This document shows positions 1 through 64,000 of a DNA stretch of 64,000 bases, piece after piece. Position 1 is the stretch's first letter, and every line of letters starts with the position of its first letter. Under the pieces are notes generated by a model. The model was not told where the DNA came from and did no database searches. It worked only from the letters and a program-made list of their open reading frames with translations. This stretch comes from an uncultured Bacteroidales bacterium (lineage in GTDB: Bacteria; Bacteroidota; Bacteroidia; Bacteroidales; UBA932), in assembly GCA_900318015.1 (NCBI GenBank), contig ONJB01000002.1, forward strand, positions 33,999 through 97,998, written 5' to 3'. The position numbers and the translations under genes are program-made.

Positions 1-1
1 T

Positions 2-595
2 TCCTGGCGTACTTCGCACGACATCAATGACACCTGGGAGTCCCTCTATGTCACGGGCTTCGAGCGGCAGCCCGGGCTCCACCCGTATGCCGGCCCCGGT
101 CACTGGAACGATCCCGACATGCTCATCGTGGGCAAGGTGGGCTGGAGCAGCAGCCTGCGCGACAGCCGGCTCACGCCGGACGAGCAGTACACGCACATCT
201 CCCTGTGGTCCCTGCTGGCCGCCAACATGCTCATCGGCTGCGACATCGCCCAAATTGACGACTTCACGTTCAACCTCCTGTGCAACAACGAGGTAAACGC
301 CGTAAACCAGGATATCCTGGGCCACCAGGCCCATCAGGATGTCGTGGAGGACGGGATGCAGATCTGGAGCCGTGACCTCTATGACGGCTCGTACGCCGTG
401 GGCATCTTCAACCTGAACGAGGCATCCGTGCCTGTCCGGCTGGATGGCGCGCTGGCCAAAATCGGCCTTGGAGCGGACTCCGTCCGTGACCTCTGGCGCC
501 AGAAAGAGATCCCTGCGGGCGCGGAATACGTCATCCCTCCCCATGGGGTGCTGTATGTGAAAGTGCGGCCCTCCGGTCAAGCCGATAGTCGGTAA
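2..595 (+). CDS. GH27 alpha-galactosidase, 3' end only (5' end lies outside the window)
   Basis: The open frame enters from the left edge and codes for the last 197 residues of a clan-D alpha-galactosidase, which releases terminal alpha-linked galactose. The fragment has the SWRT..DI segment that carries the acid/base Asp (codon at 20-22), the GHWNDPDML motif typical of GH27, and a C-terminal beta-sandwich ending at the TAA at 593-595. The nucleophile region (YDWCGY) and signal peptide lie upstream of the window. It is a close paralogue of the complete GH27 at 44091-46271: the two share an exact 59-base run (194-252 and 45888-45946) and most residues across this stretch. A perfect short inverted repeat follows one base after the stop codon. 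Identity is secure; galactose as the leaving sugar is inferred from the family. Confidence 0.93.
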   Translation, partial: SWRTSHDINDTWESLYVTGFERQPGLHPYAGPGHWNDPDMLIVGKVGWSSSLRDSRLTPDEQYTHISLWSLLAANMLIGCDIAQIDDFTFNLLCNNEVNAVNQDILGHQAHQDVVEDGMQIWSRDLYDGSYAVGIFNLNEASVPVRLDGALAKIGLGADSVRDLWRQKEIPAGAEYVIPPHGVLYVKVRPSGQADSR

Positions 596-612
596 TTTCC
601 CCATTGGGGAAA
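596..612 (+). terminator. Perfect inverted repeat just after the GH27 stop (weak terminator candidate)
   Basis: TTTCCCC at 596-602 pairs perfectly with GGGGAAA at 606-612 around a 3-base ATT loop. There is no downstream T-run, so it is not a canonical intrinsic terminator. Its place directly after a stop and before the next promoter suggests a role in 3'-end formation, or less likely an operator. Confidence 0.35.
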
Positions 613-639
613 AAGGAATGATTTTCCCGGAAGATTTCG

Positions 640-647
640 TATTTTTG
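640..647 (+). promoter_or_regulatory. Candidate Bacteroidota -7 box for the 688-28168 unit
   Basis: TATTTTTG fits TAnnTTTG. No convincing TTG lies 19-20 bases upstream, so the -33 element is weak or absent. The leader that follows carries AACTGATAACC (677-687) directly before the ATG at 688; the same AACTGATAA core precedes the genes at 28712, 32125 and 44091. Confidence 0.45.
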
Positions 648-687
648 AAGATAAGAACCACCTGAATCTGGATAACAACTGATAACC

Positions 688-2247
688 ATGAGAAAAGCTT
701 TTCTACTGGGAGTGCTGGCGCTTGCGGCGCTGGTTTCCTGCAACAAGGGGGGCGATGACCCCCGCCTTGTCATCATCACCTTCGACGGCCTGCGCTGGCA
801 GGAGCTATACGGCGGGGCCGACGAGGCACTCGTCAACGATTCCCGGTTTGTCGGGAACGTGAACGCCTTGAAGGCGAAGTATTGGCGGGAAACCGCCGAG
901 GAGCGCCGCGAGGCCCTGATGCCGTTCTTGTGGAGCTATGCCCCCGGGCATGGCTACCTGCTGGGCAACCGGACCAAGAACAGCCGGATGCAGGTGGACA
1001 ATACGATGAACTTCTCCTATCCGGGCTACAGCGAAATGTTCTGCGGCTGGGCGGACAACGAGCGGGTGAACTCGAACGACCCTGTTCCCAATCCGAACGT
1101 GAGCGTGATGGAGGTCGTGAATCAGGATCCCCGCTACAAAGGCAAGGTGATGATGTACTCCTCCTGGGAGAGCATCCGTTTTGCCATGAATAACGACCGC
1201 GGCGGGTTCCCGGGCAGCAGCGGCCATGAACCCTCCTACACGGACACCCGGGCGGCCCGGATGATGCAGGATGTGGACGCCGGCGTTCCGGACCGCGGCT
1301 TCGGGGATAGCGAACGGCTGGACTGCATCACCTTCGGCATGGCCTTCGAAACCCTGCAGCAGGAGCATCCGAAGGTGTTCTATGTGGGTTTTGGCGATAC
1401 GGACGAGTTCGCGCACAGTGGCGCTTACGACCATTATCTGGATGCCGTCCACTGGACGGACCTCTACATCCGCCGCATCGTGGAATACTGCGAGTCCGAC
1501 CCGTTCTATAAGGGCAAGACCACCTATCTGCTGACCTGCGACCACGGTCGTGGCCACGGCGCCGCATTCCGGAGCCACGGGGAAAGCGTCCGGGGCTCTG
1601 AGCAGACCTGGTTCGTCGCCTTCGGCAAGGGCATCCCCGCGCTGGGGGAGACCTCCGACAACGGCGTGTTCTATACCAAGCAGTTCGCGGCCACCATCGC
1701 CGACATCCTGGGTGTCGATTTTACGCCGGGCAACGGCGTGAAGTGCGAACCGTTCGATCCGGCTCTCCTGAATGAAGAAGCCAAGCCCGAGTACATCTCC
1801 CTGCAGGCCGTCAAGGCGACGCCTAAGGGCAAGGGCGTGCGGTATGCCTACAATGAGGGAAACTTCATGAGCTGCAAGGAGGTCCTGGCCGCTCCCGTGA
1901 AGAAGAAAGGCATCACCCCCGTTTTCGGCACCGACGCCGTCAAGCAGCGGGAAGACCACTTCGGCATCGTGTTCAACGGACTGATGAAGATCGACCAGGA
2001 AGGGGAATATGTCCTTTCCATCTGTACGGACGACGGGTCCAAGGGCTGGCTGGACGGCCAGCTCATCTGGGACGTGGACCGAGACGGAGGCGGTTTCAAG
2101 GATGTCTTCCTCAAGCTGGAGGCAGGCTATCACCGCCTGGAGGTCCAGTATTTCGAGAATTACGGTGGCGATGAGGTGACCATCGGCCTGGAAGGCCCCG
2201 GTATCGCGGTGGACAACCTCCCGGCCTCCATGCTCTATTACGAGTAG
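688..2247 (+). CDS. Alkaline-phosphatase-superfamily lipoprotein with C-terminal PA14-like module
   Basis: A 519-residue lipoprotein whose signal peptide ends in a LVSC lipobox (Cys18). Residues 24-370 have the alkaline phosphatase/sulfatase/phosphopentomutase fold: TFDG with metal ligand Asp33, a Ser-rich FSYPGYSE segment where the nucleophile is expected, GDTDEFAH (Asp237, His243) and CDHGRGHG (Asp285, His286). Such enzymes hydrolyse phosphate mono- or diesters or sulfate esters; the sequence does not say which. Residues about 384-519 form a PA14-like beta-sandwich with the TDDGS motif, very similar to the tail of the GH3 at 5111, so the enzyme is probably tethered to the cell surface or periplasm and held on carbohydrate. 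It opens a long run of closely spaced plus-strand genes; the next start is 3 bases after its stop. Confidence is high for the fold and low for the substrate. Confidence 0.85.
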   Translation: MRKAFLLGVLALAALVSCNKGGDDPRLVIITFDGLRWQELYGGADEALVNDSRFVGNVNALKAKYWRETAEERREALMPFLWSYAPGHGYLLGNRTKNSRMQVDNTMNFSYPGYSEMFCGWADNERVNSNDPVPNPNVSVMEVVNQDPRYKGKVMMYSSWESIRFAMNNDRGGFPGSSGHEPSYTDTRAARMMQDVDAGVPDRGFGDSERLDCITFGMAFETLQQEHPKVFYVGFGDTDEFAHSGAYDHYLDAVHWTDLYIRRIVEYCESDPFYKGKTTYLLTCDHGRGHGAAFRSHGESVRGSEQTWFVAFGKGIPALGETSDNGVFYTKQFAATIADILGVDFTPGNGVKCEPFDPALLNEEAKPEYISLQAVKATPKGKGVRYAYNEGNFMSCKEVLAAPVKKKGITPVFGTDAVKQREDHFGIVFNGLMKIDQEGEYVLSICTDDGSKGWLDGQLIWDVDRDGGGFKDVFLKLEAGYHRLEVQYFENYGGDEVTIGLEGPGIAVDNLPASMLYYE

Positions 2248-2250
2248 GAC

Positions 2251-5073
2251 GTGAAAGCGCTCATCCCTTCCTGTTTCGCCCTGTTGCTGCTGGCCGCCTG
2301 TGGCCGGCAGCCGGCGGATCAGGTGAACGTGTTCAACGGAACGGATTTCGCCGGGAATACCTTTCCCGGCGCAACCGTCCCTTTCGGTGCCGTCCAGCTG
2401 AGTCCGGACACCGAGGTGAACACCTGCTCCGGGTATCGCTACGGCGACGGCACCATCCTGGGATTCAGCCACACGCACCTTTCCGGGACCGGTTGCCCGG
2501 ACTTGGGCGACTTTCTGGTGACTCCCGGGCTGGACGTCGTGGAACCGCTTCCTTTCTCCCATCAGGATGAGAAGGCCCGCCCGGGGTACTACAAGGTTTC
2601 ATTTGCCAAGGGCATCACTGCGGAACTGACCGCAACAGCCAACGCCGGCCTGCATCGGTACACGTTCAAAGGGGAGGGGACCCGTCTCATCCGGATTGAC
2701 GCCCGGCACTGTGTCGGCGGCTGGTGCAAGGCTGCGGAATACCGGTTGTACCTGGACGGGTCGGATATTCTGGGCTATCGCCGGGTGACAGGCTGGGCGG
2801 ACGACCGGGAAGTGTATTTCTCCGCTGTCTTTTCAGAACCGTTCCTGTCGATGAACGAACCGGAACCCGGCGTGATGGAGTTCTCCTTTGCCGATGACCT
2901 GAAACAAGTGAAGCTGTACATCGGCATTTCCGGCGTGAATGCGAACGGAGCCCGGGCGAACCGGGTGAAGGAAACGGCCGGCGCCCGGTTCGACGACCTC
3001 CGGAAGCGGGCCGGTATCATCTGGGCGGACGCTTTCGACCGCATCCGGGTCAAGGGCGGCCCGACAGACGTGTTCTACACGAACTTCTACCACACCTTCG
3101 TCACGCCCAACCGCATCGACGACTTCGACGGCCGTTACCGGGACCAGGCGGGCCGGAACCGCCAGCTGCCGGAAGGCCGCCACTTCTATTCCACGCTGTC
3201 GCTGTGGGACACGTTCCGGGCCTGGCATCCGCTGCAGACGCTGCTGGATACGACCTTTGTCAATGACCTGGTCCGCAGCATGCTGGATGACTATGACTGC
3301 CGGGGCGAACTCCCGATTTGGCCGCTCGCCAGCGACGAGACCGGCTGCATGATCGGCTACCACAGCGTGTCGGTCATCGCCGACGCCTGGCTCCGGGGCA
3401 TCCGTGGTTTCGACGGCGAAAAGGCCCTCGCGGCCATGGTGGCCTCCTCCAACAAGGCCAATGTCAATGCCTCCGACCTGTATCTCGAATACGGATGGAT
3501 TCCCGCCGACCGGAAGATCGAATCCGTCTCACAGACGCTGGAATTCGCCTACGACGACTGGTGCATCGCCCGGATGGCCGAGTCCCTGGGCCATGCCGAC
3601 CTTGCCGCGGAATATGACCGCCGCGCCCGCAGCTACCGGGAGGTTTTCGATCCGTCAAGCGGTTTCATGCGCGGAAAGAACACCGATGGGACCTGGTCCA
3701 CGGCCTTCGACCCGTTGTCCGGTTCCCGGGATTACACCGAGGCGACCCCTTGGCAGTACCGCTTCTTCGTCCCGCATGACATGGCGGGCATGGCCTCGCT
3801 GCTGGGCGGGCAGGAAGCGCTCCGGAACGCGTTGGATTCCCTCTTCACCTACCAGCCTGCCGGCCAGGGCATCCTGGATCCTGACATTCGCGGAATCGTC
3901 GGCCAGTATGCCCACGGCAACGAGCCTGACCACAACTTCCCGTGGCTGTTCTGCTGGGCCGGCGCTCCTTCCAAGACCCAGGAGTTCGTGCGCGTGATCC
4001 TGACGGAAGCCTATTCCACCGATCCCGGCGGCATCAGCGGCAATGAGGACTGCGGCCAGATGGGGGCCTGGTATGTACTGGCTTCTCTGGGCCTGTATCC
4101 CGTCTGCCCGGGCTCCGGCGAGTATATCCTGACGGCACCGCTCTTCCGCGAGTCCGTCATCCGGCTGGCGAATGGCAAGACCTTGACCATCCGGGCGGAC
4201 AACCCCAGCCGACCCTACATCGCCGGCGTGGAGCTGAACGGAAAACCGGTGGACCGGAACTGGCTCACCTATGACGAAATCATGGGTGGCGGCGTGCTGT
4301 CGTTCAAGCTTTCCCCGAAGCCCGTCGCGGAGCGGGAAAACCTGCCTGTGCCCTATTCGCTCACCACGGAGCCTTTTGTCTGTCCGCCTGCCATCGAGGG
4401 CGACCTGGTCCTGTTCCCGGACGAGGCGGAGGTGACGCTTTCCTGCCGGACGGAAGGAGCCGCCATCCACTACACGCTGGACGGAACCGAGCCTGTGGAG
4501 ACCAGCCCGCTCTACGAAGGACCGTTCCGCATCGACGGGTCCTGTATCATCCGCGCCCGGGCTTTCAAGGACGGTCTCCCGCCGTCCCCGGTCACCGGAC
4601 GTACGGCGCACAAACTGTACTTCCAGCCGTCCGTGGAACGTGCCGGCTTGCAGCCCGGCTGCCGTTACACCTACCACACGGCGAATTTCCAGCTCGTTTC
4701 CCAGGTGGAACCCGATCCGCCGGAGGCGACCGGGACGATGAAGGAACCTTCCATCGCCGGCGCCCCCGACGAAGATCATTTCGCCTATCTCTTCTCCGGT
4801 TTCATCGACATCCCGGAGGATGGCATCTGGTCCTTCGCGCTCAGGAGCGACGACGGCAGCGCCCTTTGGATCGACGGGGTGAATGTGGTGAACAACGACG
4901 GCTCCCACAGCACCGCCACGGCGGCAGGAACCATCCCGCTCATGAAGGGCTTGCATCCTTACAAGCTGGTGTACTTCGAAGATTATGAAGGCCAGGAACT
5001 GTCCTGGACCTGGAAAGCGCCGGGCGCGGTGGATTTCCAGCCGGTCCCGGCATCCCGGCTCTTCTATAAGTAG
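2251..5073 (+). CDS. GH92 alpha-mannosidase lipoprotein with chitobiase-like and PA14 modules
   Basis: A 940-residue lipoprotein (LLAAC lipobox) that appears to start at GTG 2251, three bases after the previous stop. Residues about 22-700 are a GH92 exo-alpha-mannosidase: the VNVFNGT and PGATVPFG opening, GFSHTHLSGTG, and HGNEP at 555-559. GH92 enzymes are Ca2+-dependent, inverting and remove terminal alpha-mannose. Residues about 705-790 match the CHB_HEX_C_1-type beta-sandwich (YTLDGTEP, then RARAFKDG). Residues about 795-940 are a PA14-like module (SDDGSALWIDG). The same three-module order is the second half of the protein at 15222. The extra C-terminal modules make it longer than a typical GH92 (about 750 residues). 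Linkage specificity cannot be read from the sequence. Confidence 0.9.
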   Translation: MKALIPSCFALLLLAACGRQPADQVNVFNGTDFAGNTFPGATVPFGAVQLSPDTEVNTCSGYRYGDGTILGFSHTHLSGTGCPDLGDFLVTPGLDVVEPLPFSHQDEKARPGYYKVSFAKGITAELTATANAGLHRYTFKGEGTRLIRIDARHCVGGWCKAAEYRLYLDGSDILGYRRVTGWADDREVYFSAVFSEPFLSMNEPEPGVMEFSFADDLKQVKLYIGISGVNANGARANRVKETAGARFDDLRKRAGIIWADAFDRIRVKGGPTDVFYTNFYHTFVTPNRIDDFDGRYRDQAGRNRQLPEGRHFYSTLSLWDTFRAWHPLQTLLDTTFVNDLVRSMLDDYDCRGELPIWPLASDETGCMIGYHSVSVIADAWLRGIRGFDGEKALAAMVASSNKANVNASDLYLEYGWIPADRKIESVSQTLEFAYDDWCIARMAESLGHADLAAEYDRRARSYREVFDPSSGFMRGKNTDGTWSTAFDPLSGSRDYTEATPWQYRFFVPHDMAGMASLLGGQEALRNALDSLFTYQPAGQGILDPDIRGIVGQYAHGNEPDHNFPWLFCWAGAPSKTQEFVRVILTEAYSTDPGGISGNEDCGQMGAWYVLASLGLYPVCPGSGEYILTAPLFRESVIRLANGKTLTIRADNPSRPYIAGVELNGKPVDRNWLTYDEIMGGGVLSFKLSPKPVAERENLPVPYSLTTEPFVCPPAIEGDLVLFPDEAEVTLSCRTEGAAIHYTLDGTEPVETSPLYEGPFRIDGSCIIRARAFKDGLPPSPVTGRTAHKLYFQPSVERAGLQPGCRYTYHTANFQLVSQVEPDPPEATGTMKEPSIAGAPDEDHFAYLFSGFIDIPEDGIWSFALRSDDGSALWIDGVNVVNNDGSHSTATAAGTIPLMKGLHPYKLVYFEDYEGQELSWTWKAPGAVDFQPVPASRLFYK

Positions 5074-5110
5074 CTGTTTTTCAGCATCAAGCGATTTGAA
5101 TCAAGCATCT

Positions 5111-7789
5111 ATGAGAAAGTGCTGTTTGACGGTAGGTCTGTTTTTATCCCTGGTGGCGGCCCTGGCACAGCCGCAACTGCGGAAAGACAATATCGACGAG
5201 GTCTTGAAGGCCCTGACCCTCGAGGAGAAAGCCTCCCTCCTGGTGGGAACCAGTTCCGACAACCTGGTCCCGGGCCTGGCGGGGGGAACGCGGGCCATCC
5301 CGCGTCTGGGGATTCCCCAGACCGTCTTCTCCGACGGCCCGGCCGGCGTCCGGATCGATCCCTACAGGGATCCCGCCCATACGGTGGCGACAGGGTTCCC
5401 GGTGGGAACGCTCCTGGCCAGTTCGTGGGACATCGACCTGGTGGAGCGTACGACCGCCGTCCTGGGCAACGAGGTCTTGGAATATGGGGTGGACGTGCTG
5501 CTCGCTCCAGGCATGAACATCCACCGGAATCCGCTCAACGGCCGGAACTTCGAGTACTTCTCGGAGGATCCGCTCCTCTCCGGCAAGATAGCGGCGGCCT
5601 ATGTGCGGGGCATCCAGGGCAATGGGACCGGAACCTCCATCAAGCACTATGCGGTGAACAACCAGGAGACGAACCGGACCGAGAATGATGCGCTGGTGAG
5701 CCGACGGGCCCTCCGGGAGATCTATCTGAAGAATTTCGAGATCGCGGTGAAGGAGGGGAAACCCTGGACGGTGATGAGTTCCTACAACAAACTCAATGGG
5801 AAGTACACCCAGCAGGACTACGAACTCCTGACCACCGTCCTCCGGGACGAGTGGGGGTACGACGGCATCGTGATTACGGACTGGGGGCTCAAGGACAACA
5901 CCGCCCTGTCGGTCAAGGCCGGCAACGACCTGATGGATCCGGGTTCCGATGTGGAGATCGAGCGCATCCTCGCGGGGGTCCGGGACGGAAGCATCTCCCT
6001 GGAAGAGATCGACCGCAACGTCCGGTGGATCCTGGAGTACGTCGTGAAGACGCCCCGTTTCCGGAAATATCCCTATTCCAGCCACCCCGACCTGAAAGCC
6101 CATGCCCTTGCGGCGCGGGAAGCGGCGGCCGAGTCCATCGTCCTGCTCCGCAACGAACGGCATGCACTGCCCCTGACGGGTCGTGAAAGAGTGGCTTTGT
6201 ATGGCGTTTCCAGCGAGAATTTCATTGCCGGCGGAACCGGTTCCGGCGATGTGACCAAGCCTTATGTGGTCACCATGACCCAGGCCCTGGAAAACACCGG
6301 ATTCACCCTGGACGAGGGTCTCAAGAAATATTACGCGCTAGAGGCGCAGGCCCTGAAGCACCGCTTCACGATCGAGCCCGTGGAGGATAACGAGTATCGG
6401 GAGGAACCGTTTCTCACCGCCTCGTCCATCGGGTTCCAGGCTTCCCTGAACGATGTGGCCGTGGTGGTCTTCGGACGCCAGGCCGGGGAAGGGAAGGACC
6501 GGCACGTGGAGAACGACTTCGAACTCTCCGCCACGGAGCGGGAACTGCTGGTGAACCTGAACAAGGCCTATCGTCCCCGAGGGAAGCGGGTGGTGGTGGT
6601 CCTCAATGTGGGCGGGGTCGTGGAAACGGCTTCCTGGAAGCATCTGGTGGACGCCATCGTGCTGCCCTGGGCACCAGGCCAGGAAGGCGCCAATGCCATC
6701 GCCGATGTCCTGACGGGGAAGGTGAATCCGTCCGGCAAGCTGCCTATGACTTTCCCGTGCGGCTTCCTGGACATCCCCTCGTCGGCCGATTTCCCGTTCG
6801 ACTACGATCCGCTCTCTCCCTATCACGCGAAGGAAAACGTGGATTTCACCAGCTACTCGGAGGATATCTGGGTGGGCTACCGCTATTTCCAGACGGTGGG
6901 CGCGGAGGTTTCCTATCCCTTCGGCCATGGCCTCAGCTACACCTGTTTCGGCTATTCCAAACCCGTCGTCAAGGCCGGCCCGGACGGGTTCACCGCTTCC
7001 ATCACCGTTACCAATACGGGCGACGTGGCCGGTAAGGAGGTGGTGCAGCTCTATGTGGGCGCCCCGGCCGGCGGCCTGGAGAAACCGGTGTACGAACTCA
7101 AGGGGTTCGGGAAGACCCGGCTCCTCCAACCCGGTGAGAGCCAGGTGATTACTATGAAGGTGGACAACTACTCCCTGGCTTCTTTCAATGAACTTACATC
7201 CGCCTGGGAGGCTGCGGAAGGATCGTATCGGATCCTCTTCGGCGCTTCTTCCGCCGATATCCGCGCCACTGCAGCCTACCAGCTCAAGAAGCCTCTTTCC
7301 TGGCCGGTAAACGATGTGTTCCGGATGCAGCGCGGAGACTATTTCCCGGCCGTGAAGGACGCTGCTCCTGTCGGTCAGGGCCTTCGTTACAGCTACCGGG
7401 AAGGCGAATACATGAATGTGAAAGGCTTTCTCTCCGCACCGGAGAAGACCTCCGGGATCACGACCGTCATCACCTCCGCCCTTAAGGAGCGGAAAGACCA
7501 TTTCTGCCTCATTTTCACGGGCCTCCTCAAAGTGGACCGTGACGGCGTCTATCGGCTTTTCCTCCGCTCCGACGACGGTTCGCGCCTGGTGCTGGACGGC
7601 AAGCCCGTGCTGGACCTGGACTACGACGGCGGCGGATACCAGGAGGTCTGGCTGACCATGGAAGCCGGCTTCCACCGGCTGGAGATCGACTTCTGGGACA
7701 ATTTTGCCGAGGAATATATCGAAGTGGGCCTGAAGGGCCCCGGCATCTCCGCGTACAACCTTCCTGCATCCCTGTTGTTCCATGAATAG
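5111..7789 (+). CDS. GH3 beta-glycosidase with C-terminal PA14-like module
   Basis: An 892-residue secreted enzyme. ATG 5111 is chosen because it gives a proper signal peptide (cleavage near ALAQPQ); an in-frame extension upstream overlaps the GH92 gene and lacks export features. Residues about 25-740 are a complete GH3: (alpha/beta)8 domain with IKHYAVNNQE and the nucleophile Asp257 in GIVITDWGL, the alpha/beta sandwich with acid/base candidates around NDFELSATE, and the fibronectin-III-like domain (YPFGHGLSYT onward). GH3 enzymes remove beta-linked glucose, xylose or related sugars. Residues about 758-892 are a PA14-like domain placed after the FnIII domain; in most PA14-GH3 enzymes it is inserted within the catalytic part, so this position is less usual. 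The next gene overlaps its end by 8 bases, suggesting coupled translation. Confidence 0.93.
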   Translation: MRKCCLTVGLFLSLVAALAQPQLRKDNIDEVLKALTLEEKASLLVGTSSDNLVPGLAGGTRAIPRLGIPQTVFSDGPAGVRIDPYRDPAHTVATGFPVGTLLASSWDIDLVERTTAVLGNEVLEYGVDVLLAPGMNIHRNPLNGRNFEYFSEDPLLSGKIAAAYVRGIQGNGTGTSIKHYAVNNQETNRTENDALVSRRALREIYLKNFEIAVKEGKPWTVMSSYNKLNGKYTQQDYELLTTVLRDEWGYDGIVITDWGLKDNTALSVKAGNDLMDPGSDVEIERILAGVRDGSISLEEIDRNVRWILEYVVKTPRFRKYPYSSHPDLKAHALAAREAAAESIVLLRNERHALPLTGRERVALYGVSSENFIAGGTGSGDVTKPYVVTMTQALENTGFTLDEGLKKYYALEAQALKHRFTIEPVEDNEYREEPFLTASSIGFQASLNDVAVVVFGRQAGEGKDRHVENDFELSATERELLVNLNKAYRPRGKRVVVVLNVGGVVETASWKHLVDAIVLPWAPGQEGANAIADVLTGKVNPSGKLPMTFPCGFLDIPSSADFPFDYDPLSPYHAKENVDFTSYSEDIWVGYRYFQTVGAEVSYPFGHGLSYTCFGYSKPVVKAGPDGFTASITVTNTGDVAGKEVVQLYVGAPAGGLEKPVYELKGFGKTRLLQPGESQVITMKVDNYSLASFNELTSAWEAAEGSYRILFGASSADIRATAAYQLKKPLSWPVNDVFRMQRGDYFPAVKDAAPVGQGLRYSYREGEYMNVKGFLSAPEKTSGITTVITSALKERKDHFCLIFTGLLKVDRDGVYRLFLRSDDGSRLVLDGKPVLDLDYDGGGYQEVWLTMEAGFHRLEIDFWDNFAEEYIEVGLKGPGISAYNLPASLLFHE

Positions 7790-10700
7790 AAGAATCGCCC
7801 TCGTTATCGCCGTGCTGATGGTGCTGGCTTCCTGCGGCCGGTCGAAGTCTGCCTCGGAAAACGCACCCCTGTGGGAACCTCCGAAAGAGGTCCTCGTCGA
7901 AATTGACCGGACCCTGGGCTGTCCCGAGGTGACGGATGCGCCGAATCAGTGGATTGCCTTCCGGAAGGACGTCCGGCTGGACGCCGTTCCGGCATCCGCC
8001 CCGGCGCGGATCGCCGTGGACAGCAAATATTGGCTCTGGGTGAACGGCCGGCTCGTGGTCTTCGAAGGCGGGCTGAAACGCGGGCCCAATCCGCAGGACA
8101 GCTATTTCGATGAGACGGACCTGGCGCCTTATCTCCGGAAGGGAGACAACCAGGTGGCCCTGCTGCTCTGGTACTTCGGCAAGGACGGATTCTCGCACCT
8201 GGGCAGCGGACAGCCGCAGATGTGGTTCGATTCGCCCGATCTCGGGGACGCTCCCTGGATGTGCCGGGTCCATCCCGCCTATGGGACGGCCGTGGACCTT
8301 CCCGCACCCAATTACCGGCTGCCCGAGTCCAGCATCGCCTTCGATGCCCGGAAGGACCTGGGGAACTGGCAGACGGGCCCGCTGGAGGGCTTTGTTCCGG
8401 CGGTTGCCCTGAACAATACGCTGGGCGTCCTGCATTCGCGTCCCATTCCGCAGTGGAAGGACTTTGGAATCCAGGCCGTTGCCTTTGAAACCCGTCCCGG
8501 AGCCGAGGCCGACACCCTGGTCGCCTTGCTTCCGCACAACATGCAGATGACCCCCGTGCTGTCGGTGGAAGACGCGGAAGGCGGGCACCGGATCGTGATT
8601 GAGACCGACCATGCCCGGGTTGGAGAAGAGTGCTTACGCGCGGAGTATGTGACCAAGGCTGGCGAGCAGGAATATGAATCCCTGGGCTGGCTCAGCGGAC
8701 AGCGGATCATCCTGACAGTGGACCATGGCGCCAAGGTGACGGCCCTGAAATACCGGGAAACCGGGTATGATGCCTCGCCGGACGGCACTTTCACCTGCTC
8801 CGACCCATTTTACAACCGCTTCTGGGAAAAGGGTTTGCGGACCATCTATGTCAATGCCCGCGACACTTTCTTCGACTGCCCGGACCGGGAGCGGGGACAG
8901 TGGTGGGGTGACATCGTGACCATCCTCGGGGAGAGTTTCTACACCTATTCCCCGTCCCTGTACTCCCTGATCCGCAAGGGAATCCGCGAACTTTGCGACT
9001 GGCAGCGTCCGGACGACATCCTCTTCTCGCCCATCCCCGGCAATTATGGGGTGGAGCTGCCCTGCCAGATGCTGGCCGCCGTGGGCCGTTACGGCATCTG
9101 GAACTATTACCTGAACACCGGCGACCTGGAGACCGTCCGGCATGCCTATCCGATCGTCAAGAAGTACCTGGCCACCTATCATATCGGCAAGGACGGACTG
9201 GTGGAATGGCACGACGGCGACTGGAACTGGGGGGACTGGGGCGACAACCGGGACATGCGCCTGCTGCAGAACCTGTGGTACGTGCTGGCCTTGCAGTCCG
9301 TCTCCGACATGGCCGATGCGATCGGACTTCAGGGCGAAGGCTCCGGGTACTGGGCGCAGATGCTGGCCTTGTGCGAGGCCATCAACCGTGCTGCCTGGAC
9401 AGGAACCTGCTACCGGCATCCGGAGTATCAGGGGGAAACCGACGACCGGGTGAACGCCCTGGCGGTCCTGGCCGGTCTGGCCGACCGGGACCAGTACGAT
9501 GCGCTCTTCGAGGTCTTCAGGACCCAGGAGCATGCCAGCCCCTACATGGAGAAGTACGTGATGGAAGCGCTCTTTGCCATCGGCCACGGAGATTATGCGC
9601 TGGAGCGGGAACGCAGGAGATACGATTTCATGGTCAATCATCCCGATCACGACACCCTCTTCGAGAACTGGAACGTGGGGGTGGACGGAGACTGGAACTG
9701 CGGCAGTGTGAACCATGCCTGGAGCGGCGGCCCGCTGGCCGTCATCCCGGCCCGGATGCTGGGCATCACGCCCCTGGAGCCCGGCTGGAAGCGTTTTTCC
9801 GTACGGCCGGATGCCGCCGTCTTTGACGAATGCGCCCTCTCGTTCCCCACGGTGGCGGGTACGATTTCTGTCACTTACAGCCGGAGCGGCGACTTCATGG
9901 AAGTGGTCGTGCCGGAAGGAACGCTCGCGGAGCTTTCCCTCCCGGAAACTTATCTTCGCAAGGCCCTCGGGCCGGGCAAGCATCGTCTCCCGCTCACTTT
10001 CAAGCAGGAGAACACCGCCGGCATGAAGTTCCGGGACGCTTCCCTTCCCGTGGAAAAGCGCGTGAAGGACTTGATGGGACGTCTGACCACCGAAGAGAAG
10101 GTGCAGCAGATCACGGCCCAGCTCCTGTATGGGGGCGAGTTCTATGTGAAACGGAATTATCCGGCCGGCCATATCCGGAATGTGGGACATTTCCTCAAGG
10201 GAGCCACGCCCCGGGAAGTGGCCGACGCCATCAACGAGGATACCCGCCGCTCCATGGCGGCCAGCCGCTGGGGGATTCCGGTGCTGCAGCACGGCGAAGC
10301 CCTGCACGGCGCCCAGTGGGGGAGCGCCACCTGCTTCCCGCAGAGCATCGCCATGGGGGCGACGTTCGATGATGACCTCTATTACCGGGTGGGCCAGGTG
10401 GTGGCCGAGGAACTGCGCGCCGTGGGCGTACGGCAGGTCTATGCACCGGTCATCAACATCACGCGGGACCAGCGCTGGGGCCGGGGGCAGGAAAGCTACG
10501 GCGAGGATGTGCTGCTGAATTCCCGGATGGGCGTCGCCTACGTCAAAGCCCTGGAAGAGGGCGGCGTCGTAGCTACACCCAAGCATTTCGTGGACAATTA
10601 CGGGGAAGGCGGGCACGATTCCTTCGCTTCCACGACTTCGTGGAGAGAACTGCGGGAAGTGTACCTGGAGCCCTTCCGCGCTTGCGTCGAGGAAGGTGGA

Positions 10701-12173
10701 GCCCGCGGCATCATGAGCTCCTACAACTCGGTGGACGGTATTCCGGCTTCCTGCAACGGCCTTCTCCTGAATGACATCCTCAAGAAGGAATGGGGCTTCA
10801 AGGGCATTGTGGTTTCCGACTACGACGCGGTGGACATCGTCCGCCGGCAGCACCGGATGGCCGAGACGGAGGACGAAGCCCTGGCGATGTGCCTCAACAA
10901 CGGTCTGGATCTCCAGCTGCACAACACCTCGCTCGGACTCCTCGCCAAAGTGGAGGACGGCAGTATTCCCATGTCCGTCCTGGACGAGGCCGTACGCCGG
11001 GTCCTCACCCTCAAATTCGAACTGGGCCTCTTCGACGAACCCTTCGTCGACGCGGCGAAGGCCGACGAGACCGTCCGTTCCGAAGACCATCGCGAACTCG
11101 CTTATGAGAGTGCCGTCAAGTCCATGACCTTGTTGAAAAACGACGGTATCCTGCCGCTGAAGGGCGTCCGTCGGATTGGCCTGTATGGACCTGCTGCCAA
11201 TACCCTGAATCTGGGCGATTACAGCGGTGGTTACGGAGGCTGGCGGGGCGACGGGGCCATCACGCCTTATGAGGGCCTCCGGCAGGCCTTGGCCGGGCAG
11301 GCCGAGGTGCTGGTCAATCCGGATGCCCGCAGTTGCGACGTGCTCCTTTTCTTCCCTTCCATCCGGGAAGAGGAGGGAGCGGACCGCAGCAGTTTCCGTC
11401 TTCCTTCCGCTAGCATGACCGTGCGCCGGGAAGAGGGGGCGACGATCATCGGCGGACAGCAGGAAATACGCATCAACATCGACCAGGAAAAGATGGTGCG
11501 TGACCTCATCGCGACCGGAAAGCCGGTGGTCGTGGTCCTGCACAACGGCGCGGTCATCGACATTTCCGACTGGGTCGATGGCGCTGCGGCCGTGCTGGAA
11601 GCCTGGTATCCCGGCGAACAGGGCGGCCGGGCCGTCGCCGATGTCCTGACCGGACGCCGGAACCCCGGCGGACGCTTGCCCTTCAGCTGGGTGCGTTCCA
11701 TCGGCCAGAATCCCTACTACTATTCCATCAAGCCCAGCGGGCGCGGCTACGGCTATGTGGAGAACGACGGTTCGCCGCTCTTCCCCTTTGGCTATGGGCT
11801 GAGTTACACGACCTTCGAATACGGCGACCTGCAACTGCCGGAGAAACTGGCGGCCGGAGAGAACCTCCGCGTGAAGGTGACCGTGACAAACACCGGCGCC
11901 GTGGATGGCGACGAGGTTGTCCAGCTGTATGCCCATGACGAACTGGCTTCCGTGGTCCGTCCCATGAAGGAACTGATTGCTTTTAAGCGGGTTACGCTCG
12001 CTCCTGGCGAAAGCCGGGAAGTGGAGCTGGAAGTCCCGTACCGCCGCTTCGCCCTGTGGGATGCCCGCATGGTCCAGCGCGTGGAGGAGGGCTGGTTCGA
12101 AGTATGGCTGGGCCGAAACGCAGCTGAAAAGGTCTCTGGCGGCCGGGTGTACGTCGCGGGTGGATCCATTTAA
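7782..12173 (+). CDS. GH78-GH3 fusion: alpha-L-rhamnosidase joined to a beta-glycosidase
   Basis: A 1463-residue lipoprotein (VLASC lipobox) with two complete catalytic halves in one frame. Residues about 25-740 are GH78: an N-terminal sugar-binding beta-sandwich (WLWVNGRLV), the six-hairpin barrel with the family motif DCPDRERGQWWGD starting at Asp365, and a C-terminal beta domain. Residues about 748-1463 are GH3: KFRDASLP opening, RWGRGQESYGED, KHFVDNYGEGG, nucleophile Asp1013 in GIVVSDYDAVD, and FnIII tail (FPFGYGLSYTTFEY). No stop or frameshift separates the halves, and the GH3 half has no signal peptide of its own, so a true fusion is favoured. GH78 removes alpha-L-rhamnose and GH3 beta-glucose or xylose, so the pair could strip a rhamnosyl-glucose disaccharide in two steps (inference). 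Confidence 0.92.
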   Translation: MNRRIALVIAVLMVLASCGRSKSASENAPLWEPPKEVLVEIDRTLGCPEVTDAPNQWIAFRKDVRLDAVPASAPARIAVDSKYWLWVNGRLVVFEGGLKRGPNPQDSYFDETDLAPYLRKGDNQVALLLWYFGKDGFSHLGSGQPQMWFDSPDLGDAPWMCRVHPAYGTAVDLPAPNYRLPESSIAFDARKDLGNWQTGPLEGFVPAVALNNTLGVLHSRPIPQWKDFGIQAVAFETRPGAEADTLVALLPHNMQMTPVLSVEDAEGGHRIVIETDHARVGEECLRAEYVTKAGEQEYESLGWLSGQRIILTVDHGAKVTALKYRETGYDASPDGTFTCSDPFYNRFWEKGLRTIYVNARDTFFDCPDRERGQWWGDIVTILGESFYTYSPSLYSLIRKGIRELCDWQRPDDILFSPIPGNYGVELPCQMLAAVGRYGIWNYYLNTGDLETVRHAYPIVKKYLATYHIGKDGLVEWHDGDWNWGDWGDNRDMRLLQNLWYVLALQSVSDMADAIGLQGEGSGYWAQMLALCEAINRAAWTGTCYRHPEYQGETDDRVNALAVLAGLADRDQYDALFEVFRTQEHASPYMEKYVMEALFAIGHGDYALERERRRYDFMVNHPDHDTLFENWNVGVDGDWNCGSVNHAWSGGPLAVIPARMLGITPLEPGWKRFSVRPDAAVFDECALSFPTVAGTISVTYSRSGDFMEVVVPEGTLAELSLPETYLRKALGPGKHRLPLTFKQENTAGMKFRDASLPVEKRVKDLMGRLTTEEKVQQITAQLLYGGEFYVKRNYPAGHIRNVGHFLKGATPREVADAINEDTRRSMAASRWGIPVLQHGEALHGAQWGSATCFPQSIAMGATFDDDLYYRVGQVVAEELRAVGVRQVYAPVINITRDQRWGRGQESYGEDVLLNSRMGVAYVKALEEGGVVATPKHFVDNYGEGGHDSFASTTSWRELREVYLEPFRACVEEGGARGIMSSYNSVDGIPASCNGLLLNDILKKEWGFKGIVVSDYDAVDIVRRQHRMAETEDEALAMCLNNGLDLQLHNTSLGLLAKVEDGSIPMSVLDEAVRRVLTLKFELGLFDEPFVDAAKADETVRSEDHRELAYESAVKSMTLLKNDGILPLKGVRRIGLYGPAANTLNLGDYSGGYGGWRGDGAITPYEGLRQALAGQAEVLVNPDARSCDVLLFFPSIREEEGADRSSFRLPSASMTVRREEGATIIGGQQEIRINIDQEKMVRDLIATGKPVVVVLHNGAVIDISDWVDGAAAVLEAWYPGEQGGRAVADVLTGRRNPGGRLPFSWVRSIGQNPYYYSIKPSGRGYGYVENDGSPLFPFGYGLSYTTFEYGDLQLPEKLAAGENLRVKVTVTNTGAVDGDEVVQLYAHDELASVVRPMKELIAFKRVTLAPGESREVELEVPYRRFALWDARMVQRVEEGWFEVWLGRNAAEKVSGGRVYVAGGSI

Positions 12174-12183
12174 GTCGATGCGC

Positions 12184-15100
12184 ATGAGAAGGATTGTTTC
12201 CGCAACCTGGGCAGGCTTTCTCGGATTGATGCTCCTGAGCGCCTGCAACAACCATTGGAAGGCCCTGGAAGAGGGTTTCCAGACCCCGCCGGACTCGATC
12301 CGGATGGCCGTATACTGGTATTGGCTGGACAACCATATCTCCAAGGAGGGCGTCGTGAAAGACCTGGAGGCGATGAAGCTCGTGGGCATCACGCGGGCCT
12401 TCATCGGCAACCAGTCCGAAGGCGACGCCGACGGTCCCGTACCGCTGTTTTCCGACGAGTGGTGGGATATCACCCATACGGCGATGAAGAAGGCCGGGGA
12501 GCTGGGCATCGAGATCGGGATGTTCAACTGCCCGGGCTGGAGCCAGTCCGGAGGTCCGTGGGTCACCCCGGAACAGAGCATGAAGTATGTGGAAGGGCAT
12601 TTCCAGGAGGTGACGGGAAACGGGAGCGAACAGTTGCTGGAGCTTCCGGAAGTGACTCCGGACCGGATCATCGCGGTCCAGGCCTGGATGTCGGTGAAGG
12701 GAGATTCCCGGACCTGGACCCTCCAGACCCGCAAAGGTGTCCCGGCGGTCCTGAAGATGCCGGTTCCGTTCACCGTCCGTTCGCTGGTCCTGCAAAGTGA
12801 CGGCGAACAATGGACCCCGGCCCGGCTCTCCCTGGACGGGAAGGAGGTGGCCGCATTCACTTATGACCGCCACAACCTGGGCTTGAACGTGGGATTCAAA
12901 CCCCTGGCACCCTGGGTCGAAAACCTGGTCGAGACCCCGGCGGGCACCTATGAGCTGCATCTGGACGATCCTTCCGACGGCACGTTCACCGTCACTCTCT
13001 CCGAGGTGGCCTACATGCCCCGCTATGCGGAGAAAACCCTCGCCAAGATGTTCCAGGAACCGCTTCCCTTCTGGAATACCTATCTGTGGGACACGCCGCA
13101 GTATGTCAATTTCCGTTACTGCGTGGACGATTACACCCTGCAGGACCTGACCGGACTGGTGAAGGACGGGCAGCTCCGCTGGAAAGTGCCGGACGGGAAG
13201 TGGACGGTCCTTGTGAGCTACATGCAGTCGACCGGCGTCACCAACTCTCCCGCCGTGCCGGAAGGAACGGGCCTGGAAGTGGACAAGATGAGCCGGAAGT
13301 ACATCGCGCAGCATTACGACGCCTTCGTAGGCGAGCTTCTTCGCCGCATCCCGGCTGCGGGCCGCAAGACCTGGAAGGTGGTGGTGGAAGACAGCTACGA
13401 GACCGGCGGCCAGAACTGGACGGACGACATGATGCAAGCCTTCAAGGATGCATACGGCTATGATCCTTTTCCGTATCTTCCTGTGCTTCAGGGTCTTGTC
13501 GTGAATACGATGGACGAGAGCGAGCGTTTCCTCTGGGACCTCCGCCGTCTGGTGGCCGACCGCGTCGCCTATGACTATGTGGGCGGCCTTCGGGAAAAGG
13601 CGAATGCCGACGGCCTCGAGACCTGGCTGGAATGCTACGGACACTGGGGATTCCCCAGCGAGTTCCTTCTGTACGGCAGCCAGAGCGACCAGATCGCCGG
13701 CGAATACTGGAGCGAAGGCACCCTCGGCGACATTGAGAACCGGGCGGCGTCCTCCTGCGGCCACATCTACGGCAAGAACCGGATCTGGGCGGAATCCTGC
13801 ACGGCCGGGGGGCCGCCGTTCAACCGCTACCCGCGCCAGATGAAGCAGCGGGTGGACCGTTTCTTCTGCGAAGGCATCAACGCGAACCTCCTGCACCTGT
13901 ACATCCAGCAGCCCGATGACCGCCAGCCAGGCCGGGATGCCTGGTTCGGGAACGAGTTCAACCGGAACAACACCTGGTTCGATGGGATGGGCCCGTTCAT
14001 CGAGTACCTCCGCCGCTGTAACTTCCTCCTGCAGCAAGGCCGGTATGTCGCCGACGTGGCCTATTTCATCGGCGAGGACGCCCCCAAGATGACCGGCGTG
14101 ACCGACCCGCCGCTTCCCGCAGGCTACAGTTTCGACTATGTCAATGCCGATGTCCTCCGGCACCACGCTCGTGTCCGGGACGGGAAACTCGTGCTGGACA
14201 GCGGCATGGAATACCGGGTCCTGGTGCTTCCGAAGCAGGAGACCATGCGCCCGGAAGTGCTGGAGACCATTGCCGGCTTCGTGCAGGAAGGGCTGTCCAT
14301 CGTAGGGGACGCCCCGAAACGTTCGCCCAGCATGCAGCATGGGATCTTCGAGGCCGACCAGCGGGTAAAGGAGCTGGCGGAGCGTACCTGGAACGGATCC
14401 GGAAAGGGCCTTTGCTATCCGGCAGGAACCCCGCTGGACCAGGTGCTCGAGGACATGGGCACCCAACCGGATTTTACTTACCGGGGAGAAGGAAAAATCC
14501 TGTTCATCCATCGCACCCTGGGAGCCGACGGCGAAGTCTATTTCGTCAGCAACCAGGAAGATGCGCCGGTGCAGGTCGAGCCCGCTTTCCGGGTGAACCC
14601 GTCCTTCGGAGCCGAGATCTGGGATCCCGTGACGGGGACTGTCACGGGCTGGGACGGCGCCGAATTGGCCCTGGACCGCCTGCAAAGCGTGTTCATTATC
14701 TTCCGGAAGGATGCCCGGACGGCAGATTCTTCCAGTCATGCCGACCGCGGCAAAGCCTCTTTGGACAGCCCTTGGACCGTGGATTTCGCGGCCTCGGCCG
14801 GGAATCCTGCTTTCAGCCGCACGTTCGAGAAACTGACCGACTGGACGGCCAGCGGCGACGAGGCGGTCAAGTACTATTCCGGCAAGGCCGTGTACAAGAA
14901 TACCTTCACGCTGGAAACCGCGAAGGGCTCCCGCATCGTCCTCGATCTCGGGGACGTGATGGTCCTCGCGTCGGTCCGGGTGAACGGGAAAGACGCCGGC
15001 GGCGTCTGGACCTTCCCGTACCGCCTGGACATCTCCGACCTGGTGAAATCCGGGGAGAACACCCTGGAAATCACCGTGTACAACAACTGGCGCAACCGCC

Positions 15101-15225
15101 TGATCGCGGATGAGAAGCTCCCGGAAGGGGAGCGCAAGACCTGGACGAACAACCAGCCCTATGAATCCGGGGACGACCTCCAGTCCTCCGGCCTGCTGGG
15201 CCCTGTAAGCATCCGCCTATTATGA
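12184..15225 (+). CDS. GH106 alpha-L-rhamnosidase lipoprotein
   Basis: A 1013-residue lipoprotein (LMLLSAC lipobox). The ATG at 12184 is preferred; an ATG at 12178 would add two residues, and the frame further upstream lies inside the previous gene. The N-terminus has the GH106 signature (FQTPPDS, VYWYWLDN, ISKEGVVKDLEAMK, then an FNCPGWSQSGGPW region). The catalytic TIM barrel continues to about residue 750, followed by beta-sandwich domains; the last about 130 residues resemble the GH2-type sugar-binding fold (GKAVYKNTFTL, RVNGKDAGGVW). Length fits the family (about 1000-1100). GH106 is an inverting, Ca2+-dependent alpha-L-rhamnosidase family, best known for acting on rhamnogalacturonan side chains. 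It lies 10 bases after the GH78-GH3 gene and overlaps the next gene by ATGA. Confidence 0.9.
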   Translation: MRRIVSATWAGFLGLMLLSACNNHWKALEEGFQTPPDSIRMAVYWYWLDNHISKEGVVKDLEAMKLVGITRAFIGNQSEGDADGPVPLFSDEWWDITHTAMKKAGELGIEIGMFNCPGWSQSGGPWVTPEQSMKYVEGHFQEVTGNGSEQLLELPEVTPDRIIAVQAWMSVKGDSRTWTLQTRKGVPAVLKMPVPFTVRSLVLQSDGEQWTPARLSLDGKEVAAFTYDRHNLGLNVGFKPLAPWVENLVETPAGTYELHLDDPSDGTFTVTLSEVAYMPRYAEKTLAKMFQEPLPFWNTYLWDTPQYVNFRYCVDDYTLQDLTGLVKDGQLRWKVPDGKWTVLVSYMQSTGVTNSPAVPEGTGLEVDKMSRKYIAQHYDAFVGELLRRIPAAGRKTWKVVVEDSYETGGQNWTDDMMQAFKDAYGYDPFPYLPVLQGLVVNTMDESERFLWDLRRLVADRVAYDYVGGLREKANADGLETWLECYGHWGFPSEFLLYGSQSDQIAGEYWSEGTLGDIENRAASSCGHIYGKNRIWAESCTAGGPPFNRYPRQMKQRVDRFFCEGINANLLHLYIQQPDDRQPGRDAWFGNEFNRNNTWFDGMGPFIEYLRRCNFLLQQGRYVADVAYFIGEDAPKMTGVTDPPLPAGYSFDYVNADVLRHHARVRDGKLVLDSGMEYRVLVLPKQETMRPEVLETIAGFVQEGLSIVGDAPKRSPSMQHGIFEADQRVKELAERTWNGSGKGLCYPAGTPLDQVLEDMGTQPDFTYRGEGKILFIHRTLGADGEVYFVSNQEDAPVQVEPAFRVNPSFGAEIWDPVTGTVTGWDGAELALDRLQSVFIIFRKDARTADSSSHADRGKASLDSPWTVDFAASAGNPAFSRTFEKLTDWTASGDEAVKYYSGKAVYKNTFTLETAKGSRIVLDLGDVMVLASVRVNGKDAGGVWTFPYRLDISDLVKSGENTLEITVYNNWRNRLIADEKLPEGERKTWTNNQPYESGDDLQSSGLLGPVSIRLL

Positions 15226-18200
15226 AAAGCATCTTCCCGGTCTTCCGACAGGTTTTCGCGCTGCTTGTGGCGTTGACGGTCCTCTCCTGTGACAGGGCCG
15301 CGGAAACCTGGCGGGTAAGCGAACTGGCGTTCACGGCTTCCCGGAGTTACGATGCCGGGGGCGGAGACCGGGTCCGGATGGACGTCTGCTTTGCAAGCAG
15401 GGGGTCGGGCCGGACGCTGACGATTCCCGCCTTCTGGGACGGTGGAAACCGGTTCGTGGTCCGTTTCGCCCTGCCGGAATCCGGCCGCTGGACCTGGAAG
15501 AGCATCTGCCCGGACGACCCGGCCCTGGATGGCCTGAAGGGGAGTCTCCGCTGTCGGAAATATACGGGAGACCTGGCCATCTACCGGCATGGCTTCATCG
15601 AGGCCCGGAAAGGGACGAAATACCTCATATATGCCGATGGAACGCCCTTTTTCTACCTGGGCGACACCCATTGGGGCATGTACACGGAGGAACTGTCCGA
15701 CGACCATTTCAAGCGCATTGTCCGGCGCCGGGTGGAACAAGGCTTCACCGTGATCCAGAGCGAACCGATCGGCGCCCCCTTCCACCTGCAGGACGGTCGC
15801 GTGGATGCGGAAGACATCGCCGAATTTCGAAAGGCCGACGCTTATTACCAGTTTATCGCCGATGCTGGTCTGGTACACGCGAATGCGGCGTTCTTCTTCC
15901 CTTCGGACCTGTCCGAGGAACTGGCTGCAGATGATGAGGCCCTGAAGGCCCTGGCGCGCTATTGGGTGGCCCGCTTCGGGGCCTATCCGGTGCTCTGGAC
16001 CCTTGCCCAGGAAATCGACAATGACTTCTATGCCGAGCTCGGCGGCCGCTTCTACGACTACCGCAATAACCCTTGGGTGAAGATTGCGGAGTATATCCAT
16101 GCGGCGGATCCTTATTCCCATCCGCTGTCCGGCCATCAGGAAAATGCCGTGAACACCAGCGTCACCGGTGCCGGAACGGAACCGGAAGAATCCCATGCCG
16201 ATGGGAATGGCATCTCGGTCTTCCTGCCTGAAGCGGTATCCGAGCGGACCGGCCACAACTGGTGGGCCGCTCAGTGGTCTCCGCCCCTGCATGAGACGCC
16301 GGGTCCGGAGGCCGTCCGGGATTATTGGCAGTCCGACCGCCCTGCCGTGAACTACGAAGGACGGTATTGCGGCCTGTGGACGATGGATTTCGGCTCCCGG
16401 GCGCAGGGGTGGATCTCCTTCCTGTCCGGATTCTGCGGCTACGGCTACGGCGCCGCCGACATCTGGTATTACCACGGAGGCTTTGATGCGGACACCACCT
16501 CTTTCGACGGAGTGGAGTACATCACCCCGGAAATGAAGGCAACCCCCTGGCAGGAAGCGTTGGAGTATCCCAGCGCCTTGCAGATGAGGCATTTAAGGAG
16601 CCTTCTGGAATCCTTCGACTGGTGGAACCTGATGCCCGTCATTCCTGGCAATCCCGTTTTCCGGGATGCCTCCGGGGCCGCGGTCTATGCCCGTACGAAC
16701 CGGGTGCATTTGCTCTATTTCTATGGGAAGGGGACGAAGACCGGCCGCATATCCACCTTGATTCCCGGAGCAGGGATGGACACCCAATGGTATAATCCCC
16801 GCACTGGCGACTTCCTGGAGGCGGCTCTGCCCGTTCGGGAGAAAGATGGCTATTGGGCCTTACCCGCCAAGCCGGACGAGGAGGATTGGGTACTGGTCAT
16901 CCGGCTGCCGGAAAGGGTGTCCCGTTCGACTGCAGCGTCGCCGAAACCGGCCTTGGACTGCGTCGATCCCTTCATCGGCACGGGCGGCGACGGCCATACC
17001 TATCCCGGGGCCACGGCGCCCTTCGGCCTGGTCCAACTGAGTCCGGATACGCACAATTCGGGTTGGGAGGCCGCCTCCGGCTATCGGGACAAGGACACGA
17101 CGCTGATCGGTTTCTCCCATACGCACTTGAGTGGAACCGGCGGCGTGGACCTGGGCGATTTCCTCTTTACGCCTTTCCAGAAGCCGGTTCCGTTCTCCAA
17201 GAAGAATGAGACGGCCTCTCCCGGCTATTACCGGATCCAGGTGCAGGATCTCACGGTGGAACTGACGGCCTTGCCCCGAACCGGCTGCCAGCGCTATACC
17301 TTCCGGGGGAAAGGGGAACGGAAACTGTGGGTAGACCTGCGCTATAACATCGGCGATACCCATCCGGACCGGATCAGTTTCCGGCAGGTCTCCAACCTGG
17401 AAATCGAAGGCGGACGGCATGTGGCCGGATGGGCTCCGGACCGCTGGATGTTCTTCTCGGCGGCATTCTCCGTTCCTTTCCTTTCCTGTGAACCCGACGG
17501 GGAAGACCGCTATCTATTGACTTTCCCGGCCGAAACGAAGGAACTGACCATCGTCGTGGGCCTGTCCCCGACGGATGCGGAGGCGGCCTGCCGCAACCGG
17601 CTGGCGGAAGCGCCCGCCTGCGATTTCGACAGGATCCTGGAAACCTCCAAGGCACTCTGGGAAACGCAGTTCGGGAAAGCTGTCGTCGAGGGCGGCACGC
17701 CCGCGCAGCGGACCAATTTCCATACGGCCCTGTATCACACGCTCATCGCGCCCAATCTCCTCAGCGACGTCGGGGAGCGTCCTTTCTATTCCACCCTTTC
17801 CCTCTGGGATACCTACCGGACCTGGAATCCGCTCATGATCCTGCTGAATCCGGAAATGGAAGGGGATATGGCCTACAGCCTCGTCCGCACCTTCGAGCGC
17901 GACGGCAAACTGCCGCTCTGGGCTCTGGGCGGGGTGGACGTGGACTGTATGATCGGCTACCATAGCGTCTCTGTCATGGCCGATGCGTGGCTGCGGGGCA
18001 TCCGCACGTTTGACGGGGAAAAGGCCCTGCAGGCGATGGTGCGCTCCTCGAACCTGGACCCGGCCTCGGACTGGTACAATGCCTACGGCTATGTACCGTC
18101 GGATTTCACCCCCGAGTCGGTGTCCAAGACGCTGGAGTTCTGCTATGACGACTGGTGCATCGCCCGAATGGCGGAATCCCTGGGGCATCCGGACATCGCT

Positions 18201-19664
18201 GCGGAATATGATGCCCGGGCGCTGCGGTACAGGAACCTCCTGGACCCTTCCACAGGCTTTTTCCGCGGGAAGGAATCGGACGGAAACTGGCGTACGCCCT
18301 TCGATCCGGCGGGCTCCTCCCGGGATTATACGGAAGCCATCGCCTGGCAGTATCGCCATTATGTCCCGCATGACATGCGGGGCTATACGGACCTGATGGG
18401 CGGTCCTGACGCGGTCCTCGCTTCCCTGGATTCTCTCTTCGCCGACGAAAACCGGCCGGAAACGGTCCATGACGGCAACATCACCGGGCTCATGGGCCTC
18501 TATGCCCATGGGAACGAACCCAGTCACGGAACGGCCTGGCTCTATGCCTGCCTGGGCGCGCCTTCCGAGTCGCAGCGCCTGGTCAGACGGATCCTGGAGG
18601 AACTCTATCAGCCGGCGCCTGACGGCTTATGCGGCAACGAGGACTGCGGCCAGCTGAGCGCCTGGTACGTGCTTTCCGCCTTGGGCTTGTATCCGATCTG
18701 TCCCGGAAGCGGGGAATTCCTCCTGGGGGCGCCGCTTTTCCGGAAAGCGACGGTGACGCTCCCGAACGGACGCAAGCTGGTCATCGTGGCCGACCATCCG
18801 GAGCGTCCTTATGTGAAGGATGTCCGATGGAATGGAAAGTCCGTTGACAGACAGTTCATTACTTACGATGAACTGATGCAGGGTGGTGAACTGTCCTACC
18901 GGCTTTCCCGGAAACCCTGCGCGGACCGGGATGGCTTGCCGGCACCCTATTCCCTGACGAAGGAAACCCTGGTCTCGACACCGTATTTGACGGATGACCC
19001 CCGCTTCTTCGACGAAACCTTTACGGCGGAGCTCCTGAGCCGTACACCGGGCGCCCGGATCCACTATACCCTGGACGGGTCCGAGCCCACGGAAGCATCG
19101 GCCCGCTATGAAGGCCCGTTCTCCATTACGGAGGCCTGCATCCTGCAAGCGCGGGCTTTCAAGACTGGGTGCGCTCCGAGTCCGCTCCTGCATTCCCATG
19201 CCTTTCCGATCGAGTACCTCCCGGCCGTGACCACCGGCGAGTTACAACCGGGTTGCCGCTACACCTACCATCGGGGCGCGTTCCTGCGGACGGCGCAGGT
19301 GGTCGCATCCCCTGTCGTAGACCGCGGCGTTCTCCCGGCGCCTTCCATCCAGGGCGCTTCTGACGAGGACCATTTCGGCTTTGTCTTTACGGGCTATCTG
19401 GATGTCCCGGAAGCGGGACTCTGGGAGTTCGCGGTCACGAGCGACGACGGCGCCGTCCTGGAAATAGACGGCCGTCTGGCCGTGAACGGCGACGGCTCCC
19501 ATGCCAATTATACGGCCACCGGCCATATCGCTCTCCGGAAGGGAATGCACTCCTTCCGGCTCCTGTACCTGGAAGACTATGAGGGACAGAACCTCGAATG
19601 GGCCTGGAAACGCCCGTCTTCCGACACCTTCGAACCTATTCCTGAAACAGCTATATACCATTGA
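15222..19664 (+). CDS. GH140-GH92 fusion with chitobiase-like and PA14 modules
   Basis: A 1480-residue probable lipoprotein (VLSC lipobox) starting in the ATGA overlap with GH106. Residues about 25-115 are a DUF5060-like beta-sandwich. Residues about 120-570 resemble DUF4038/GH140, the family of apiosidases (DGTPFFYLGDTHW, GFTVIQSEPIG, TLAQEIDNDFY). Residues about 577-1265 are a complete GH92 (CVDPFIGTGGDGHTYPGAT, FSHTHLSGTGG, HGNEP at 1097-1100 region). A CHB_HEX-like domain (YTLDGSEPTEA) and a PA14-like module (SDDGAVLEIDG) complete the chain, in the same order as the protein at 2251. The gene probably arose by joining a GH140 gene to a copy of a 2251-type gene. Predicted activities are apiosidase-like and alpha-mannosidase-like; that these two sugars occur together in one substrate is unexpected, so either half may have an altered specificity. 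Confidence 0.88.
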   Translation: MKSIFPVFRQVFALLVALTVLSCDRAAETWRVSELAFTASRSYDAGGGDRVRMDVCFASRGSGRTLTIPAFWDGGNRFVVRFALPESGRWTWKSICPDDPALDGLKGSLRCRKYTGDLAIYRHGFIEARKGTKYLIYADGTPFFYLGDTHWGMYTEELSDDHFKRIVRRRVEQGFTVIQSEPIGAPFHLQDGRVDAEDIAEFRKADAYYQFIADAGLVHANAAFFFPSDLSEELAADDEALKALARYWVARFGAYPVLWTLAQEIDNDFYAELGGRFYDYRNNPWVKIAEYIHAADPYSHPLSGHQENAVNTSVTGAGTEPEESHADGNGISVFLPEAVSERTGHNWWAAQWSPPLHETPGPEAVRDYWQSDRPAVNYEGRYCGLWTMDFGSRAQGWISFLSGFCGYGYGAADIWYYHGGFDADTTSFDGVEYITPEMKATPWQEALEYPSALQMRHLRSLLESFDWWNLMPVIPGNPVFRDASGAAVYARTNRVHLLYFYGKGTKTGRISTLIPGAGMDTQWYNPRTGDFLEAALPVREKDGYWALPAKPDEEDWVLVIRLPERVSRSTAASPKPALDCVDPFIGTGGDGHTYPGATAPFGLVQLSPDTHNSGWEAASGYRDKDTTLIGFSHTHLSGTGGVDLGDFLFTPFQKPVPFSKKNETASPGYYRIQVQDLTVELTALPRTGCQRYTFRGKGERKLWVDLRYNIGDTHPDRISFRQVSNLEIEGGRHVAGWAPDRWMFFSAAFSVPFLSCEPDGEDRYLLTFPAETKELTIVVGLSPTDAEAACRNRLAEAPACDFDRILETSKALWETQFGKAVVEGGTPAQRTNFHTALYHTLIAPNLLSDVGERPFYSTLSLWDTYRTWNPLMILLNPEMEGDMAYSLVRTFERDGKLPLWALGGVDVDCMIGYHSVSVMADAWLRGIRTFDGEKALQAMVRSSNLDPASDWYNAYGYVPSDFTPESVSKTLEFCYDDWCIARMAESLGHPDIAAEYDARALRYRNLLDPSTGFFRGKESDGNWRTPFDPAGSSRDYTEAIAWQYRHYVPHDMRGYTDLMGGPDAVLASLDSLFADENRPETVHDGNITGLMGLYAHGNEPSHGTAWLYACLGAPSESQRLVRRILEELYQPAPDGLCGNEDCGQLSAWYVLSALGLYPICPGSGEFLLGAPLFRKATVTLPNGRKLVIVADHPERPYVKDVRWNGKSVDRQFITYDELMQGGELSYRLSRKPCADRDGLPAPYSLTKETLVSTPYLTDDPRFFDETFTAELLSRTPGARIHYTLDGSEPTEASARYEGPFSITEACILQARAFKTGCAPSPLLHSHAFPIEYLPAVTTGELQPGCRYTYHRGAFLRTAQVVASPVVDRGVLPAPSIQGASDEDHFGFVFTGYLDVPEAGLWEFAVTSDDGAVLEIDGRLAVNGDGSHANYTATGHIALRKGMHSFRLLYLEDYEGQNLEWAWKRPSSDTFEPIPETAIYH

Positions 19665-19667
19665 TCC

Positions 19668-21536
19668 ATGAGACATTTGAAACTGTTTTTCCTGGGGCTC
19701 TCCGCCCTGACCTTGTTCTCCTGTTCCCGGACGGAGGAACTGGACAACAGGAAACTGATGGCGCCGGTGAGTTTTGCCGATGTGAAGATCGACGATGGTT
19801 TCTGGAGCCCCCGGCTCCGGATCCACAAGGATGTCACCCTGCCCGTGTGCATCGACCAGATCGAAAACCAGACCGGCCGGATCCGGAATTTCGAGAACGC
19901 GGCGAAAGGGGAAGGGGAGCACTCGGGTATTTTCTACGACGATTCCGACGTGTACAAGGCGCTGGAGGGCATGGCTTATTCCCTGCAGATCGAGCCGGAT
20001 CCGGTGCTGGAGGCCAAGTGTGACGAGTGGATCGACAAGTTCGCGGCCGCCCAGCAGCCCGATGGATACCTGAATACCTATTACACCCTCACTGGGCTGG
20101 AGAACCGTTGGAAGAACATGGACAAGCACGAGATGTACTGTGCCGGTCACATGACGGAGGCGGCCGTCGCCTATTACAAGGCGACCGGCAAGCGGAAACT
20201 GCTGGACGTGGCCATCCGTTTCGCCGACCATATGATGACCGTTTTCGGCCCGGAGGGACGCCACTGGGTGCCTGGGCACGAGGAAATCGAGCTGGCCCTG
20301 GTCAAGTTGTTCGAAGTGACAGGAGAAAAGAAGTACCTGGACTTCGCCGGCTGGCTGCTGGACCAGCGCGGCCACGGGTACGGTTCCTACGGGGACGACC
20401 GGACCTGGCCGGCCGTCTATTACCAGGACGAGTTCCCGGTCCGGGACCTTTCCCGGATCACCGGCCATGCCGTGCGTTCCATGTACCTGTACTGCGGCAT
20501 GGCGGACGTGGCCGCTTATACCGGGGACAAGGGTCTGACGGACGCCCTGGACCGCCTGTGGGACCATGTGGTGAACCGGAACATGTACGTGACCGGCGGT
20601 ATAGGCCAGTCTTCCAGCAATGAAGGCATCACGGAGGATTACGACCTTCCCAACCTGACGGCCTACTGCGAGACCTGTGCCTCCGTGGGCATGGTCCTCT
20701 GGAACTGGCGCATGCTGCAGTTCACCGGAGACGGCAAGTATGCCGATGTCATGGAACGTTCCCTGTACAACGGAGCCCTGGCGGGCATCTCCCTGAAGGG
20801 GGACCGTTTCTTCTACGTGAATCCGCTGGAATCGGAAGGAGACCATCATCGGCAGGCCTGGTACGGCTGCGCCTGCTGCCCGAGCCAGATTTGCCGGTTC
20901 CTGCCTTCCGTGGGCAATTATGTCTATGGAACCTCGGAGGGGAGCCTGTGGGTCAACCTATACATGGGCAGCGAGACGACCGTGAAACTGCAGGGGAAGG
21001 ATATCCGGGTCAAACAGGAGACTACGTATCCCTGGGAGGGCGGAACGAAGCTGACCCTGGGCCTGGACAAGCCCGTCAAGACGGAAATCCGCCTCCGGAT
21101 TCCGGCCTGGTGCAAGGACTACACCCTCTCCGTCAACGGAAAGGCGGTGACGGCGCCCGTCGAGAAGGGGTATGCCGTCCTGGCCGGAAAATGGGCCGAC
21201 GGGGACGTGGTCGAACTGATCCTGGCCATGCCGGTCGAGGAAGTCGCCGCCGATCCCCGCGTGAAAGAGGATGCGGGCAAGCGCGCCATCCAGCGCGGGC
21301 CCATCGTCTATTGCCTGGAGGAAGCGGACAATCCCGAGGGCTTTGACAGCCTCCGCCTGACGGAGGATGCGCAGTTCGACCTGGTTCCGCTGGACAAACG
21401 CCAGTGGTGGGGACATGCCCTGACGGAGATCACGGCCCATGCAGGGGCCCGGACGCTCACTTTCATCCCGTATTTCGCTTGGGACAACCGGGCTGCCGGG
21501 AAGATGAAAGTGTGGATTCCCTTGAATGACGAATGA
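19668..21536 (+). CDS. GH127 beta-L-arabinofuranosidase lipoprotein
   Basis: A 622-residue lipoprotein (TLFSC lipobox) of the DUF1680/GH127 family, retaining enzymes that remove beta-L-arabinofuranose and use a zinc-bound cysteine as nucleophile. The (alpha/alpha)6 barrel shows GFWSPRL near the start and NTYYTLTG. The expected zinc site is present: Glu335 and Cys337 in AYCETCAS, and Cys403/Cys404 in GCACCPSQ, which match the Glu, Cys and Cys-Cys of the characterised bifidobacterial enzyme HypBA1. The C-terminal beta domains follow. Some family members act on other furanosides or on 3-C-carboxy sugars of RG-II, so the exact sugar is open. It starts 3 bases after the previous stop and overlaps the next gene (ATGATGA). 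Confidence 0.9.
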   Translation: MRHLKLFFLGLSALTLFSCSRTEELDNRKLMAPVSFADVKIDDGFWSPRLRIHKDVTLPVCIDQIENQTGRIRNFENAAKGEGEHSGIFYDDSDVYKALEGMAYSLQIEPDPVLEAKCDEWIDKFAAAQQPDGYLNTYYTLTGLENRWKNMDKHEMYCAGHMTEAAVAYYKATGKRKLLDVAIRFADHMMTVFGPEGRHWVPGHEEIELALVKLFEVTGEKKYLDFAGWLLDQRGHGYGSYGDDRTWPAVYYQDEFPVRDLSRITGHAVRSMYLYCGMADVAAYTGDKGLTDALDRLWDHVVNRNMYVTGGIGQSSSNEGITEDYDLPNLTAYCETCASVGMVLWNWRMLQFTGDGKYADVMERSLYNGALAGISLKGDRFFYVNPLESEGDHHRQAWYGCACCPSQICRFLPSVGNYVYGTSEGSLWVNLYMGSETTVKLQGKDIRVKQETTYPWEGGTKLTLGLDKPVKTEIRLRIPAWCKDYTLSVNGKAVTAPVEKGYAVLAGKWADGDVVELILAMPVEEVAADPRVKEDAGKRAIQRGPIVYCLEEADNPEGFDSLRLTEDAQFDLVPLDKRQWWGHALTEITAHAGARTLTFIPYFAWDNRAAGKMKVWIPLNDE

Positions 21537-22156
21537 TGAAACGGACGATCCTGCTGCTTGTCTGCCTGTTCCCCCTGTGCCTTCGGGCGCAGGAGGCGGA
21601 GGACAATACCTTCGGCGGCTGGGAGTTCATCGAGGTGAACCATGATTTCGGGAAGGGGCCCTTCTTCGGGACCTTCTATTTCGAACATGACAACTATCAG
21701 TATCGCCGCCTGGAGTGCTGGTATACCCGGACGACCCTGGGCGTGAAGGTCCTTCCCTGGCTCAAGGCCGATGTGGCCTATGACTACCTGCAGGAGCCGT
21801 CGTTCCATACGCACAAACTCAACCTGGACCTGACCGGGACGCTGAAATCAGGAAACTTGAAGGTGGCCGTCCGGGAGCGGTATGTGCACAGCTGGACACC
21901 GGCCCTGGGAGAGGAAGGGAATGTCCTGCGCTCCCGCCTGAAGGTCCAGTATGCCATCCCGGATAGCCGCTGGAGTCCGTACGTCGCGGTGGAGGTGTTC
22001 ACCTGGGGAGATTCCTGGAAGAAAACGCGCCACTATGTGGCCTGCAACTATGATTTCTCCGACAAGGTGCAGTTTGAAGCGTATTACCTGTACTATGCCT
22101 TCCACGGGGTCCCGGCCGAACACGTGATCGGCCTCGGATTGAATTTCAACCTGTAA
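21533..22156 (+). CDS. DUF2490-like outer-membrane beta-barrel protein
   Basis: A 207-residue protein with a signal peptide (cleavage near CLRAQEAE) and alternating polar/aromatic strands (WEFIEVNHDF, GTFYFEHDNYQYRRLE, VKVLPWLKADVAYDYLQEP) ending in an aromatic-rich final strand with a hydrophobic C-terminus, as expected for a small outer-membrane barrel. The pattern (W/G-rich strands, R-x-R-Y segments) fits DUF2490, whose function is unknown. ATG 21533 and ATG 21536 are both possible starts and both overlap the GH127 stop. It is the only predicted outer-membrane barrel in this window and could be a porin-like or structural helper, but a transport role is not shown. Confidence 0.7.
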   Translation: MMKRTILLLVCLFPLCLRAQEAEDNTFGGWEFIEVNHDFGKGPFFGTFYFEHDNYQYRRLECWYTRTTLGVKVLPWLKADVAYDYLQEPSFHTHKLNLDLTGTLKSGNLKVAVRERYVHSWTPALGEEGNVLRSRLKVQYAIPDSRWSPYVAVEVFTWGDSWKKTRHYVACNYDFSDKVQFEAYYLYYAFHGVPAEHVIGLGLNFNL

Positions 22157-22168
22157 CGTAGATAACCC

Positions 22169-23092
22169 ATGATGGACAGAAGAGATTTCATCAAGATTTC
22201 CGGCGCAGCCGCGGCAGGGCTGGCCCTCACGGGCTGCGCGCCTCGGGCCGACGCCTGGAGCCAGCGGGATGAGGAACTGTTCGGCCCGAAGAAGACGGGG
22301 CATTTCTCCCTCATGCAGATTTCGTCGGTGGAGGACACCATCGGCAATTCCTACCTGCTGCGGACTTCCGGCGGGAAGGTGATCATGATGGATGGCGGGC
22401 ACGCGGCCGAGGCGGACCATCTGCGCGACCGGATCCGCGAGGTCGGCGGCCATGTGGACCTCTGGTTCATCTCACACCCGCACGAGGACCATATGGAAGC
22501 CCTGGCCACAATCCTGGAGGATCCGCAGGGCATTACCATCGACAAGGTTATCTATTCGCGCGTGCCGGACGCCTTCCTGGACAACGAGCCGGGGAGCGCT
22601 GAAAACGCACGCGGGTATTACCGGGTGCTGGACAACACGAAACAGCGGGTGGACATCCTGAACCTGCACCAGCCCATGCAGCGCTTCGACATCGACGGTG
22701 TCGGCATCCTGGTGATGGCCGTGGACCATCCCGAGTTCGAGAGCAAGGGGTACAACGACCAGTCCATCCTCATCCGTGTCTGGGATGACACCAAGAGCGT
22801 TGTGTTCCTGGGCGATGCGGAGATCGAGTGTGGCAATGCGGCCCTCCGCGAGTGCCGCGAGTATCTGGATTGCGATTACCTGCAGATGGCCCATCATGGG
22901 CAGCACGGCGTCTCCGAGGAATTCTACAAGACCGTGAACTTCCGCGTCTGCCTCTGGCCCACGCCCTCCTGGGTATGGGAACCGGGGGAGAACAGCCGGC
23001 TGGCAACCTACGATACACGCCGCTGGATGGACGAAAAAGGCATCACGGAGCACCACGTGAGCTGCCTGGAAACGGATTGGGTGCTGGAATAA
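22169..23092 (+). CDS. MBL-fold metallo-hydrolase, Tat-type lipoprotein
   Basis: A 307-residue protein of the metallo-beta-lactamase superfamily, closest by eye to the ComEC/Rec2-type MBL branch. The signature HPHEDH is at residues 103-108, preceded by IMMDGGHAAE and followed by LGDAEIE and MAHHGQHG, so the two-metal site looks complete. The N-terminus DRRDFIKISG is a Tat-like twin-arginine signal that ends in an LTGC lipobox, which suggests export in the folded, metal-loaded state and membrane anchoring. Start could be 22169 or 22172. The substrate is not evident: relatives include phosphodiesterases and lactonases. It lies between the DUF2490 gene and the WbsX-GDPD gene with short gaps, so it is probably co-transcribed. 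Confidence 0.8.
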   Translation: MMDRRDFIKISGAAAAGLALTGCAPRADAWSQRDEELFGPKKTGHFSLMQISSVEDTIGNSYLLRTSGGKVIMMDGGHAAEADHLRDRIREVGGHVDLWFISHPHEDHMEALATILEDPQGITIDKVIYSRVPDAFLDNEPGSAENARGYYRVLDNTKQRVDILNLHQPMQRFDIDGVGILVMAVDHPEFESKGYNDQSILIRVWDDTKSVVFLGDAEIECGNAALRECREYLDCDYLQMAHHGQHGVSEEFYKTVNFRVCLWPTPSWVWEPGENSRLATYDTRRWMDEKGITEHHVSCLETDWVLE

Positions 23093-23113
23093 CTGGAATT
23101 AATCAATCGGCAT

Positions 23114-25141
23114 ATGAAAAGACTTTTGATTGTTGCGGCCCTCGCCGTCTCGCTGTTCAACGCAACCGCCCAGTCCTATGACGTGGCGGCTTACCTGTAT
23201 CCGGCCTATGCGGCCAATGACGTACGCCTGCGGCCCTTCTGGCCCATGGGCCTGGGCGAGTGGGAGACGGTGCTCACGATGCAGCAGCGGAATCCCGGCC
23301 ACGCCTGGGACCGTCATCCGCTCTGGGGCTACATCAACGAGGCCGATCCGGCCGTGATGGAGATGGAAATCGACCAGGCCACCAGCCACGGGGTGAACGT
23401 GTTCATCTTCGACTGGTACTGGCTGGACGGCCGCCCCTGGATGGAAACGACCCTTACGGAAGGCTTCCTGAAGGCCCGCAACCGGGACAAGATGAAGTTC
23501 TACCTGATGTGGGCGAACCACAACGTCGGCAACGACTGGGATACCCGTATCTCCGGACATCAGGAGGGGAACATCATCTATCGCGGGGGAGTGAACCGGC
23601 AGGAGTTCGAGAAGATCTGCAAACGGAACATCGAACTGTTCTTCAAGCAGCCCAACTACTACAAGATCGACGGCAAGCCGGTGTTCATGATTTATGAGGT
23701 GAACACGTTCATCGAAGGGATTGGCGGCGTCGAGGCGGCCCGGGACGCCCTGGCCTGGTTCCGGCAGGAGGTGAAGGACGCCGGGTTCCCGGACCTGGAG
23801 CTCCAGTTCACGATGTGGGACAGCCAGTTCAACTACAGCGGCGTGGACGAGGCCAAGGTCCAGGCCGGCCGGCCCCGGGAGGATTTCATCCGGAACCTCG
23901 GGTTCAACAGCATGTCCCACTACCAGTTCTGCCACTATATCTGGATGGATGACGACTACCAGACCATCCTGGACCGCGCCTACGAGGAATGGGACAAGCT
24001 CGACGCCGAGTTCACCATCCCGTATTATCCGCACGTGTCCATCGGCTGGGACAACAGCCCCCGTTTCGGCGAGAGCGCCGTGGTGAAGGACAATACGCCC
24101 GAGCGCTTCGAGGGGGCGCTCCGCAAGGCCAAGGAATGGGTGGACGCCCGTCCCGGCCTGCACCCGCTCATCACCATCAATTCCTGGAACGAATGGACCG
24201 AAACCAGCTATCTGCAGCCGGATGACGTCTATGGCTACGGCTACTTGGATGCCGTCAAGAACGTGTTCGGGCCGGTGTCCCATCTCCCCAAGGCGGCGAA
24301 CAAGGCCGATGCCGTCGCTGCCGCGCTCAAGGATCCCCATTCGCAGTACATGGTCGTGGTGTCGCACCGGGGCGACTGGCGCAACTATCCGGAGAACTCC
24401 CTCCCGGCCATCGAATCCATCATCCGGATGGGGGTGGACATGATGGAACTGGACCTGAAGAAGACCAAGGACGGGGTGCTGGTGCTGATGCACGACGGCA
24501 CGCTGGACCGCACGACGACGGGACGCGGGAAGGTATCGGACTATACCTACGAGGAACTGCTGAAGTTCAACTTGAAGCGGGGCCACGGCATCGACATCCC
24601 GGGCCTCAAGATCCCCACCCTGCGCCAGGCCCTGGAAGTTTGCAAGGACCGCATCACGGTCAATGTGGACCAGGGATACGAGTACTACGACGAGGTCCTG
24701 GCCATCGCCGAAGAACTGGGCGTGACGGACCAGATCCTCATCAAGGGCGGCTATCCCTGGCCGGATGTGAAGAAGAAACTGGGCCAGCACAAGCACAACC
24801 TGATGTACATGCCGGTCGTGGGCAATGTCCAGGACGGGGAGTCGGAACAGTTCAAGAGTTACGTCTCGGCCAAGCAGCTGCAGATGGCTTATGAACTGTG
24901 CTTCAATGAATTGAATGACCAGGTCCGGAGCGCTGCCAAGCAGGTCCTGGAATCTGGCTCCAAGGTATGGGTGAATACGATCTGGGGTTCCCTCTGCGGA
25001 GAGTACGACGATGACAAGGCGTTCGAAGCCGCCGATCCGGATACCGTCTACGGGCCCATCCTGGACCTCGGCACCTCCATCATCCAGACCGACCGTCCAG
25101 AATTCCTGATCCGCTATCTTGAACAGAAAGGCCGCAGATAA
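23114..25141 (+). CDS. WbsX/GH99-like domain fused to a glycerophosphodiester phosphodiesterase
   Basis: A 675-residue exported protein (signal peptide ending ATAQ). Residues about 20-390 resemble the WbsX/GH99-like TIM barrel: YPAYAAND, FDWYWLDGRPW, MWANHN, and SWNEWTET near the end, as in endo-alpha-mannosidase-like proteins. Residues about 410-675 are a GDPD-type TIM barrel: VSHRGDWRNYPENS, ELDLKKTKDGVLVLMHDGTLDRTT and INVNVDQ-like strand residues, with the general-acid/base histidines and metal-binding Glu/Asp present. GDPDs split glycerophosphodiesters into an alcohol and glycerol-3-phosphate. Joining these domains suggests an enzyme that handles a glycan bearing a phosphodiester substituent, for example glycerophosphate (inference). 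The gene sits in the long 688-28168 unit. Confidence 0.83.
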   Translation: MKRLLIVAALAVSLFNATAQSYDVAAYLYPAYAANDVRLRPFWPMGLGEWETVLTMQQRNPGHAWDRHPLWGYINEADPAVMEMEIDQATSHGVNVFIFDWYWLDGRPWMETTLTEGFLKARNRDKMKFYLMWANHNVGNDWDTRISGHQEGNIIYRGGVNRQEFEKICKRNIELFFKQPNYYKIDGKPVFMIYEVNTFIEGIGGVEAARDALAWFRQEVKDAGFPDLELQFTMWDSQFNYSGVDEAKVQAGRPREDFIRNLGFNSMSHYQFCHYIWMDDDYQTILDRAYEEWDKLDAEFTIPYYPHVSIGWDNSPRFGESAVVKDNTPERFEGALRKAKEWVDARPGLHPLITINSWNEWTETSYLQPDDVYGYGYLDAVKNVFGPVSHLPKAANKADAVAAALKDPHSQYMVVVSHRGDWRNYPENSLPAIESIIRMGVDMMELDLKKTKDGVLVLMHDGTLDRTTTGRGKVSDYTYEELLKFNLKRGHGIDIPGLKIPTLRQALEVCKDRITVNVDQGYEYYDEVLAIAEELGVTDQILIKGGYPWPDVKKKLGQHKHNLMYMPVVGNVQDGESEQFKSYVSAKQLQMAYELCFNELNDQVRSAAKQVLESGSKVWVNTIWGSLCGEYDDDKAFEAADPDTVYGPILDLGTSIIQTDRPEFLIRYLEQKGRR

Positions 25142-25152
25142 TACCTCGACAG

Positions 25153-26784
25153 ATGATGAAGAAGACGCTTTTGATTTCGGTGGTTCTGCTGGCCGGGATG
25201 GTAGCCTGCCAGCAGGAACCGGAGGGGACCTGGAACCTGGACCGGGCCGCTACGATGGTGGATGAAGGGAACTGTTTTTCCTTGCATGTACGTGGCCCGA
25301 TGCCCGGCGGCCTTGTCTGGACATCGTCCAACGGGCGTGTCGCACAAGTGGATGGCCGGGGGGAAGTGCACGCCCTGGCGAAGGGTGATACGTGGATCCT
25401 GGCGACCGATCCGAAGACCGGTGCCAAGGACAGCTGCCTGGTCACTGTCGGCTACGAGGCCCAGAACCCTATTCTCCCGCCCACCTGGGAACTGTATATT
25501 GCCGATGGCGAACCGCATGTCTTCGACGGGCGGATGTATATCTTCGGTTCCCGCGACAATTATGACGGGCTGGGGGATGACGGCCGATGGGACTGGTGCT
25601 CGGACAATTACCATGTCCTCTGGTCCGACGACCTGAAACATTGGACCGATGCCGGGGAAGCGCTGAACCTGAAGGACATTCCGGAGGAGGTGAAAGGCGG
25701 GGGCATCCGCCTGTGGGCTCCGGACGTATTCCGCGATCCAAAGACCGGAAATTATCACATGGCCACCTGCACCAACAATGGCAAGGTCTTCCTCCTGGAT
25801 GCCGACCGGCCGGAAGGTCCCTACACGAATGCCCGGACCATCACCCTGAACGGGCAGGAACTCGGCCATATCGACCCGGGCATTCTTGTGGATGACGACG
25901 GGAAGGTCTATCTGGCCCTGCCCAAATTCATCGTGGCCCAGCTGGACCCGGACGACTATGCCCGCATCCTGCCGGAGTCCGTCCGGGACATGACCCCGTT
26001 CATGCCCATGGACAATGAACCCTTCGAAGGCCCTTCCCTCCGGAAGCGGGGCGACACCTACTACTACATCTACATCCAGAATACGGGAAAGATTGCGGAG
26101 AACGGCGCCGTACCGACCCGGATGGCCTATTTGACCGCAAAGCATCCGCTTGGTCCCTACACCTACCAGGGACTGATCGTCACCAACCACAACTATCCCA
26201 ATGCAGGCAATGTCCATGGCAGTTTCGAGCCGTTCCTGGGTCAGTACTGGCTGCAGTATCACAAGAGCGTCCCGGGGCTCCGCTTCACGCGGGTGCCCAA
26301 CCTGGAACCGATGGAATTCAATGAGGATGGGACGATCCGGGAGGTTAAGATGAGCTCCTCCGGCGTCCGCGGCGCCTTCGGCCTCGGTGACAGGGTCCAG
26401 GCCGGCGGGGCCGTGGAGTATTCCACGGGCCGGGAGCCCGGCATGTATCAGCTGAAACGGGGAGCCTATGATTTCGTGTCTTTCCAACAGGACGGGCAGT
26501 GGGCTTGCTATCGTTTTTTCACGATCCCGGAAGCGGCGGAAGAGCTCACGGTGAGCATCTTGACCGGTGCCCCCGACAGACGGCTGGAGGTTCGGAGAGG
26601 GGCCCCGGACGGGCCGGTCATCGGCTCCGCCACCCTGCCGGACACCGGCTGGAAATGGAAACGGATCAGCCTTTCCGTCGAAAGCGGGAGGATGGAGAAG
26701 GAGACGCTGTATCTGGTGGCCGACCGGGCTCCCTTCTCAGTCAAGGATTTTTACTTCATCAATGAATGCATGGTCTATGAATAA
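25153..26784 (+). CDS. GH43-type five-bladed glycosidase lipoprotein with Ig-like N-domain
   Basis: A 543-residue lipoprotein (GMVAC lipobox). Residues about 28-95 are a small BIG2-like Ig domain (VWTSSNGRVAQVDGRGEVHAL). Residues about 105-400 form a GH43-type five-bladed propeller: HVFDGRMYIFGSRD, RLWAPDVFRD, GHIDPGILVDDDGKVYL, PFEGPSLRKRGDTYYYIY and NVHGSFEPF carry the expected Asp, Asp and Glu catalytic positions. The tail (about 400-543) is a CBM6-like beta-sandwich. GH43 enzymes are inverting and usually release arabinofuranose, xylose or galactose. ATG 25153 and 25156 are alternatives. It overlaps the next GH43 gene by 8 bases, so the two are probably translated together; they are only moderately similar. 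Confidence 0.88.
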   Translation: MMKKTLLISVVLLAGMVACQQEPEGTWNLDRAATMVDEGNCFSLHVRGPMPGGLVWTSSNGRVAQVDGRGEVHALAKGDTWILATDPKTGAKDSCLVTVGYEAQNPILPPTWELYIADGEPHVFDGRMYIFGSRDNYDGLGDDGRWDWCSDNYHVLWSDDLKHWTDAGEALNLKDIPEEVKGGGIRLWAPDVFRDPKTGNYHMATCTNNGKVFLLDADRPEGPYTNARTITLNGQELGHIDPGILVDDDGKVYLALPKFIVAQLDPDDYARILPESVRDMTPFMPMDNEPFEGPSLRKRGDTYYYIYIQNTGKIAENGAVPTRMAYLTAKHPLGPYTYQGLIVTNHNYPNAGNVHGSFEPFLGQYWLQYHKSVPGLRFTRVPNLEPMEFNEDGTIREVKMSSSGVRGAFGLGDRVQAGGAVEYSTGREPGMYQLKRGAYDFVSFQQDGQWACYRFFTIPEAAEELTVSILTGAPDRRLEVRRGAPDGPVIGSATLPDTGWKWKRISLSVESGRMEKETLYLVADRAPFSVKDFYFINECMVYE

Positions 26785-28168
26785 ACAGATTCTCCTTGCG
26801 TGCGGCCTGGCTCTGGCCGCCTGCGCTCCGAAACAGGAAAACAAGGAGCCGGTCGTCAAGTACCACGAAGGCCGGGAAACCCTCGTGGCCGGCGAATTCG
26901 GCTACAATCCCATCTGTCCGATGGGCGTGTACATGGCCGATCCCAGCGCCAAGGTCATCGACGGAAAACTGTACGTGGCCTGTTCCCTGGACCTGACGAC
27001 GGACCTCTGGTGTACGGCCTATCACCACATGCTTTCCACGGCGGATGCCCTGCATTGGGACCTTCATACCAATGTCTTCGCCACGAAGGGACCGTATGAC
27101 GAGGTCTCCTACAGCGATGCCGACCTGTATGCGCCGGACATCGCCGAAAAGGATGGAAAGTATTACCTGTATTACGACCTGTCTGAATGGACCGAGGGAG
27201 TCGCGGTGGCCGATTCGCCCGCCGGTCCGTACCGGGACGGACGGCAGATCGGGGACATCCGGGGCATCGACCCGTGCGTGTTCATCGATGACGACGGGCA
27301 GGCATATTACTTCTGGGACCAGTTCAGCGCCCAGGGAGCCAAACTGAACGACGACATGGTGACGCTGGACATGTCCACCCTGCACCAGGACATCGTCACG
27401 GAAGACGAGCATTTCTTCCACGAGGGCAGTTTCGTATTCAAGCGCGACGGGTGGTATTACTATGTGTATGCCGACGTGAGCCGCCAGAACATGCCCTCCT
27501 GCATCGGCTACTCCATGTCCCGGAACGTCTTCGGCCCGTACGAGTACAAGGGCGTCATCGTGGACAGTGCCGGTTGTGACCCCGACGTCTGGAACAACCA
27601 CGGTTCCGTCGTGGAGTTCAACGGCCAGTGGTACGTGCTGTACCATCGCTCGACGTATCACAGCAGCAAGCTCCGCAAGGCCTGCATCGAGCCCATCACT
27701 TTCAATGAGGACGGGACGATCAACGAGGTGGAGATGACCTCCCAGGGCGCCGGGAAGCCGATACCGGCGACCAGCACCATCGACGCCGCCCGGGCCTGCC
27801 TGGTCAACGGCGGCCCGTACGTGCAGCTGATGGAAGGCCGGTCGGACCGGGAGGTCCTGTCCGGTGTGCTGGACGGCAGCAAGGCGGCTTGGAAGTATGT
27901 GGACTTCCCGGCCGGGCTCAAGAAGTTCACCATCCGGGTGCGCGCCCTCGCCGGCGGCCGCATCGACGTCCATCAGGACCAGTCCTTCTATGGGTCGGTC
28001 GCCTCGGTGGACGTGCCGGCCGGAAAGGGGGAGTGGCTGACGTTGGAGTGCGATGTGGATGATGTCAAGGAAGGTCCCCAGGCCCTCTGGTTCACCTTCT
28101 CGGGCGACTGGGGCTCCTGGCGCAGCCCGATCGAACTGTTTGAAATCGACTGGTTCCGTTTCGAATGA
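26777..28168 (+). CDS. GH43 glycosidase lipoprotein (second of a pair)
   Basis: A 463-residue lipoprotein (LALAAC lipobox). Start ATG 26777 overlaps the end of the previous GH43 and gives a clean signal peptide; the longer open frame upstream lies inside the neighbour. The five-bladed domain (about 30-330) shows NPICPMGVYMADPSAKV, DLYAPDIAEKDGKYYLYY, GIDPCVFIDDDGQAYYFWD, HEGSFVFKRDGWYYYVY and NNHGSVVEF, carrying catalytic Asp/Asp/Glu. The C-terminal part (about 340-463) is a CBM6-like beta-sandwich. Expected activity is removal of arabinofuranose, xylose or galactose from a side chain. It overlaps the following broken gene by ATGA and ends the intact part of the long unit. Confidence 0.9.
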   Translation: MNKQILLACGLALAACAPKQENKEPVVKYHEGRETLVAGEFGYNPICPMGVYMADPSAKVIDGKLYVACSLDLTTDLWCTAYHHMLSTADALHWDLHTNVFATKGPYDEVSYSDADLYAPDIAEKDGKYYLYYDLSEWTEGVAVADSPAGPYRDGRQIGDIRGIDPCVFIDDDGQAYYFWDQFSAQGAKLNDDMVTLDMSTLHQDIVTEDEHFFHEGSFVFKRDGWYYYVYADVSRQNMPSCIGYSMSRNVFGPYEYKGVIVDSAGCDPDVWNNHGSVVEFNGQWYVLYHRSTYHSSKLRKACIEPITFNEDGTINEVEMTSQGAGKPIPATSTIDAARACLVNGGPYVQLMEGRSDREVLSGVLDGSKAAWKYVDFPAGLKKFTIRVRALAGGRIDVHQDQSFYGSVASVDVPAGKGEWLTLECDVDDVKEGPQALWFTFSGDWGSWRSPIELFEIDWFRFE

Positions 28169-28649
28169 TGATGCGTATGAAGCGGTTGTTTGTCCTTGCC
28201 GCCTGGTCGCTGATGGCGGTCACGGCGGGTGCGCAGACGGCTACCACCTTCGAGATGCGCTATTTCACGCCGGATGCAGCCGCGGATGGGGTGACGGACT
28301 TCCACGGGGAGACGGAATGGTTTACAACCCCCCAGCGTGTGGAAGTGCTGGACAATATGCCCGTTATGCGGCCCGTTTCTGGGGCGATCCCGGGTTGGAT
28401 ACGCCGCTGTTCGGGGAATCGGCTGTTGCCGAGGCCCTTTCCCGCATCAAACCGCAGCCGCTCACCACTGTACGGAGGACCATCCCTCTGGAACAGTGGC
28501 GGGCGACCGGCTATAAAAAGGGCAAGGAGGCCGATGTGGCCGGCCGCTGGCAGGCCTGGACGGCGGGCGGTGCCCGGATGGAATCCGGTAAGCTGCTGCC
28601 GGTATGGATCCAGGTTTTTCATCTTGGAATAAAAGTGAAATTATGGTAA
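28165..28649 (+). pseudogene. Frameshifted, truncated remnant of an exported protein
   Basis: An ATG cluster at 28165, in ATGA overlap with GH43, opens a signal peptide (VTAGAQ cleavage) and then EMRYFTPD and FHGETEWF. Around 28356-28362 the sensible reading shifts: frame 1 turns into low-complexity Arg/Pro sequence, while the third frame continues with YARYAARFWGDPG and VRRTIPLEQWRA up to the stop at 28647-28649. One missing base after GACAA would restore a single frame. Even when repaired the product is only about 160 residues and ends in unrelated-looking sequence, so the 3' part also seems lost. I do not recognise the family. A promoter for the next gene begins 25 bases before this frame's end (28624). 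It accounts for most of the otherwise empty 28169-28711 stretch. Confidence 0.6.
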
Positions 28650-28654
28650 ATTTG
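28624..28654 (+). promoter_or_regulatory. Promoter for the 28712 unit (TTG-N20-TAAATTTG)
   Basis: TTG at 28624-28626, a 20-base spacer and TAAATTTG at 28647-28654 match the Bacteroidota primary-sigma consensus. Transcription would start near 28660, giving a leader of about 50 bases that contains AACTGATAACC at 28691-28701. Confidence 0.75.
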
Positions 28655-28711
28655 TAGGGATTGGAGGCTTTTTTGCCGATTTGTATAGAAAACTGATAAC
28701 CGATACTTGAT

Positions 28712-29620
28712 ATGAAGAGAATGCTATTCGCGCTGGCCGCCGTCCTGGCGACCGTCAGCGCCTGCCAGTCCGGTTCTGAAAAGAAGGCGCAAAGTGACAT
28801 CGCCGGCCACGTCATCGTCATCGGCCTGGACGGCTGGGGTACCTGGAGTTTCGAAAAGGGGGACACCCCGTTCATCCGGGAAAAGATGCAGGAGGGGAGC
28901 TACACGCTGTACAAGCGGACGGTGCTTCCGTCCATCAGCGGCGCCAACTGGGCGGCGATGATGAACGGCACCCCGGCGGAATCCTCCGGCATCATCGGCA
29001 ACAACGCCGCCCCCTACTTTAAGCCGTTGGTACTCACGGAACATAACGCCCAACCGACATTCTTCCACCTGCTCAAGCAGGCGCGGCCCGATGCGGAAAC
29101 CGGCGTCGTGTGCGAATGGGGCGACTTCCTGAACTATGCCGACACCCTCTGCCTGGACTATTTCAAACGGATCGAGGACCCGGAAGGTCATCCGGACGCC
29201 ATCGTGGAAGAGAGCGTGAAGTACATCAAGGACAAGAAGCCCGTGCTGTGCTTCATCCACATCGACGCGCTGGACCATATGGGCCATGCCTACGGCCAGG
29301 GTTCTGCCGAATACTATGCCGAACTCCCGCTGGTGGACGACCGCGTCCGCCGCATCGTCGAGGGCGTCAAGGAGGCCGGCATCTATGACGACAGCATCCT
29401 CATCATCTCCTCCGACCACGGGCACGAAGGCACCGGTCACGGCGGCCACGCGCTGAACGAGATCGAGACGCCGCTCGTCATCTGGGGCAAGGGGATCCAG
29501 AAGAACCACGAGATTACGGAAACCGTGATCCAGTACGACCTGGCCGCCACGGTGGCCGAGGTCTTCCACCTGGAGAAGCCCCAGAGCTGGCGCGGAGTGT
29601 GCATCCCTGTCTTCGAGTAG
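28712..29620 (+). CDS. Type I phosphodiesterase/alkaline-phosphatase-like lipoprotein
   Basis: A 302-residue lipoprotein (VSAC lipobox, Cys18) of the alkaline phosphatase superfamily, compact compared with sulfatases. Asp40 in IGLDGWG, the nucleophile region LPSISGANWAAMMNG (Ser74 or Ser76), IDALDHMGHAYG and SSDHGHEGTGHGGH supply the two-metal site expected of nucleotide pyrophosphatase/phosphodiesterases. It probably cleaves phosphomono- or diesters outside the cytoplasm; the substrate is unknown. It has its own promoter and is followed 4 bases later by a GH78 gene, so phosphate-ester cleavage and rhamnose removal appear linked. It differs from the 688 protein in lacking the PA14 module and in overall length. 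Confidence 0.85.
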   Translation: MKRMLFALAAVLATVSACQSGSEKKAQSDIAGHVIVIGLDGWGTWSFEKGDTPFIREKMQEGSYTLYKRTVLPSISGANWAAMMNGTPAESSGIIGNNAAPYFKPLVLTEHNAQPTFFHLLKQARPDAETGVVCEWGDFLNYADTLCLDYFKRIEDPEGHPDAIVEESVKYIKDKKPVLCFIHIDALDHMGHAYGQGSAEYYAELPLVDDRVRRIVEGVKEAGIYDDSILIISSDHGHEGTGHGGHALNEIETPLVIWGKGIQKNHEITETVIQYDLAATVAEVFHLEKPQSWRGVCIPVFE

Positions 29621-29624
29621 TCCG

Positions 29625-32084
29625 ATGCGACGCGTTCTCTCCCTGGTCTGGGCGGCCTGTCTTCTGGTCGCCTGCCATCCTTCCTTCGGGGTATACGACC
29701 TCCGGTGCGAGGGGCTCGTGGAGCCGCTCGGCATTGACAGCGCCGAGCCGCATTTCAGCTGGAAGATCCGTTCGGACAAGCCCATGGAACAGGCCGCCTA
29801 CGAAATCGAAGTAGGCCCGGACCTCTGGCAGTCCGGAAAGGTGGAGTCCCCGGACCAGGTGATGGTCCCTTACGACGGACTTCCGCTCTATTCCCGGCAG
29901 CAGGCCTGGTGGCGGGTCCGCGTGTGGGACAGCGCCGGAAAAGCGTCCGCCTGGAGCCCGAAGCAACGCTTCGGAATCGGCGTCCTGGACGGCCTCAAAG
30001 GCGATTTTATCGGTGCCGTCCCGGGTGAAGGAAAGCAACCGGTGTTCCGGAAGGTGTTCACGGCCGACAAGTCCGGCGAGGCCATTCTGCATGTGACATC
30101 CCTCGGCTATCACGAGGTTTACTTCAATGGGCAGAAGGTTTCCGGAGAGGGACCGCAGACCGTGCTGCTTCCTGCTGTCTCGCAACTGGATAAGCGCTCG
30201 CTCATCGTCACTTACGGCCTGGACTTGCGGAAAGGGGAGAACGAGATTCTGATCTACGCGGGCTCGGGCTGGTATAAGCCTACGACCTTCGGCGTGGCCT
30301 ACGATGGCCCGCTGGTGAAGGCGGAATTGGACGTGGACGGCGTACCTTTCTTATGGACTGACGATTCCTGGCAAGGAGCCTGGAGCGGCCGGAAAGACCT
30401 GGGCACCTGGGAGGCGCACCGCTTCGGCGGGGAATGGATCGAGGCCGGGGTGGAACCCGAATGGGGCCCGGTGGATTACGTCGCCGTGGAAGGCATCGTA
30501 TCCACGCCGATGATGTGCCCCCCGATCCGGGTCCAGGAAATGCTGGAGCCCGTTTCTGTCGAAAAACGGCCGGACGGCAGCATCCTGGTGGACTTTGGCC
30601 GGATCGTGAACGCGATGCTGGAAATAGCCCTGCCCCAGCTTCCTGCCGGAACGACGGTCACGGCCACCTTCAGCGACTTCCTCCATCCCGACGGGACCCT
30701 GGAGGAAGCGACGCAGGGCCAGGATATCTATGTGGCTTCCGGCGTGGCCGGGGACCGGTTCTTCAACCGGTTCAACCATCACCTCCTGCGGTATATGGTC
30801 CTGGAGGGGCTTCATGAGATTCCGAAGGATATCCGCGCGTACCGGATCGGCGACGATCTTTCCTGGAACAGCAGCTTCGAAAGCTCGGACCCCGACCTCA
30901 ACGCCATCTACGGACTGGTGGAGGCATCCGTGAAGAACCTCACCTTCGGTGGCTACATGGTCGATTGCGCCAGCATCGAGCGCCTCGGCTACGGTGGGGA
31001 CGGCAATGCATCGACCCAGACACTGCAGTCCATGACCGAGGTTGCCCCGTTGTACCTGAACTGGCTGCAGGCCTGGGCCGACGCGCAGCGCCCGGACGGC
31101 GGCCTGCCCCATACCGCGCCCAATCCCTACAAGGCGGGTGGCGGCCCCTACTGGTGCAGTTTTCCGGTCCAGGCCGCCTGGCGGACCTGGTGTAACTATG
31201 GCGATAGAAGGCCGCTGGAGCGCTTCTATCCGGTAATGAAGCATTGGCTGGACTATGTGGATGCCTATTCGGTGGACGGCCTGCTGAAGACCTGGCCCAC
31301 CCCGGTTTATCGGTGGTGGTATCTTGGCGATTGGGCCGCGCCGGCCGGGGTGGATGTGCAGGATCCGGCTTCGATCGACCTGGTGGCCAACTGCACGCTG
31401 TGCCAGGTGTATCTGGAACTGGAGCAGATTGCCCAGGTGTTGGGAAAAGAGGACGATGCGACGGCCTATCGTCAGCGTTACGACACCCTCCGCCAGCGGA
31501 TCCACGAGGTCTTGTATCACGATGGCGTCTATGCTTCCGGCAGCCAGGTGGACCTGGTGTTTCCGCTGCTGACGGGGGTTGTGCCCGAAGAGCTTATCCC
31601 TTCTGTGGTTGCCCAACTGAAGGCTAGGACGCAGGATGTATACGGCGGCCACCTGGCCACGGGCCTGGTGGGCGTTCCGGTGATTACGGAATGGGCGACA
31701 AAGGCAGGGGAGTGCGACTGGCTGTACGGCCTGCTCAAACAGCGGGATTATCCCGGTTATCTGTATATGATCGACAACGGCGCCACCGGTGTCTGGGAAG
31801 AATGGGACGGCGGCCGGAGCCATCTGCACAACTGCTACAACGGTATCGGCAGCTGGTTCTACGAAGCGCTCGGCGGCATCCGGCCCCTGGAGCCCGGCTA
31901 CCGCCGCGTCCGCATCGACCCGCAGGTACCGGAAGGGCTCGAATGGGTGAAGGTGACGCAGGAAACCCCGTATGGGCCCATCACCGTCCATCGGCGGGGA
32001 AAACACCTGCAAGTATCTGTCCCTGTGGGTGTTACGGCTGAGATTGACGGAAAGACGGTCGGCGCCGGCGAATATGCGCGATAA
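29625..32084 (+). CDS. GH78 alpha-L-rhamnosidase lipoprotein
   Basis: An 819-residue lipoprotein (LLVAC lipobox). It has the classic GH78 order: N-terminal FnIII-like domain (YDLRCEGLVEPLGID, YEIEVG), Bac_rhamnosid_N sugar-binding sandwich (GYHEVYFNGQKVSGEG, IYAGSGWYKPT), a second beta domain, the (alpha/alpha)6 barrel with DCASIERLGYGGDG beginning at Asp447, and a C-terminal beta-sandwich. The usual motif is DCPxRxERxGWxGD; here the RxER part is changed to SIER, but the Glu-Arg pair and following GxGGDG are kept, so activity is likely. It is predicted to release terminal alpha-L-rhamnose. It shares a transcription unit with the phosphodiesterase gene just upstream. Confidence 0.92.
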   Translation: MRRVLSLVWAACLLVACHPSFGVYDLRCEGLVEPLGIDSAEPHFSWKIRSDKPMEQAAYEIEVGPDLWQSGKVESPDQVMVPYDGLPLYSRQQAWWRVRVWDSAGKASAWSPKQRFGIGVLDGLKGDFIGAVPGEGKQPVFRKVFTADKSGEAILHVTSLGYHEVYFNGQKVSGEGPQTVLLPAVSQLDKRSLIVTYGLDLRKGENEILIYAGSGWYKPTTFGVAYDGPLVKAELDVDGVPFLWTDDSWQGAWSGRKDLGTWEAHRFGGEWIEAGVEPEWGPVDYVAVEGIVSTPMMCPPIRVQEMLEPVSVEKRPDGSILVDFGRIVNAMLEIALPQLPAGTTVTATFSDFLHPDGTLEEATQGQDIYVASGVAGDRFFNRFNHHLLRYMVLEGLHEIPKDIRAYRIGDDLSWNSSFESSDPDLNAIYGLVEASVKNLTFGGYMVDCASIERLGYGGDGNASTQTLQSMTEVAPLYLNWLQAWADAQRPDGGLPHTAPNPYKAGGGPYWCSFPVQAAWRTWCNYGDRRPLERFYPVMKHWLDYVDAYSVDGLLKTWPTPVYRWWYLGDWAAPAGVDVQDPASIDLVANCTLCQVYLELEQIAQVLGKEDDATAYRQRYDTLRQRIHEVLYHDGVYASGSQVDLVFPLLTGVVPEELIPSVVAQLKARTQDVYGGHLATGLVGVPVITEWATKAGECDWLYGLLKQRDYPGYLYMIDNGATGVWEEWDGGRSHLHNCYNGIGSWFYEALGGIRPLEPGYRRVRIDPQVPEGLEWVKVTQETPYGPITVHRRGKHLQVSVPVGVTAEIDGKTVGAGEYAR

Positions 32085-32089
32085 TTTGT

Positions 32090-32097
32090 TAACTTTG
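32090..32097 (+). promoter_or_regulatory. Candidate -7 box for the 3-keto-glycoside unit
   Basis: TAACTTTG fits TAnnTTTG six bases after the GH78 stop codon. No clear TTG lies 19-20 bases upstream. AACTGATAACC (32104-32114) would fall at the very 5' end of the transcript, with the ATG at 32125. Confidence 0.5.
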
Positions 32098-32124
32098 TAT
32101 ATCAACTGATAACCTACGCGTCTT

Positions 32125-33429
32125 ATGGCAGATTCCAGAAGATCATTCCTCAAGAAAGCAGGCGCCGGCATCGCCGGATTCACCCTGCTTCCCCGGCACG
32201 TTTTCGGTGCCATGGGCGGAGACAAACGGTTCGTGGCCCCCAGCGACCAGCTTACACGGGGCATCATCGGCGTCGGAGGCATCGGCATGTCCTCGCTCCA
32301 TTTCGCCAGTGACGAGAAGTGCCGGCTCGTGGCGGTTTGCGACGTCGACAAGAACCACCTTGACCACGCGGTCGAAGCCGGCAAGAGCCGGTTCGATACG
32401 ACGCTTGCCGCCTACTCCGACTGGCGGGACCTCGTGCACGACCCGAACGTGGACATCGTCCACATCGCGACGCCGTCCCACTGGCACGCGATCCAGGCCG
32501 TTGAGGCGGCCCGCGCTGGCAAGGACATCTTCTGCGAGAAACCCATGACCCGTACCATCGGCGAGGGACAGAAGGTGGTCGAGGCGGTCGCCCGGTACGG
32601 CCGGATCTTCCGGCTGGACACCTGGTTCCGCTTCAAGGACACCTTCTACGGCCTCGGCACCACCGTCGAGCCCCTGAAGAAACTGGTGGACAGCGGCCTG
32701 CTCGGCTGGCCCCTGACGGTGCGCATCTCGGGCGCCACCGGTTTCACCTGGAAGTTCTTCTGGACCGGCCGGGAGAACCTGGTCCCGCAGCCCGTCCCCA
32801 AGGAGCTGGATTACGACATGTGGCTCGGCCCCGCGCCTTTCAAGCCGTACCATCCCCACCGGGTGCACCAGACCTTCCGCGGCTACTGGGACTACGAGTC
32901 CGGCGGCCTCGGTGACATGGGCCAGCACTACATCGACCCTGTCCAGTACATCCTCGGAAAGGACGATACCTTCCCGGTGAAGGTCGAGGTCGATGCGCCC
33001 CAGCAGCATCCCGACGCCGTGGGCATCTGGCGGAGCATCACCTACACCTATGCCGACGGCTGCCGGATCATCCTCGAGGGCGAGGGCTTCGAAAGCCAGG
33101 GAAAGGTTCCCTATATCGAGGGCCCGAAGGGAAAGGTCTATAAGGGCTTCGAATGCACGATCCCGAACGTATGGGACGTCATCAACGCCTTGCCTGACCC
33201 GGCGCCCCGGCACACGGACTTCCTCGAGTGCGTGCGCAACCGGCAGCACTTCGCCCTGGACGAGATCATCGGCCACCACAGCGCCACGGTCGTGAACATG
33301 GGCGCCTGCGCGCTCCGGCTCGGCCGTACCCTGCATTTCGATCCGGCCACCCAGCGCTTCATCGGCGATGACGCGGCCAATCTCCTGGTCCATCAACCCA
33401 TGCGTGCCCCCTGGGCGTCTATGATCTAG
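32125..33429 (+). CDS. Gfo/Idh/MocA-family oxidoreductase with Tat signal
   Basis: A 434-residue NAD(P)-dependent sugar oxidoreductase. The N-terminus SRRSFLKKAGAGIAGF is a good twin-arginine signal, implying export in the folded form with bound nucleotide. The Rossmann domain shows GIIGVGGIGMSSL, VCDVDKNHLDHA, HIATPSHWHA and the family's EKP (FCEKPMTR). The C-terminal beta-sheet domain has GDMGQHYIDPVQY with the substrate-binding His. In this family, exported members can oxidise sugar hydroxyls with a tightly bound nucleotide, for instance to 3-keto-glycosides. The HEAT-DUF1080 gene, 4 bases downstream, supports that role because DUF1080 proteins cleave 3-keto-glycosides. Specificity is inferred from this context only. 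Confidence 0.88.
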   Translation: MADSRRSFLKKAGAGIAGFTLLPRHVFGAMGGDKRFVAPSDQLTRGIIGVGGIGMSSLHFASDEKCRLVAVCDVDKNHLDHAVEAGKSRFDTTLAAYSDWRDLVHDPNVDIVHIATPSHWHAIQAVEAARAGKDIFCEKPMTRTIGEGQKVVEAVARYGRIFRLDTWFRFKDTFYGLGTTVEPLKKLVDSGLLGWPLTVRISGATGFTWKFFWTGRENLVPQPVPKELDYDMWLGPAPFKPYHPHRVHQTFRGYWDYESGGLGDMGQHYIDPVQYILGKDDTFPVKVEVDAPQQHPDAVGIWRSITYTYADGCRIILEGEGFESQGKVPYIEGPKGKVYKGFECTIPNVWDVINALPDPAPRHTDFLECVRNRQHFALDEIIGHHSATVVNMGACALRLGRTLHFDPATQRFIGDDAANLLVHQPMRAPWASMI

Positions 33430-33433
33430 GCCT

Positions 33434-36151
33434 ATGAAAAAGATTGTTTCCCTGATAGTCCTGGCGCTTGTCGGCGCCACCCTGTGTTTCGGTCAGGATG
33501 CCCGCGGCCGGGTTCCTTCGACCGTCGTCAGCGACGTTCTTGCCACAATGCCCTGCGACGATGCCGCAATCCTTGCGCAAAACGTGCAGGACCTCGCCGT
33601 TTCCGCTCCAGCCACTGTTGAACTGCTGGCTGCCCGGCTTGGAGAGCAAGGTACGAACGCGCTTGTAGAATATGCCCTTTCCTCCCTGGCCGCCTTCGTT
33701 TCCGATCCGGCCCGCACCCAGTTTAAGGACGCGGTCCGGGAAGGCTTCGCCAAGGGAATCGCCGCGCAGACGGATCCCGTGAACCGCCAGTTCCTGCTGG
33801 CCCAGCTGCGGCTGTTTGCGACCCCGAAGGATATTGACATCTACAAGAAGTTCGTCAACGATCCGCTGGCCGGTCCCGCGGCGCTGGCGACGATCGCGGA
33901 CCTCGGCGGTAAGGACACCATCCTGGAGCTTGTCGGGAACGGGGCTGCGCCCAAGGCCGCCCTGTCCGACGTCATCGCCGACCAGGGTTACCGCGAAGCG
34001 GAGCCCGCACTCCTGAAGTGGGCCGCCGCCGTGTCGGACCCTGTGGAGAAGAACGCCATTGCCGAGGCGCTCGGCCGCATCGGCGGCGAGGCCTCGCTGG
34101 GCTGGCTGAAGGCGAATTCCCTGTCCGACTATATGGTCGCACTGGAGAACATTCCGGCCGCCAAGGCCGTGAAAGCCGCGAAAGAGATCCTCAAGACCGG
34201 CAATTCCGGCCTGCAGTGCGCCGCCGCCGGGATCATCCTGGGCAAGGACACCGAAAAGGGGGCTCTGAAGGCGCTGCAGGATATCCTGAAATCCGGGGAC
34301 CGGCCGCTCCGTAACGCCGCCCTGGCGGCTGCAACCAGCCGTTTCGGCGCCGATGGGGTGGCCCCTGTTCTGACCAAGGCCTTCCCCAAGCTCGGAGAGG
34401 GTGCAAGGACAGACATCGTCAATTGGCTGGGTGCCCATCAGACAGGGGAGGCCACCGTCCTTTCCGTCCTGAATGCTCCCGGTGAGCTCGGCGACGCTGC
34501 CGTGCGTTCCGCGGGTTTCTTCGGTGGAAGTCCGTCCGCCCGTGTCTCCCTCATCGAGGCACTCTCCGGCGAACGCGCCCCGCAGGCTTTGAACGCGCTG
34601 AAATCCCTGGCGGACGATCCGTTCCTTCCGGAAGTGGTCGTCCATTACCTTGGCGAGCCTGCGAATGAATCCCAGTTGAACAACCTGATGGCCCTCGCCA
34701 GCGCGAAAGAAATGAAGGCCGCGGCTCCGGTCGTGTTGCAAAAGGCGGCCGAGGGTTCGGCCGATGCGGTAGCCGCGCTTTCCGGCGTCGTGCGTCCGGA
34801 AGATGTCAGCGCCGTCGCCGCGCTCCTGGCAAAGGCCCCCGATGCCCAGGTTCCCGCGCTTCAGAAGGCTCTCTCCGCGGCCATCCATACCCTCGCACCC
34901 GAGGAACAGACGGCCTGTGTCAAGACCTTGATGATCGGCCATCCGTCCCGGTTCTATCCGGTTCTCGGACACATCGGCACGGATGAGGCGGCGGGCATCC
35001 TGCGAAGCCTCGCTAACGATCCGGCCGCGAAGGAAGCCCTCCTCGCGATGGAAAACGCCACCGTCATTCCCGATCTCCTCGCTTCTGCCGAGGACGGGAA
35101 CGCCGCTTCCTTGAAGCGTTACATCGACATGGTCTCCACCTATGAGCAGGATGCCGACAAGAAACGTTTCGGCCTGGCCGAGGCGATCGGCCTCGCGAAG
35201 GATCCCGCTCTGCGGGTCCGCGCGCTCGACCATCTCGGTGACCTGCCGCTCATGAAGGCGTTCCTCCTGGCCGCCCGTTCCCTGGACGATACGAACGCGG
35301 ATGTCCGTTATGCCGCCGCCAGCGCGGTGAAGAAGATTGCCTCCAAGTGCACCGAGGAGATCAATTATGACGACTTCAAGTCGGCCCTCGGCAAGGCCCG
35401 CGCCCTGTTTGCCTCCACCGGGGACGCCGATGACGGCTATGCCGTGGACGAAATCGACAAGATGCTCCTCGAAGCCCGGCCGTCGCCGCGCAGCGAACTG
35501 ACGGCGGAAGAGAAGGCCCGCGGCTTTGAGATGCTGTTCGACGGCACCGACCTGAGCAAATGGCACGGCGACCTGGAAGGCTACACCGTCGTGAACGGCG
35601 CCATCTATGTGTCCGCCAATTACGGCGCCACCGGCAACCTGTACACGAACAAGGAATACCGCAACTTCGTCTATCGTTTCGAATTCTGCTTCCTGGAGGA
35701 AGGCGTGAACAACGGCGTGGGCATCCGCACCCCGGAGAACGTGGATGCCGCCTACGACGGCATGTGCGAACTCCAGATCCTCGACCATGACGCCCCCGTC
35801 TATGCGGGCTGGCTCCGTGACTACCAGGTCCATGGTTCCATCTACGGCGTCGTCCCGGCCAAACGGCTCAAGCATAAGCCACTGGGCGAGTGGAGCACCG
35901 AGGAGATCATCGTCGAGGGCGACCACATCAAGGTGACCGTCAACGGGGAAGTGATCACCGACGCCGATGTCCGCAAGGTCACGAAGGGCCACAACATGGC
36001 CCCGGACGGGAGCGACAAGAATCCCTACACGATCGACGGGCACAACCATCCCGGCATGTTCAATTACAAAGGCTACATCTCCTTCTGCGGCCACGGCGCG
36101 GGCCTGAAGATCCGCAATGTCCGCATCCTGGACCTGGGCTACAAGAAATAA
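33434..36151 (+). CDS. HEAT-repeat protein with C-terminal DUF1080 (3-keto-glycoside hydrolase-like) domain
   Basis: A 905-residue exported protein (signal peptide ending CFGQD). Residues about 25-690 are Ala/Leu-rich helical repeats of HEAT type (for example FVSDPARTQFKDAVREG, DDTNADVRYAAASAVKKIA). Residues about 697-905 are the DUF1080 (3-keto-disaccharide hydrolase) jelly roll: GFEMLFDGTDLSKWHG, a YTNKEYRNFVYRFEF strand, NNGVGIRTP and a closing GHGAGLKIRNVRILDL. DUF1080 proteins split 3-keto-glycosides made by Gfo/Idh/MocA enzymes, and such enzymes flank this gene on both sides (4 and 5 bases away). The HEAT solenoid may hold partner proteins or a glycan. Most DUF1080 proteins are only 200-300 residues, so the large repeat region is the unusual part. 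Confidence 0.87.
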   Translation: MKKIVSLIVLALVGATLCFGQDARGRVPSTVVSDVLATMPCDDAAILAQNVQDLAVSAPATVELLAARLGEQGTNALVEYALSSLAAFVSDPARTQFKDAVREGFAKGIAAQTDPVNRQFLLAQLRLFATPKDIDIYKKFVNDPLAGPAALATIADLGGKDTILELVGNGAAPKAALSDVIADQGYREAEPALLKWAAAVSDPVEKNAIAEALGRIGGEASLGWLKANSLSDYMVALENIPAAKAVKAAKEILKTGNSGLQCAAAGIILGKDTEKGALKALQDILKSGDRPLRNAALAAATSRFGADGVAPVLTKAFPKLGEGARTDIVNWLGAHQTGEATVLSVLNAPGELGDAAVRSAGFFGGSPSARVSLIEALSGERAPQALNALKSLADDPFLPEVVVHYLGEPANESQLNNLMALASAKEMKAAAPVVLQKAAEGSADAVAALSGVVRPEDVSAVAALLAKAPDAQVPALQKALSAAIHTLAPEEQTACVKTLMIGHPSRFYPVLGHIGTDEAAGILRSLANDPAAKEALLAMENATVIPDLLASAEDGNAASLKRYIDMVSTYEQDADKKRFGLAEAIGLAKDPALRVRALDHLGDLPLMKAFLLAARSLDDTNADVRYAAASAVKKIASKCTEEINYDDFKSALGKARALFASTGDADDGYAVDEIDKMLLEARPSPRSELTAEEKARGFEMLFDGTDLSKWHGDLEGYTVVNGAIYVSANYGATGNLYTNKEYRNFVYRFEFCFLEEGVNNGVGIRTPENVDAAYDGMCELQILDHDAPVYAGWLRDYQVHGSIYGVVPAKRLKHKPLGEWSTEEIIVEGDHIKVTVNGEVITDADVRKVTKGHNMAPDGSDKNPYTIDGHNHPGMFNYKGYISFCGHGAGLKIRNVRILDLGYKK

Positions 36152-36156
36152 CCGCC

Positions 36157-37494
36157 ATGCAAAGAAGAGATTTCCTCCGTTATTCCGCGTTAGGGGCCGC
36201 TGCAGCGACCCTGGCACCCGTTTCCGGGATGGGCATGACCGCCGCCCCGAAAAAGAATGTCTCCAAGAACGACCAGGTCCGGATGGGCTTCATCGGCCTC
36301 GGTCAGCAGGCCATGTACCTGCTGAGCGGGTTCATGTCGATGGACGATGTCCGGGTGGTCGCCGGCTGCGACGTCTATGACATCAAGCGCGACCGTTTCG
36401 TCCGCCGGGTGAAGGATTACTACACCGGAAAGGGTGAAAAGAAGGTGAAGGTCGATGTGTACGAGGACTACCATGACCTTCTGGCCCGGCCCGACATCGA
36501 CGCCGTGGTCATTGCGACGCCGGACCACCAGCATGCCGTCATCGCTATCGCCGCGTGCAAGGCGGGGAAGGACGTGTACCTGGAAAAGCCCGCCACGCTG
36601 ACGATCTACGAAGGCCAGCAGCTCGTGAAGGCCGTGCGCAAGTACAACCGGATCCTCCAGATGGGCTCCCAGCAGCGTTCCAGCGAGGAGTTCATCCACG
36701 CGGCGAACCTCGCCCGCGAAGGGGAGCTGGGCAAGATCCTGAAGATGAAGGTCTTCGTGGGCCGCAACAATGTGAATCCCGTCACCGGCGCGCCCGCCCC
36801 GTGCAACCTGCCGCGGATGGCGGTTCCCGCAGGCCTGAATTGGGACAAGTGGCTGGGCCCGCTGCCCGAGACGGTGTACTACCACTCGGACTTCGACCCG
36901 GTCATCACGCCCGAGCACGATGAGCAGCTCTGGGGCGCCTGGCGCTGGTACAAGGTGTCCGGCGGCGGTCTGATGACCGACTGGGGCGCGCACATGTTCG
37001 ACATCGCGCAATGGGCCCTGGGCAAGGACGGCAGCGGTCCCGTGGAGATCATCCCGCCGGGATACAGCTACTATGAGCACTTGACCTACAAGTATGACAA
37101 TGGCGTCATCGTGTCCGAGGAGCCTTTCGACGGCACGACGCCGGGCGTGCAGATCTACGGCGAGGACGGCTGGATCAAGGTCAGCCGCGGCAGTTTCGCG
37201 GCCTCCAAACCTGCGTGGGAGATGAAGGTGGAGGACACCGACGTCCCTTACGAGACCAAGGTGGGCCACCACCGGGCCTTCATCGAGGCAGTCCTGAGCC
37301 GCAACGATCCCAACGTCCCCGTGGAGGTAGGCCATACCTCCTGCACGGTGTGCAACCTGGGCAACATCGCGATGGAGCTGGGCCGTCCGGTCGTCTGGAA
37401 CCCCATCGTCCAGAAGTGCATGCACGATCCGGAAGCGACGAAACTGCTTCATTATCCCTATCGTGCTGGTTACGAACACGCGTTGGACGTATAA
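36157..37494 (+). CDS. Gfo/Idh/MocA-family oxidoreductase with Tat signal (second copy)
   Basis: A 445-residue sugar oxidoreductase. ATG 36157 is chosen because QRRDFLRYSALGAAAATL is a typical Tat signal; the open frame upstream lies inside the DUF1080 gene. Motifs: MGFIGLGQQAMYLLSGF (Rossmann), GCDVYDIKRD, VIATPDHQHAV, YLEKPATL (the EKP motif) and DWGAHMFDIAQWALG in the C-terminal domain. It is only distantly similar to the first copy at 32125, so it may act on a different sugar or run the reverse reaction. With the HEAT-DUF1080 protein between the two, oxidation, cleavage and reduction of a glycoside could happen outside the cytoplasm (inference from family roles). Confidence 0.88.
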   Translation: MQRRDFLRYSALGAAAATLAPVSGMGMTAAPKKNVSKNDQVRMGFIGLGQQAMYLLSGFMSMDDVRVVAGCDVYDIKRDRFVRRVKDYYTGKGEKKVKVDVYEDYHDLLARPDIDAVVIATPDHQHAVIAIAACKAGKDVYLEKPATLTIYEGQQLVKAVRKYNRILQMGSQQRSSEEFIHAANLAREGELGKILKMKVFVGRNNVNPVTGAPAPCNLPRMAVPAGLNWDKWLGPLPETVYYHSDFDPVITPEHDEQLWGAWRWYKVSGGGLMTDWGAHMFDIAQWALGKDGSGPVEIIPPGYSYYEHLTYKYDNGVIVSEEPFDGTTPGVQIYGEDGWIKVSRGSFAASKPAWEMKVEDTDVPYETKVGHHRAFIEAVLSRNDPNVPVEVGHTSCTVCNLGNIAMELGRPVVWNPIVQKCMHDPEATKLLHYPYRAGYEHALDV

Positions 37495-37497
37495 AGG

Positions 37498-38820
37498 ATG
37501 GACAGAAGAGTATTCCTGAAGAGTGCGGCCGCCGCGGCCGCGGTGGCCGGAACGACGGACATCGCGACGGCGGCGGAGCACATTTCCTCCCTGGGAGAGG
37601 AACCGGAGTCGAAGCCGCTGCTGGCGTCGGCTCCCATGCTGCAGAATTTCGCCGAGACCTCCATCGGCGTGGCCTTCGCGGTCAATGACCTGGCGAACGG
37701 ATATGTCCTCATCGGCGAGCGGAAGGACCTCAAGGACGCCCGCAAGGTTCTCTGCGGCGGCTATCGGCTTGCTGACATCGACGACCGGGTGATCCAGGTC
37801 CGCATCACGGGCTTGAAACCCGCCACGAAGTACTATTACCGCATCGGTGCGGACCGTATCCACTACGGAGGCGGCTATGACATGAAAGTCCTGGGCAACG
37901 AGGAGGATCCGAGGGTGTACTCCTTCACGACCGCCGGCAAGGACCTGAAGGGCAAGTTCTGCGTCATTAATGACACGCACGTGCGTTGGGATGCCATCGG
38001 CGCGGAACTGGACAAGATCGCGGAAATCGCGCCTGCCTGCGTGATCTGGAACGGCGACGCCTCCAATACGGAGGAAAAGCTGGAGAACCTGGTCAATATC
38101 TACCTGGACCATTCGCTGGAGCGGAAGGACTACGCGGCGGAGACCCCTTATCTTTTCTGCCCGGGCAATCACGATTCCCGTGGCCGGGCGAACCGTCACC
38201 TGGAGAAGGTCTGGATGTACCGCCAGCCCGAGGAACGGGACACGCGTGACTGGGACCTGGGCCGGAACTTCGCCGTCCGCCTGGGCGAGATGGCCCTGGT
38301 TGGCCTGGACACGGCCGAAGACAAGCTGGACACGAATCCTCGGTTCGCCGGCCTGTTCAAGAGCGCCGAATACCGCGAGGCGCAGACAGCCTGGCTCCGG
38401 GATGCCCTCAAGCGTCCTGAAATCGCTTCCGCGCCTTATCTCGTGGCCTTCTGCCACATCCCGCTATTTGACGACGATCCTTCGCACAACCCCGGCGACG
38501 TGGCACCGGACGATACCGATCCGCGCTACACGACCGACTATGCCTATTGGCAGCGTACCTGTGGCAACATGTGGGGACCGCTTCTGCATGAAGCAGGCTG
38601 CCAGGTCCTCGTGGTGGGCCATCTGCACCGCTACCGCTACTATGCACCGGGCGCGGACCGTTGCTGGGCGCAGCTGGTCGGCGGAGGCCGCGACATGAAG
38701 GAAGGCCCCGGTTTCCCGACGGTCATCGAAGGCAAAGTCCTGGGCGACCGCCTCCGTCTCACCGTCCACAACATCTTCGCCGGCAAGGTGCAGGATGTGT
38801 TTGAGTTTATGCCCCGTTAA
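37498..38820 (+). CDS. Calcineurin-type metallophosphatase with Tat signal and FnIII-like N-domain
   Basis: A 440-residue protein. DRRVFLKSAAAAAAVAG is a twin-arginine signal. Residues about 45-145 form a FnIII-like domain (ITGLKPATKYYYRIG) as in purple-acid-phosphatase-like proteins. The metallophosphoesterase motifs follow in order: NDTHVRWD, WNGDASN, CPGNHDSRG, FCHIPLFDDD and VVGHLHRYRY, so both metal sites look complete. It should hydrolyse a phosphate ester outside the cytoplasm; substrate unknown. It starts 3 bases after the oxidoreductase stop and is one of four twin-arginine-signal proteins in the island, all likely to need cofactor or metal loading before export. Confidence 0.87.
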   Translation: MDRRVFLKSAAAAAAVAGTTDIATAAEHISSLGEEPESKPLLASAPMLQNFAETSIGVAFAVNDLANGYVLIGERKDLKDARKVLCGGYRLADIDDRVIQVRITGLKPATKYYYRIGADRIHYGGGYDMKVLGNEEDPRVYSFTTAGKDLKGKFCVINDTHVRWDAIGAELDKIAEIAPACVIWNGDASNTEEKLENLVNIYLDHSLERKDYAAETPYLFCPGNHDSRGRANRHLEKVWMYRQPEERDTRDWDLGRNFAVRLGEMALVGLDTAEDKLDTNPRFAGLFKSAEYREAQTAWLRDALKRPEIASAPYLVAFCHIPLFDDDPSHNPGDVAPDDTDPRYTTDYAYWQRTCGNMWGPLLHEAGCQVLVVGHLHRYRYYAPGADRCWAQLVGGGRDMKEGPGFPTVIEGKVLGDRLRLTVHNIFAGKVQDVFEFMPR

Positions 38821-42354
<3,534 letters not shown>

Positions 42355-42358
42355 TCTC

Positions 42359-44068
42359 ATGAGAAAAGTCTTCCTGCCCCTTCTCGCCTTTTGCGTGGCC
42401 GCGTGTGGCGGTCCTGTCGAACCCGCTGGTCCGCTGGATTCCGGCTTCGTGACGGAGTATCTGACGCCGACCCGGATCGTATTTACGTCCGGGGCCGTGG
42501 CAAACGCAGAACATCTCCTGAAACCCTATGTAGGGCAGGTTTCCACCGACGAGCCGGAGGTGACCTCCTTCGGGCAGGGTGGTTATGTGCTGCTGGATTT
42601 CGGAAAGGAGATCCAGGGCGGTATCCAGCTGGTCCGCACCCTGAGCGGACCCAAGGACGAAATCCGTTTCCGGATTGTCCTGGGCGAGTCCGTCACCGAG
42701 GCCTTGAGCCGCTGGGACGCGCCGGAGAGCACGGCTTCCAATGACCACGCAGTCCGGGACTTTGAACTGGCCGTTCCCTGGTTGGGCAGCGTGGAAGTGG
42801 GCAACAGCGGCTTCCGGTTCGCTCGGATCGAGCTGGCGGAAGGCCGCGGCGACGAAATCGACCTGCTGGCTGTCCGCGCCATCTCCCGCCAGCGTGACCT
42901 GGACTATCTGGGCTCGTTCAAATGCAGCGACGACCGTCTGAACCGGATTTGGCAGACAGGCGCCTATACGGTCCATCTGTGCATGCAGGACTATCTCTGG
43001 GACGGCGTCAAGCGCGACCGCCTGGTATGGATGGGAGACATGCACCCTGAAATCATGACGGTCAATACCGTATTCGGAAACCAGCAGGTCGTTCGCAAGA
43101 GCCTGGATTATGTCCGGGACAAGACCGCGCCGACCAACTGGATGAACGGCATCTGCTCCTATTCCCTTTGGTGGATCATCCTCCAGCAACACCTGTACGA
43201 GTGGTACGGGGACAAAGCGTATCTGGAGGAACAGGGAGACTACCTTCAAGCGCTCCTGCATACGGTGATGGAGAATGTCGATGGAAACCGCGAGTCCTAC
43301 CAGGACGGCCGTTTCATCGACTGGCCTTCCAACGACCAGCCGGACGTGATCCATGCGGGCCTGCAGGCCCTGACGATCCGGGCCCTGGAAGCCGGCGCCG
43401 AGATGGCGGCATGCCTGGGGAAAGATTACTTGCAGAAGGAATGCACGGCCGTTGCGCAACAGCTCCGCACCTATGTGCCGGACGCCGTGGAAAACAGCCA
43501 GGCAGCGGCCCTGTTGTCCATCGAAGGCCTTTTGGACGCGGAGGAAGCGTCGGCCATTATCCTCGGGAACGGTCCGGAGAAGTTCACCTCCTTCATGGGC
43601 TATTACCTGCTGGAGGCGCTCGCCAAAAGTGGTCATTACGCCGAGGCCATGCAGTTGATTTCCGACTACTGGGGTCGGATGCTGGATCTCGGTGCTACGA
43701 CTTTCTGGGAAGATTTCAACTACAACGACGCCAAGAATGCCGGGCGAATCGACGAGATTGTTCCGGAAGGGACGTTCGACATTCACGCGGACGGCGGCGC
43801 CTGGTGCTATGTGGGCCTCCGTCATAGTTTCTGCCACGGCTGGGCTTCCGGCCCCACCGCGTGGCTGAGCGAGCATGTGCTGGGCATCGAGCCGGTGGAA
43901 CCGGGCTTCAAGACGGTCCGCATCGACCCGCACCTCGGCGACCTGGAATGGGCGGAAGGGACCTTCCCGACGCCGTACGGCCTGATCCGGGTCCGGCATC
44001 AGAAAAATGCGGACGGGAGTGTCTCGTCCGATGTCAAACTCCCTAAAGGAGTCAGACAGGTGAAGTGA
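42359..44068 (+). CDS. GH78-like six-hairpin glycosidase lipoprotein (short form)
   Basis: A 569-residue lipoprotein (CVAAC lipobox). ATG 42359 follows the GH2 stop by 4 bases; the longer open frame upstream is inside GH2. The protein has a short N-terminal beta domain (GGYVLLDFGKEIQGGIQL) and then the (alpha/alpha)6 barrel, with DYLWDGVKRDRLVWMGD from Asp211 in the place of the GH78 catalytic motif. Family members of about 800-1000 residues carry extra N-terminal domains that are absent here. The KRDRxxWxGD form is common in GH78-related bacterial proteins whose activity has not been shown. It is predicted to be an alpha-L-rhamnosidase or a relative with another specificity. Confidence 0.83.
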   Translation: MRKVFLPLLAFCVAACGGPVEPAGPLDSGFVTEYLTPTRIVFTSGAVANAEHLLKPYVGQVSTDEPEVTSFGQGGYVLLDFGKEIQGGIQLVRTLSGPKDEIRFRIVLGESVTEALSRWDAPESTASNDHAVRDFELAVPWLGSVEVGNSGFRFARIELAEGRGDEIDLLAVRAISRQRDLDYLGSFKCSDDRLNRIWQTGAYTVHLCMQDYLWDGVKRDRLVWMGDMHPEIMTVNTVFGNQQVVRKSLDYVRDKTAPTNWMNGICSYSLWWIILQQHLYEWYGDKAYLEEQGDYLQALLHTVMENVDGNRESYQDGRFIDWPSNDQPDVIHAGLQALTIRALEAGAEMAACLGKDYLQKECTAVAQQLRTYVPDAVENSQAAALLSIEGLLDAEEASAIILGNGPEKFTSFMGYYLLEALAKSGHYAEAMQLISDYWGRMLDLGATTFWEDFNYNDAKNAGRIDEIVPEGTFDIHADGGAWCYVGLRHSFCHGWASGPTAWLSEHVLGIEPVEPGFKTVRIDPHLGDLEWAEGTFPTPYGLIRVRHQKNADGSVSSDVKLPKGVRQVK

Positions 44069-44070
44069 CA

Positions 44071-44080
44071 AACTGATAAA
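44071..44080 (+). promoter_or_regulatory. AACTGATAAA leader element before the GH27 gene
   Basis: The core AACTGATAA found in the leaders at 677, 28691 and 32104 recurs here 11 bases before ATG 44091. I see no TAnnTTTG box just upstream, so this may be a translation or RNA-level element and not a promoter mark. Confidence 0.35.
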
Positions 44081-44090
44081 CTACTTGATT

Positions 44091-46271
44091 ATGAAGAAGT
44101 TTCTGCTGATGGTCGCGCTGGGGCTGGGATGGTCCGTCCTGGCATCCGCGCAGGTTTCCGTAAACGAAGGCCGTTTCCAGAAAGGGGACAATCCCGCCTG
44201 GAGCCAGGCCGCTTTCAACGATAGCGACTGGCCGGTCCTGTCGCTGGAAAAGGACTGGAATAAACAGGGGTACAAGATTTCGAACGGATTCGGCTGGTAC
44301 CGCATCCATGTGGTCATTCCTTCGTCCCTGAAAAGGGGTTCCACGGACAAGGTCCTGCTGGATCTGGGTCCCATCGACGACTGCGACGAGACCTGGTTCA
44401 ACGGAACGCGGATCGGGAAGACGGGAACGACTCCGGAAGATCCCGAAGGCTATGCCTCCGATTGGGACTCACCCCGGCGCTATGTCGTGGAACCGAAGCT
44501 CGTCAAATGGGACAAGGAGAACGTGATTGCCGTCCGCGTCTATAACGGCGGCGATCCGGGCGGTTTCTTCGAGCGTCCGGCCTTCATCACCAAGCCGTCG
44601 CTGGAGGATTTCGTCAGCCTGAAGCTGGAACGCAAGGACGGGCAGTATCAGGCCGTTCTCCATTCGAAGGTCCCGTCCCGCGGCCTGGTGAAGGTCGTGA
44701 CGAAGGAAGTGCTGTCGGACCAGGTCGTCCGTGAGAACCAGTGGAAGACCACCGTCTCCCCGCGGACAGATGTCGCATTCTGTGTCAACATGCAGGGGCA
44801 GCAGCGCGTGGAGGTAACCTTTACGGACGATAAGTTCGGGGAAACGTTGGCCGCCTCCGTCGCGGCCCCGTACATCCTGACGCCGCCGGCTCCGGCCACT
44901 CCGCGGTACAACGGCCCGCTGGTGTTCGGCGTACGGCCCGGTTCGCCGGTCATCTTCCGGCTCGCATTCTCCGGGGAGAAACCGATGAAATATGCCGTGG
45001 AAGGCCTTCCCAAGGGCGTTACGCTGGATCCTGACAAGGGCGTCCTCAGCGGCAGCGTCGCTGAAAAGGGGGACTATCCGCTGGTTCTCATCGCCCGAAA
45101 TGCGAAGGGGGAGACGCGGGCGGAATTCACCCTGAAAGTAGGGGACAAGATCGCCCTGACCCCGCCCATGGGCTGGAACTCCTGGAACTGCTGGGGCTTG
45201 AGCGTCTCACAGGAGAAGGTGATGTCCTCGGCGGCCGCCCTCATCAACCGGGGCCTGGCGGACTATGGCTATTCCTACATGAACATCGACGACGCCTGGG
45301 AGGCGGAAGAGCGCGCTCCGGACGGCCGCATCGTCACGAACGAGAAGTTCCCGGACATCAAGGCGCTCGGCGACTGGCTGCATTCGAACGGCCTCAAGAT
45401 GGGCATCTATTCCAGCCCGGGCGACCGCACCTGCGGAGGCTATCTCGGCACCCTGGACCACGAATGGCAGGACGCTGAGACCTGGAACGAATGGGGCGTG
45501 GACTATCTCAAATACGACTGGTGCGGCTACAGCCGGGTATTCAATCCCGACCGGGACCACTCCGTGGCTGCCTATGCCCGTCCGTACATGAAGATGCAGC
45601 AGTACCTGCGCCAGCAACCCCGTGACATCTTCTACTCCCTGTGCCAGTACGGCATGGCCGATGTGTGGACCTGGGGCCACGCCGTAGACGCCAATTCCTG
45701 GCGCACGACGGGGGACATCACCGATACGTGGGCATCCCTATACGACATCGGCTTCAAGCGCCAGGTCGGCCTGCACCCGTATGCCGGGCCGGGCCATTGG
45801 AACGATCCCGACATGCTGGTGGTCGGCAAGGTGGGCTGGAGCGACAACCTGCGCGACAGCCGGCTGACGCCCGATGAGCAGTATACCCACATCTCCCTGT
45901 GGTCCCTGCTGGCCGCCAACATGCTCATCGGCTGCGACATCGCCCAGATCGACGACTTCACTTTCAACCTCCTGTGCAACAACGAGGTGAATGCCGTGAA
46001 CCAGGATATCCTGGGCCATCAGGCGCACATGGACCTGGACGAGGACGGAGTCCAGACGTGGAGCCGCGACCTGTATGACGGCGGCATCGCCGTCGGCATC
46101 TTCAACCTGAATGAAGCGACCCTTCCTGTCGACCTTGCCGGCGCGCTTGCGAAGATCGGTCTCGAGGACGTCGTGAAAGTCCGCGACCTGTGGCGCCAGA
46201 AGGACATTCCGATGGGCCTGTACCATATTGCCCCGCACGGGGTGCTCTACCTGAAGGTAACCGTGAAATAA
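44091..46271 (+). CDS. GH27 alpha-galactosidase with N-terminal sugar-binding and Ig-like domains
   Basis: A 726-residue exported enzyme. ATG 44091 starts a clear signal peptide (LASAQV); the open frame extends 2 codons further to a TTG. Residues about 20-170 form a GH2-type sugar-binding sandwich (DETWFNGTRIGKTG), about 270-350 an Ig-like He_PIG-type domain (VEGLPKGVTLDPDKGVLSG), and about 355-650 a GH27 barrel: PPMGWNSWNCWG, nucleophile Asp476 in YLKYDWCGY, acid/base Asp542 in SWRTTGDITDTW, and GHWNDPDML. The last about 75 residues are the beta-sandwich. It is the full-length paralogue of the gene cut off at the window start, about 45.7 kb away. Confidence 0.94.
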   Translation: MKKFLLMVALGLGWSVLASAQVSVNEGRFQKGDNPAWSQAAFNDSDWPVLSLEKDWNKQGYKISNGFGWYRIHVVIPSSLKRGSTDKVLLDLGPIDDCDETWFNGTRIGKTGTTPEDPEGYASDWDSPRRYVVEPKLVKWDKENVIAVRVYNGGDPGGFFERPAFITKPSLEDFVSLKLERKDGQYQAVLHSKVPSRGLVKVVTKEVLSDQVVRENQWKTTVSPRTDVAFCVNMQGQQRVEVTFTDDKFGETLAASVAAPYILTPPAPATPRYNGPLVFGVRPGSPVIFRLAFSGEKPMKYAVEGLPKGVTLDPDKGVLSGSVAEKGDYPLVLIARNAKGETRAEFTLKVGDKIALTPPMGWNSWNCWGLSVSQEKVMSSAAALINRGLADYGYSYMNIDDAWEAEERAPDGRIVTNEKFPDIKALGDWLHSNGLKMGIYSSPGDRTCGGYLGTLDHEWQDAETWNEWGVDYLKYDWCGYSRVFNPDRDHSVAAYARPYMKMQQYLRQQPRDIFYSLCQYGMADVWTWGHAVDANSWRTTGDITDTWASLYDIGFKRQVGLHPYAGPGHWNDPDMLVVGKVGWSDNLRDSRLTPDEQYTHISLWSLLAANMLIGCDIAQIDDFTFNLLCNNEVNAVNQDILGHQAHMDLDEDGVQTWSRDLYDGGIAVGIFNLNEATLPVDLAGALAKIGLEDVVKVRDLWRQKDIPMGLYHIAPHGVLYLKVTVK

Positions 46272-46281
46272 ACGAATTGAT

Positions 46282-48858
46282 ATGAGAACGAGATGCATCC
46301 TCCTGGCGGCCGTCGCCGTCATGTTTGCGGCCTGCGGGCCGAAGGTCGGTCCCGAGCCCGTCGGGAAGCGCACCGATGCGCTGGAGGCATCGGCCTGGGA
46401 CGTCTCCCAGTGGATTTCCGTCGTGAATGCGCCGGCACGCGTGATTTCGGACGAGAATGGAGACCGGGCCGCCGACGGCGCCAGTTGGTTCCTGTCCACC
46501 GTGAAGAACGGGAAGAAAGTGACCAAGGCTGTCTGGATGACGACAGGCCTCGGCGTTTACGACCTGTACGTAAATGGCCGCCTGGTCGGAGAGGAAGTCC
46601 TCAAGCCGGGCTTCACGCATTATGCCAAGACCAAGCGCTCGTTCACCTATGACATCACCGACGCCTTCGTCACGAAGGCCGGGAAGGAGAATGTCCTCTC
46701 CGCGCAGGTGACCCCGGGCTGGTGGGCGGACAAGATCGTCTCCAACAGCGCCGACTTCAAGGGCAAGAAGTGCGCCTTTCGGAGTGTCCTGGAACTCACC
46801 TATGCCGACGGTACCACCGAACGGTTCGGTACGGATACGGAGCACTGGACGGCAGGCATCGCCGGTCCGGTGAAGCATGCCGCCATCTTCGACGGCGAGG
46901 AGTATGACGCCCGGGAACTGCCCGGCTTTGCCACGCCCGAGAAGCTTTCCACCCCGGAGGTGAATACGGAGTTCGCCGGGGAGATCCTTCCTTCCGCGGG
47001 CGCCGAGATCTACCAGCGGAAAGACTTGACCCTGAAGCCCGTCAAGACCTATGTCTGGGAAGGCGTGACCGGAGAAGTCGCATCCGAGAACAAGGAGGAT
47101 GTGGAATACGGCAAGGTCGTCATCAAGCAGGAATATGCGGCGGGTGAACCCGTTACGCTCCAGCCTGGCGAGAACCTGGTCGTGGACTTCGGCCAGAATG
47201 CGGCCGCCGTGCCTTCCTTCGTCTTCCAGGCGAAGGAGGGGACGCTGCTCGTCTGCCGGCCTTCCGAGATCTTGAACGACGGCAACGGTGCCGAGCGCCG
47301 CGGCATGGACGGCCCCGAGGGCTCGACCCACCGGCGGAATCTCCGCGTGAATCCGAACGAAATCTGGTTGACCTATACCTTCGGCCCGGCCGAGGGCCCC
47401 GTTTCCTTCATCCCGCGCTGCACGTTCTACGGCTACCGCTTCATCTCTGTGACCGTCACCGACGAGGTCAAGATCCTGTCCGTGGAGTCCGTCCCGGTCA
47501 CTTCCATCGCGAAAAACCTGGAGACCGGCACCATCGTCACAGGGAATGAAGACATCAACAAGCTGATCTCCAACGCGCGCTGGGGCCAGCTGTCCAACTA
47601 CCTCTCCGTCCCGACGGACTGCCCGCAGCGGAACGAGCGCCTGGGCTGGATGGCCGATACGCAGGTCTTCACGGAGACCGGCACCTTCTTCGCGAACACC
47701 GACGCTTTCTTCCACAAGTGGACCCGGGATATCCGGGATTCCCAGAGTGAGACCGGTGGACTTCCGGGCGTTTCCCCCGCGGCCCAATATGGCAATGATA
47801 TGATGCGCCTCGGCTGGGCCGATGCCGGCGTGATCGTCCCCTGGACCGTCTGGAAGCAGTTCGGCGACCCGGAGATCGTGGCCGAGAACTGGGCGATGAT
47901 GGAGAAGTTCATGGTGCATGTGTACGAGACCAAGTACGACCACGCCGCCCTCCGCGGGGAGAACGGCAACTACAACTGGGCCGACTGGGTGGGCTACGAA
48001 CCCCTGGAGAGCTGCAGCGGCAGAGCCTTCCAGACACCGGAGACCCGTCGCCAGGCCGAAGAGTACTGGAGCTACCTCGGCGCTTGCTACTGGGCCATCG
48101 ACGCCGGCATGATGCGTGACATGGCCGTTTCCACCGGTCGGGATGCCGCCAAATACCAGGCGATGGAGGACGAGGCCAAGGACTATATCCGCACGCGTTT
48201 CCTCAAGCCGGACGGCACCTTCAAGCTGGCCATCCTGAACACGATGCAGACTCCGGCATTGTTTGCGCTCAAGAACGGCCTGGTGGACGGCAAGGCGAAA
48301 GAGGCGATGCTCGCCCGGCTCCGCAAGAACTTCGCGGACCACGGCAACTGCCTCCAGACCGGTTTCCTGGGCACTTCCATCCTGATGCAGACGCTCACGG
48401 ACAACGGCCTTTCGGACATTGCCTACGAGCTGCTTTTCCAGCGGAAGAATCCGAGCTGGCTGTACTCCGTGGACAATGGCGCCACCACCATCTGGGAGCG
48501 TTGGAACAGCTACATGGCGAGTGAGGGCATGGGCCCCAGCGGCATGAACAGTTTCAACCACTATGCCTATGGATGCGTATGCGAGTGGATCTGGGAAACC
48601 GCCGCCGGCATCGCCGCAGACCCGATGGCGCCCGGCTTCAAGCACATCGTCATGAAACCGGTCCCGGACAAGCGTCTCGGTCATGTGGACGCTTCCTACC
48701 AGTCGGCCGCCGGCCTCATCAAGAGCAGCTGGAAGTACGAAGGGGACACCTGGACCTGGACCTTTACGGTCCCGGAGGGGGCTACCGCCACCGTCACCCT
48801 TCCGGGTGAAACGGAAACCAAAGATTACACGGCCGGAACCTATACGGTTGTAAAATAG
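46282..48858 (+). CDS. GH78 alpha-L-rhamnosidase lipoprotein
   Basis: An 858-residue lipoprotein (MFAAC lipobox). Domains in order: sugar-binding sandwich (VYDLYVNGRLVGEEVLKPGFTHY), Bac_rhamnosid-type beta domain (LVVDFGQNAAAVPSF), the (alpha/alpha)6 barrel with the canonical motif DCPQRNERLGWMAD from Asp446, then C-terminal sandwich. This is the most typical GH78 in the window. Downstream barrel residues such as NPSWLYSVDNGATTIWERWNSY are conserved family features. It is expected to remove terminal alpha-L-rhamnose at the surface or in the periplasm. It starts 10 bases after GH27 and is the last gene of the island; the promoter of the regulatory unit begins inside its 3' end. Confidence 0.94.
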   Translation: MRTRCILLAAVAVMFAACGPKVGPEPVGKRTDALEASAWDVSQWISVVNAPARVISDENGDRAADGASWFLSTVKNGKKVTKAVWMTTGLGVYDLYVNGRLVGEEVLKPGFTHYAKTKRSFTYDITDAFVTKAGKENVLSAQVTPGWWADKIVSNSADFKGKKCAFRSVLELTYADGTTERFGTDTEHWTAGIAGPVKHAAIFDGEEYDARELPGFATPEKLSTPEVNTEFAGEILPSAGAEIYQRKDLTLKPVKTYVWEGVTGEVASENKEDVEYGKVVIKQEYAAGEPVTLQPGENLVVDFGQNAAAVPSFVFQAKEGTLLVCRPSEILNDGNGAERRGMDGPEGSTHRRNLRVNPNEIWLTYTFGPAEGPVSFIPRCTFYGYRFISVTVTDEVKILSVESVPVTSIAKNLETGTIVTGNEDINKLISNARWGQLSNYLSVPTDCPQRNERLGWMADTQVFTETGTFFANTDAFFHKWTRDIRDSQSETGGLPGVSPAAQYGNDMMRLGWADAGVIVPWTVWKQFGDPEIVAENWAMMEKFMVHVYETKYDHAALRGENGNYNWADWVGYEPLESCSGRAFQTPETRRQAEEYWSYLGACYWAIDAGMMRDMAVSTGRDAAKYQAMEDEAKDYIRTRFLKPDGTFKLAILNTMQTPALFALKNGLVDGKAKEAMLARLRKNFADHGNCLQTGFLGTSILMQTLTDNGLSDIAYELLFQRKNPSWLYSVDNGATTIWERWNSYMASEGMGPSGMNSFNHYAYGCVCEWIWETAAGIAADPMAPGFKHIVMKPVPDKRLGHVDASYQSAAGLIKSSWKYEGDTWTWTFTVPEGATATVTLPGETETKDYTAGTYTVVK

Positions 48859-48878
48859 GACGGGAAGTCGTATATTTG
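48848..48878 (+). promoter_or_regulatory. Promoter for the alarmone/partner-switch unit (TTG-N20-TATATTTG)
   Basis: TTG at 48848-48850, 20-base spacer and TATATTTG at 48871-48878 match the Bacteroidota consensus. The TTG overlaps the last codons of the GH78 gene. Start of transcription would be near 48884, giving a leader of about 16 bases before ATG 48900. Confidence 0.8.
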
Positions 48879-48899
48879 CCTGATTATAACGACTTGACC

Positions 48900-49970
48900 A
48901 TGGCAGACCATTGCAGACTCGACCCTCACGCGCAAGCGATCCTGGAAGAATACCGGGCGCAGCGTCCCGTGTTCGAAAAGATGCAGGAAACGATTCCGGG
49001 ACGGGTTCGCGCTCTCCTGGACGAGGCCGGCATCGTCGTCGCCTCTGTCGAGAGCCGGATCAAGGAGGAGAACTCGCTGGCCGGAAAACTGGCGCTTAAA
49101 GGGGGAAAATACGCATCCCTGGCCGACATCACAGACATCTTCGGCATGCGGATCATCACCTTCTACACGGATGACGTGGACAAGGTCGCCTCTGCCGTGG
49201 ACCGTCTCTTCGAGGTGGACTGGGAGAACTCCGTGGACAAGCGCAAGCTTCTCGAAGTGGACAGCTTCGGTTACCTCTCCCTGCATTACATCTGCAAGGA
49301 CCCGGAGTTCCCGTTCCGCTTTGAGGTGCAGATGCGGACCATCCTGCAGCATGCCTGGGCGAACATGAACCACGACACCGGCTACAAGACGGGCGTCGAG
49401 GTGCCGACCGAGTATCTCCGCAACATGAACCGCCTGGCAGGCATGCTGGAACTGGTGGACGAGCAGTTCAGCCGGATCCGGACGGAAATCAACGATTACC
49501 GGCGCCAGGTGCAGTCCCTGGTGGCCTCCGGCCGCCTGGAGGAAGTTCCCCTGGACGGAGACAGTTACCGCAGTTTCCTCCAGCTGGGACCTTTCGATCC
49601 GCTGAACCGGCGGATTGCCTCCGTGAACCAGGCGGAGATCCAGGACGTCACCCTGATGCCGTTCCTGGCCGTCTTCAAGGCGTTGGGCCTGAAAACTTTA
49701 GGCGATGTTGAGGGCCTCATCAAGAAATACGGCGAGGCCGCCTACCAGATTGCCTGCTACCAGATCGGCCTGACGGACCTGGACATCCTGGCTTCTTCCG
49801 TGGGACCGCAGAACCTCTGCCTCGCTTACCTGCTCAAGAAAGGCGGCGGCCGCGCTGGCATCCGCATGATGCTTGACACGCTCAACGGTCCGTCCGAGAG
49901 CAACGACACGATGGCGGAGTACATCCTGGCCCAGGCCGAAGACTTTTCATTCATGCATAGCAAGGATTGA
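48900..49970 (+). CDS. RelA/SpoT synthetase-domain protein ((p)ppGpp synthetase-like)
   Basis: A 356-residue cytoplasmic protein. ATG 48900 fits the promoter; the open frame upstream starts in a non-ATG codon inside the -7 box. Residues about 45-165 are a RelA/SpoT nucleotidyltransferase domain that keeps the main catalytic features: Arg53 and Lys55 in SRIKEENSL, Asp79 in ITDIFGMRII, Tyr125 in FGYLSLHY and the ExQxRT motif at 142-147, so it should transfer pyrophosphate from ATP to GTP/GDP. It has no HD, TGS or ACT domain, so it is not full-length RelA/Rel. The C-terminal about 190 residues are helical, of unknown role. A separate HD hydrolase gene follows after 2 bases, giving a split synthetase/hydrolase pair. 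Confidence 0.87.
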   Translation: MADHCRLDPHAQAILEEYRAQRPVFEKMQETIPGRVRALLDEAGIVVASVESRIKEENSLAGKLALKGGKYASLADITDIFGMRIITFYTDDVDKVASAVDRLFEVDWENSVDKRKLLEVDSFGYLSLHYICKDPEFPFRFEVQMRTILQHAWANMNHDTGYKTGVEVPTEYLRNMNRLAGMLELVDEQFSRIRTEINDYRRQVQSLVASGRLEEVPLDGDSYRSFLQLGPFDPLNRRIASVNQAEIQDVTLMPFLAVFKALGLKTLGDVEGLIKKYGEAAYQIACYQIGLTDLDILASSVGPQNLCLAYLLKKGGGRAGIRMMLDTLNGPSESNDTMAEYILAQAEDFSFMHSKD

Positions 49971-49972
49971 CG

Positions 49973-50539
49973 ATGGAGAAACCGTTGGATACGTCATTGC
50001 TGGACCGGGCGATCCGTTTCGCCGTCGAGGCCCATTCCGGGGTGGAACGGCGGGGAAAAGGATTCCCGTACATCGTCCATCCGATGGAGGCGATGGCCAT
50101 TGTCGCCACGATGACGCCTGACCAGGAGATCCTGGCCGCCGCGGCCCTCCATGATGTGGTGGAGGATACGGACGTGACCCTGGACGATATCCGTTCCCGA
50201 TTCGGCGACCGGGTCGCGCAGCTCGTGGACACCGAAAGCGACCACTTCAAGGACGAGATGGACTGGCGTACCCGGAAAGAGGACTCCCTCAAACGGCTCC
50301 GGGCGGCCACCCGTGACGAGAAGATCGTCGCATTGGGCGACAAACTGTCCAACATGCGGGCCATCGCCCGCGACTACAACTCCGAAGGGGAGGTATTCTG
50401 GGACCGCTTCCGCGTCAAGGAGAAATCCGTCCACGGATGGCGCTACCATGCCCTGCTGGACGCCTTCGCCGAACTTTCCGACACCTATGCATACCAGGAA
50501 TTCGAATTCCTGGTGAACCGCATTTTCCCGACCGACTGA
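49973..50539 (+). CDS. HD-domain (p)ppGpp hydrolase-like protein (MESH1/SpoT-type)
   Basis: A 188-residue cytoplasmic protein consisting of one HD domain of the SpoT/MESH1 type. All residues known to matter in Rel hydrolase domains can be placed: His36 in YIVHP, His60/Asp61 with Glu64/Asp65 in LHDVVEDTD, and Asp123 with Asn127 in GDKLSNMR. It is therefore probably an active, Mn2+-dependent (p)ppGpp 3'-pyrophosphohydrolase. ATG 49973 is chosen over the upstream TTG because it lies 2 bases after the synthetase stop. Gene pairing suggests that it removes what its neighbour makes. An alternative is a hydrolase for another nucleotide or modified sugar nucleotide, as seen in some small HD proteins. 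Confidence 0.87.
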   Translation: MEKPLDTSLLDRAIRFAVEAHSGVERRGKGFPYIVHPMEAMAIVATMTPDQEILAAAALHDVVEDTDVTLDDIRSRFGDRVAQLVDTESDHFKDEMDWRTRKEDSLKRLRAATRDEKIVALGDKLSNMRAIARDYNSEGEVFWDRFRVKEKSVHGWRYHALLDAFAELSDTYAYQEFEFLVNRIFPTD

Positions 50540-50543
50540 GCCG

Positions 50544-51386
50544 ATGGATACCTGGGAAGCGATACGGATCGACCTGGCTGATTACGAGTATGCCGGCGAA
50601 GGGGCCAACGGGGTGAGCTTCAACCACCGTTACGACCCCGACGTCATGCTCAAGCTTTACCGGCCCGGCATGGTTCTCCAGCCGCTGGACGAGATGCGTA
50701 TCGCGCGGAAGGTGTTCGAGACCGGTATTCCGACGCCGGAACCGGGAGATTACGTGACGGATGGAACGCGTTTCGGCGTCCGTTTCCGCCGCATCCGGAA
50801 CAAGGTGTCGTACGCCCGTGCCGTGGGAGACCATCCCGAAAACGTAGTCCGCTATGCGGAGGAGTTTGCGGGAATGTGCCGTGAGCTGCATGCCACGCAC
50901 GTGGATACGGCCGCTTTCGAATGTGTGAAAGACCGGTATGCCCGCCAGCTGGCGGAGAATCCCTTCTTCACCCCGCTGGAGAAAGACCGGCTGCTCCGGT
51001 TCATCCAGGAGGCGCCGGACACCGATACCGCCATCCACGGCGACCTTCAGTACGGAAATGCCATTTTCGCAGGCGATGAGCGCTTTTTCATCGACCTGGG
51101 CGATTTTTGTTATGGCTATCCGCTGTTCGACATCGGGATGGTGTATTGCACCGCCTTCCTCAGCGAACCGGACTTTGTCCGGGATGCCTTCCATATGGAA
51201 CCGGCCCTCTCCGTCCGTTTCTGGAAGGCTTTCGCGCCTGCCTATTTCGGGACCGACCGGCCGCTCCGGGACATCGAGGCCGAGGTGCGGCCCTTCGCCG
51301 GCCTGAAGACCATCATCGTGGAACGGGACATGGGGCGGCCGATGCCTACGCTCCGGGAAGCCCTGAAACCTATCCTCCAGCCCTGA
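50544..51386 (+). CDS. APH-fold phosphotransferase (TIGR02172-like kinase)
   Basis: A 280-residue protein with the aminoglycoside-phosphotransferase/choline-kinase fold. The catalytic loop HGDLQYGN begins at His165 (Asp167 as base, Asn172 for metal) and FFIDLGDF follows as the DxD/DFG-equivalent. The N-terminal lobe holds GEGANGVSF (nucleotide loop) and VMLKLYRPG (Lys). It resembles the paralogous family TIGR02172, described first in Fibrobacter succinogenes, of unknown substrate. There is no reason in the sequence to call it antibiotic resistance. It sits 4 bases after the HD gene and 6 before the phosphatase, so it belongs to the same unit. Confidence 0.8.
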   Translation: MDTWEAIRIDLADYEYAGEGANGVSFNHRYDPDVMLKLYRPGMVLQPLDEMRIARKVFETGIPTPEPGDYVTDGTRFGVRFRRIRNKVSYARAVGDHPENVVRYAEEFAGMCRELHATHVDTAAFECVKDRYARQLAENPFFTPLEKDRLLRFIQEAPDTDTAIHGDLQYGNAIFAGDERFFIDLGDFCYGYPLFDIGMVYCTAFLSEPDFVRDAFHMEPALSVRFWKAFAPAYFGTDRPLRDIEAEVRPFAGLKTIIVERDMGRPMPTLREALKPILQP

Positions 51387-51392
51387 CGAAGT

Positions 51393-53582
51393 ATGGCGAA
51401 AAAGCGCGGTAAACAGTTGGGATATGCCTTCCAGGCCCTCGCGACGGTCATCGTTGCGTTGGCTACGCTGGAAGCGACCTCCCTGCTCCAGTATTACTTC
51501 TCGCGGAAATCGATCTACGAGGAGGCCACCCGCCGGGCAGAAGGCCAGCTCCAGACAACCAACCTGGAGATCACCGACGTACTGGACCAGGTGGAAACCA
51601 CCGTGCGTAACAATGTATGGCCGGTGCGCAAGACCCTGGTCCATCCGGACAGCCTGTGGTCCCTGGCCCGCCGGATCGTGGATTGCAATTCTTTCGTGTC
51701 CGGAACCGCCATCGCCCTCGTAGAAGACTATTTCCCGCAGAAAGGCCGGCTGTTTTCCCCCTATGCCTACCGCAACGGGGACCGGGTCGACACCCTCCAG
51801 CTGGGCCGGGAATCCTATGCGTATCCCGAGAAGGAATGGTTCAGCAAACCGCTCGAGACCGGCGAAGGATACTGGTCCGAGCCGTACTTTGACACGGGTG
51901 GCGGCGAGATGCTGATGACCACTTACTCGCTTCCCGTGACCGACATGCAGGGCCGGGTGGCGGCGATCCTGACTGCCGACATTTCCCTGGACTGGTTCAC
52001 CGACCTGGTGGGCAGTATCCCGGAGTACCCCCATGCATTCAGCGCCCTGATCAGCCGTACCGGACAGCTCATGGTATGCCCGGCGCCGGCCCTGGTGATG
52101 AAGAAGACTGTCCAGGAAGTGGCCGCCGACCTGGCGGATTCCACCGCCGTCCGGGACATCGCCCTGGCCATGCTCGCCGGAGAGCGGGGGAGCCGGCAGG
52201 TCCTGTACAATGGGGAGAAAGAGTATGTCTTCTATGCCCCGATCGACCGGGCGAACTGGTCCATGGCGATCGTCATCCCGCACAAGGAGATCTACGGGGA
52301 TGTCCAGCGGGTGGCGCTCATCGTCATCCTCCTGCAGGTCCTCGGTATCCTGGTGATGAGCTACATCCTGTACAAGGCAGTGAAGAACCAGATGCGTTTC
52401 CGGGAAGTGTCCGAGAAGAAGAGCCGCATCGACAGCGAACTCCGGGTCGCCCGGGACATCCAGATGTCGATGATCCCGACCTCCTTCCTGCCGGCGCCCG
52501 GGCAGACAGACGTGGACATATCCGGCATCGTCGTGCCCGCCAAGGAGGTGGGCGGTGACCTGTACGACTTCTATGACCGGGATGGAAAGCTCTTTTTCTG
52601 CATCGGCGACGTCAGCGGCAAGGGCGTGCCCGCCGCCTTGGTGATGTCCGTCACCCGCAGCCTTTTCCGCTCGGTTTCGGCCCATGAGAAAAACCCGCAG
52701 CGGATTGTCTCCGTGATGAACGAGTCCTTGGCGGACTTGAACGAGAACAACATGTTCGTCACCTGCTTCCTGGGCGTGCTGGACCTCGCTTCGGGTCATC
52801 TCCGGTATTGCAACGCCGGCCACAATGCCCCGGTCCGGATCGGCCCGGGCAAGGCGGCTTTCCTGGATGTCGTCCCGAACCTTCCGCTAGGCGTGATGCC
52901 CGGCATGCAGTATCAGGAACAGGAAACCAATCTCTCCTCCGGGGAAGGCCTTTTCCTGTACACCGACGGACTCACGGAGGCGGAAAACGCCGATTATCAG
53001 CTTTTCGGGGAAGCGCGGCTGCTGGAGAATGCGGTCCGCTTCGGCGGCGAGAAGGCAGGCGCTTTCGTGAAGTCGATGGCCGGCGCGGTGAAATCCCATA
53101 TCCACGGCATCGATCCCAGCGACGACCTGACGATGCTGGCCGTCCGTTTCACGAATCCCTCCCCGTCCACCGGCGACGTGCGGCGCCTGACACTCCGCAA
53201 CGATATCGATGAAATACCCAAGCTCCATGCGCTCATCCAGTCCATCGCCGATGAGACCGACATGGACCATGCGCTGGCCATGAGCCTGAACCTGGCGCTC
53301 GAAGAAGCCGTTTCCAACGTAATGCTCTATGCCTATCCGGCCGGTTCGCCGGGCCAGGTGGACATCGAGGCCGCCGTCCTGGATGACCGCATCGATTTCC
53401 GGGTTTCCGACAGCGGCGTGCCGTTCGATCCCACGGTCGCGTCCGATCCGGACCTTGCGGCCGACCTGAAGGACCGCCCGATCGGCGGACTGGGCATCTT
53501 CCTGGTCAAGCGGATCATGGACGACGTGTCTTACACTTGGGAAGACGGCAAGAATATCCTGACTATGACAAAAAAGAGATAA
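51393..53582 (+). CDS. Cache-SpoIIE phosphatase fused to an RsbW-type kinase (partner-switch sensor)
   Basis: A 729-residue inner-membrane protein. A first membrane helix (about 10-30, YAFQALATVIVALATLEA) and a second (about 308-330, ALIVILLQVLGILVMSYILY) bracket an extracytoplasmic Cache-like sensor domain. Then comes a PP2C-type SpoIIE/RsbU phosphatase (about 350-590: ARDIQMSMIP, KEVGGDLYDFY, GDVSGKGVPAALVM, YTDGLTEAEN, DDLTMLAVRF) and a C-terminal HATPase_c_2 kinase (about 600-729) with the N-box LALEEAVSNVMLYAY and the G-box GGLGIFLVK. Phosphatase and kinase for the same STAS partner are thus in one chain. The STAS protein is the next gene, 2 bases on. An external signal would set the phosphorylation state of the antagonist. 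Confidence 0.92.
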   Translation: MAKKRGKQLGYAFQALATVIVALATLEATSLLQYYFSRKSIYEEATRRAEGQLQTTNLEITDVLDQVETTVRNNVWPVRKTLVHPDSLWSLARRIVDCNSFVSGTAIALVEDYFPQKGRLFSPYAYRNGDRVDTLQLGRESYAYPEKEWFSKPLETGEGYWSEPYFDTGGGEMLMTTYSLPVTDMQGRVAAILTADISLDWFTDLVGSIPEYPHAFSALISRTGQLMVCPAPALVMKKTVQEVAADLADSTAVRDIALAMLAGERGSRQVLYNGEKEYVFYAPIDRANWSMAIVIPHKEIYGDVQRVALIVILLQVLGILVMSYILYKAVKNQMRFREVSEKKSRIDSELRVARDIQMSMIPTSFLPAPGQTDVDISGIVVPAKEVGGDLYDFYDRDGKLFFCIGDVSGKGVPAALVMSVTRSLFRSVSAHEKNPQRIVSVMNESLADLNENNMFVTCFLGVLDLASGHLRYCNAGHNAPVRIGPGKAAFLDVVPNLPLGVMPGMQYQEQETNLSSGEGLFLYTDGLTEAENADYQLFGEARLLENAVRFGGEKAGAFVKSMAGAVKSHIHGIDPSDDLTMLAVRFTNPSPSTGDVRRLTLRNDIDEIPKLHALIQSIADETDMDHALAMSLNLALEEAVSNVMLYAYPAGSPGQVDIEAAVLDDRIDFRVSDSGVPFDPTVASDPDLAADLKDRPIGGLGIFLVKRIMDDVSYTWEDGKNILTMTKKR

Positions 53583-53584
53583 TC

Positions 53585-53887
53585 ATGGAAGTACACATCA
53601 CTGAATCCGAAGGAACGATGACGGCCCGCCTGGTAGGCCGCCTGGACACGCCGGCCGCCACGGAGGTGATCCGCGAAATCCAGCCGATGCTGGACAACGC
53701 CGGGAAAAACCTCCTGCTCGACTGCTCGGAAATGACGTATATCAGCAGTTCCGGCCTCCGTATCTTCCTCACGCTCCGCAAGGCGGCGGCCGCCGCCGGC
53801 GGACATGTCGTCGTCGAAGGCCTCTCGAACGAGATCCGGCAGGTCTTCATGATGACCGGGTTCCTCCAGCTTTTCGAAATCAAGTAG
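53585..53887 (+). CDS. STAS-domain anti-sigma-factor antagonist (RsbV/SpoIIAA-like)
   Basis: A 100-residue, single-domain STAS protein. The conserved segment LLDCSEMTYISSSGLRIFL carries the Ser that RsbW-type kinases phosphorylate (SSSG). ATG 53585 is 2 bases after the previous stop; the open frame upstream has no sensible start. It should be the substrate of the fused phosphatase/kinase just upstream. No anti-sigma target or sigma factor of the sigma-B type is in the window, so the final output is unknown; Bacteroidota have few such sigma factors, which hints at a non-sigma output. Confidence 0.92.
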   Translation: MEVHITESEGTMTARLVGRLDTPAATEVIREIQPMLDNAGKNLLLDCSEMTYISSSGLRIFLTLRKAAAAAGGHVVVEGLSNEIRQVFMMTGFLQLFEIK

Positions 53888-53890
53888 CGG

Positions 53891-56035
53891 ATGAAGGACA
53901 TTTACGTGAGGCATGTCGCCGCCTTGCTGCAAGTGAAGGACTGGCAGGTGGAGAATTGTGCGGAACTCTTTGCGGAGGGCTGCACGATTCCGTTCATCAG
54001 CCGGTACCGAAAAGAGCGCACCGGCGGCCTCTCGGACGTGGAAGTAGCCGAAATCAAGCACTGGACCGAGGTGTTCACGGAGATGGAGAAGCGGAAAGCC
54101 TCCATCCTGGGCACCATCGAGGAACAGGGGAAACTGACGCCTGAACTCCGGAGCCAGATCGAGGACTGCGTGAGTTCCAGCATCCTGGAGGATTTGTACC
54201 TGCCGTTCCGCCCCAAGCGGAAAACCCGCGCTACTGTGGCGGTGGCGAAAGGACTGGAACCGTTGGCGGACCTCCTGTGGAACGGCAAGTCCCGCAATCC
54301 CGAGGCCGATGCGGCCAAGTTCGTGAAAGGGGAGGTGGCCTCCGTGGACGAGGCCCTCGCCGGTGCCCGCGACATCATTGCGGAGCGGCTGTCCGAAACG
54401 GCGGTCGTGCGGGAGAACCTGCGGGGTATCTTCCGGACCCGCCGGGTGCAGTCCAAGGCGACGAAGGCCGCCCAGACGGACCCCGCCGCGGCCAAGTACC
54501 GCACGTATTTCAACTTCTCCAATCCCATCTCCAAGATTCCTTCCTACAGCCTGCTGGCCCTGCTGCGGGCGGAGAACGAGGGATTCCTGAAACTTTCCAT
54601 CGACGCCGACGCCGAAAAGTGCGGCAACAAGATGTACTACGACTACTGCCAGGAGAAGGGGTATCCTTCCCGGGAATGCGGGCTGGAAATCCGGGCGGCC
54701 GTGGATGATGCCTACAAGCGTCTCCTGGAGCCGTCCATCACGAACGAAGTCCTGAAGGAAGCGAAACTCAAGGCCGACGTGGACTCCATCCGCGTGTTTG
54801 GAGAGAACCTGCGCCAGCTGCTGCTTGCGGCTCCGGTGGGTCAGAAGCGTACCCTGGCCATCGATCCGGGCTTCCGGACGGGCTGCAAGGTCGTCTGCCT
54901 GGACGAGCACGGCGGCCTGCTGCACCATACCGTCATCTTCCCGCATCCTCCGGCGGCGAAGAAGGTCCAGGCCATCATGACGGTCGCGGACCTGGTGGAA
55001 AAGTATGACATCGAGGTCATTGCCATCGGCAACGGCACGGCCGGCCGCGAGACGGAGGAATTCATCCGCAAGGTAGGCCTCCCTGAGCGCATCCGGATCT
55101 TCTCCGTCAGCGAGGATGGCGCTTCCGTGTATTCCGCGTCCGACGTGGCGCGGGAAGAGTTCCCGGACGAGGATGTAACGGTCCGCGGCGCGGTTTCCAT
55201 CGGCCGTCGCCTGATGGACCCGCTGGCCGAACTGGTGAAGATCGACCCGAAGTCCCTGGGAATCGGTCAGTATCAGCACGATGTGGACCAGACGCTCTTG
55301 CACGAGCAGCTGGACAATACGGTGGAGAGTTGCGTGAACAGCGTGGGCGTGAACCTGAACACGGCTAGCCCTTACCTGCTTCAATATGTGTCCGGCATCG
55401 GCCCCACCCTGGCCGACAATATCGTGGCCTACCGCGCCAAGGCGGGCGGCTACAAGTCCCGCCGGCAACTCATGGAAGTGCCCCGCCTGGGTGAGAAGGC
55501 CTTCCAGCAGTGCGCCGGCTTCCTCCGGATCCAGGGGGCGGAGAACCCGCTGGACGGCAGCGCCGTGCATCCCGAGTCCTACCATATCGTGGACCGGATG
55601 GCCCATGACCTGGGCGTTTCCACCCGCGCGCTGGTGGGCAACGCGGACCTGTGCCGGAAAATCAAGCCCCAGGATTATGTGGAGGGCGATTTCGGCCTGC
55701 CCACCGTGAACGACATCCTGAAGGAACTCGCCAAGCCCGGCCGCGACCCGCGCGCCGAGGTCCGGGAGTTCTCCTTTGCGGACGATATCCACGAGATCGA
55801 CGACCTCAAGGTCGGCATGGAATTGCCGGGCATCGTGACGAACCTCACGGCCTTCGGCGCATTCGTGGACATCGGCCTGCATGACAACGGCCTGATCCAT
55901 GCCACCAAGATGGGGGTGCGGGGAATGGCCGACCCTTCCAAGATCCTGAAACTGCACCAGCACGTGCTGGTGGAGGTGGTTTCCGTGGACTTGGAACGGA
56001 ATCGTATCGGATTGAGATTAATAAGAAAAGATTGA
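53891..56035 (+). CDS. tex: Tex-type transcription accessory protein
   Basis: A 714-residue cytoplasmic nucleic-acid-binding protein of the Tex/YhgF family. It has the N-terminal HTH-like Tex_N region (TIPFISRYRKERTGGLSD), a YqgF/RNase H-like domain (LAIDPGFRTGCKVVCLDEHG), a tandem helix-hairpin-helix domain (VNLNTASPYLLQYVSGIG) and an S1 RNA-binding domain at the C-terminus (about 635-710: GMELPGIVTNLTAFGAFVDIG). Length is at the short end of the usual 710-780. It is normally a single-copy gene involved in transcription and transcript release. It starts 3 bases after the STAS gene and the GH97 start follows 5 bases after its stop. Confidence 0.95.
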   Translation: MKDIYVRHVAALLQVKDWQVENCAELFAEGCTIPFISRYRKERTGGLSDVEVAEIKHWTEVFTEMEKRKASILGTIEEQGKLTPELRSQIEDCVSSSILEDLYLPFRPKRKTRATVAVAKGLEPLADLLWNGKSRNPEADAAKFVKGEVASVDEALAGARDIIAERLSETAVVRENLRGIFRTRRVQSKATKAAQTDPAAAKYRTYFNFSNPISKIPSYSLLALLRAENEGFLKLSIDADAEKCGNKMYYDYCQEKGYPSRECGLEIRAAVDDAYKRLLEPSITNEVLKEAKLKADVDSIRVFGENLRQLLLAAPVGQKRTLAIDPGFRTGCKVVCLDEHGGLLHHTVIFPHPPAAKKVQAIMTVADLVEKYDIEVIAIGNGTAGRETEEFIRKVGLPERIRIFSVSEDGASVYSASDVAREEFPDEDVTVRGAVSIGRRLMDPLAELVKIDPKSLGIGQYQHDVDQTLLHEQLDNTVESCVNSVGVNLNTASPYLLQYVSGIGPTLADNIVAYRAKAGGYKSRRQLMEVPRLGEKAFQQCAGFLRIQGAENPLDGSAVHPESYHIVDRMAHDLGVSTRALVGNADLCRKIKPQDYVEGDFGLPTVNDILKELAKPGRDPRAEVREFSFADDIHEIDDLKVGMELPGIVTNLTAFGAFVDIGLHDNGLIHATKMGVRGMADPSKILKLHQHVLVEVVSVDLERNRIGLRLIRKD

Positions 56036-56040
56036 GACAG

Positions 56041-58011
56041 ATGAAAAAGATTGTTTTGTTGATGGCGGCCTTCCTGGCGGCCTTTGTAGCGCAAGCGAAA
56101 GATTATGTGGTGAAATCACCGGACGGCAAGGTCGTCGTCACGGTGAGCAGTGGGGAGCACGTCTCTTACACCATCGAACGGGACGGCGTCAAGCTGCTGG
56201 CCCCTTCTAAGATCTCGATGACGCTGGTCGGCGGTTATGTATACGGTGGACGGAGCAATTTCAAGGCCACCACTAGGCGCGTGAACCAGACGATTCCGGC
56301 CAAGAACTTCAAGCGTGCCATCGTCCGCGACCATTGCAACGAGATGACCCTCTCCACCGATACGTACAGCATCGTGTTCCGCGCGTATGACGACGGCGTC
56401 GCCTACCGTTTCGTCGCCGGCGGCAAGGCCGGCGAGTTCGCCGTCGCCTATGAGCAGGCCGAATTCGCCTTCCCGTATGATTACCCGGCCTATATTCCCT
56501 ATGTGGCCCGGGACGCTTCCACCTTCGAGTCGCAGTACTTCAACTCCTTCGAGAACACGTATGCGCACCATCTCATCTCCAAGTGGGAGAAGGGCCGTCT
56601 GGCTTTCCTGCCGCTGACGGTGGAGGCTGCCAACGGCATCAAGCTTTGCATCACCGAGGCCGATCTCCGGGATTATCCGGGCATGTACCTGTGCAACCAG
56701 GAAGGGGGACGCGCCCTCCGCGGTGTCTTCGCCGGCAGTCCTGCCCGGGTGGATCAGGGCGGACATAACCAGCTGCAGGGTCTCGTCCGTACCCGCCACA
56801 ACTATCTGGCGAAGCTCACTTCGCCGCATACCTTCCCCTGGCGGGTCATCGCCATCGCGAAGGAGGACCGCCAGCTGGCCGAAAGCGACCTGACCTGGCG
56901 GCTGGCTTCCCCGGCCGCCGGCGGTGATTGGTCCTGGGTGAAGCCGGGCAAGGTAGCCTGGGACTGGTGGAATGACTGGAACATCGGCGGCGTCGATTTC
57001 AAGAGCGGCGTCAACAACGATACCTACAAGCATTATATCGACTTCGCATCCGAGCATGGCATCGAGTACGTGATCCTGGATGAAGGCTGGGCGGTGAACA
57101 AGCAGGCGGACCTGATGCAGGTGGTGCCCGAGATCGACCTGCCGGCCCTGTGCGCCTATGCCAAGCAGAAAAACGTCGGCCTGATTCTCTGGGCCGGTTA
57201 CTGGGCCTTCAACCGCGACATGGAAGGCGTGTGCAAGCACTATTCCGCCATGGGCATCAAGGGTTGGAAGATCGACTTCATGGACCGGGACGACGACCAG
57301 ATGGTGCAGTTCTATGAGAAAGCCGCCGCGACCGCCGCGAAGTACCACATGCTGGTGGACTTCCACGGCGCCTACAAGCCGACGGGTCTCCAGCGTACCT
57401 ATCCGAATGTCATGAACTTCGAAGGCATCCACGGCCTGGAACAGATGAAGTGGAGCGGCCCCGAAGTGGACCAGGTCACCTATGATGTCACGGTTCCCTT
57501 CACGCGCCTGGTGGCCGGACCGGCCGATTACACCCAGGGTGCGATGCGGAACGCCACCCGTTCCAACTACTATCCGAGCAATTCCGAACCGATGTCCCAG
57601 GGTACCCGCTGCCATCAGCTCGCCGAGTATATCGTTTTCGATGCGCCGCTGACCATGCTCTGCGATTCTCCTTCCAACTACCGGAAGGAAGAAGAGTGCA
57701 CCTCTTTCATCGCCTCCATCCCGACGGTCTGGGACGAGACCATCGCCCTGGAAGGAAAGATCGCGGAATACGTGGTCGTCGCCCGTCGGAGCGGAGACAA
57801 GTGGTATGTCGGCGCCCTGGGGAACTGGGATGAGCGCGACCTGGTCATCGACCTGTCCCGCCTGGGTGTCCGCGCCAAGCAGGGTGAGGCCTATGTCGAT
57901 GGTATCAACGCCGACAAACTGGCGCGGGACTATCGGCATGAACAGTTGTCCGTCAACGGAATCTGGAAGGTGCACCTGGCTCCGGGCGGAGGCGCCGTCC
58001 TCGTGCTGTAA
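56041..58011 (+). CDS. GH97 alpha-galactosidase-type glycosidase
   Basis: A 656-residue exported protein (signal peptide ending VAQAK). ATG 56041 is used because the frame upstream of it begins with TTG inside the tex stop. Typical GH97 layout: N-terminal beta-supersandwich (KSPDGKVVVTV), (beta/alpha)8 barrel and C-terminal sandwich. WKIDFMDRDDDQ places Asp412 at the nucleophile position of the retaining subgroup, and NFEGIHG gives Glu461 as acid/base; both agree with Asp415 and Glu470 of the retaining B. thetaiotaomicron enzyme BtGH97b. The inverting SusB-type uses other glutamates. Alpha-galactosidase activity is therefore favoured. It lies behind tex and away from the main island. Confidence 0.92.
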   Translation: MKKIVLLMAAFLAAFVAQAKDYVVKSPDGKVVVTVSSGEHVSYTIERDGVKLLAPSKISMTLVGGYVYGGRSNFKATTRRVNQTIPAKNFKRAIVRDHCNEMTLSTDTYSIVFRAYDDGVAYRFVAGGKAGEFAVAYEQAEFAFPYDYPAYIPYVARDASTFESQYFNSFENTYAHHLISKWEKGRLAFLPLTVEAANGIKLCITEADLRDYPGMYLCNQEGGRALRGVFAGSPARVDQGGHNQLQGLVRTRHNYLAKLTSPHTFPWRVIAIAKEDRQLAESDLTWRLASPAAGGDWSWVKPGKVAWDWWNDWNIGGVDFKSGVNNDTYKHYIDFASEHGIEYVILDEGWAVNKQADLMQVVPEIDLPALCAYAKQKNVGLILWAGYWAFNRDMEGVCKHYSAMGIKGWKIDFMDRDDDQMVQFYEKAAATAAKYHMLVDFHGAYKPTGLQRTYPNVMNFEGIHGLEQMKWSGPEVDQVTYDVTVPFTRLVAGPADYTQGAMRNATRSNYYPSNSEPMSQGTRCHQLAEYIVFDAPLTMLCDSPSNYRKEEECTSFIASIPTVWDETIALEGKIAEYVVVARRSGDKWYVGALGNWDERDLVIDLSRLGVRAKQGEAYVDGINADKLARDYRHEQLSVNGIWKVHLAPGGGAVLVL

Positions 58012-58030
58012 GCCGGGAATTGAAACAAAA

Positions 58031-58060
58031 AAAACGAAGGATGAACTCCTTCGTTTTTTT
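58031..58060. terminator. Bidirectional intrinsic terminator between GH97 and the purCBA-side operon
   Basis: AACGAAGGA pairs with TCCTTCGTT around a 5-base loop (58042-58046), with an A-run before and a T-run after the stem. It therefore has the right form on both strands: it ends the plus-strand unit after GH97 and the minus-strand operon, whose last stop codon (58060-58062) lies in the T-run. Confidence 0.92.
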
Positions 58061-58785
58061 TATTGCCTGCCCTTGATTTTCCGGAACCGGAGCTTGATGA
58101 CGCCCCAGAAAGCTTCGCCGAAGATGCCGCTGGACATCTTGGATGTCCCCAGCTGGCGGTTCGTGAAAATGATGGGCACCTCGCTGATCTTGAATCCCAG
58201 CCGGTAGGCGGTGTACTTCATTTCGATCTGGAAGCCGTATCCTTTCATCTGGACGGCGTCCAGGTCGATGGTTTCCAGGACCTTCCGCGTGTAGCACACG
58301 AAGCCGGCCGTGGTGTCGAACACCTTCATGCCCAGGATGCCGCGGACATAGGCCGAAGCATAATAGGACATGATGATCCGGCTCATGGGCCAGTCCACGA
58401 CGCTGACGCCGTGGCAATAGCGGGAGCCCACGGCGAGATCCGCGCCTTGCTCCGCGCAGGCGGCGTAGAGGCGGAGGAGGTCGTCCGGATTGTGCGAGAA
58501 ATCGGCATCCATCTCGAAGATGTAGTCATAGCCGTGGTCCAGGGACCATTTGAATCCGGTCAGATAGGCCGTGCCCAATCCCTGTTTCCCGCTCCGTTCA
58601 AGCAGGTGCAACCGATCCGGGAACTCCGTCTGAAGCCCTTTGACGATGGTGGCCGTCCCGTCAGGGGAGCCGTCGTCGATGATGAGGATCTGGAAATCTC
58701 CGGGAAGGGAGAACACTTTCCGGGTGATGGCTTCGATGTTCTCCTTCTCGTTGTAAGTCGGGATGATGACGATTTTCTTGTCCAT
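58060..58785 (-). CDS. GT2 polyprenol-phosphate mannosyl/glycosyltransferase (Dpm1-like)
   Basis: A 241-residue GT-A family 2 enzyme similar to dolichol/polyprenol monophosphate mannose synthases. Motifs: VIIPTYNEKENI at the start, IIDDGSPDGT, the metal-binding EMDADFSHNP (DxD-like), GSRYCHGV and GYGFQIEMKYTAYRLGF. It has no membrane-domain extension, as in the soluble Dpm1 class. It would transfer a sugar (often mannose or glucose) from a nucleotide donor to a lipid phosphate at the inner membrane. It is the last gene of the minus-strand purine operon, 6 bases after purA, an arrangement often seen in Bacteroidales. Confidence 0.93.
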   Translation of the reverse strand: MDKKIVIIPTYNEKENIEAITRKVFSLPGDFQILIIDDGSPDGTATIVKGLQTEFPDRLHLLERSGKQGLGTAYLTGFKWSLDHGYDYIFEMDADFSHNPDDLLRLYAACAEQGADLAVGSRYCHGVSVVDWPMSRIIMSYYASAYVRGILGMKVFDTTAGFVCYTRKVLETIDLDAVQMKGYGFQIEMKYTAYRLGFKISEVPIIFTNRQLGTSKMSSGIFGEAFWGVIKLRFRKIKGRQ

Positions 58786-58791
58786 TGCGTA

Positions 58792-60057
58792 TTAGCGGAT
58801 AACGATTTCAGAGCGGTCGGGGCCCACGGAGATGATCTTCACGGGGCAGCCCGTCTCCTTCTCGATGAAAGCGATGTAATTCTTGAAGGCTTCCGGGAAG
58901 TCTTCATAGCGGCGGACCTTCGTGATGTCTTCCTTCCAGCCCGGGAAGTCCGTGTACACGGGTTCGACGTTGTCGGGGCACTCGAAGGGGAAGTCCTGCG
59001 TCACCGTTCCGTCGATCTTGTAGGCGGTGGCGATCCGGATCGTGTCGAAATCGTTCATCACGTCGGCCTTCATCATGATCAGTTCATTGACGCCGTTCAC
59101 CATGACGGCGTACTTCAGGGCGACGAGGTCCAGCCAGCCGCAGCGGCGCGGGCGTCCGGTCGTGGCGCCGTACTCGCGGCCGATGCTGCGAAGGCGCTCG
59201 CCGGTGGCGTCGAAGAGTTCCGTCGGGAACGGGCCGCTGCCCACGCGGGTGCAATAGGCCTTGAAGATGCCCATCACCTTGCCCACGCGGCTGGGGGCGA
59301 CACCGAGGCCGGTGCATACGCCTGCCGTCATCGTGTTGGAAGAGGTGACGAAAGGATAGGTTCCGAAGTCGATGTCCAGCATGGAGCCCTGGGCGCCTTC
59401 TGCGAGGATGGGCGCGTCCGCATCCAGGTAGCGGTTTACGGTGAACTCGCTGTCGATGAAGGTGAAACGCTTCATGTTCTCCACCGCCTGGAACCACTTG
59501 ATCTCGTATTCGGTGATGTCGAAGGGGAACTTGTACTGGGACAGCAGGCCGAAGTGCTTGTATTTGAGGGCCTCGTAGCGCTGGATGAAGGCGGGGGAGA
59601 GGATGTCGCCCACGCGGAGGCCGTTCCGGCCGGTCTTGTCCATGTAGGTAGGACCGATGCCCTTGAGGGTGGAGCCGATCTTGCCCTTGCCCTTCGCCGA
59701 CTCGCTGGCGGCGTCCAGCATCCGGTGCGTCGGGAGGATCAGGTGCGCCTTCTTGGAAATCAGGAGCTTGCCGGTGATGTCCATGCCCTTGGCCTCGATG
59801 GCCTCGATCTCATCCTGCAGGATGACCGGGTCGATGACGACGCCGTTGCCGATGATGTTCACGGAATCCGGACGGAAAATGCCGGAGGGAACGGTGTGGA
59901 GGACGAACCCGTCCCCATCGAAGACGAGCGAGTGGCCCGCATTCGGACCGCCCTGGAAGCGGGCGATCACCTTGTAGTTCGGGGTCAGTACGTCGACCAC
60001 CTTTCCCTTGCCCTCGTCGCCCCATTGGAGGCCGAGGACCACGTCTACCTTGCTCAT
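58792..60057 (-). CDS. purA: Adenylosuccinate synthetase
   Basis: A 421-residue cytoplasmic enzyme that joins IMP and aspartate with GTP to make adenylosuccinate, the first step from IMP to AMP. It has the P-loop-like [14 protein letters not shown] at the N-terminus, NAGHSLV, and [14 protein letters not shown]. The start is at 60057, in an ATGA overlap with the stop of purB; a longer open frame upstream is a shadow of purB. Length and motifs are normal. Confidence 0.97.
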
Positions 60058-61349
60058 AGTATGCCAGTTCGTTTTAAGATATAATCCACGTTCTTGAAAT
60101 AATAGTCGAGGGTGAAGCAGCTTTCCAGCTCTTCCACGGTCAAGAGGCCCATGACCGCGTCGCTCTCCTTGAGGAGGGTCCGGTAGTCCAGCCCTTCCGT
60201 CCAGGCTTTCATGGCGATGGGCTGCACGGTGTCGTAGGCCTGCTCTCGGGTGAGGCCCTTGCCGATGAGGGCGTTCATCACGCGCTGCGCGAAGATGACG
60301 CCCCGGGTGCGCCAGATGTTCTGGAGCATGTTCTCGGGATAGACCGTCAGGTTCTCGAGGATGCCCTTGAAACGGCAAAGCATGTAGTCCAGGAGCTCGG
60401 TGGCGTCCGGGAGGATGATGCGTTCCGTGGAGGAATGGGAGATATCCCGCTCGTGCCAGAGGGCGACGTTCTCACAGGAGGCCGACATGTAGCCGCGCAT
60501 CACGCGGGCGCAGCCGCAGATGTTCTCGCTGGAGATGGGATTCCGCTTGTGCGGCATCGCGCTGGAGCCCTTCTGGCCCTTGCGGAAGGCTTCCTCCGCT
60601 TCCCGGACTTCCGTCCGCTGGAGGTTCCGCACCTCGAAGGCCATCTGCTCCAGGGTGGAGGCGATGATGGCGAGGGTGGCGATGTAGAAGGCGTGCCGGT
60701 CGCGCTGGAGGACCTGGGTGGAGATGTCCGCCGAGGCGATGCCCAGGCGCTCGCACACATAATCCTGGATGAACGGGGGAATGTTGGCGAAATTGCCGAC
60801 GGCACCGCTCATCTTGCCGGCCTCGACGCCCTGGCGGGCATACTGGAAGCGCTCGATGTTCCGCTTCATCTCTTCGTGCCAAAGGGCCCATTTCAGACCG
60901 AAGGATGTGATGTCGGCATGGATGCCATGGGTGCGGCCGATGCAGGGGGTGTCCTTGAATTCGAGGGCGCGGCGCTTGAGAACCTCCTGGAAAGCCTCGA
61001 GGTCCTGGAGGAGGATTTCGTTGGCCTGCTTGAGGAGGTAGCCGTTGGCCGTGTCCACGACGTCGGTGGAGGTAAGTCCGTAATGGACCCACTTGCGCTC
61101 GGGACCGAGGCTTTCGCTGACGGCGCGGGTGAAAGCCACCACGTCGTGGCGGGTGATTTCTTCGATCTCCTTGATGCGGTCCACGTCGAAGGTGGCCGCC
61201 GCGCGGATCTTGTCGACGTCTTCCTTCGGGATGACGCCCAGTTCGCTCCAGGCTTCGCAGGAGAGGATTTCGACTTGGAGATAGGCGCTGAACTTGTTCT
61301 GCTCGGTCCAGACGTCCCGCATCACCTTGCGGGAATAGCGTTCGATCAT
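60054..61349 (-). CDS. purB: Adenylosuccinate lyase
   Basis: A 431-residue lyase of the fumarase/aspartase superfamily that acts on SAICAR and adenylosuccinate. The signature [12 protein letters not shown] is present, along with [19 protein letters not shown] and HHD-type helix residues; three regions form the active site in the tetramer. The start at 61349 gives [10 protein letters not shown] and overlaps the purC stop by ATGA. Together with purA and purC this gives three steps of purine synthesis in one operon. Confidence 0.97.
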
Positions 61350-62290
61350 AGGCTCTTGAGGAATGTGTCGATGTTCTTTTCGATGCGGGCGGCCGGGTCC
61401 GCGTCCTCCGCCTTGACGAAGGGGACGCCGGTGATGTGCTCGTACAGTTCGATGTAGCGGTCCGTGATGCCGGCGACCACTTCGGGGGTCATTTCCGGAA
61501 CCTGCTGGCCGGCCTGGCCCTGGAAGCCGTTCGCCATCAGCCATTCACGGACGAACTCCTTGGACAGCTGCTTCTGGTGCTCGCCGCGGGCGAGGCGCTC
61601 GGCGTAACCGTCGGCGTAGAAGTAGCGGGAGGAGTCGGGCGTGTGGATCTCGTCCATTAGGATGATCTTGCCGTCGCGCTTGCCGAATTCGTATTTGGTG
61701 TCCACGAGGATGAGGCCTTTCTCGGCGGCCATTTCGGTGCCCCGCTGGAACAGGGCGCGGGTGTAGGCCTCGAGCTGCTCGTAATCCTCCTTGGAGACGA
61801 TGCCCTGGGCGATGATCTCTTCCTTGGAGATGTCCTCGTCATGGCCTTCGGCGGCCTTGGTGGTCGGGGTGATGATGGGCTCGGGGAACTTCTGGTTCTC
61901 CACCATGCCCTCCGGCAGTGGAACGCCGCAGAGGGTGCGTTTGCCGGCCTTGTATTCGCGCCAGGCGTGGCCGGTCAGATAACCGCGGATGACCATTTCC
62001 ACCTTGAAAGGCTCGCAGCGCCAGCCGATGGTGACCATCGGGTCGGCCTCGGCGATCTTCCAGTTGGGGAGGATATCGGCGGTGGCGTCGAGGAAGCGGG
62101 AGGCGATCTGGTTGAGGACCTGTCCCTTGAACGGGATGCCTTCCGGGAGGACGACGTCGAAGGCGGAGATGCGGTCGGTGGCGACCATCACGAGGTAATC
62201 GTTGCCGACGAAGTATACATCACGGACTTTGCCCGTGTATTTGGAGACTTGTTCGGGGAGATGAAAATCAGTACTGACTAACGCTTTCAT
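61346..62290 (-). CDS. purC: SAICAR synthetase (phosphoribosylaminoimidazole-succinocarboxamide synthase)
   Basis: A 314-residue enzyme that joins CAIR and aspartate with ATP. Motifs include [39 protein letters not shown] and DTKYEFGK, with [11 protein letters not shown] for the ATP-binding part. The start at 62290 gives [15 protein letters not shown] and lies about 30 bases after the candidate promoter on the minus strand; the long frame upstream of it is a shadow of the divergent gene. It is the first gene of the purC-purB-purA-glycosyltransferase operon. Confidence 0.97.
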
Positions 62291-62312
62291 AGAGTGCTTC
62301 GTTTTGAACTCA

Positions 62313-62320
62313 CGAAGATA
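62313..62320 (-). promoter_or_regulatory. Candidate -7 box of the purC operon
   Basis: On the minus strand this reads TATCTTCG, one mismatch from TAnnTTTG. It lies 22 bases before the purC start codon. No strong -33 is seen. The divergent promoter of the 62366 gene is only 34 bases away. Confidence 0.4.
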
Positions 62321-62353
62321 CGGTTTTTTCTTCATTCCCGGAAGAAAAAGTGC

Positions 62354-62361
62354 TATATTTG
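62354..62361 (+). promoter_or_regulatory. -7 box that abuts the 62366 start codon
   Basis: TATATTTG is a perfect TAnnTTTG match. The ATG is 5 bases after its last G, where transcription is expected to start in Bacteroidota, so the mRNA would have little or no leader. The -33 position is occupied by TTC and is weak. Confidence 0.6.
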
Positions 62362-62365
62362 AGGT

Positions 62366-63757
62366 ATGAAAAGAATCGATTGTTTTGTCTCCAGGGCCTC
62401 CCAGGCCGAAATCCTTTCCCGCGAGGCCGATGTCGCCTCCGTCCATGTCCTCGATACGCCTTTCTCCCGGAGCGCCACCCTGCGCGGAGCAGCGGAGGCC
62501 GCATCTGCGGAATTCACCCTCCTGTATACCCGTCTGACGGACCTTTCCCTGGTGCATTACGCCTTGGAGCGGATGCTGCAGGTGGCGGATGACACCGGGG
62601 CCGCCATGCTGTACGCGGATCGTTTCATCTCCAAGGGTGGGGAAGTGGTCCCTGCACCGGTCATCGACTACCAGGCGGGTTCCCTGCGGGACGACTTCGA
62701 GTTCGGCGGCCTGCTGCTTCTCCGCACATCGGCCCTGAAGGAAGCGGCGGCCCGGATGACGGCCGATTATGCGGCGGCGGGCCTGTATGACCTGCGGTTG
62801 AAGGTCTCGCAGAAGGGGCGGCTCGAACATATCGGCGAATACCTCTATTATGAGATAGAGACGGACCTCCGCAAATCCGGCGAAAAGCAGTTCGATTACG
62901 TGGACCCGAAGAACCGGCAGTCCCAGGTCGAGATGGAGCAGGCGGTGACGGACCATCTCAAGGCCGTCGGCGGTTACCTGGCGCCCTCGTTCAAGACCGT
63001 GGACCTTACGGAAGGATCGTTCGCCTTCGAGGCTTCCGTCGTCATCCCCTGCAAGAACCGCGTGAAAACCATCGGCGACGCACTCCGGTCGGCCCTGTCC
63101 CAGAAAACAGACTTTCCTTATAATGTAATTGTGGTCGACGACAACTCCACGGACGGCACCGTGGACGTGATCCAGTCTTTCCTCGGCGACCCGAAACTGG
63201 TCTACATCGCCCAGGATCCGACCTGGCATGCGATCGGCGGCAACTGGAATGCCGCCATCCACCATCCCGCCTGCGGCCGCTTCGCCCTGCAGCTGGATTC
63301 GGACGACCTGTATTTTGACGAGAACACCGTGCAGAAGTTCGTGGAGGCGTTCCGTGAACAGGGCTGCGCGATGGTGGTGGGCTGCTATCAGATGACGGAC
63401 TTCGACCTGAATCCGCTGCCGCCATTCGTGATCGAGCACCGGGAATGGACGCCGGAGAACGGGCGGAACAATGCCCTCCGCATCAATGGCCTCGGAGCCC
63501 CGCGCGGCTTCTGGACCCCGCTGCTTCGGAAGCTCAACTTCCCGACCACCAAGTACGGCGAGGATTACGCCGTCGGCCTCCGCATCAGCCGCGAATACCA
63601 GATCGGCCGCGTGTACGACGTGCTTTACACCTGCCGCCGCTGGGGAGGCAACTCCGACAGCGACCTCTCCATCGAAAAGGTCAATGCGAACAATTTCTAC
63701 AAGGACCGCATCCGCACTTGGGAGCTCCAGGCACGCATCGCATTGAACAGCAAGTGA
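62366..63757 (+). CDS. Two-domain GT2 glycosyltransferase
   Basis: A 463-residue cytoplasmic protein without a signal peptide or membrane helix. Residues about 225-463 are a full GT-A family 2 domain: [30 protein letters not shown], the DxD metal site in [14 protein letters not shown], and GAPRGFWTP further on. Residues about 1-215 ([37 protein letters not shown]) look like a second, worn GT2-type domain without a clear DxD. It probably transfers a sugar to a glycan or lipid acceptor; donor and acceptor are unknown. It is divergent from purC and stands alone before the rRNA promoter. Confidence 0.87.
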
Positions 63758-63803
63758 TTTGGTAGATTTTACAAAAAATATTTTCAAAAAAGTCGAAAAA
63801 TAA

Positions 63804-63834
63804 TTTGCCAGTTCGAAAAAAAGGTGTACCTTTG
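63804..63834 (+). promoter_or_regulatory. Strong promoter, probably of an rRNA operon (TTTG-N19-TACCTTTG)
   Basis: TTTG at 63804-63807, 19-base spacer, TACCTTTG at 63827-63834, preceded by an A/T-rich stretch (63770-63803) that can act as an UP-like element. This is the best promoter match in the window. Transcription would start near 63839. Confidence 0.85.
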
Positions 63835-63838
63835 CAAT

Positions 63839-64000
63839 CCCGTTCGGAAACGAGCGGGAATTTTTACAGCCCAGGCCGAAAGGCGGGTCAGTTAAAATTT
63901 AAAAAAAGTTCATTGAAAAGACTGAAAGGAAAGTACAAGCAAGTACCGAGAAATTGTAACAGATTTCACTTTAAACGAGCGTCAGTTTCTTAAGAGAAAC
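63839..64000 (+). other. Probable 5' leader of an rRNA operon (16S expected just after the window)
   Basis: The stretch holds no protein gene (the open frame across it has no homologue-like features). It begins with an 8-bp hairpin with a GAAA loop (63839-63858), then a T-run, then an A-rich section containing GTTCATTGAAAAGACTGAAAG (63909 onward), which resembles the BoxA-containing leaders that precede 16S rRNA genes in Bacteroidota. The 16S gene itself is not in the window, so the call rests on leader style and promoter strength. Confidence 0.65.

Follow-up and report, generated by a model that had tools for sequence, protein, structure and literature searches.

A gene in the window, i.e., the whole 64,000-nucleotide stretch of Bacteroidales DNA analyzed here, raises the question of whether a single polypeptide naturally carries two complete exo-glycosidases and, if so, which sugars the two would remove. 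The gene (7782-12173 on the forward (+) strand; 1463 codons from ATG, with no internal stop in the translation) encodes a fused GH78-GH3 lipoprotein of 1463 aa, as indicated by its open reading frame (ORF), its Pfam domains, and 29 fused relatives. The opposite strand also carries a long open frame, at 8634-12860.

A contig scan returned 312 stretches encoding a relative of this protein, and the best 80, corresponding to 76 distinct loci, were kept. At 29 of these 76 loci (best 80 of 312 stretches), a single ORF spans both halves. Including the window, the alignment comprises 30 fused rows, of which the contig end truncates four (L037, L041, L042, and L043), the remaining 26 being complete. 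The 29 loci belong to 27 public genome records (counted by accession prefix), labelled Bacteroidales or Bacteroidia, and 20 of them show 68-91% identity to the window protein when aligned over residues 325-1463. The hosts given in the records of the fused relatives are all ruminants (cattle, yak, goat, water buffalo, roe deer, and water deer); the other records give no host, or only "rumen."

The protein starts with the single lipoprotein signal that had been predicted: a signal peptide (7782-7835, +), read from the translation, with the lipobox LASC ending in Cys18 (codon 7833-7835). This Cys is kept in 29/30 fused rows, the remaining row being truncated at the N-terminus, and its lipidation is predicted from the motif.

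The first half contains a GH78 six-hairpin catalytic domain (residues 335-653; 8784-9740, +; Pfam PF17389 Bac_rhamnosid6H, E 1.1e-30) and a GH78 C-terminal domain (residues 661-728; 9762-9965, +; PF17390 Bac_rhamnosid_C). The two Pfam models were matched by 11/11 GH78 parts, among which weaker side matches were also found to DUF608 (four parts), Glyco_hydro_2_N (three), and MGH1-like (three). A profile built on these 11 parts and searched against the PDB found the rhamnosidase RhaB (2okx) at E 7.8e-53; of its nine PDB matches, eight were to rhamnosidases or to proteins with a rhamnosidase domain, and one to a glucosylceramidase. In the phmmer alignment, counting residues along the alignment, D567, E572, D579, and E841 of RhaB match D365, E370, D377, and E628 of the window protein, each present in 30/30 fused rows. 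We take the RhaB residues to be an acid/base pair and two supporting Asp residues. Thus, E370 (8889-8891, +), aligned with E572, is the candidate general acid, and E628 (9663-9665, +), aligned with E841, is the candidate general base; the GH78 motif DCPDRERGQWWGD (residues 365-377; 8874-8912, +) is identified by the RhaB alignment and by its conservation in the fused rows. The six-hairpin rhamnosidase domain, together with the putative acid/base pair and supporting Asp, assigns this half to GH78.

The second half presents the GH3 N-terminal domain (residues 807-1077; 10200-11012, +; PF00933 Glyco_hydro_3, E 2.5e-62), the GH3 C-terminal domain (residues 1115-1342; 11124-11807, +; PF01915 Glyco_hydro_3_C), and an Fn3-like domain (residues 1378-1446; 11913-12119, +; PF14310). 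The nucleophile D1013 (10818-10820, +) is found in 29/29 rows reaching this position; in the PDB alignment, the aligned residue is Asp in the beta-xylosidase 7zb3 and Asn in 8c7f. The candidate acid/base is E1198 (11373-11375, +), within EEEGADR, found in 27/27 rows that reach it and assigned from the E-G-x-D-R motif. The three domains, the Asp nucleophile, and the candidate acid/base Glu assign this half to GH3. The Pfam domains and the catalytic residues conserved in the fused rows agree with the original prediction of complete GH78 and GH3 enzymes on one polypeptide, and the alignments to RhaB and 7zb3 place the GH78 motif from Asp365 and the GH3 nucleophile at Asp1013, where it had put them.

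Is the fusion genuine? The two halves are separated by a junction of ~20 residues (residues 729-750; 9966-10031, +) of near-constant length and without a long linker: 30/30 fused rows align across it, with gaps of at most one residue. Right after it, P756 is present in all 30 rows and V757 in 29/30. Met748 occurs in only 6/30 rows, so translation of the GH3 half alone would have no conserved start at this point. The reading frame over 10000-10025 is intact in 30/30 rows, the window and the 29 loci, in agreement with the prediction that no stop lies between the halves. An assembly error at 10000-10025 is thus excluded for practical purposes.

The selection regime was evaluated with the Nei-Gojobori method on the 94 of 325 pairs, non-independent of each other, having 0.1<dS<1.5 in both halves. 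The dN/dS had a median of 0.154 and a maximum of 0.221 for the GH78 half, and a median of 0.137 and a maximum of 0.195 for the GH3 half: both halves are under purifying selection. That the gene is an assembly or annotation artefact, or that one of its halves is a dead module, is in our view extremely improbable, even if the relatives largely come from metagenome assemblies and one locus (L031) has a fused copy with a frameshift. Against an artefact stand the 29 other loci, spread over 27 genome records, which keep both frame and junction; against a dead half stand the invariant catalytic residues and a dN/dS far below 1 in both halves. As regards L031, two ORFs beside its fused gene were considered as an unfused pair, a candidate that we rejected since they look like a frameshift-broken second fused copy.

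The pairwise identities of the GH78 and GH3 halves are correlated (r = 0.88, with 0/2000 permutations as high), as expected for parts inherited together. In the GH78 tree, considering the rows listed, the fused rows fall mainly in two neighbouring groups (11/14 and 18/19) with modest support, surrounded by and interspersed with GH78-only rows. The fused rows of the GH3 tree are more dispersed, lying among GH3-only rows. The label changes between fused and unfused are five in the GH78 tree (at least three forced by well supported branches) and six in the GH3 tree (at least four forced), counts that are inflated in both trees by two mislabelled rows: L044, labelled "GH78-only" although its frame extends to the contig end, and L031_1170, labelled "GH3-only" although it is a piece of the frameshifted fused copy.

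Two relatives document how the halves can be lost or exchanged. Compared to L021, L047 misses 2070 nt in frame, with the BLAST segments overlapping by 10 nt at the joint; its GH3 half is reduced to ~22 residues at the start and ~20 at the end, and GH78 is kept. The sequences make a clear case for loss of the GH3 half by in-frame deletion. The GH3 half is also absent in L066 and L067. In L050, the GH78 half has ~90% identity to those of L032/L040, whereas the GH3 half has ~78% identity to L032/L040 and 86-87% to stand-alone GH3 genes that, in other genomes, adjoin a fused gene (L028, L029, and L043). This suggests that a GH3 module swap likely occurred in L050. Modules that are exchangeable, and sometimes dispensable, temper any claim of obligate coupling.

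The distribution of the fusion was evaluated on genome samples at four taxonomic levels, with scoring limited to the few top candidates of each genome. In the genus sample, 45 of 200 genomes matched at E<=1e-150, and full-length fused frames were found at 13 loci in 12 of the 200, window's own included; two further fused frames were ended by contig ends (G332 and G287). Two of the 13 full-length loci (G269:C127 and G297) were flagged with one TGA, taken as the terminal stop because the match extends two residues beyond the usual end. The fusion was present in only two of the 149 genomes of the family sample, both members of this genus. In the order sample (393 genomes), the window's genome alone matched at E<=1e-250. 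The phylum sample (395 genomes) gave five matching genomes at E<=1e-180, and in four of these the match was confined to the GH78 part. Overall, no fused frame was found outside the genus in the family (149), order (393), and phylum (395) samples at these strict cut-offs; with such samples, cut-offs, and few candidates per genome, fusions that are rarer or more diverged may have escaped detection. This one-genus statement refers to the genus, family, order, and phylum samples and is separate from the 29-locus contig scan.

The co-occurrence of the two halves when unfused was assessed in the genus sample on matches at E<=1e-150, considering the two best candidates per genome and leaving out the genomes with a fused gene. 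Close (>=60%) GH78-only genes were found in G180, G150, G299, and G308, and close (>=60%) GH3-only genes in G180, G166, G339, and G330, so that G180 alone has both. The co-occurrence is therefore weak. Among the scanned contigs, CACZKE010000008 carries both a GH78-only and a GH3-only gene (L067 and L052), as does locus L057.

Which sugar would the GH3 half remove? The position on which we focused is E839 (10296-10298, +), where, according to the alignments with fused rows, PDB entries, and paralogs, the protein has Glu and the aligned beta-glucosidases have Asp. Glu is present in 30/30 fused rows and in 18/18 close GH3-only ORFs, one of the 18 being a fragment of a fused copy broken by a frameshift. 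In direct PDB alignments, the residue is Glu in the beta-xylosidase 7zb3/8c7f and in EmGH1 (5z87), and Asp in CcBgl3B (8xrt) and the beta-glucosidase 5m6g. Aligned through same-genome paralogs, it is Glu in the xylan beta-xylosidase 7vc6/7vc7 (via L009) and Asp in the beta-glucosidase 9urf and in JMB19063 (3u48; via L003). Among the GH3 paralogs of the same genome, the column holds Asp in four (L003-L006) and Glu in L002, L007, L009, L011/L015 (one gene), and L012; Glu at 839 is thus not rare, and its presence in EmGH1 implies that it is no absolute marker. A rule for this Asp/Glu position in GH3 was sought in PMC6887791, and none was found in the accessible part of that source.

In the PDB search, the best solved relatives of the GH3 half are the beta-xylosidase 7zb3, at the top, and then EmGH1 (5z87). 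The top NCBIfam model is a beta-xylosidase/alpha-L-arabinosidase (515 bits vs a cut-off of 1050) and the second a BglX-type beta-glucosidase (440 bits); being far under the cut-off, the GH3 half is claimed by no model. Taken at the sequence level, the GH3 half is more likely a beta-D-xylosidase or an alpha-L-arabinosidase than a beta-glucosidase. The part of the original prediction that made it a beta-glucosidase, and the pair a naringinase, is the less likely one in view of E839 and of the best PDB relative, which point rather to a beta-xylosidase.

The export signal of surface lipoproteins consists of acidic residues right after the lipidated Cys. In the window protein, Cys18 is followed by GRSKSASENA, with no acidic residue within seven positions, and the signal of a surface-exposed lipoprotein is thus missing. 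A periplasm-facing lipoprotein is expected on this basis, and the enzyme probably acts on imported oligosaccharides. Acidic residues lie nearer the Cys in the relatives L041, L021, and L025, so the location may vary.

The surrounding genes offer a further indication of the substrate. According to Pfam/domain calls, the fusion gene lies in a same-strand glycan-degradation locus (119-48858, +). Its first part comprises a GH27 end, a PA14 gene (with a metalloenzyme match under threshold), GH92-PA14, GH3-PA14, the fusion, GH106, apiosidase-GH92, and GH127. The middle part comprises DUF2490, a metallo-beta-lactamase-fold gene, WbsX-GDPD, two GH43, a small ORF without match, a phosphodiesterase, and GH78. 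Then come two GFO/IDH/MocA genes flanking a 3-keto-disaccharide hydrolase domain, and a metallophosphoesterase; GH2, GH78, GH27, and GH78 form the last part, all on the + strand. Just upstream of the window, L099 carries an adjacent pair on the same strand: a SusC-type gene (TonB plug, CarboxypepD_reg; 7494-10619) and a SusD-type gene (SusD_RagB; 10626-12296). The locus is a SusC/SusD polysaccharide utilisation locus with many predicted rhamnosidase, arabinosidase, and galactosidase genes.

The related fused loci hold genes for GH127, GH106, GH27, GH43, WbsX, and GH3-PA14 in varying sets; L024 and L028 carry GH95 and GH43, and L016 has, in addition, a combined GH28/glucuronyl-esterase-type gene, which points to pectin. 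As predicted from these domains, the gene content fits flavonoid diglycosides no better than it fits plant glycans bearing rhamnose, arabinose, and galactose. Genes of the 3-keto-disaccharide hydrolase and GFO/IDH/MocA type are linked to small glycosides, and they leave room for small plant glycosides as substrate. As for rhamnogalacturonan II (RG-II), the locus encodes GH106, GH78, apiosidase-like, and GH127 domains; GH3 and GH92 are not known to be typical of RG-II loci.

On the whole, we consider it fairly probable that the gene encodes a natural bifunctional exo-glycosidase, i.e., a RhaB-like GH78 alpha-L-rhamnosidase joined by a short junction to a Glu839-type retaining GH3 enzyme, exported as a periplasmic lipoprotein and belonging to a SusC/SusD locus. 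SusC/SusD would import plant oligosaccharides bearing rhamnose or pentose, the fusion would trim them, and the two clipping steps would be held on one anchored molecule. The architecture, its conservation, the selection acting on each half, and the locus are documented by the sequences; we infer both activities, the sugar specificity, the location, the substrate, and any benefit of tethering, and the distant relationship of the solved enzymes to the GH78 half counts against this explanation. Only tentatively could we go further and propose that the two active sites are placed so as to remove, one after the other, a capping rhamnose and the adjacent beta-xylose or alpha-L-arabinose of a plant glycan or saponin; we know of no single protein that pairs a rhamnosidase with a pentosidase.

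It is about as doubtful that the halves act independently, on different branches or oligosaccharides, and that the fusion does no more than supply both in the same quantity under a single export signal. There are relatives with GH78 alone or GH3 alone, L047 dropped GH3 cleanly and retained GH78, the GH3 module of L050 is nearer to stand-alone genes than to its sister fusions, and another two-enzyme fusion lies in the same locus, all of which would suit independent action; the near-constant junction length in 30/30 rows speaks against it, although independent halves would still be compatible with it. Somewhat less probable appears to us the naringinase reading, in which, on rhamnosyl-glucosides of flavonoids or saponins, GH78 would take the rhamnose and GH3 would take the beta-glucose so exposed, the two steps being coupled. 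Many GH3 members are indeed beta-glucosidases, and the window contains the GFO/IDH/MocA genes and the 3-keto-disaccharide hydrolase domain, with their link to small glycosides; furthermore, according to the accessible portions of PMC10653915 and PMC9597252, separate GH2, GH3, and GH78 enzymes of one cluster deglycosylate solanine/chaconine. Nevertheless, in the alignments examined E839 sides with the beta-xylosidases, the top PDB match of the GH3 half is a beta-xylosidase, and the neighbourhood, with its SusC/SusD pair, is rich in arabinosidases and galactosidases.

Fused CAZymes reveal which cleavage steps nature couples, here the removal of rhamnose and a GH3 step. The relatives include natural controls (the clean GH3 deletion of L047, the likely GH3 swap of L050, and the GH78-only and GH3-only genes), which make the value of tethering directly testable. 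If the enzyme works, it could serve to trim rhamnose- or pentose-bearing plant glycosides.

Exact-string searches for GH78-GH3 or GH3-GH78 fusions found none in the literature searched, and a broader search found no GH78-GH3 fusion in the titles and abstract openings among the matches listed. Supplementary Data 5 of PMC9177762, by the available part of that paper a list of multidomain CAZymes in rumen genomes, may already contain the architecture. A GH78 enzyme fused to another exo-glycosidase is a known kind of protein, and the pairing of GH78 with GH3 appears undescribed in the literature searched. Considering the single halves, RhaB resembles the GH78 half in its catalytic domain and four acidic residues, but it has low identity to it, lacks a GH3 part, and, in a chain of 956 aa, has more sequence ahead of the catalytic domain than the fusion; 7zb3 shares with the GH3 half the Glu at 839 and the Tyr following the nucleophile, but lacks a GH78 part. 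The solanine/chaconine cluster, as far as the accessible portions of PMC9597252 and PMC10653915 describe it, has GH3 and GH78 cooperating on rhamnose-bearing glycosides, as in the pairing found here, but in separate proteins of other bacteria and with a GH3 termed beta-glucosidase. According to the accessible text of PMC8810776, a rumen-derived genome of Bacteroidales UBA2817 encodes a GH78 module to which a GH173 member is attached: likewise, a second exo-glycosidase sits on a GH78 module in Bacteroidales, but there the partner belongs to GH173, a beta-galactosidase family, and the protein has a CBM67 and no GH3.

Altered copies of the GH78-GH3 fusion gene were found among the related loci identified by the scan of genome contigs. 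At the locus L047, the gene at 8839-11280 is a GH78 gene, from which a 2070-nt in-frame deletion removed nearly the whole GH3 half. In the fused gene of the locus L050 (8992-13431), the GH3 module appears to have been exchanged for a relative of the stand-alone GH3 genes that adjoin fused genes in other genomes. A tandem pair of fused genes is present at L031 (2-7921), the first of which is apparently broken by a frameshift, either genuine or due to a sequencing error.

The window locus that contains the GH78-GH3 gene also encodes a second two-enzyme fusion, a 1480-aa protein (window 15222-19664) with DUF5060, an apiosidase-like domain and a GH92 with PA14. Two related loci gave long matches to it (L039, 14591-19195, 1535 aa; L052, 1036-6186, 1717 aa) and L058 a shorter one (1344-4151, 936 aa). 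The 675-aa protein at window 23114-25141 combines a WbsX domain with a following GDPD phosphodiesterase domain. The protein that matches WbsX is about 400 aa long in many of the related loci. A short GH78-type protein of 599 aa (window 42269-44068) has a counterpart, at no less than 500 bits, in 14 of the 76 distinct related loci found among the best 80 of 312 stretches encoding a relative.

At window 48876-50539, the RelA/SpoT synthetase-type domain and the HD hydrolase domain are carried by two adjoining ORFs, not one. No Pfam match at E ≤ 0.001 was obtained for the ORFs at window 58063-60084 (673 aa) and 60435-61457 (340 aa).

Lastly, a HEAT/3-keto-disaccharide hydrolase protein is flanked by two GFO/IDH/MocA oxidoreductases (window 32125-37494); these genes, set in a rhamnosidase-rich locus, are similar to glycoside 3-oxidation genes.
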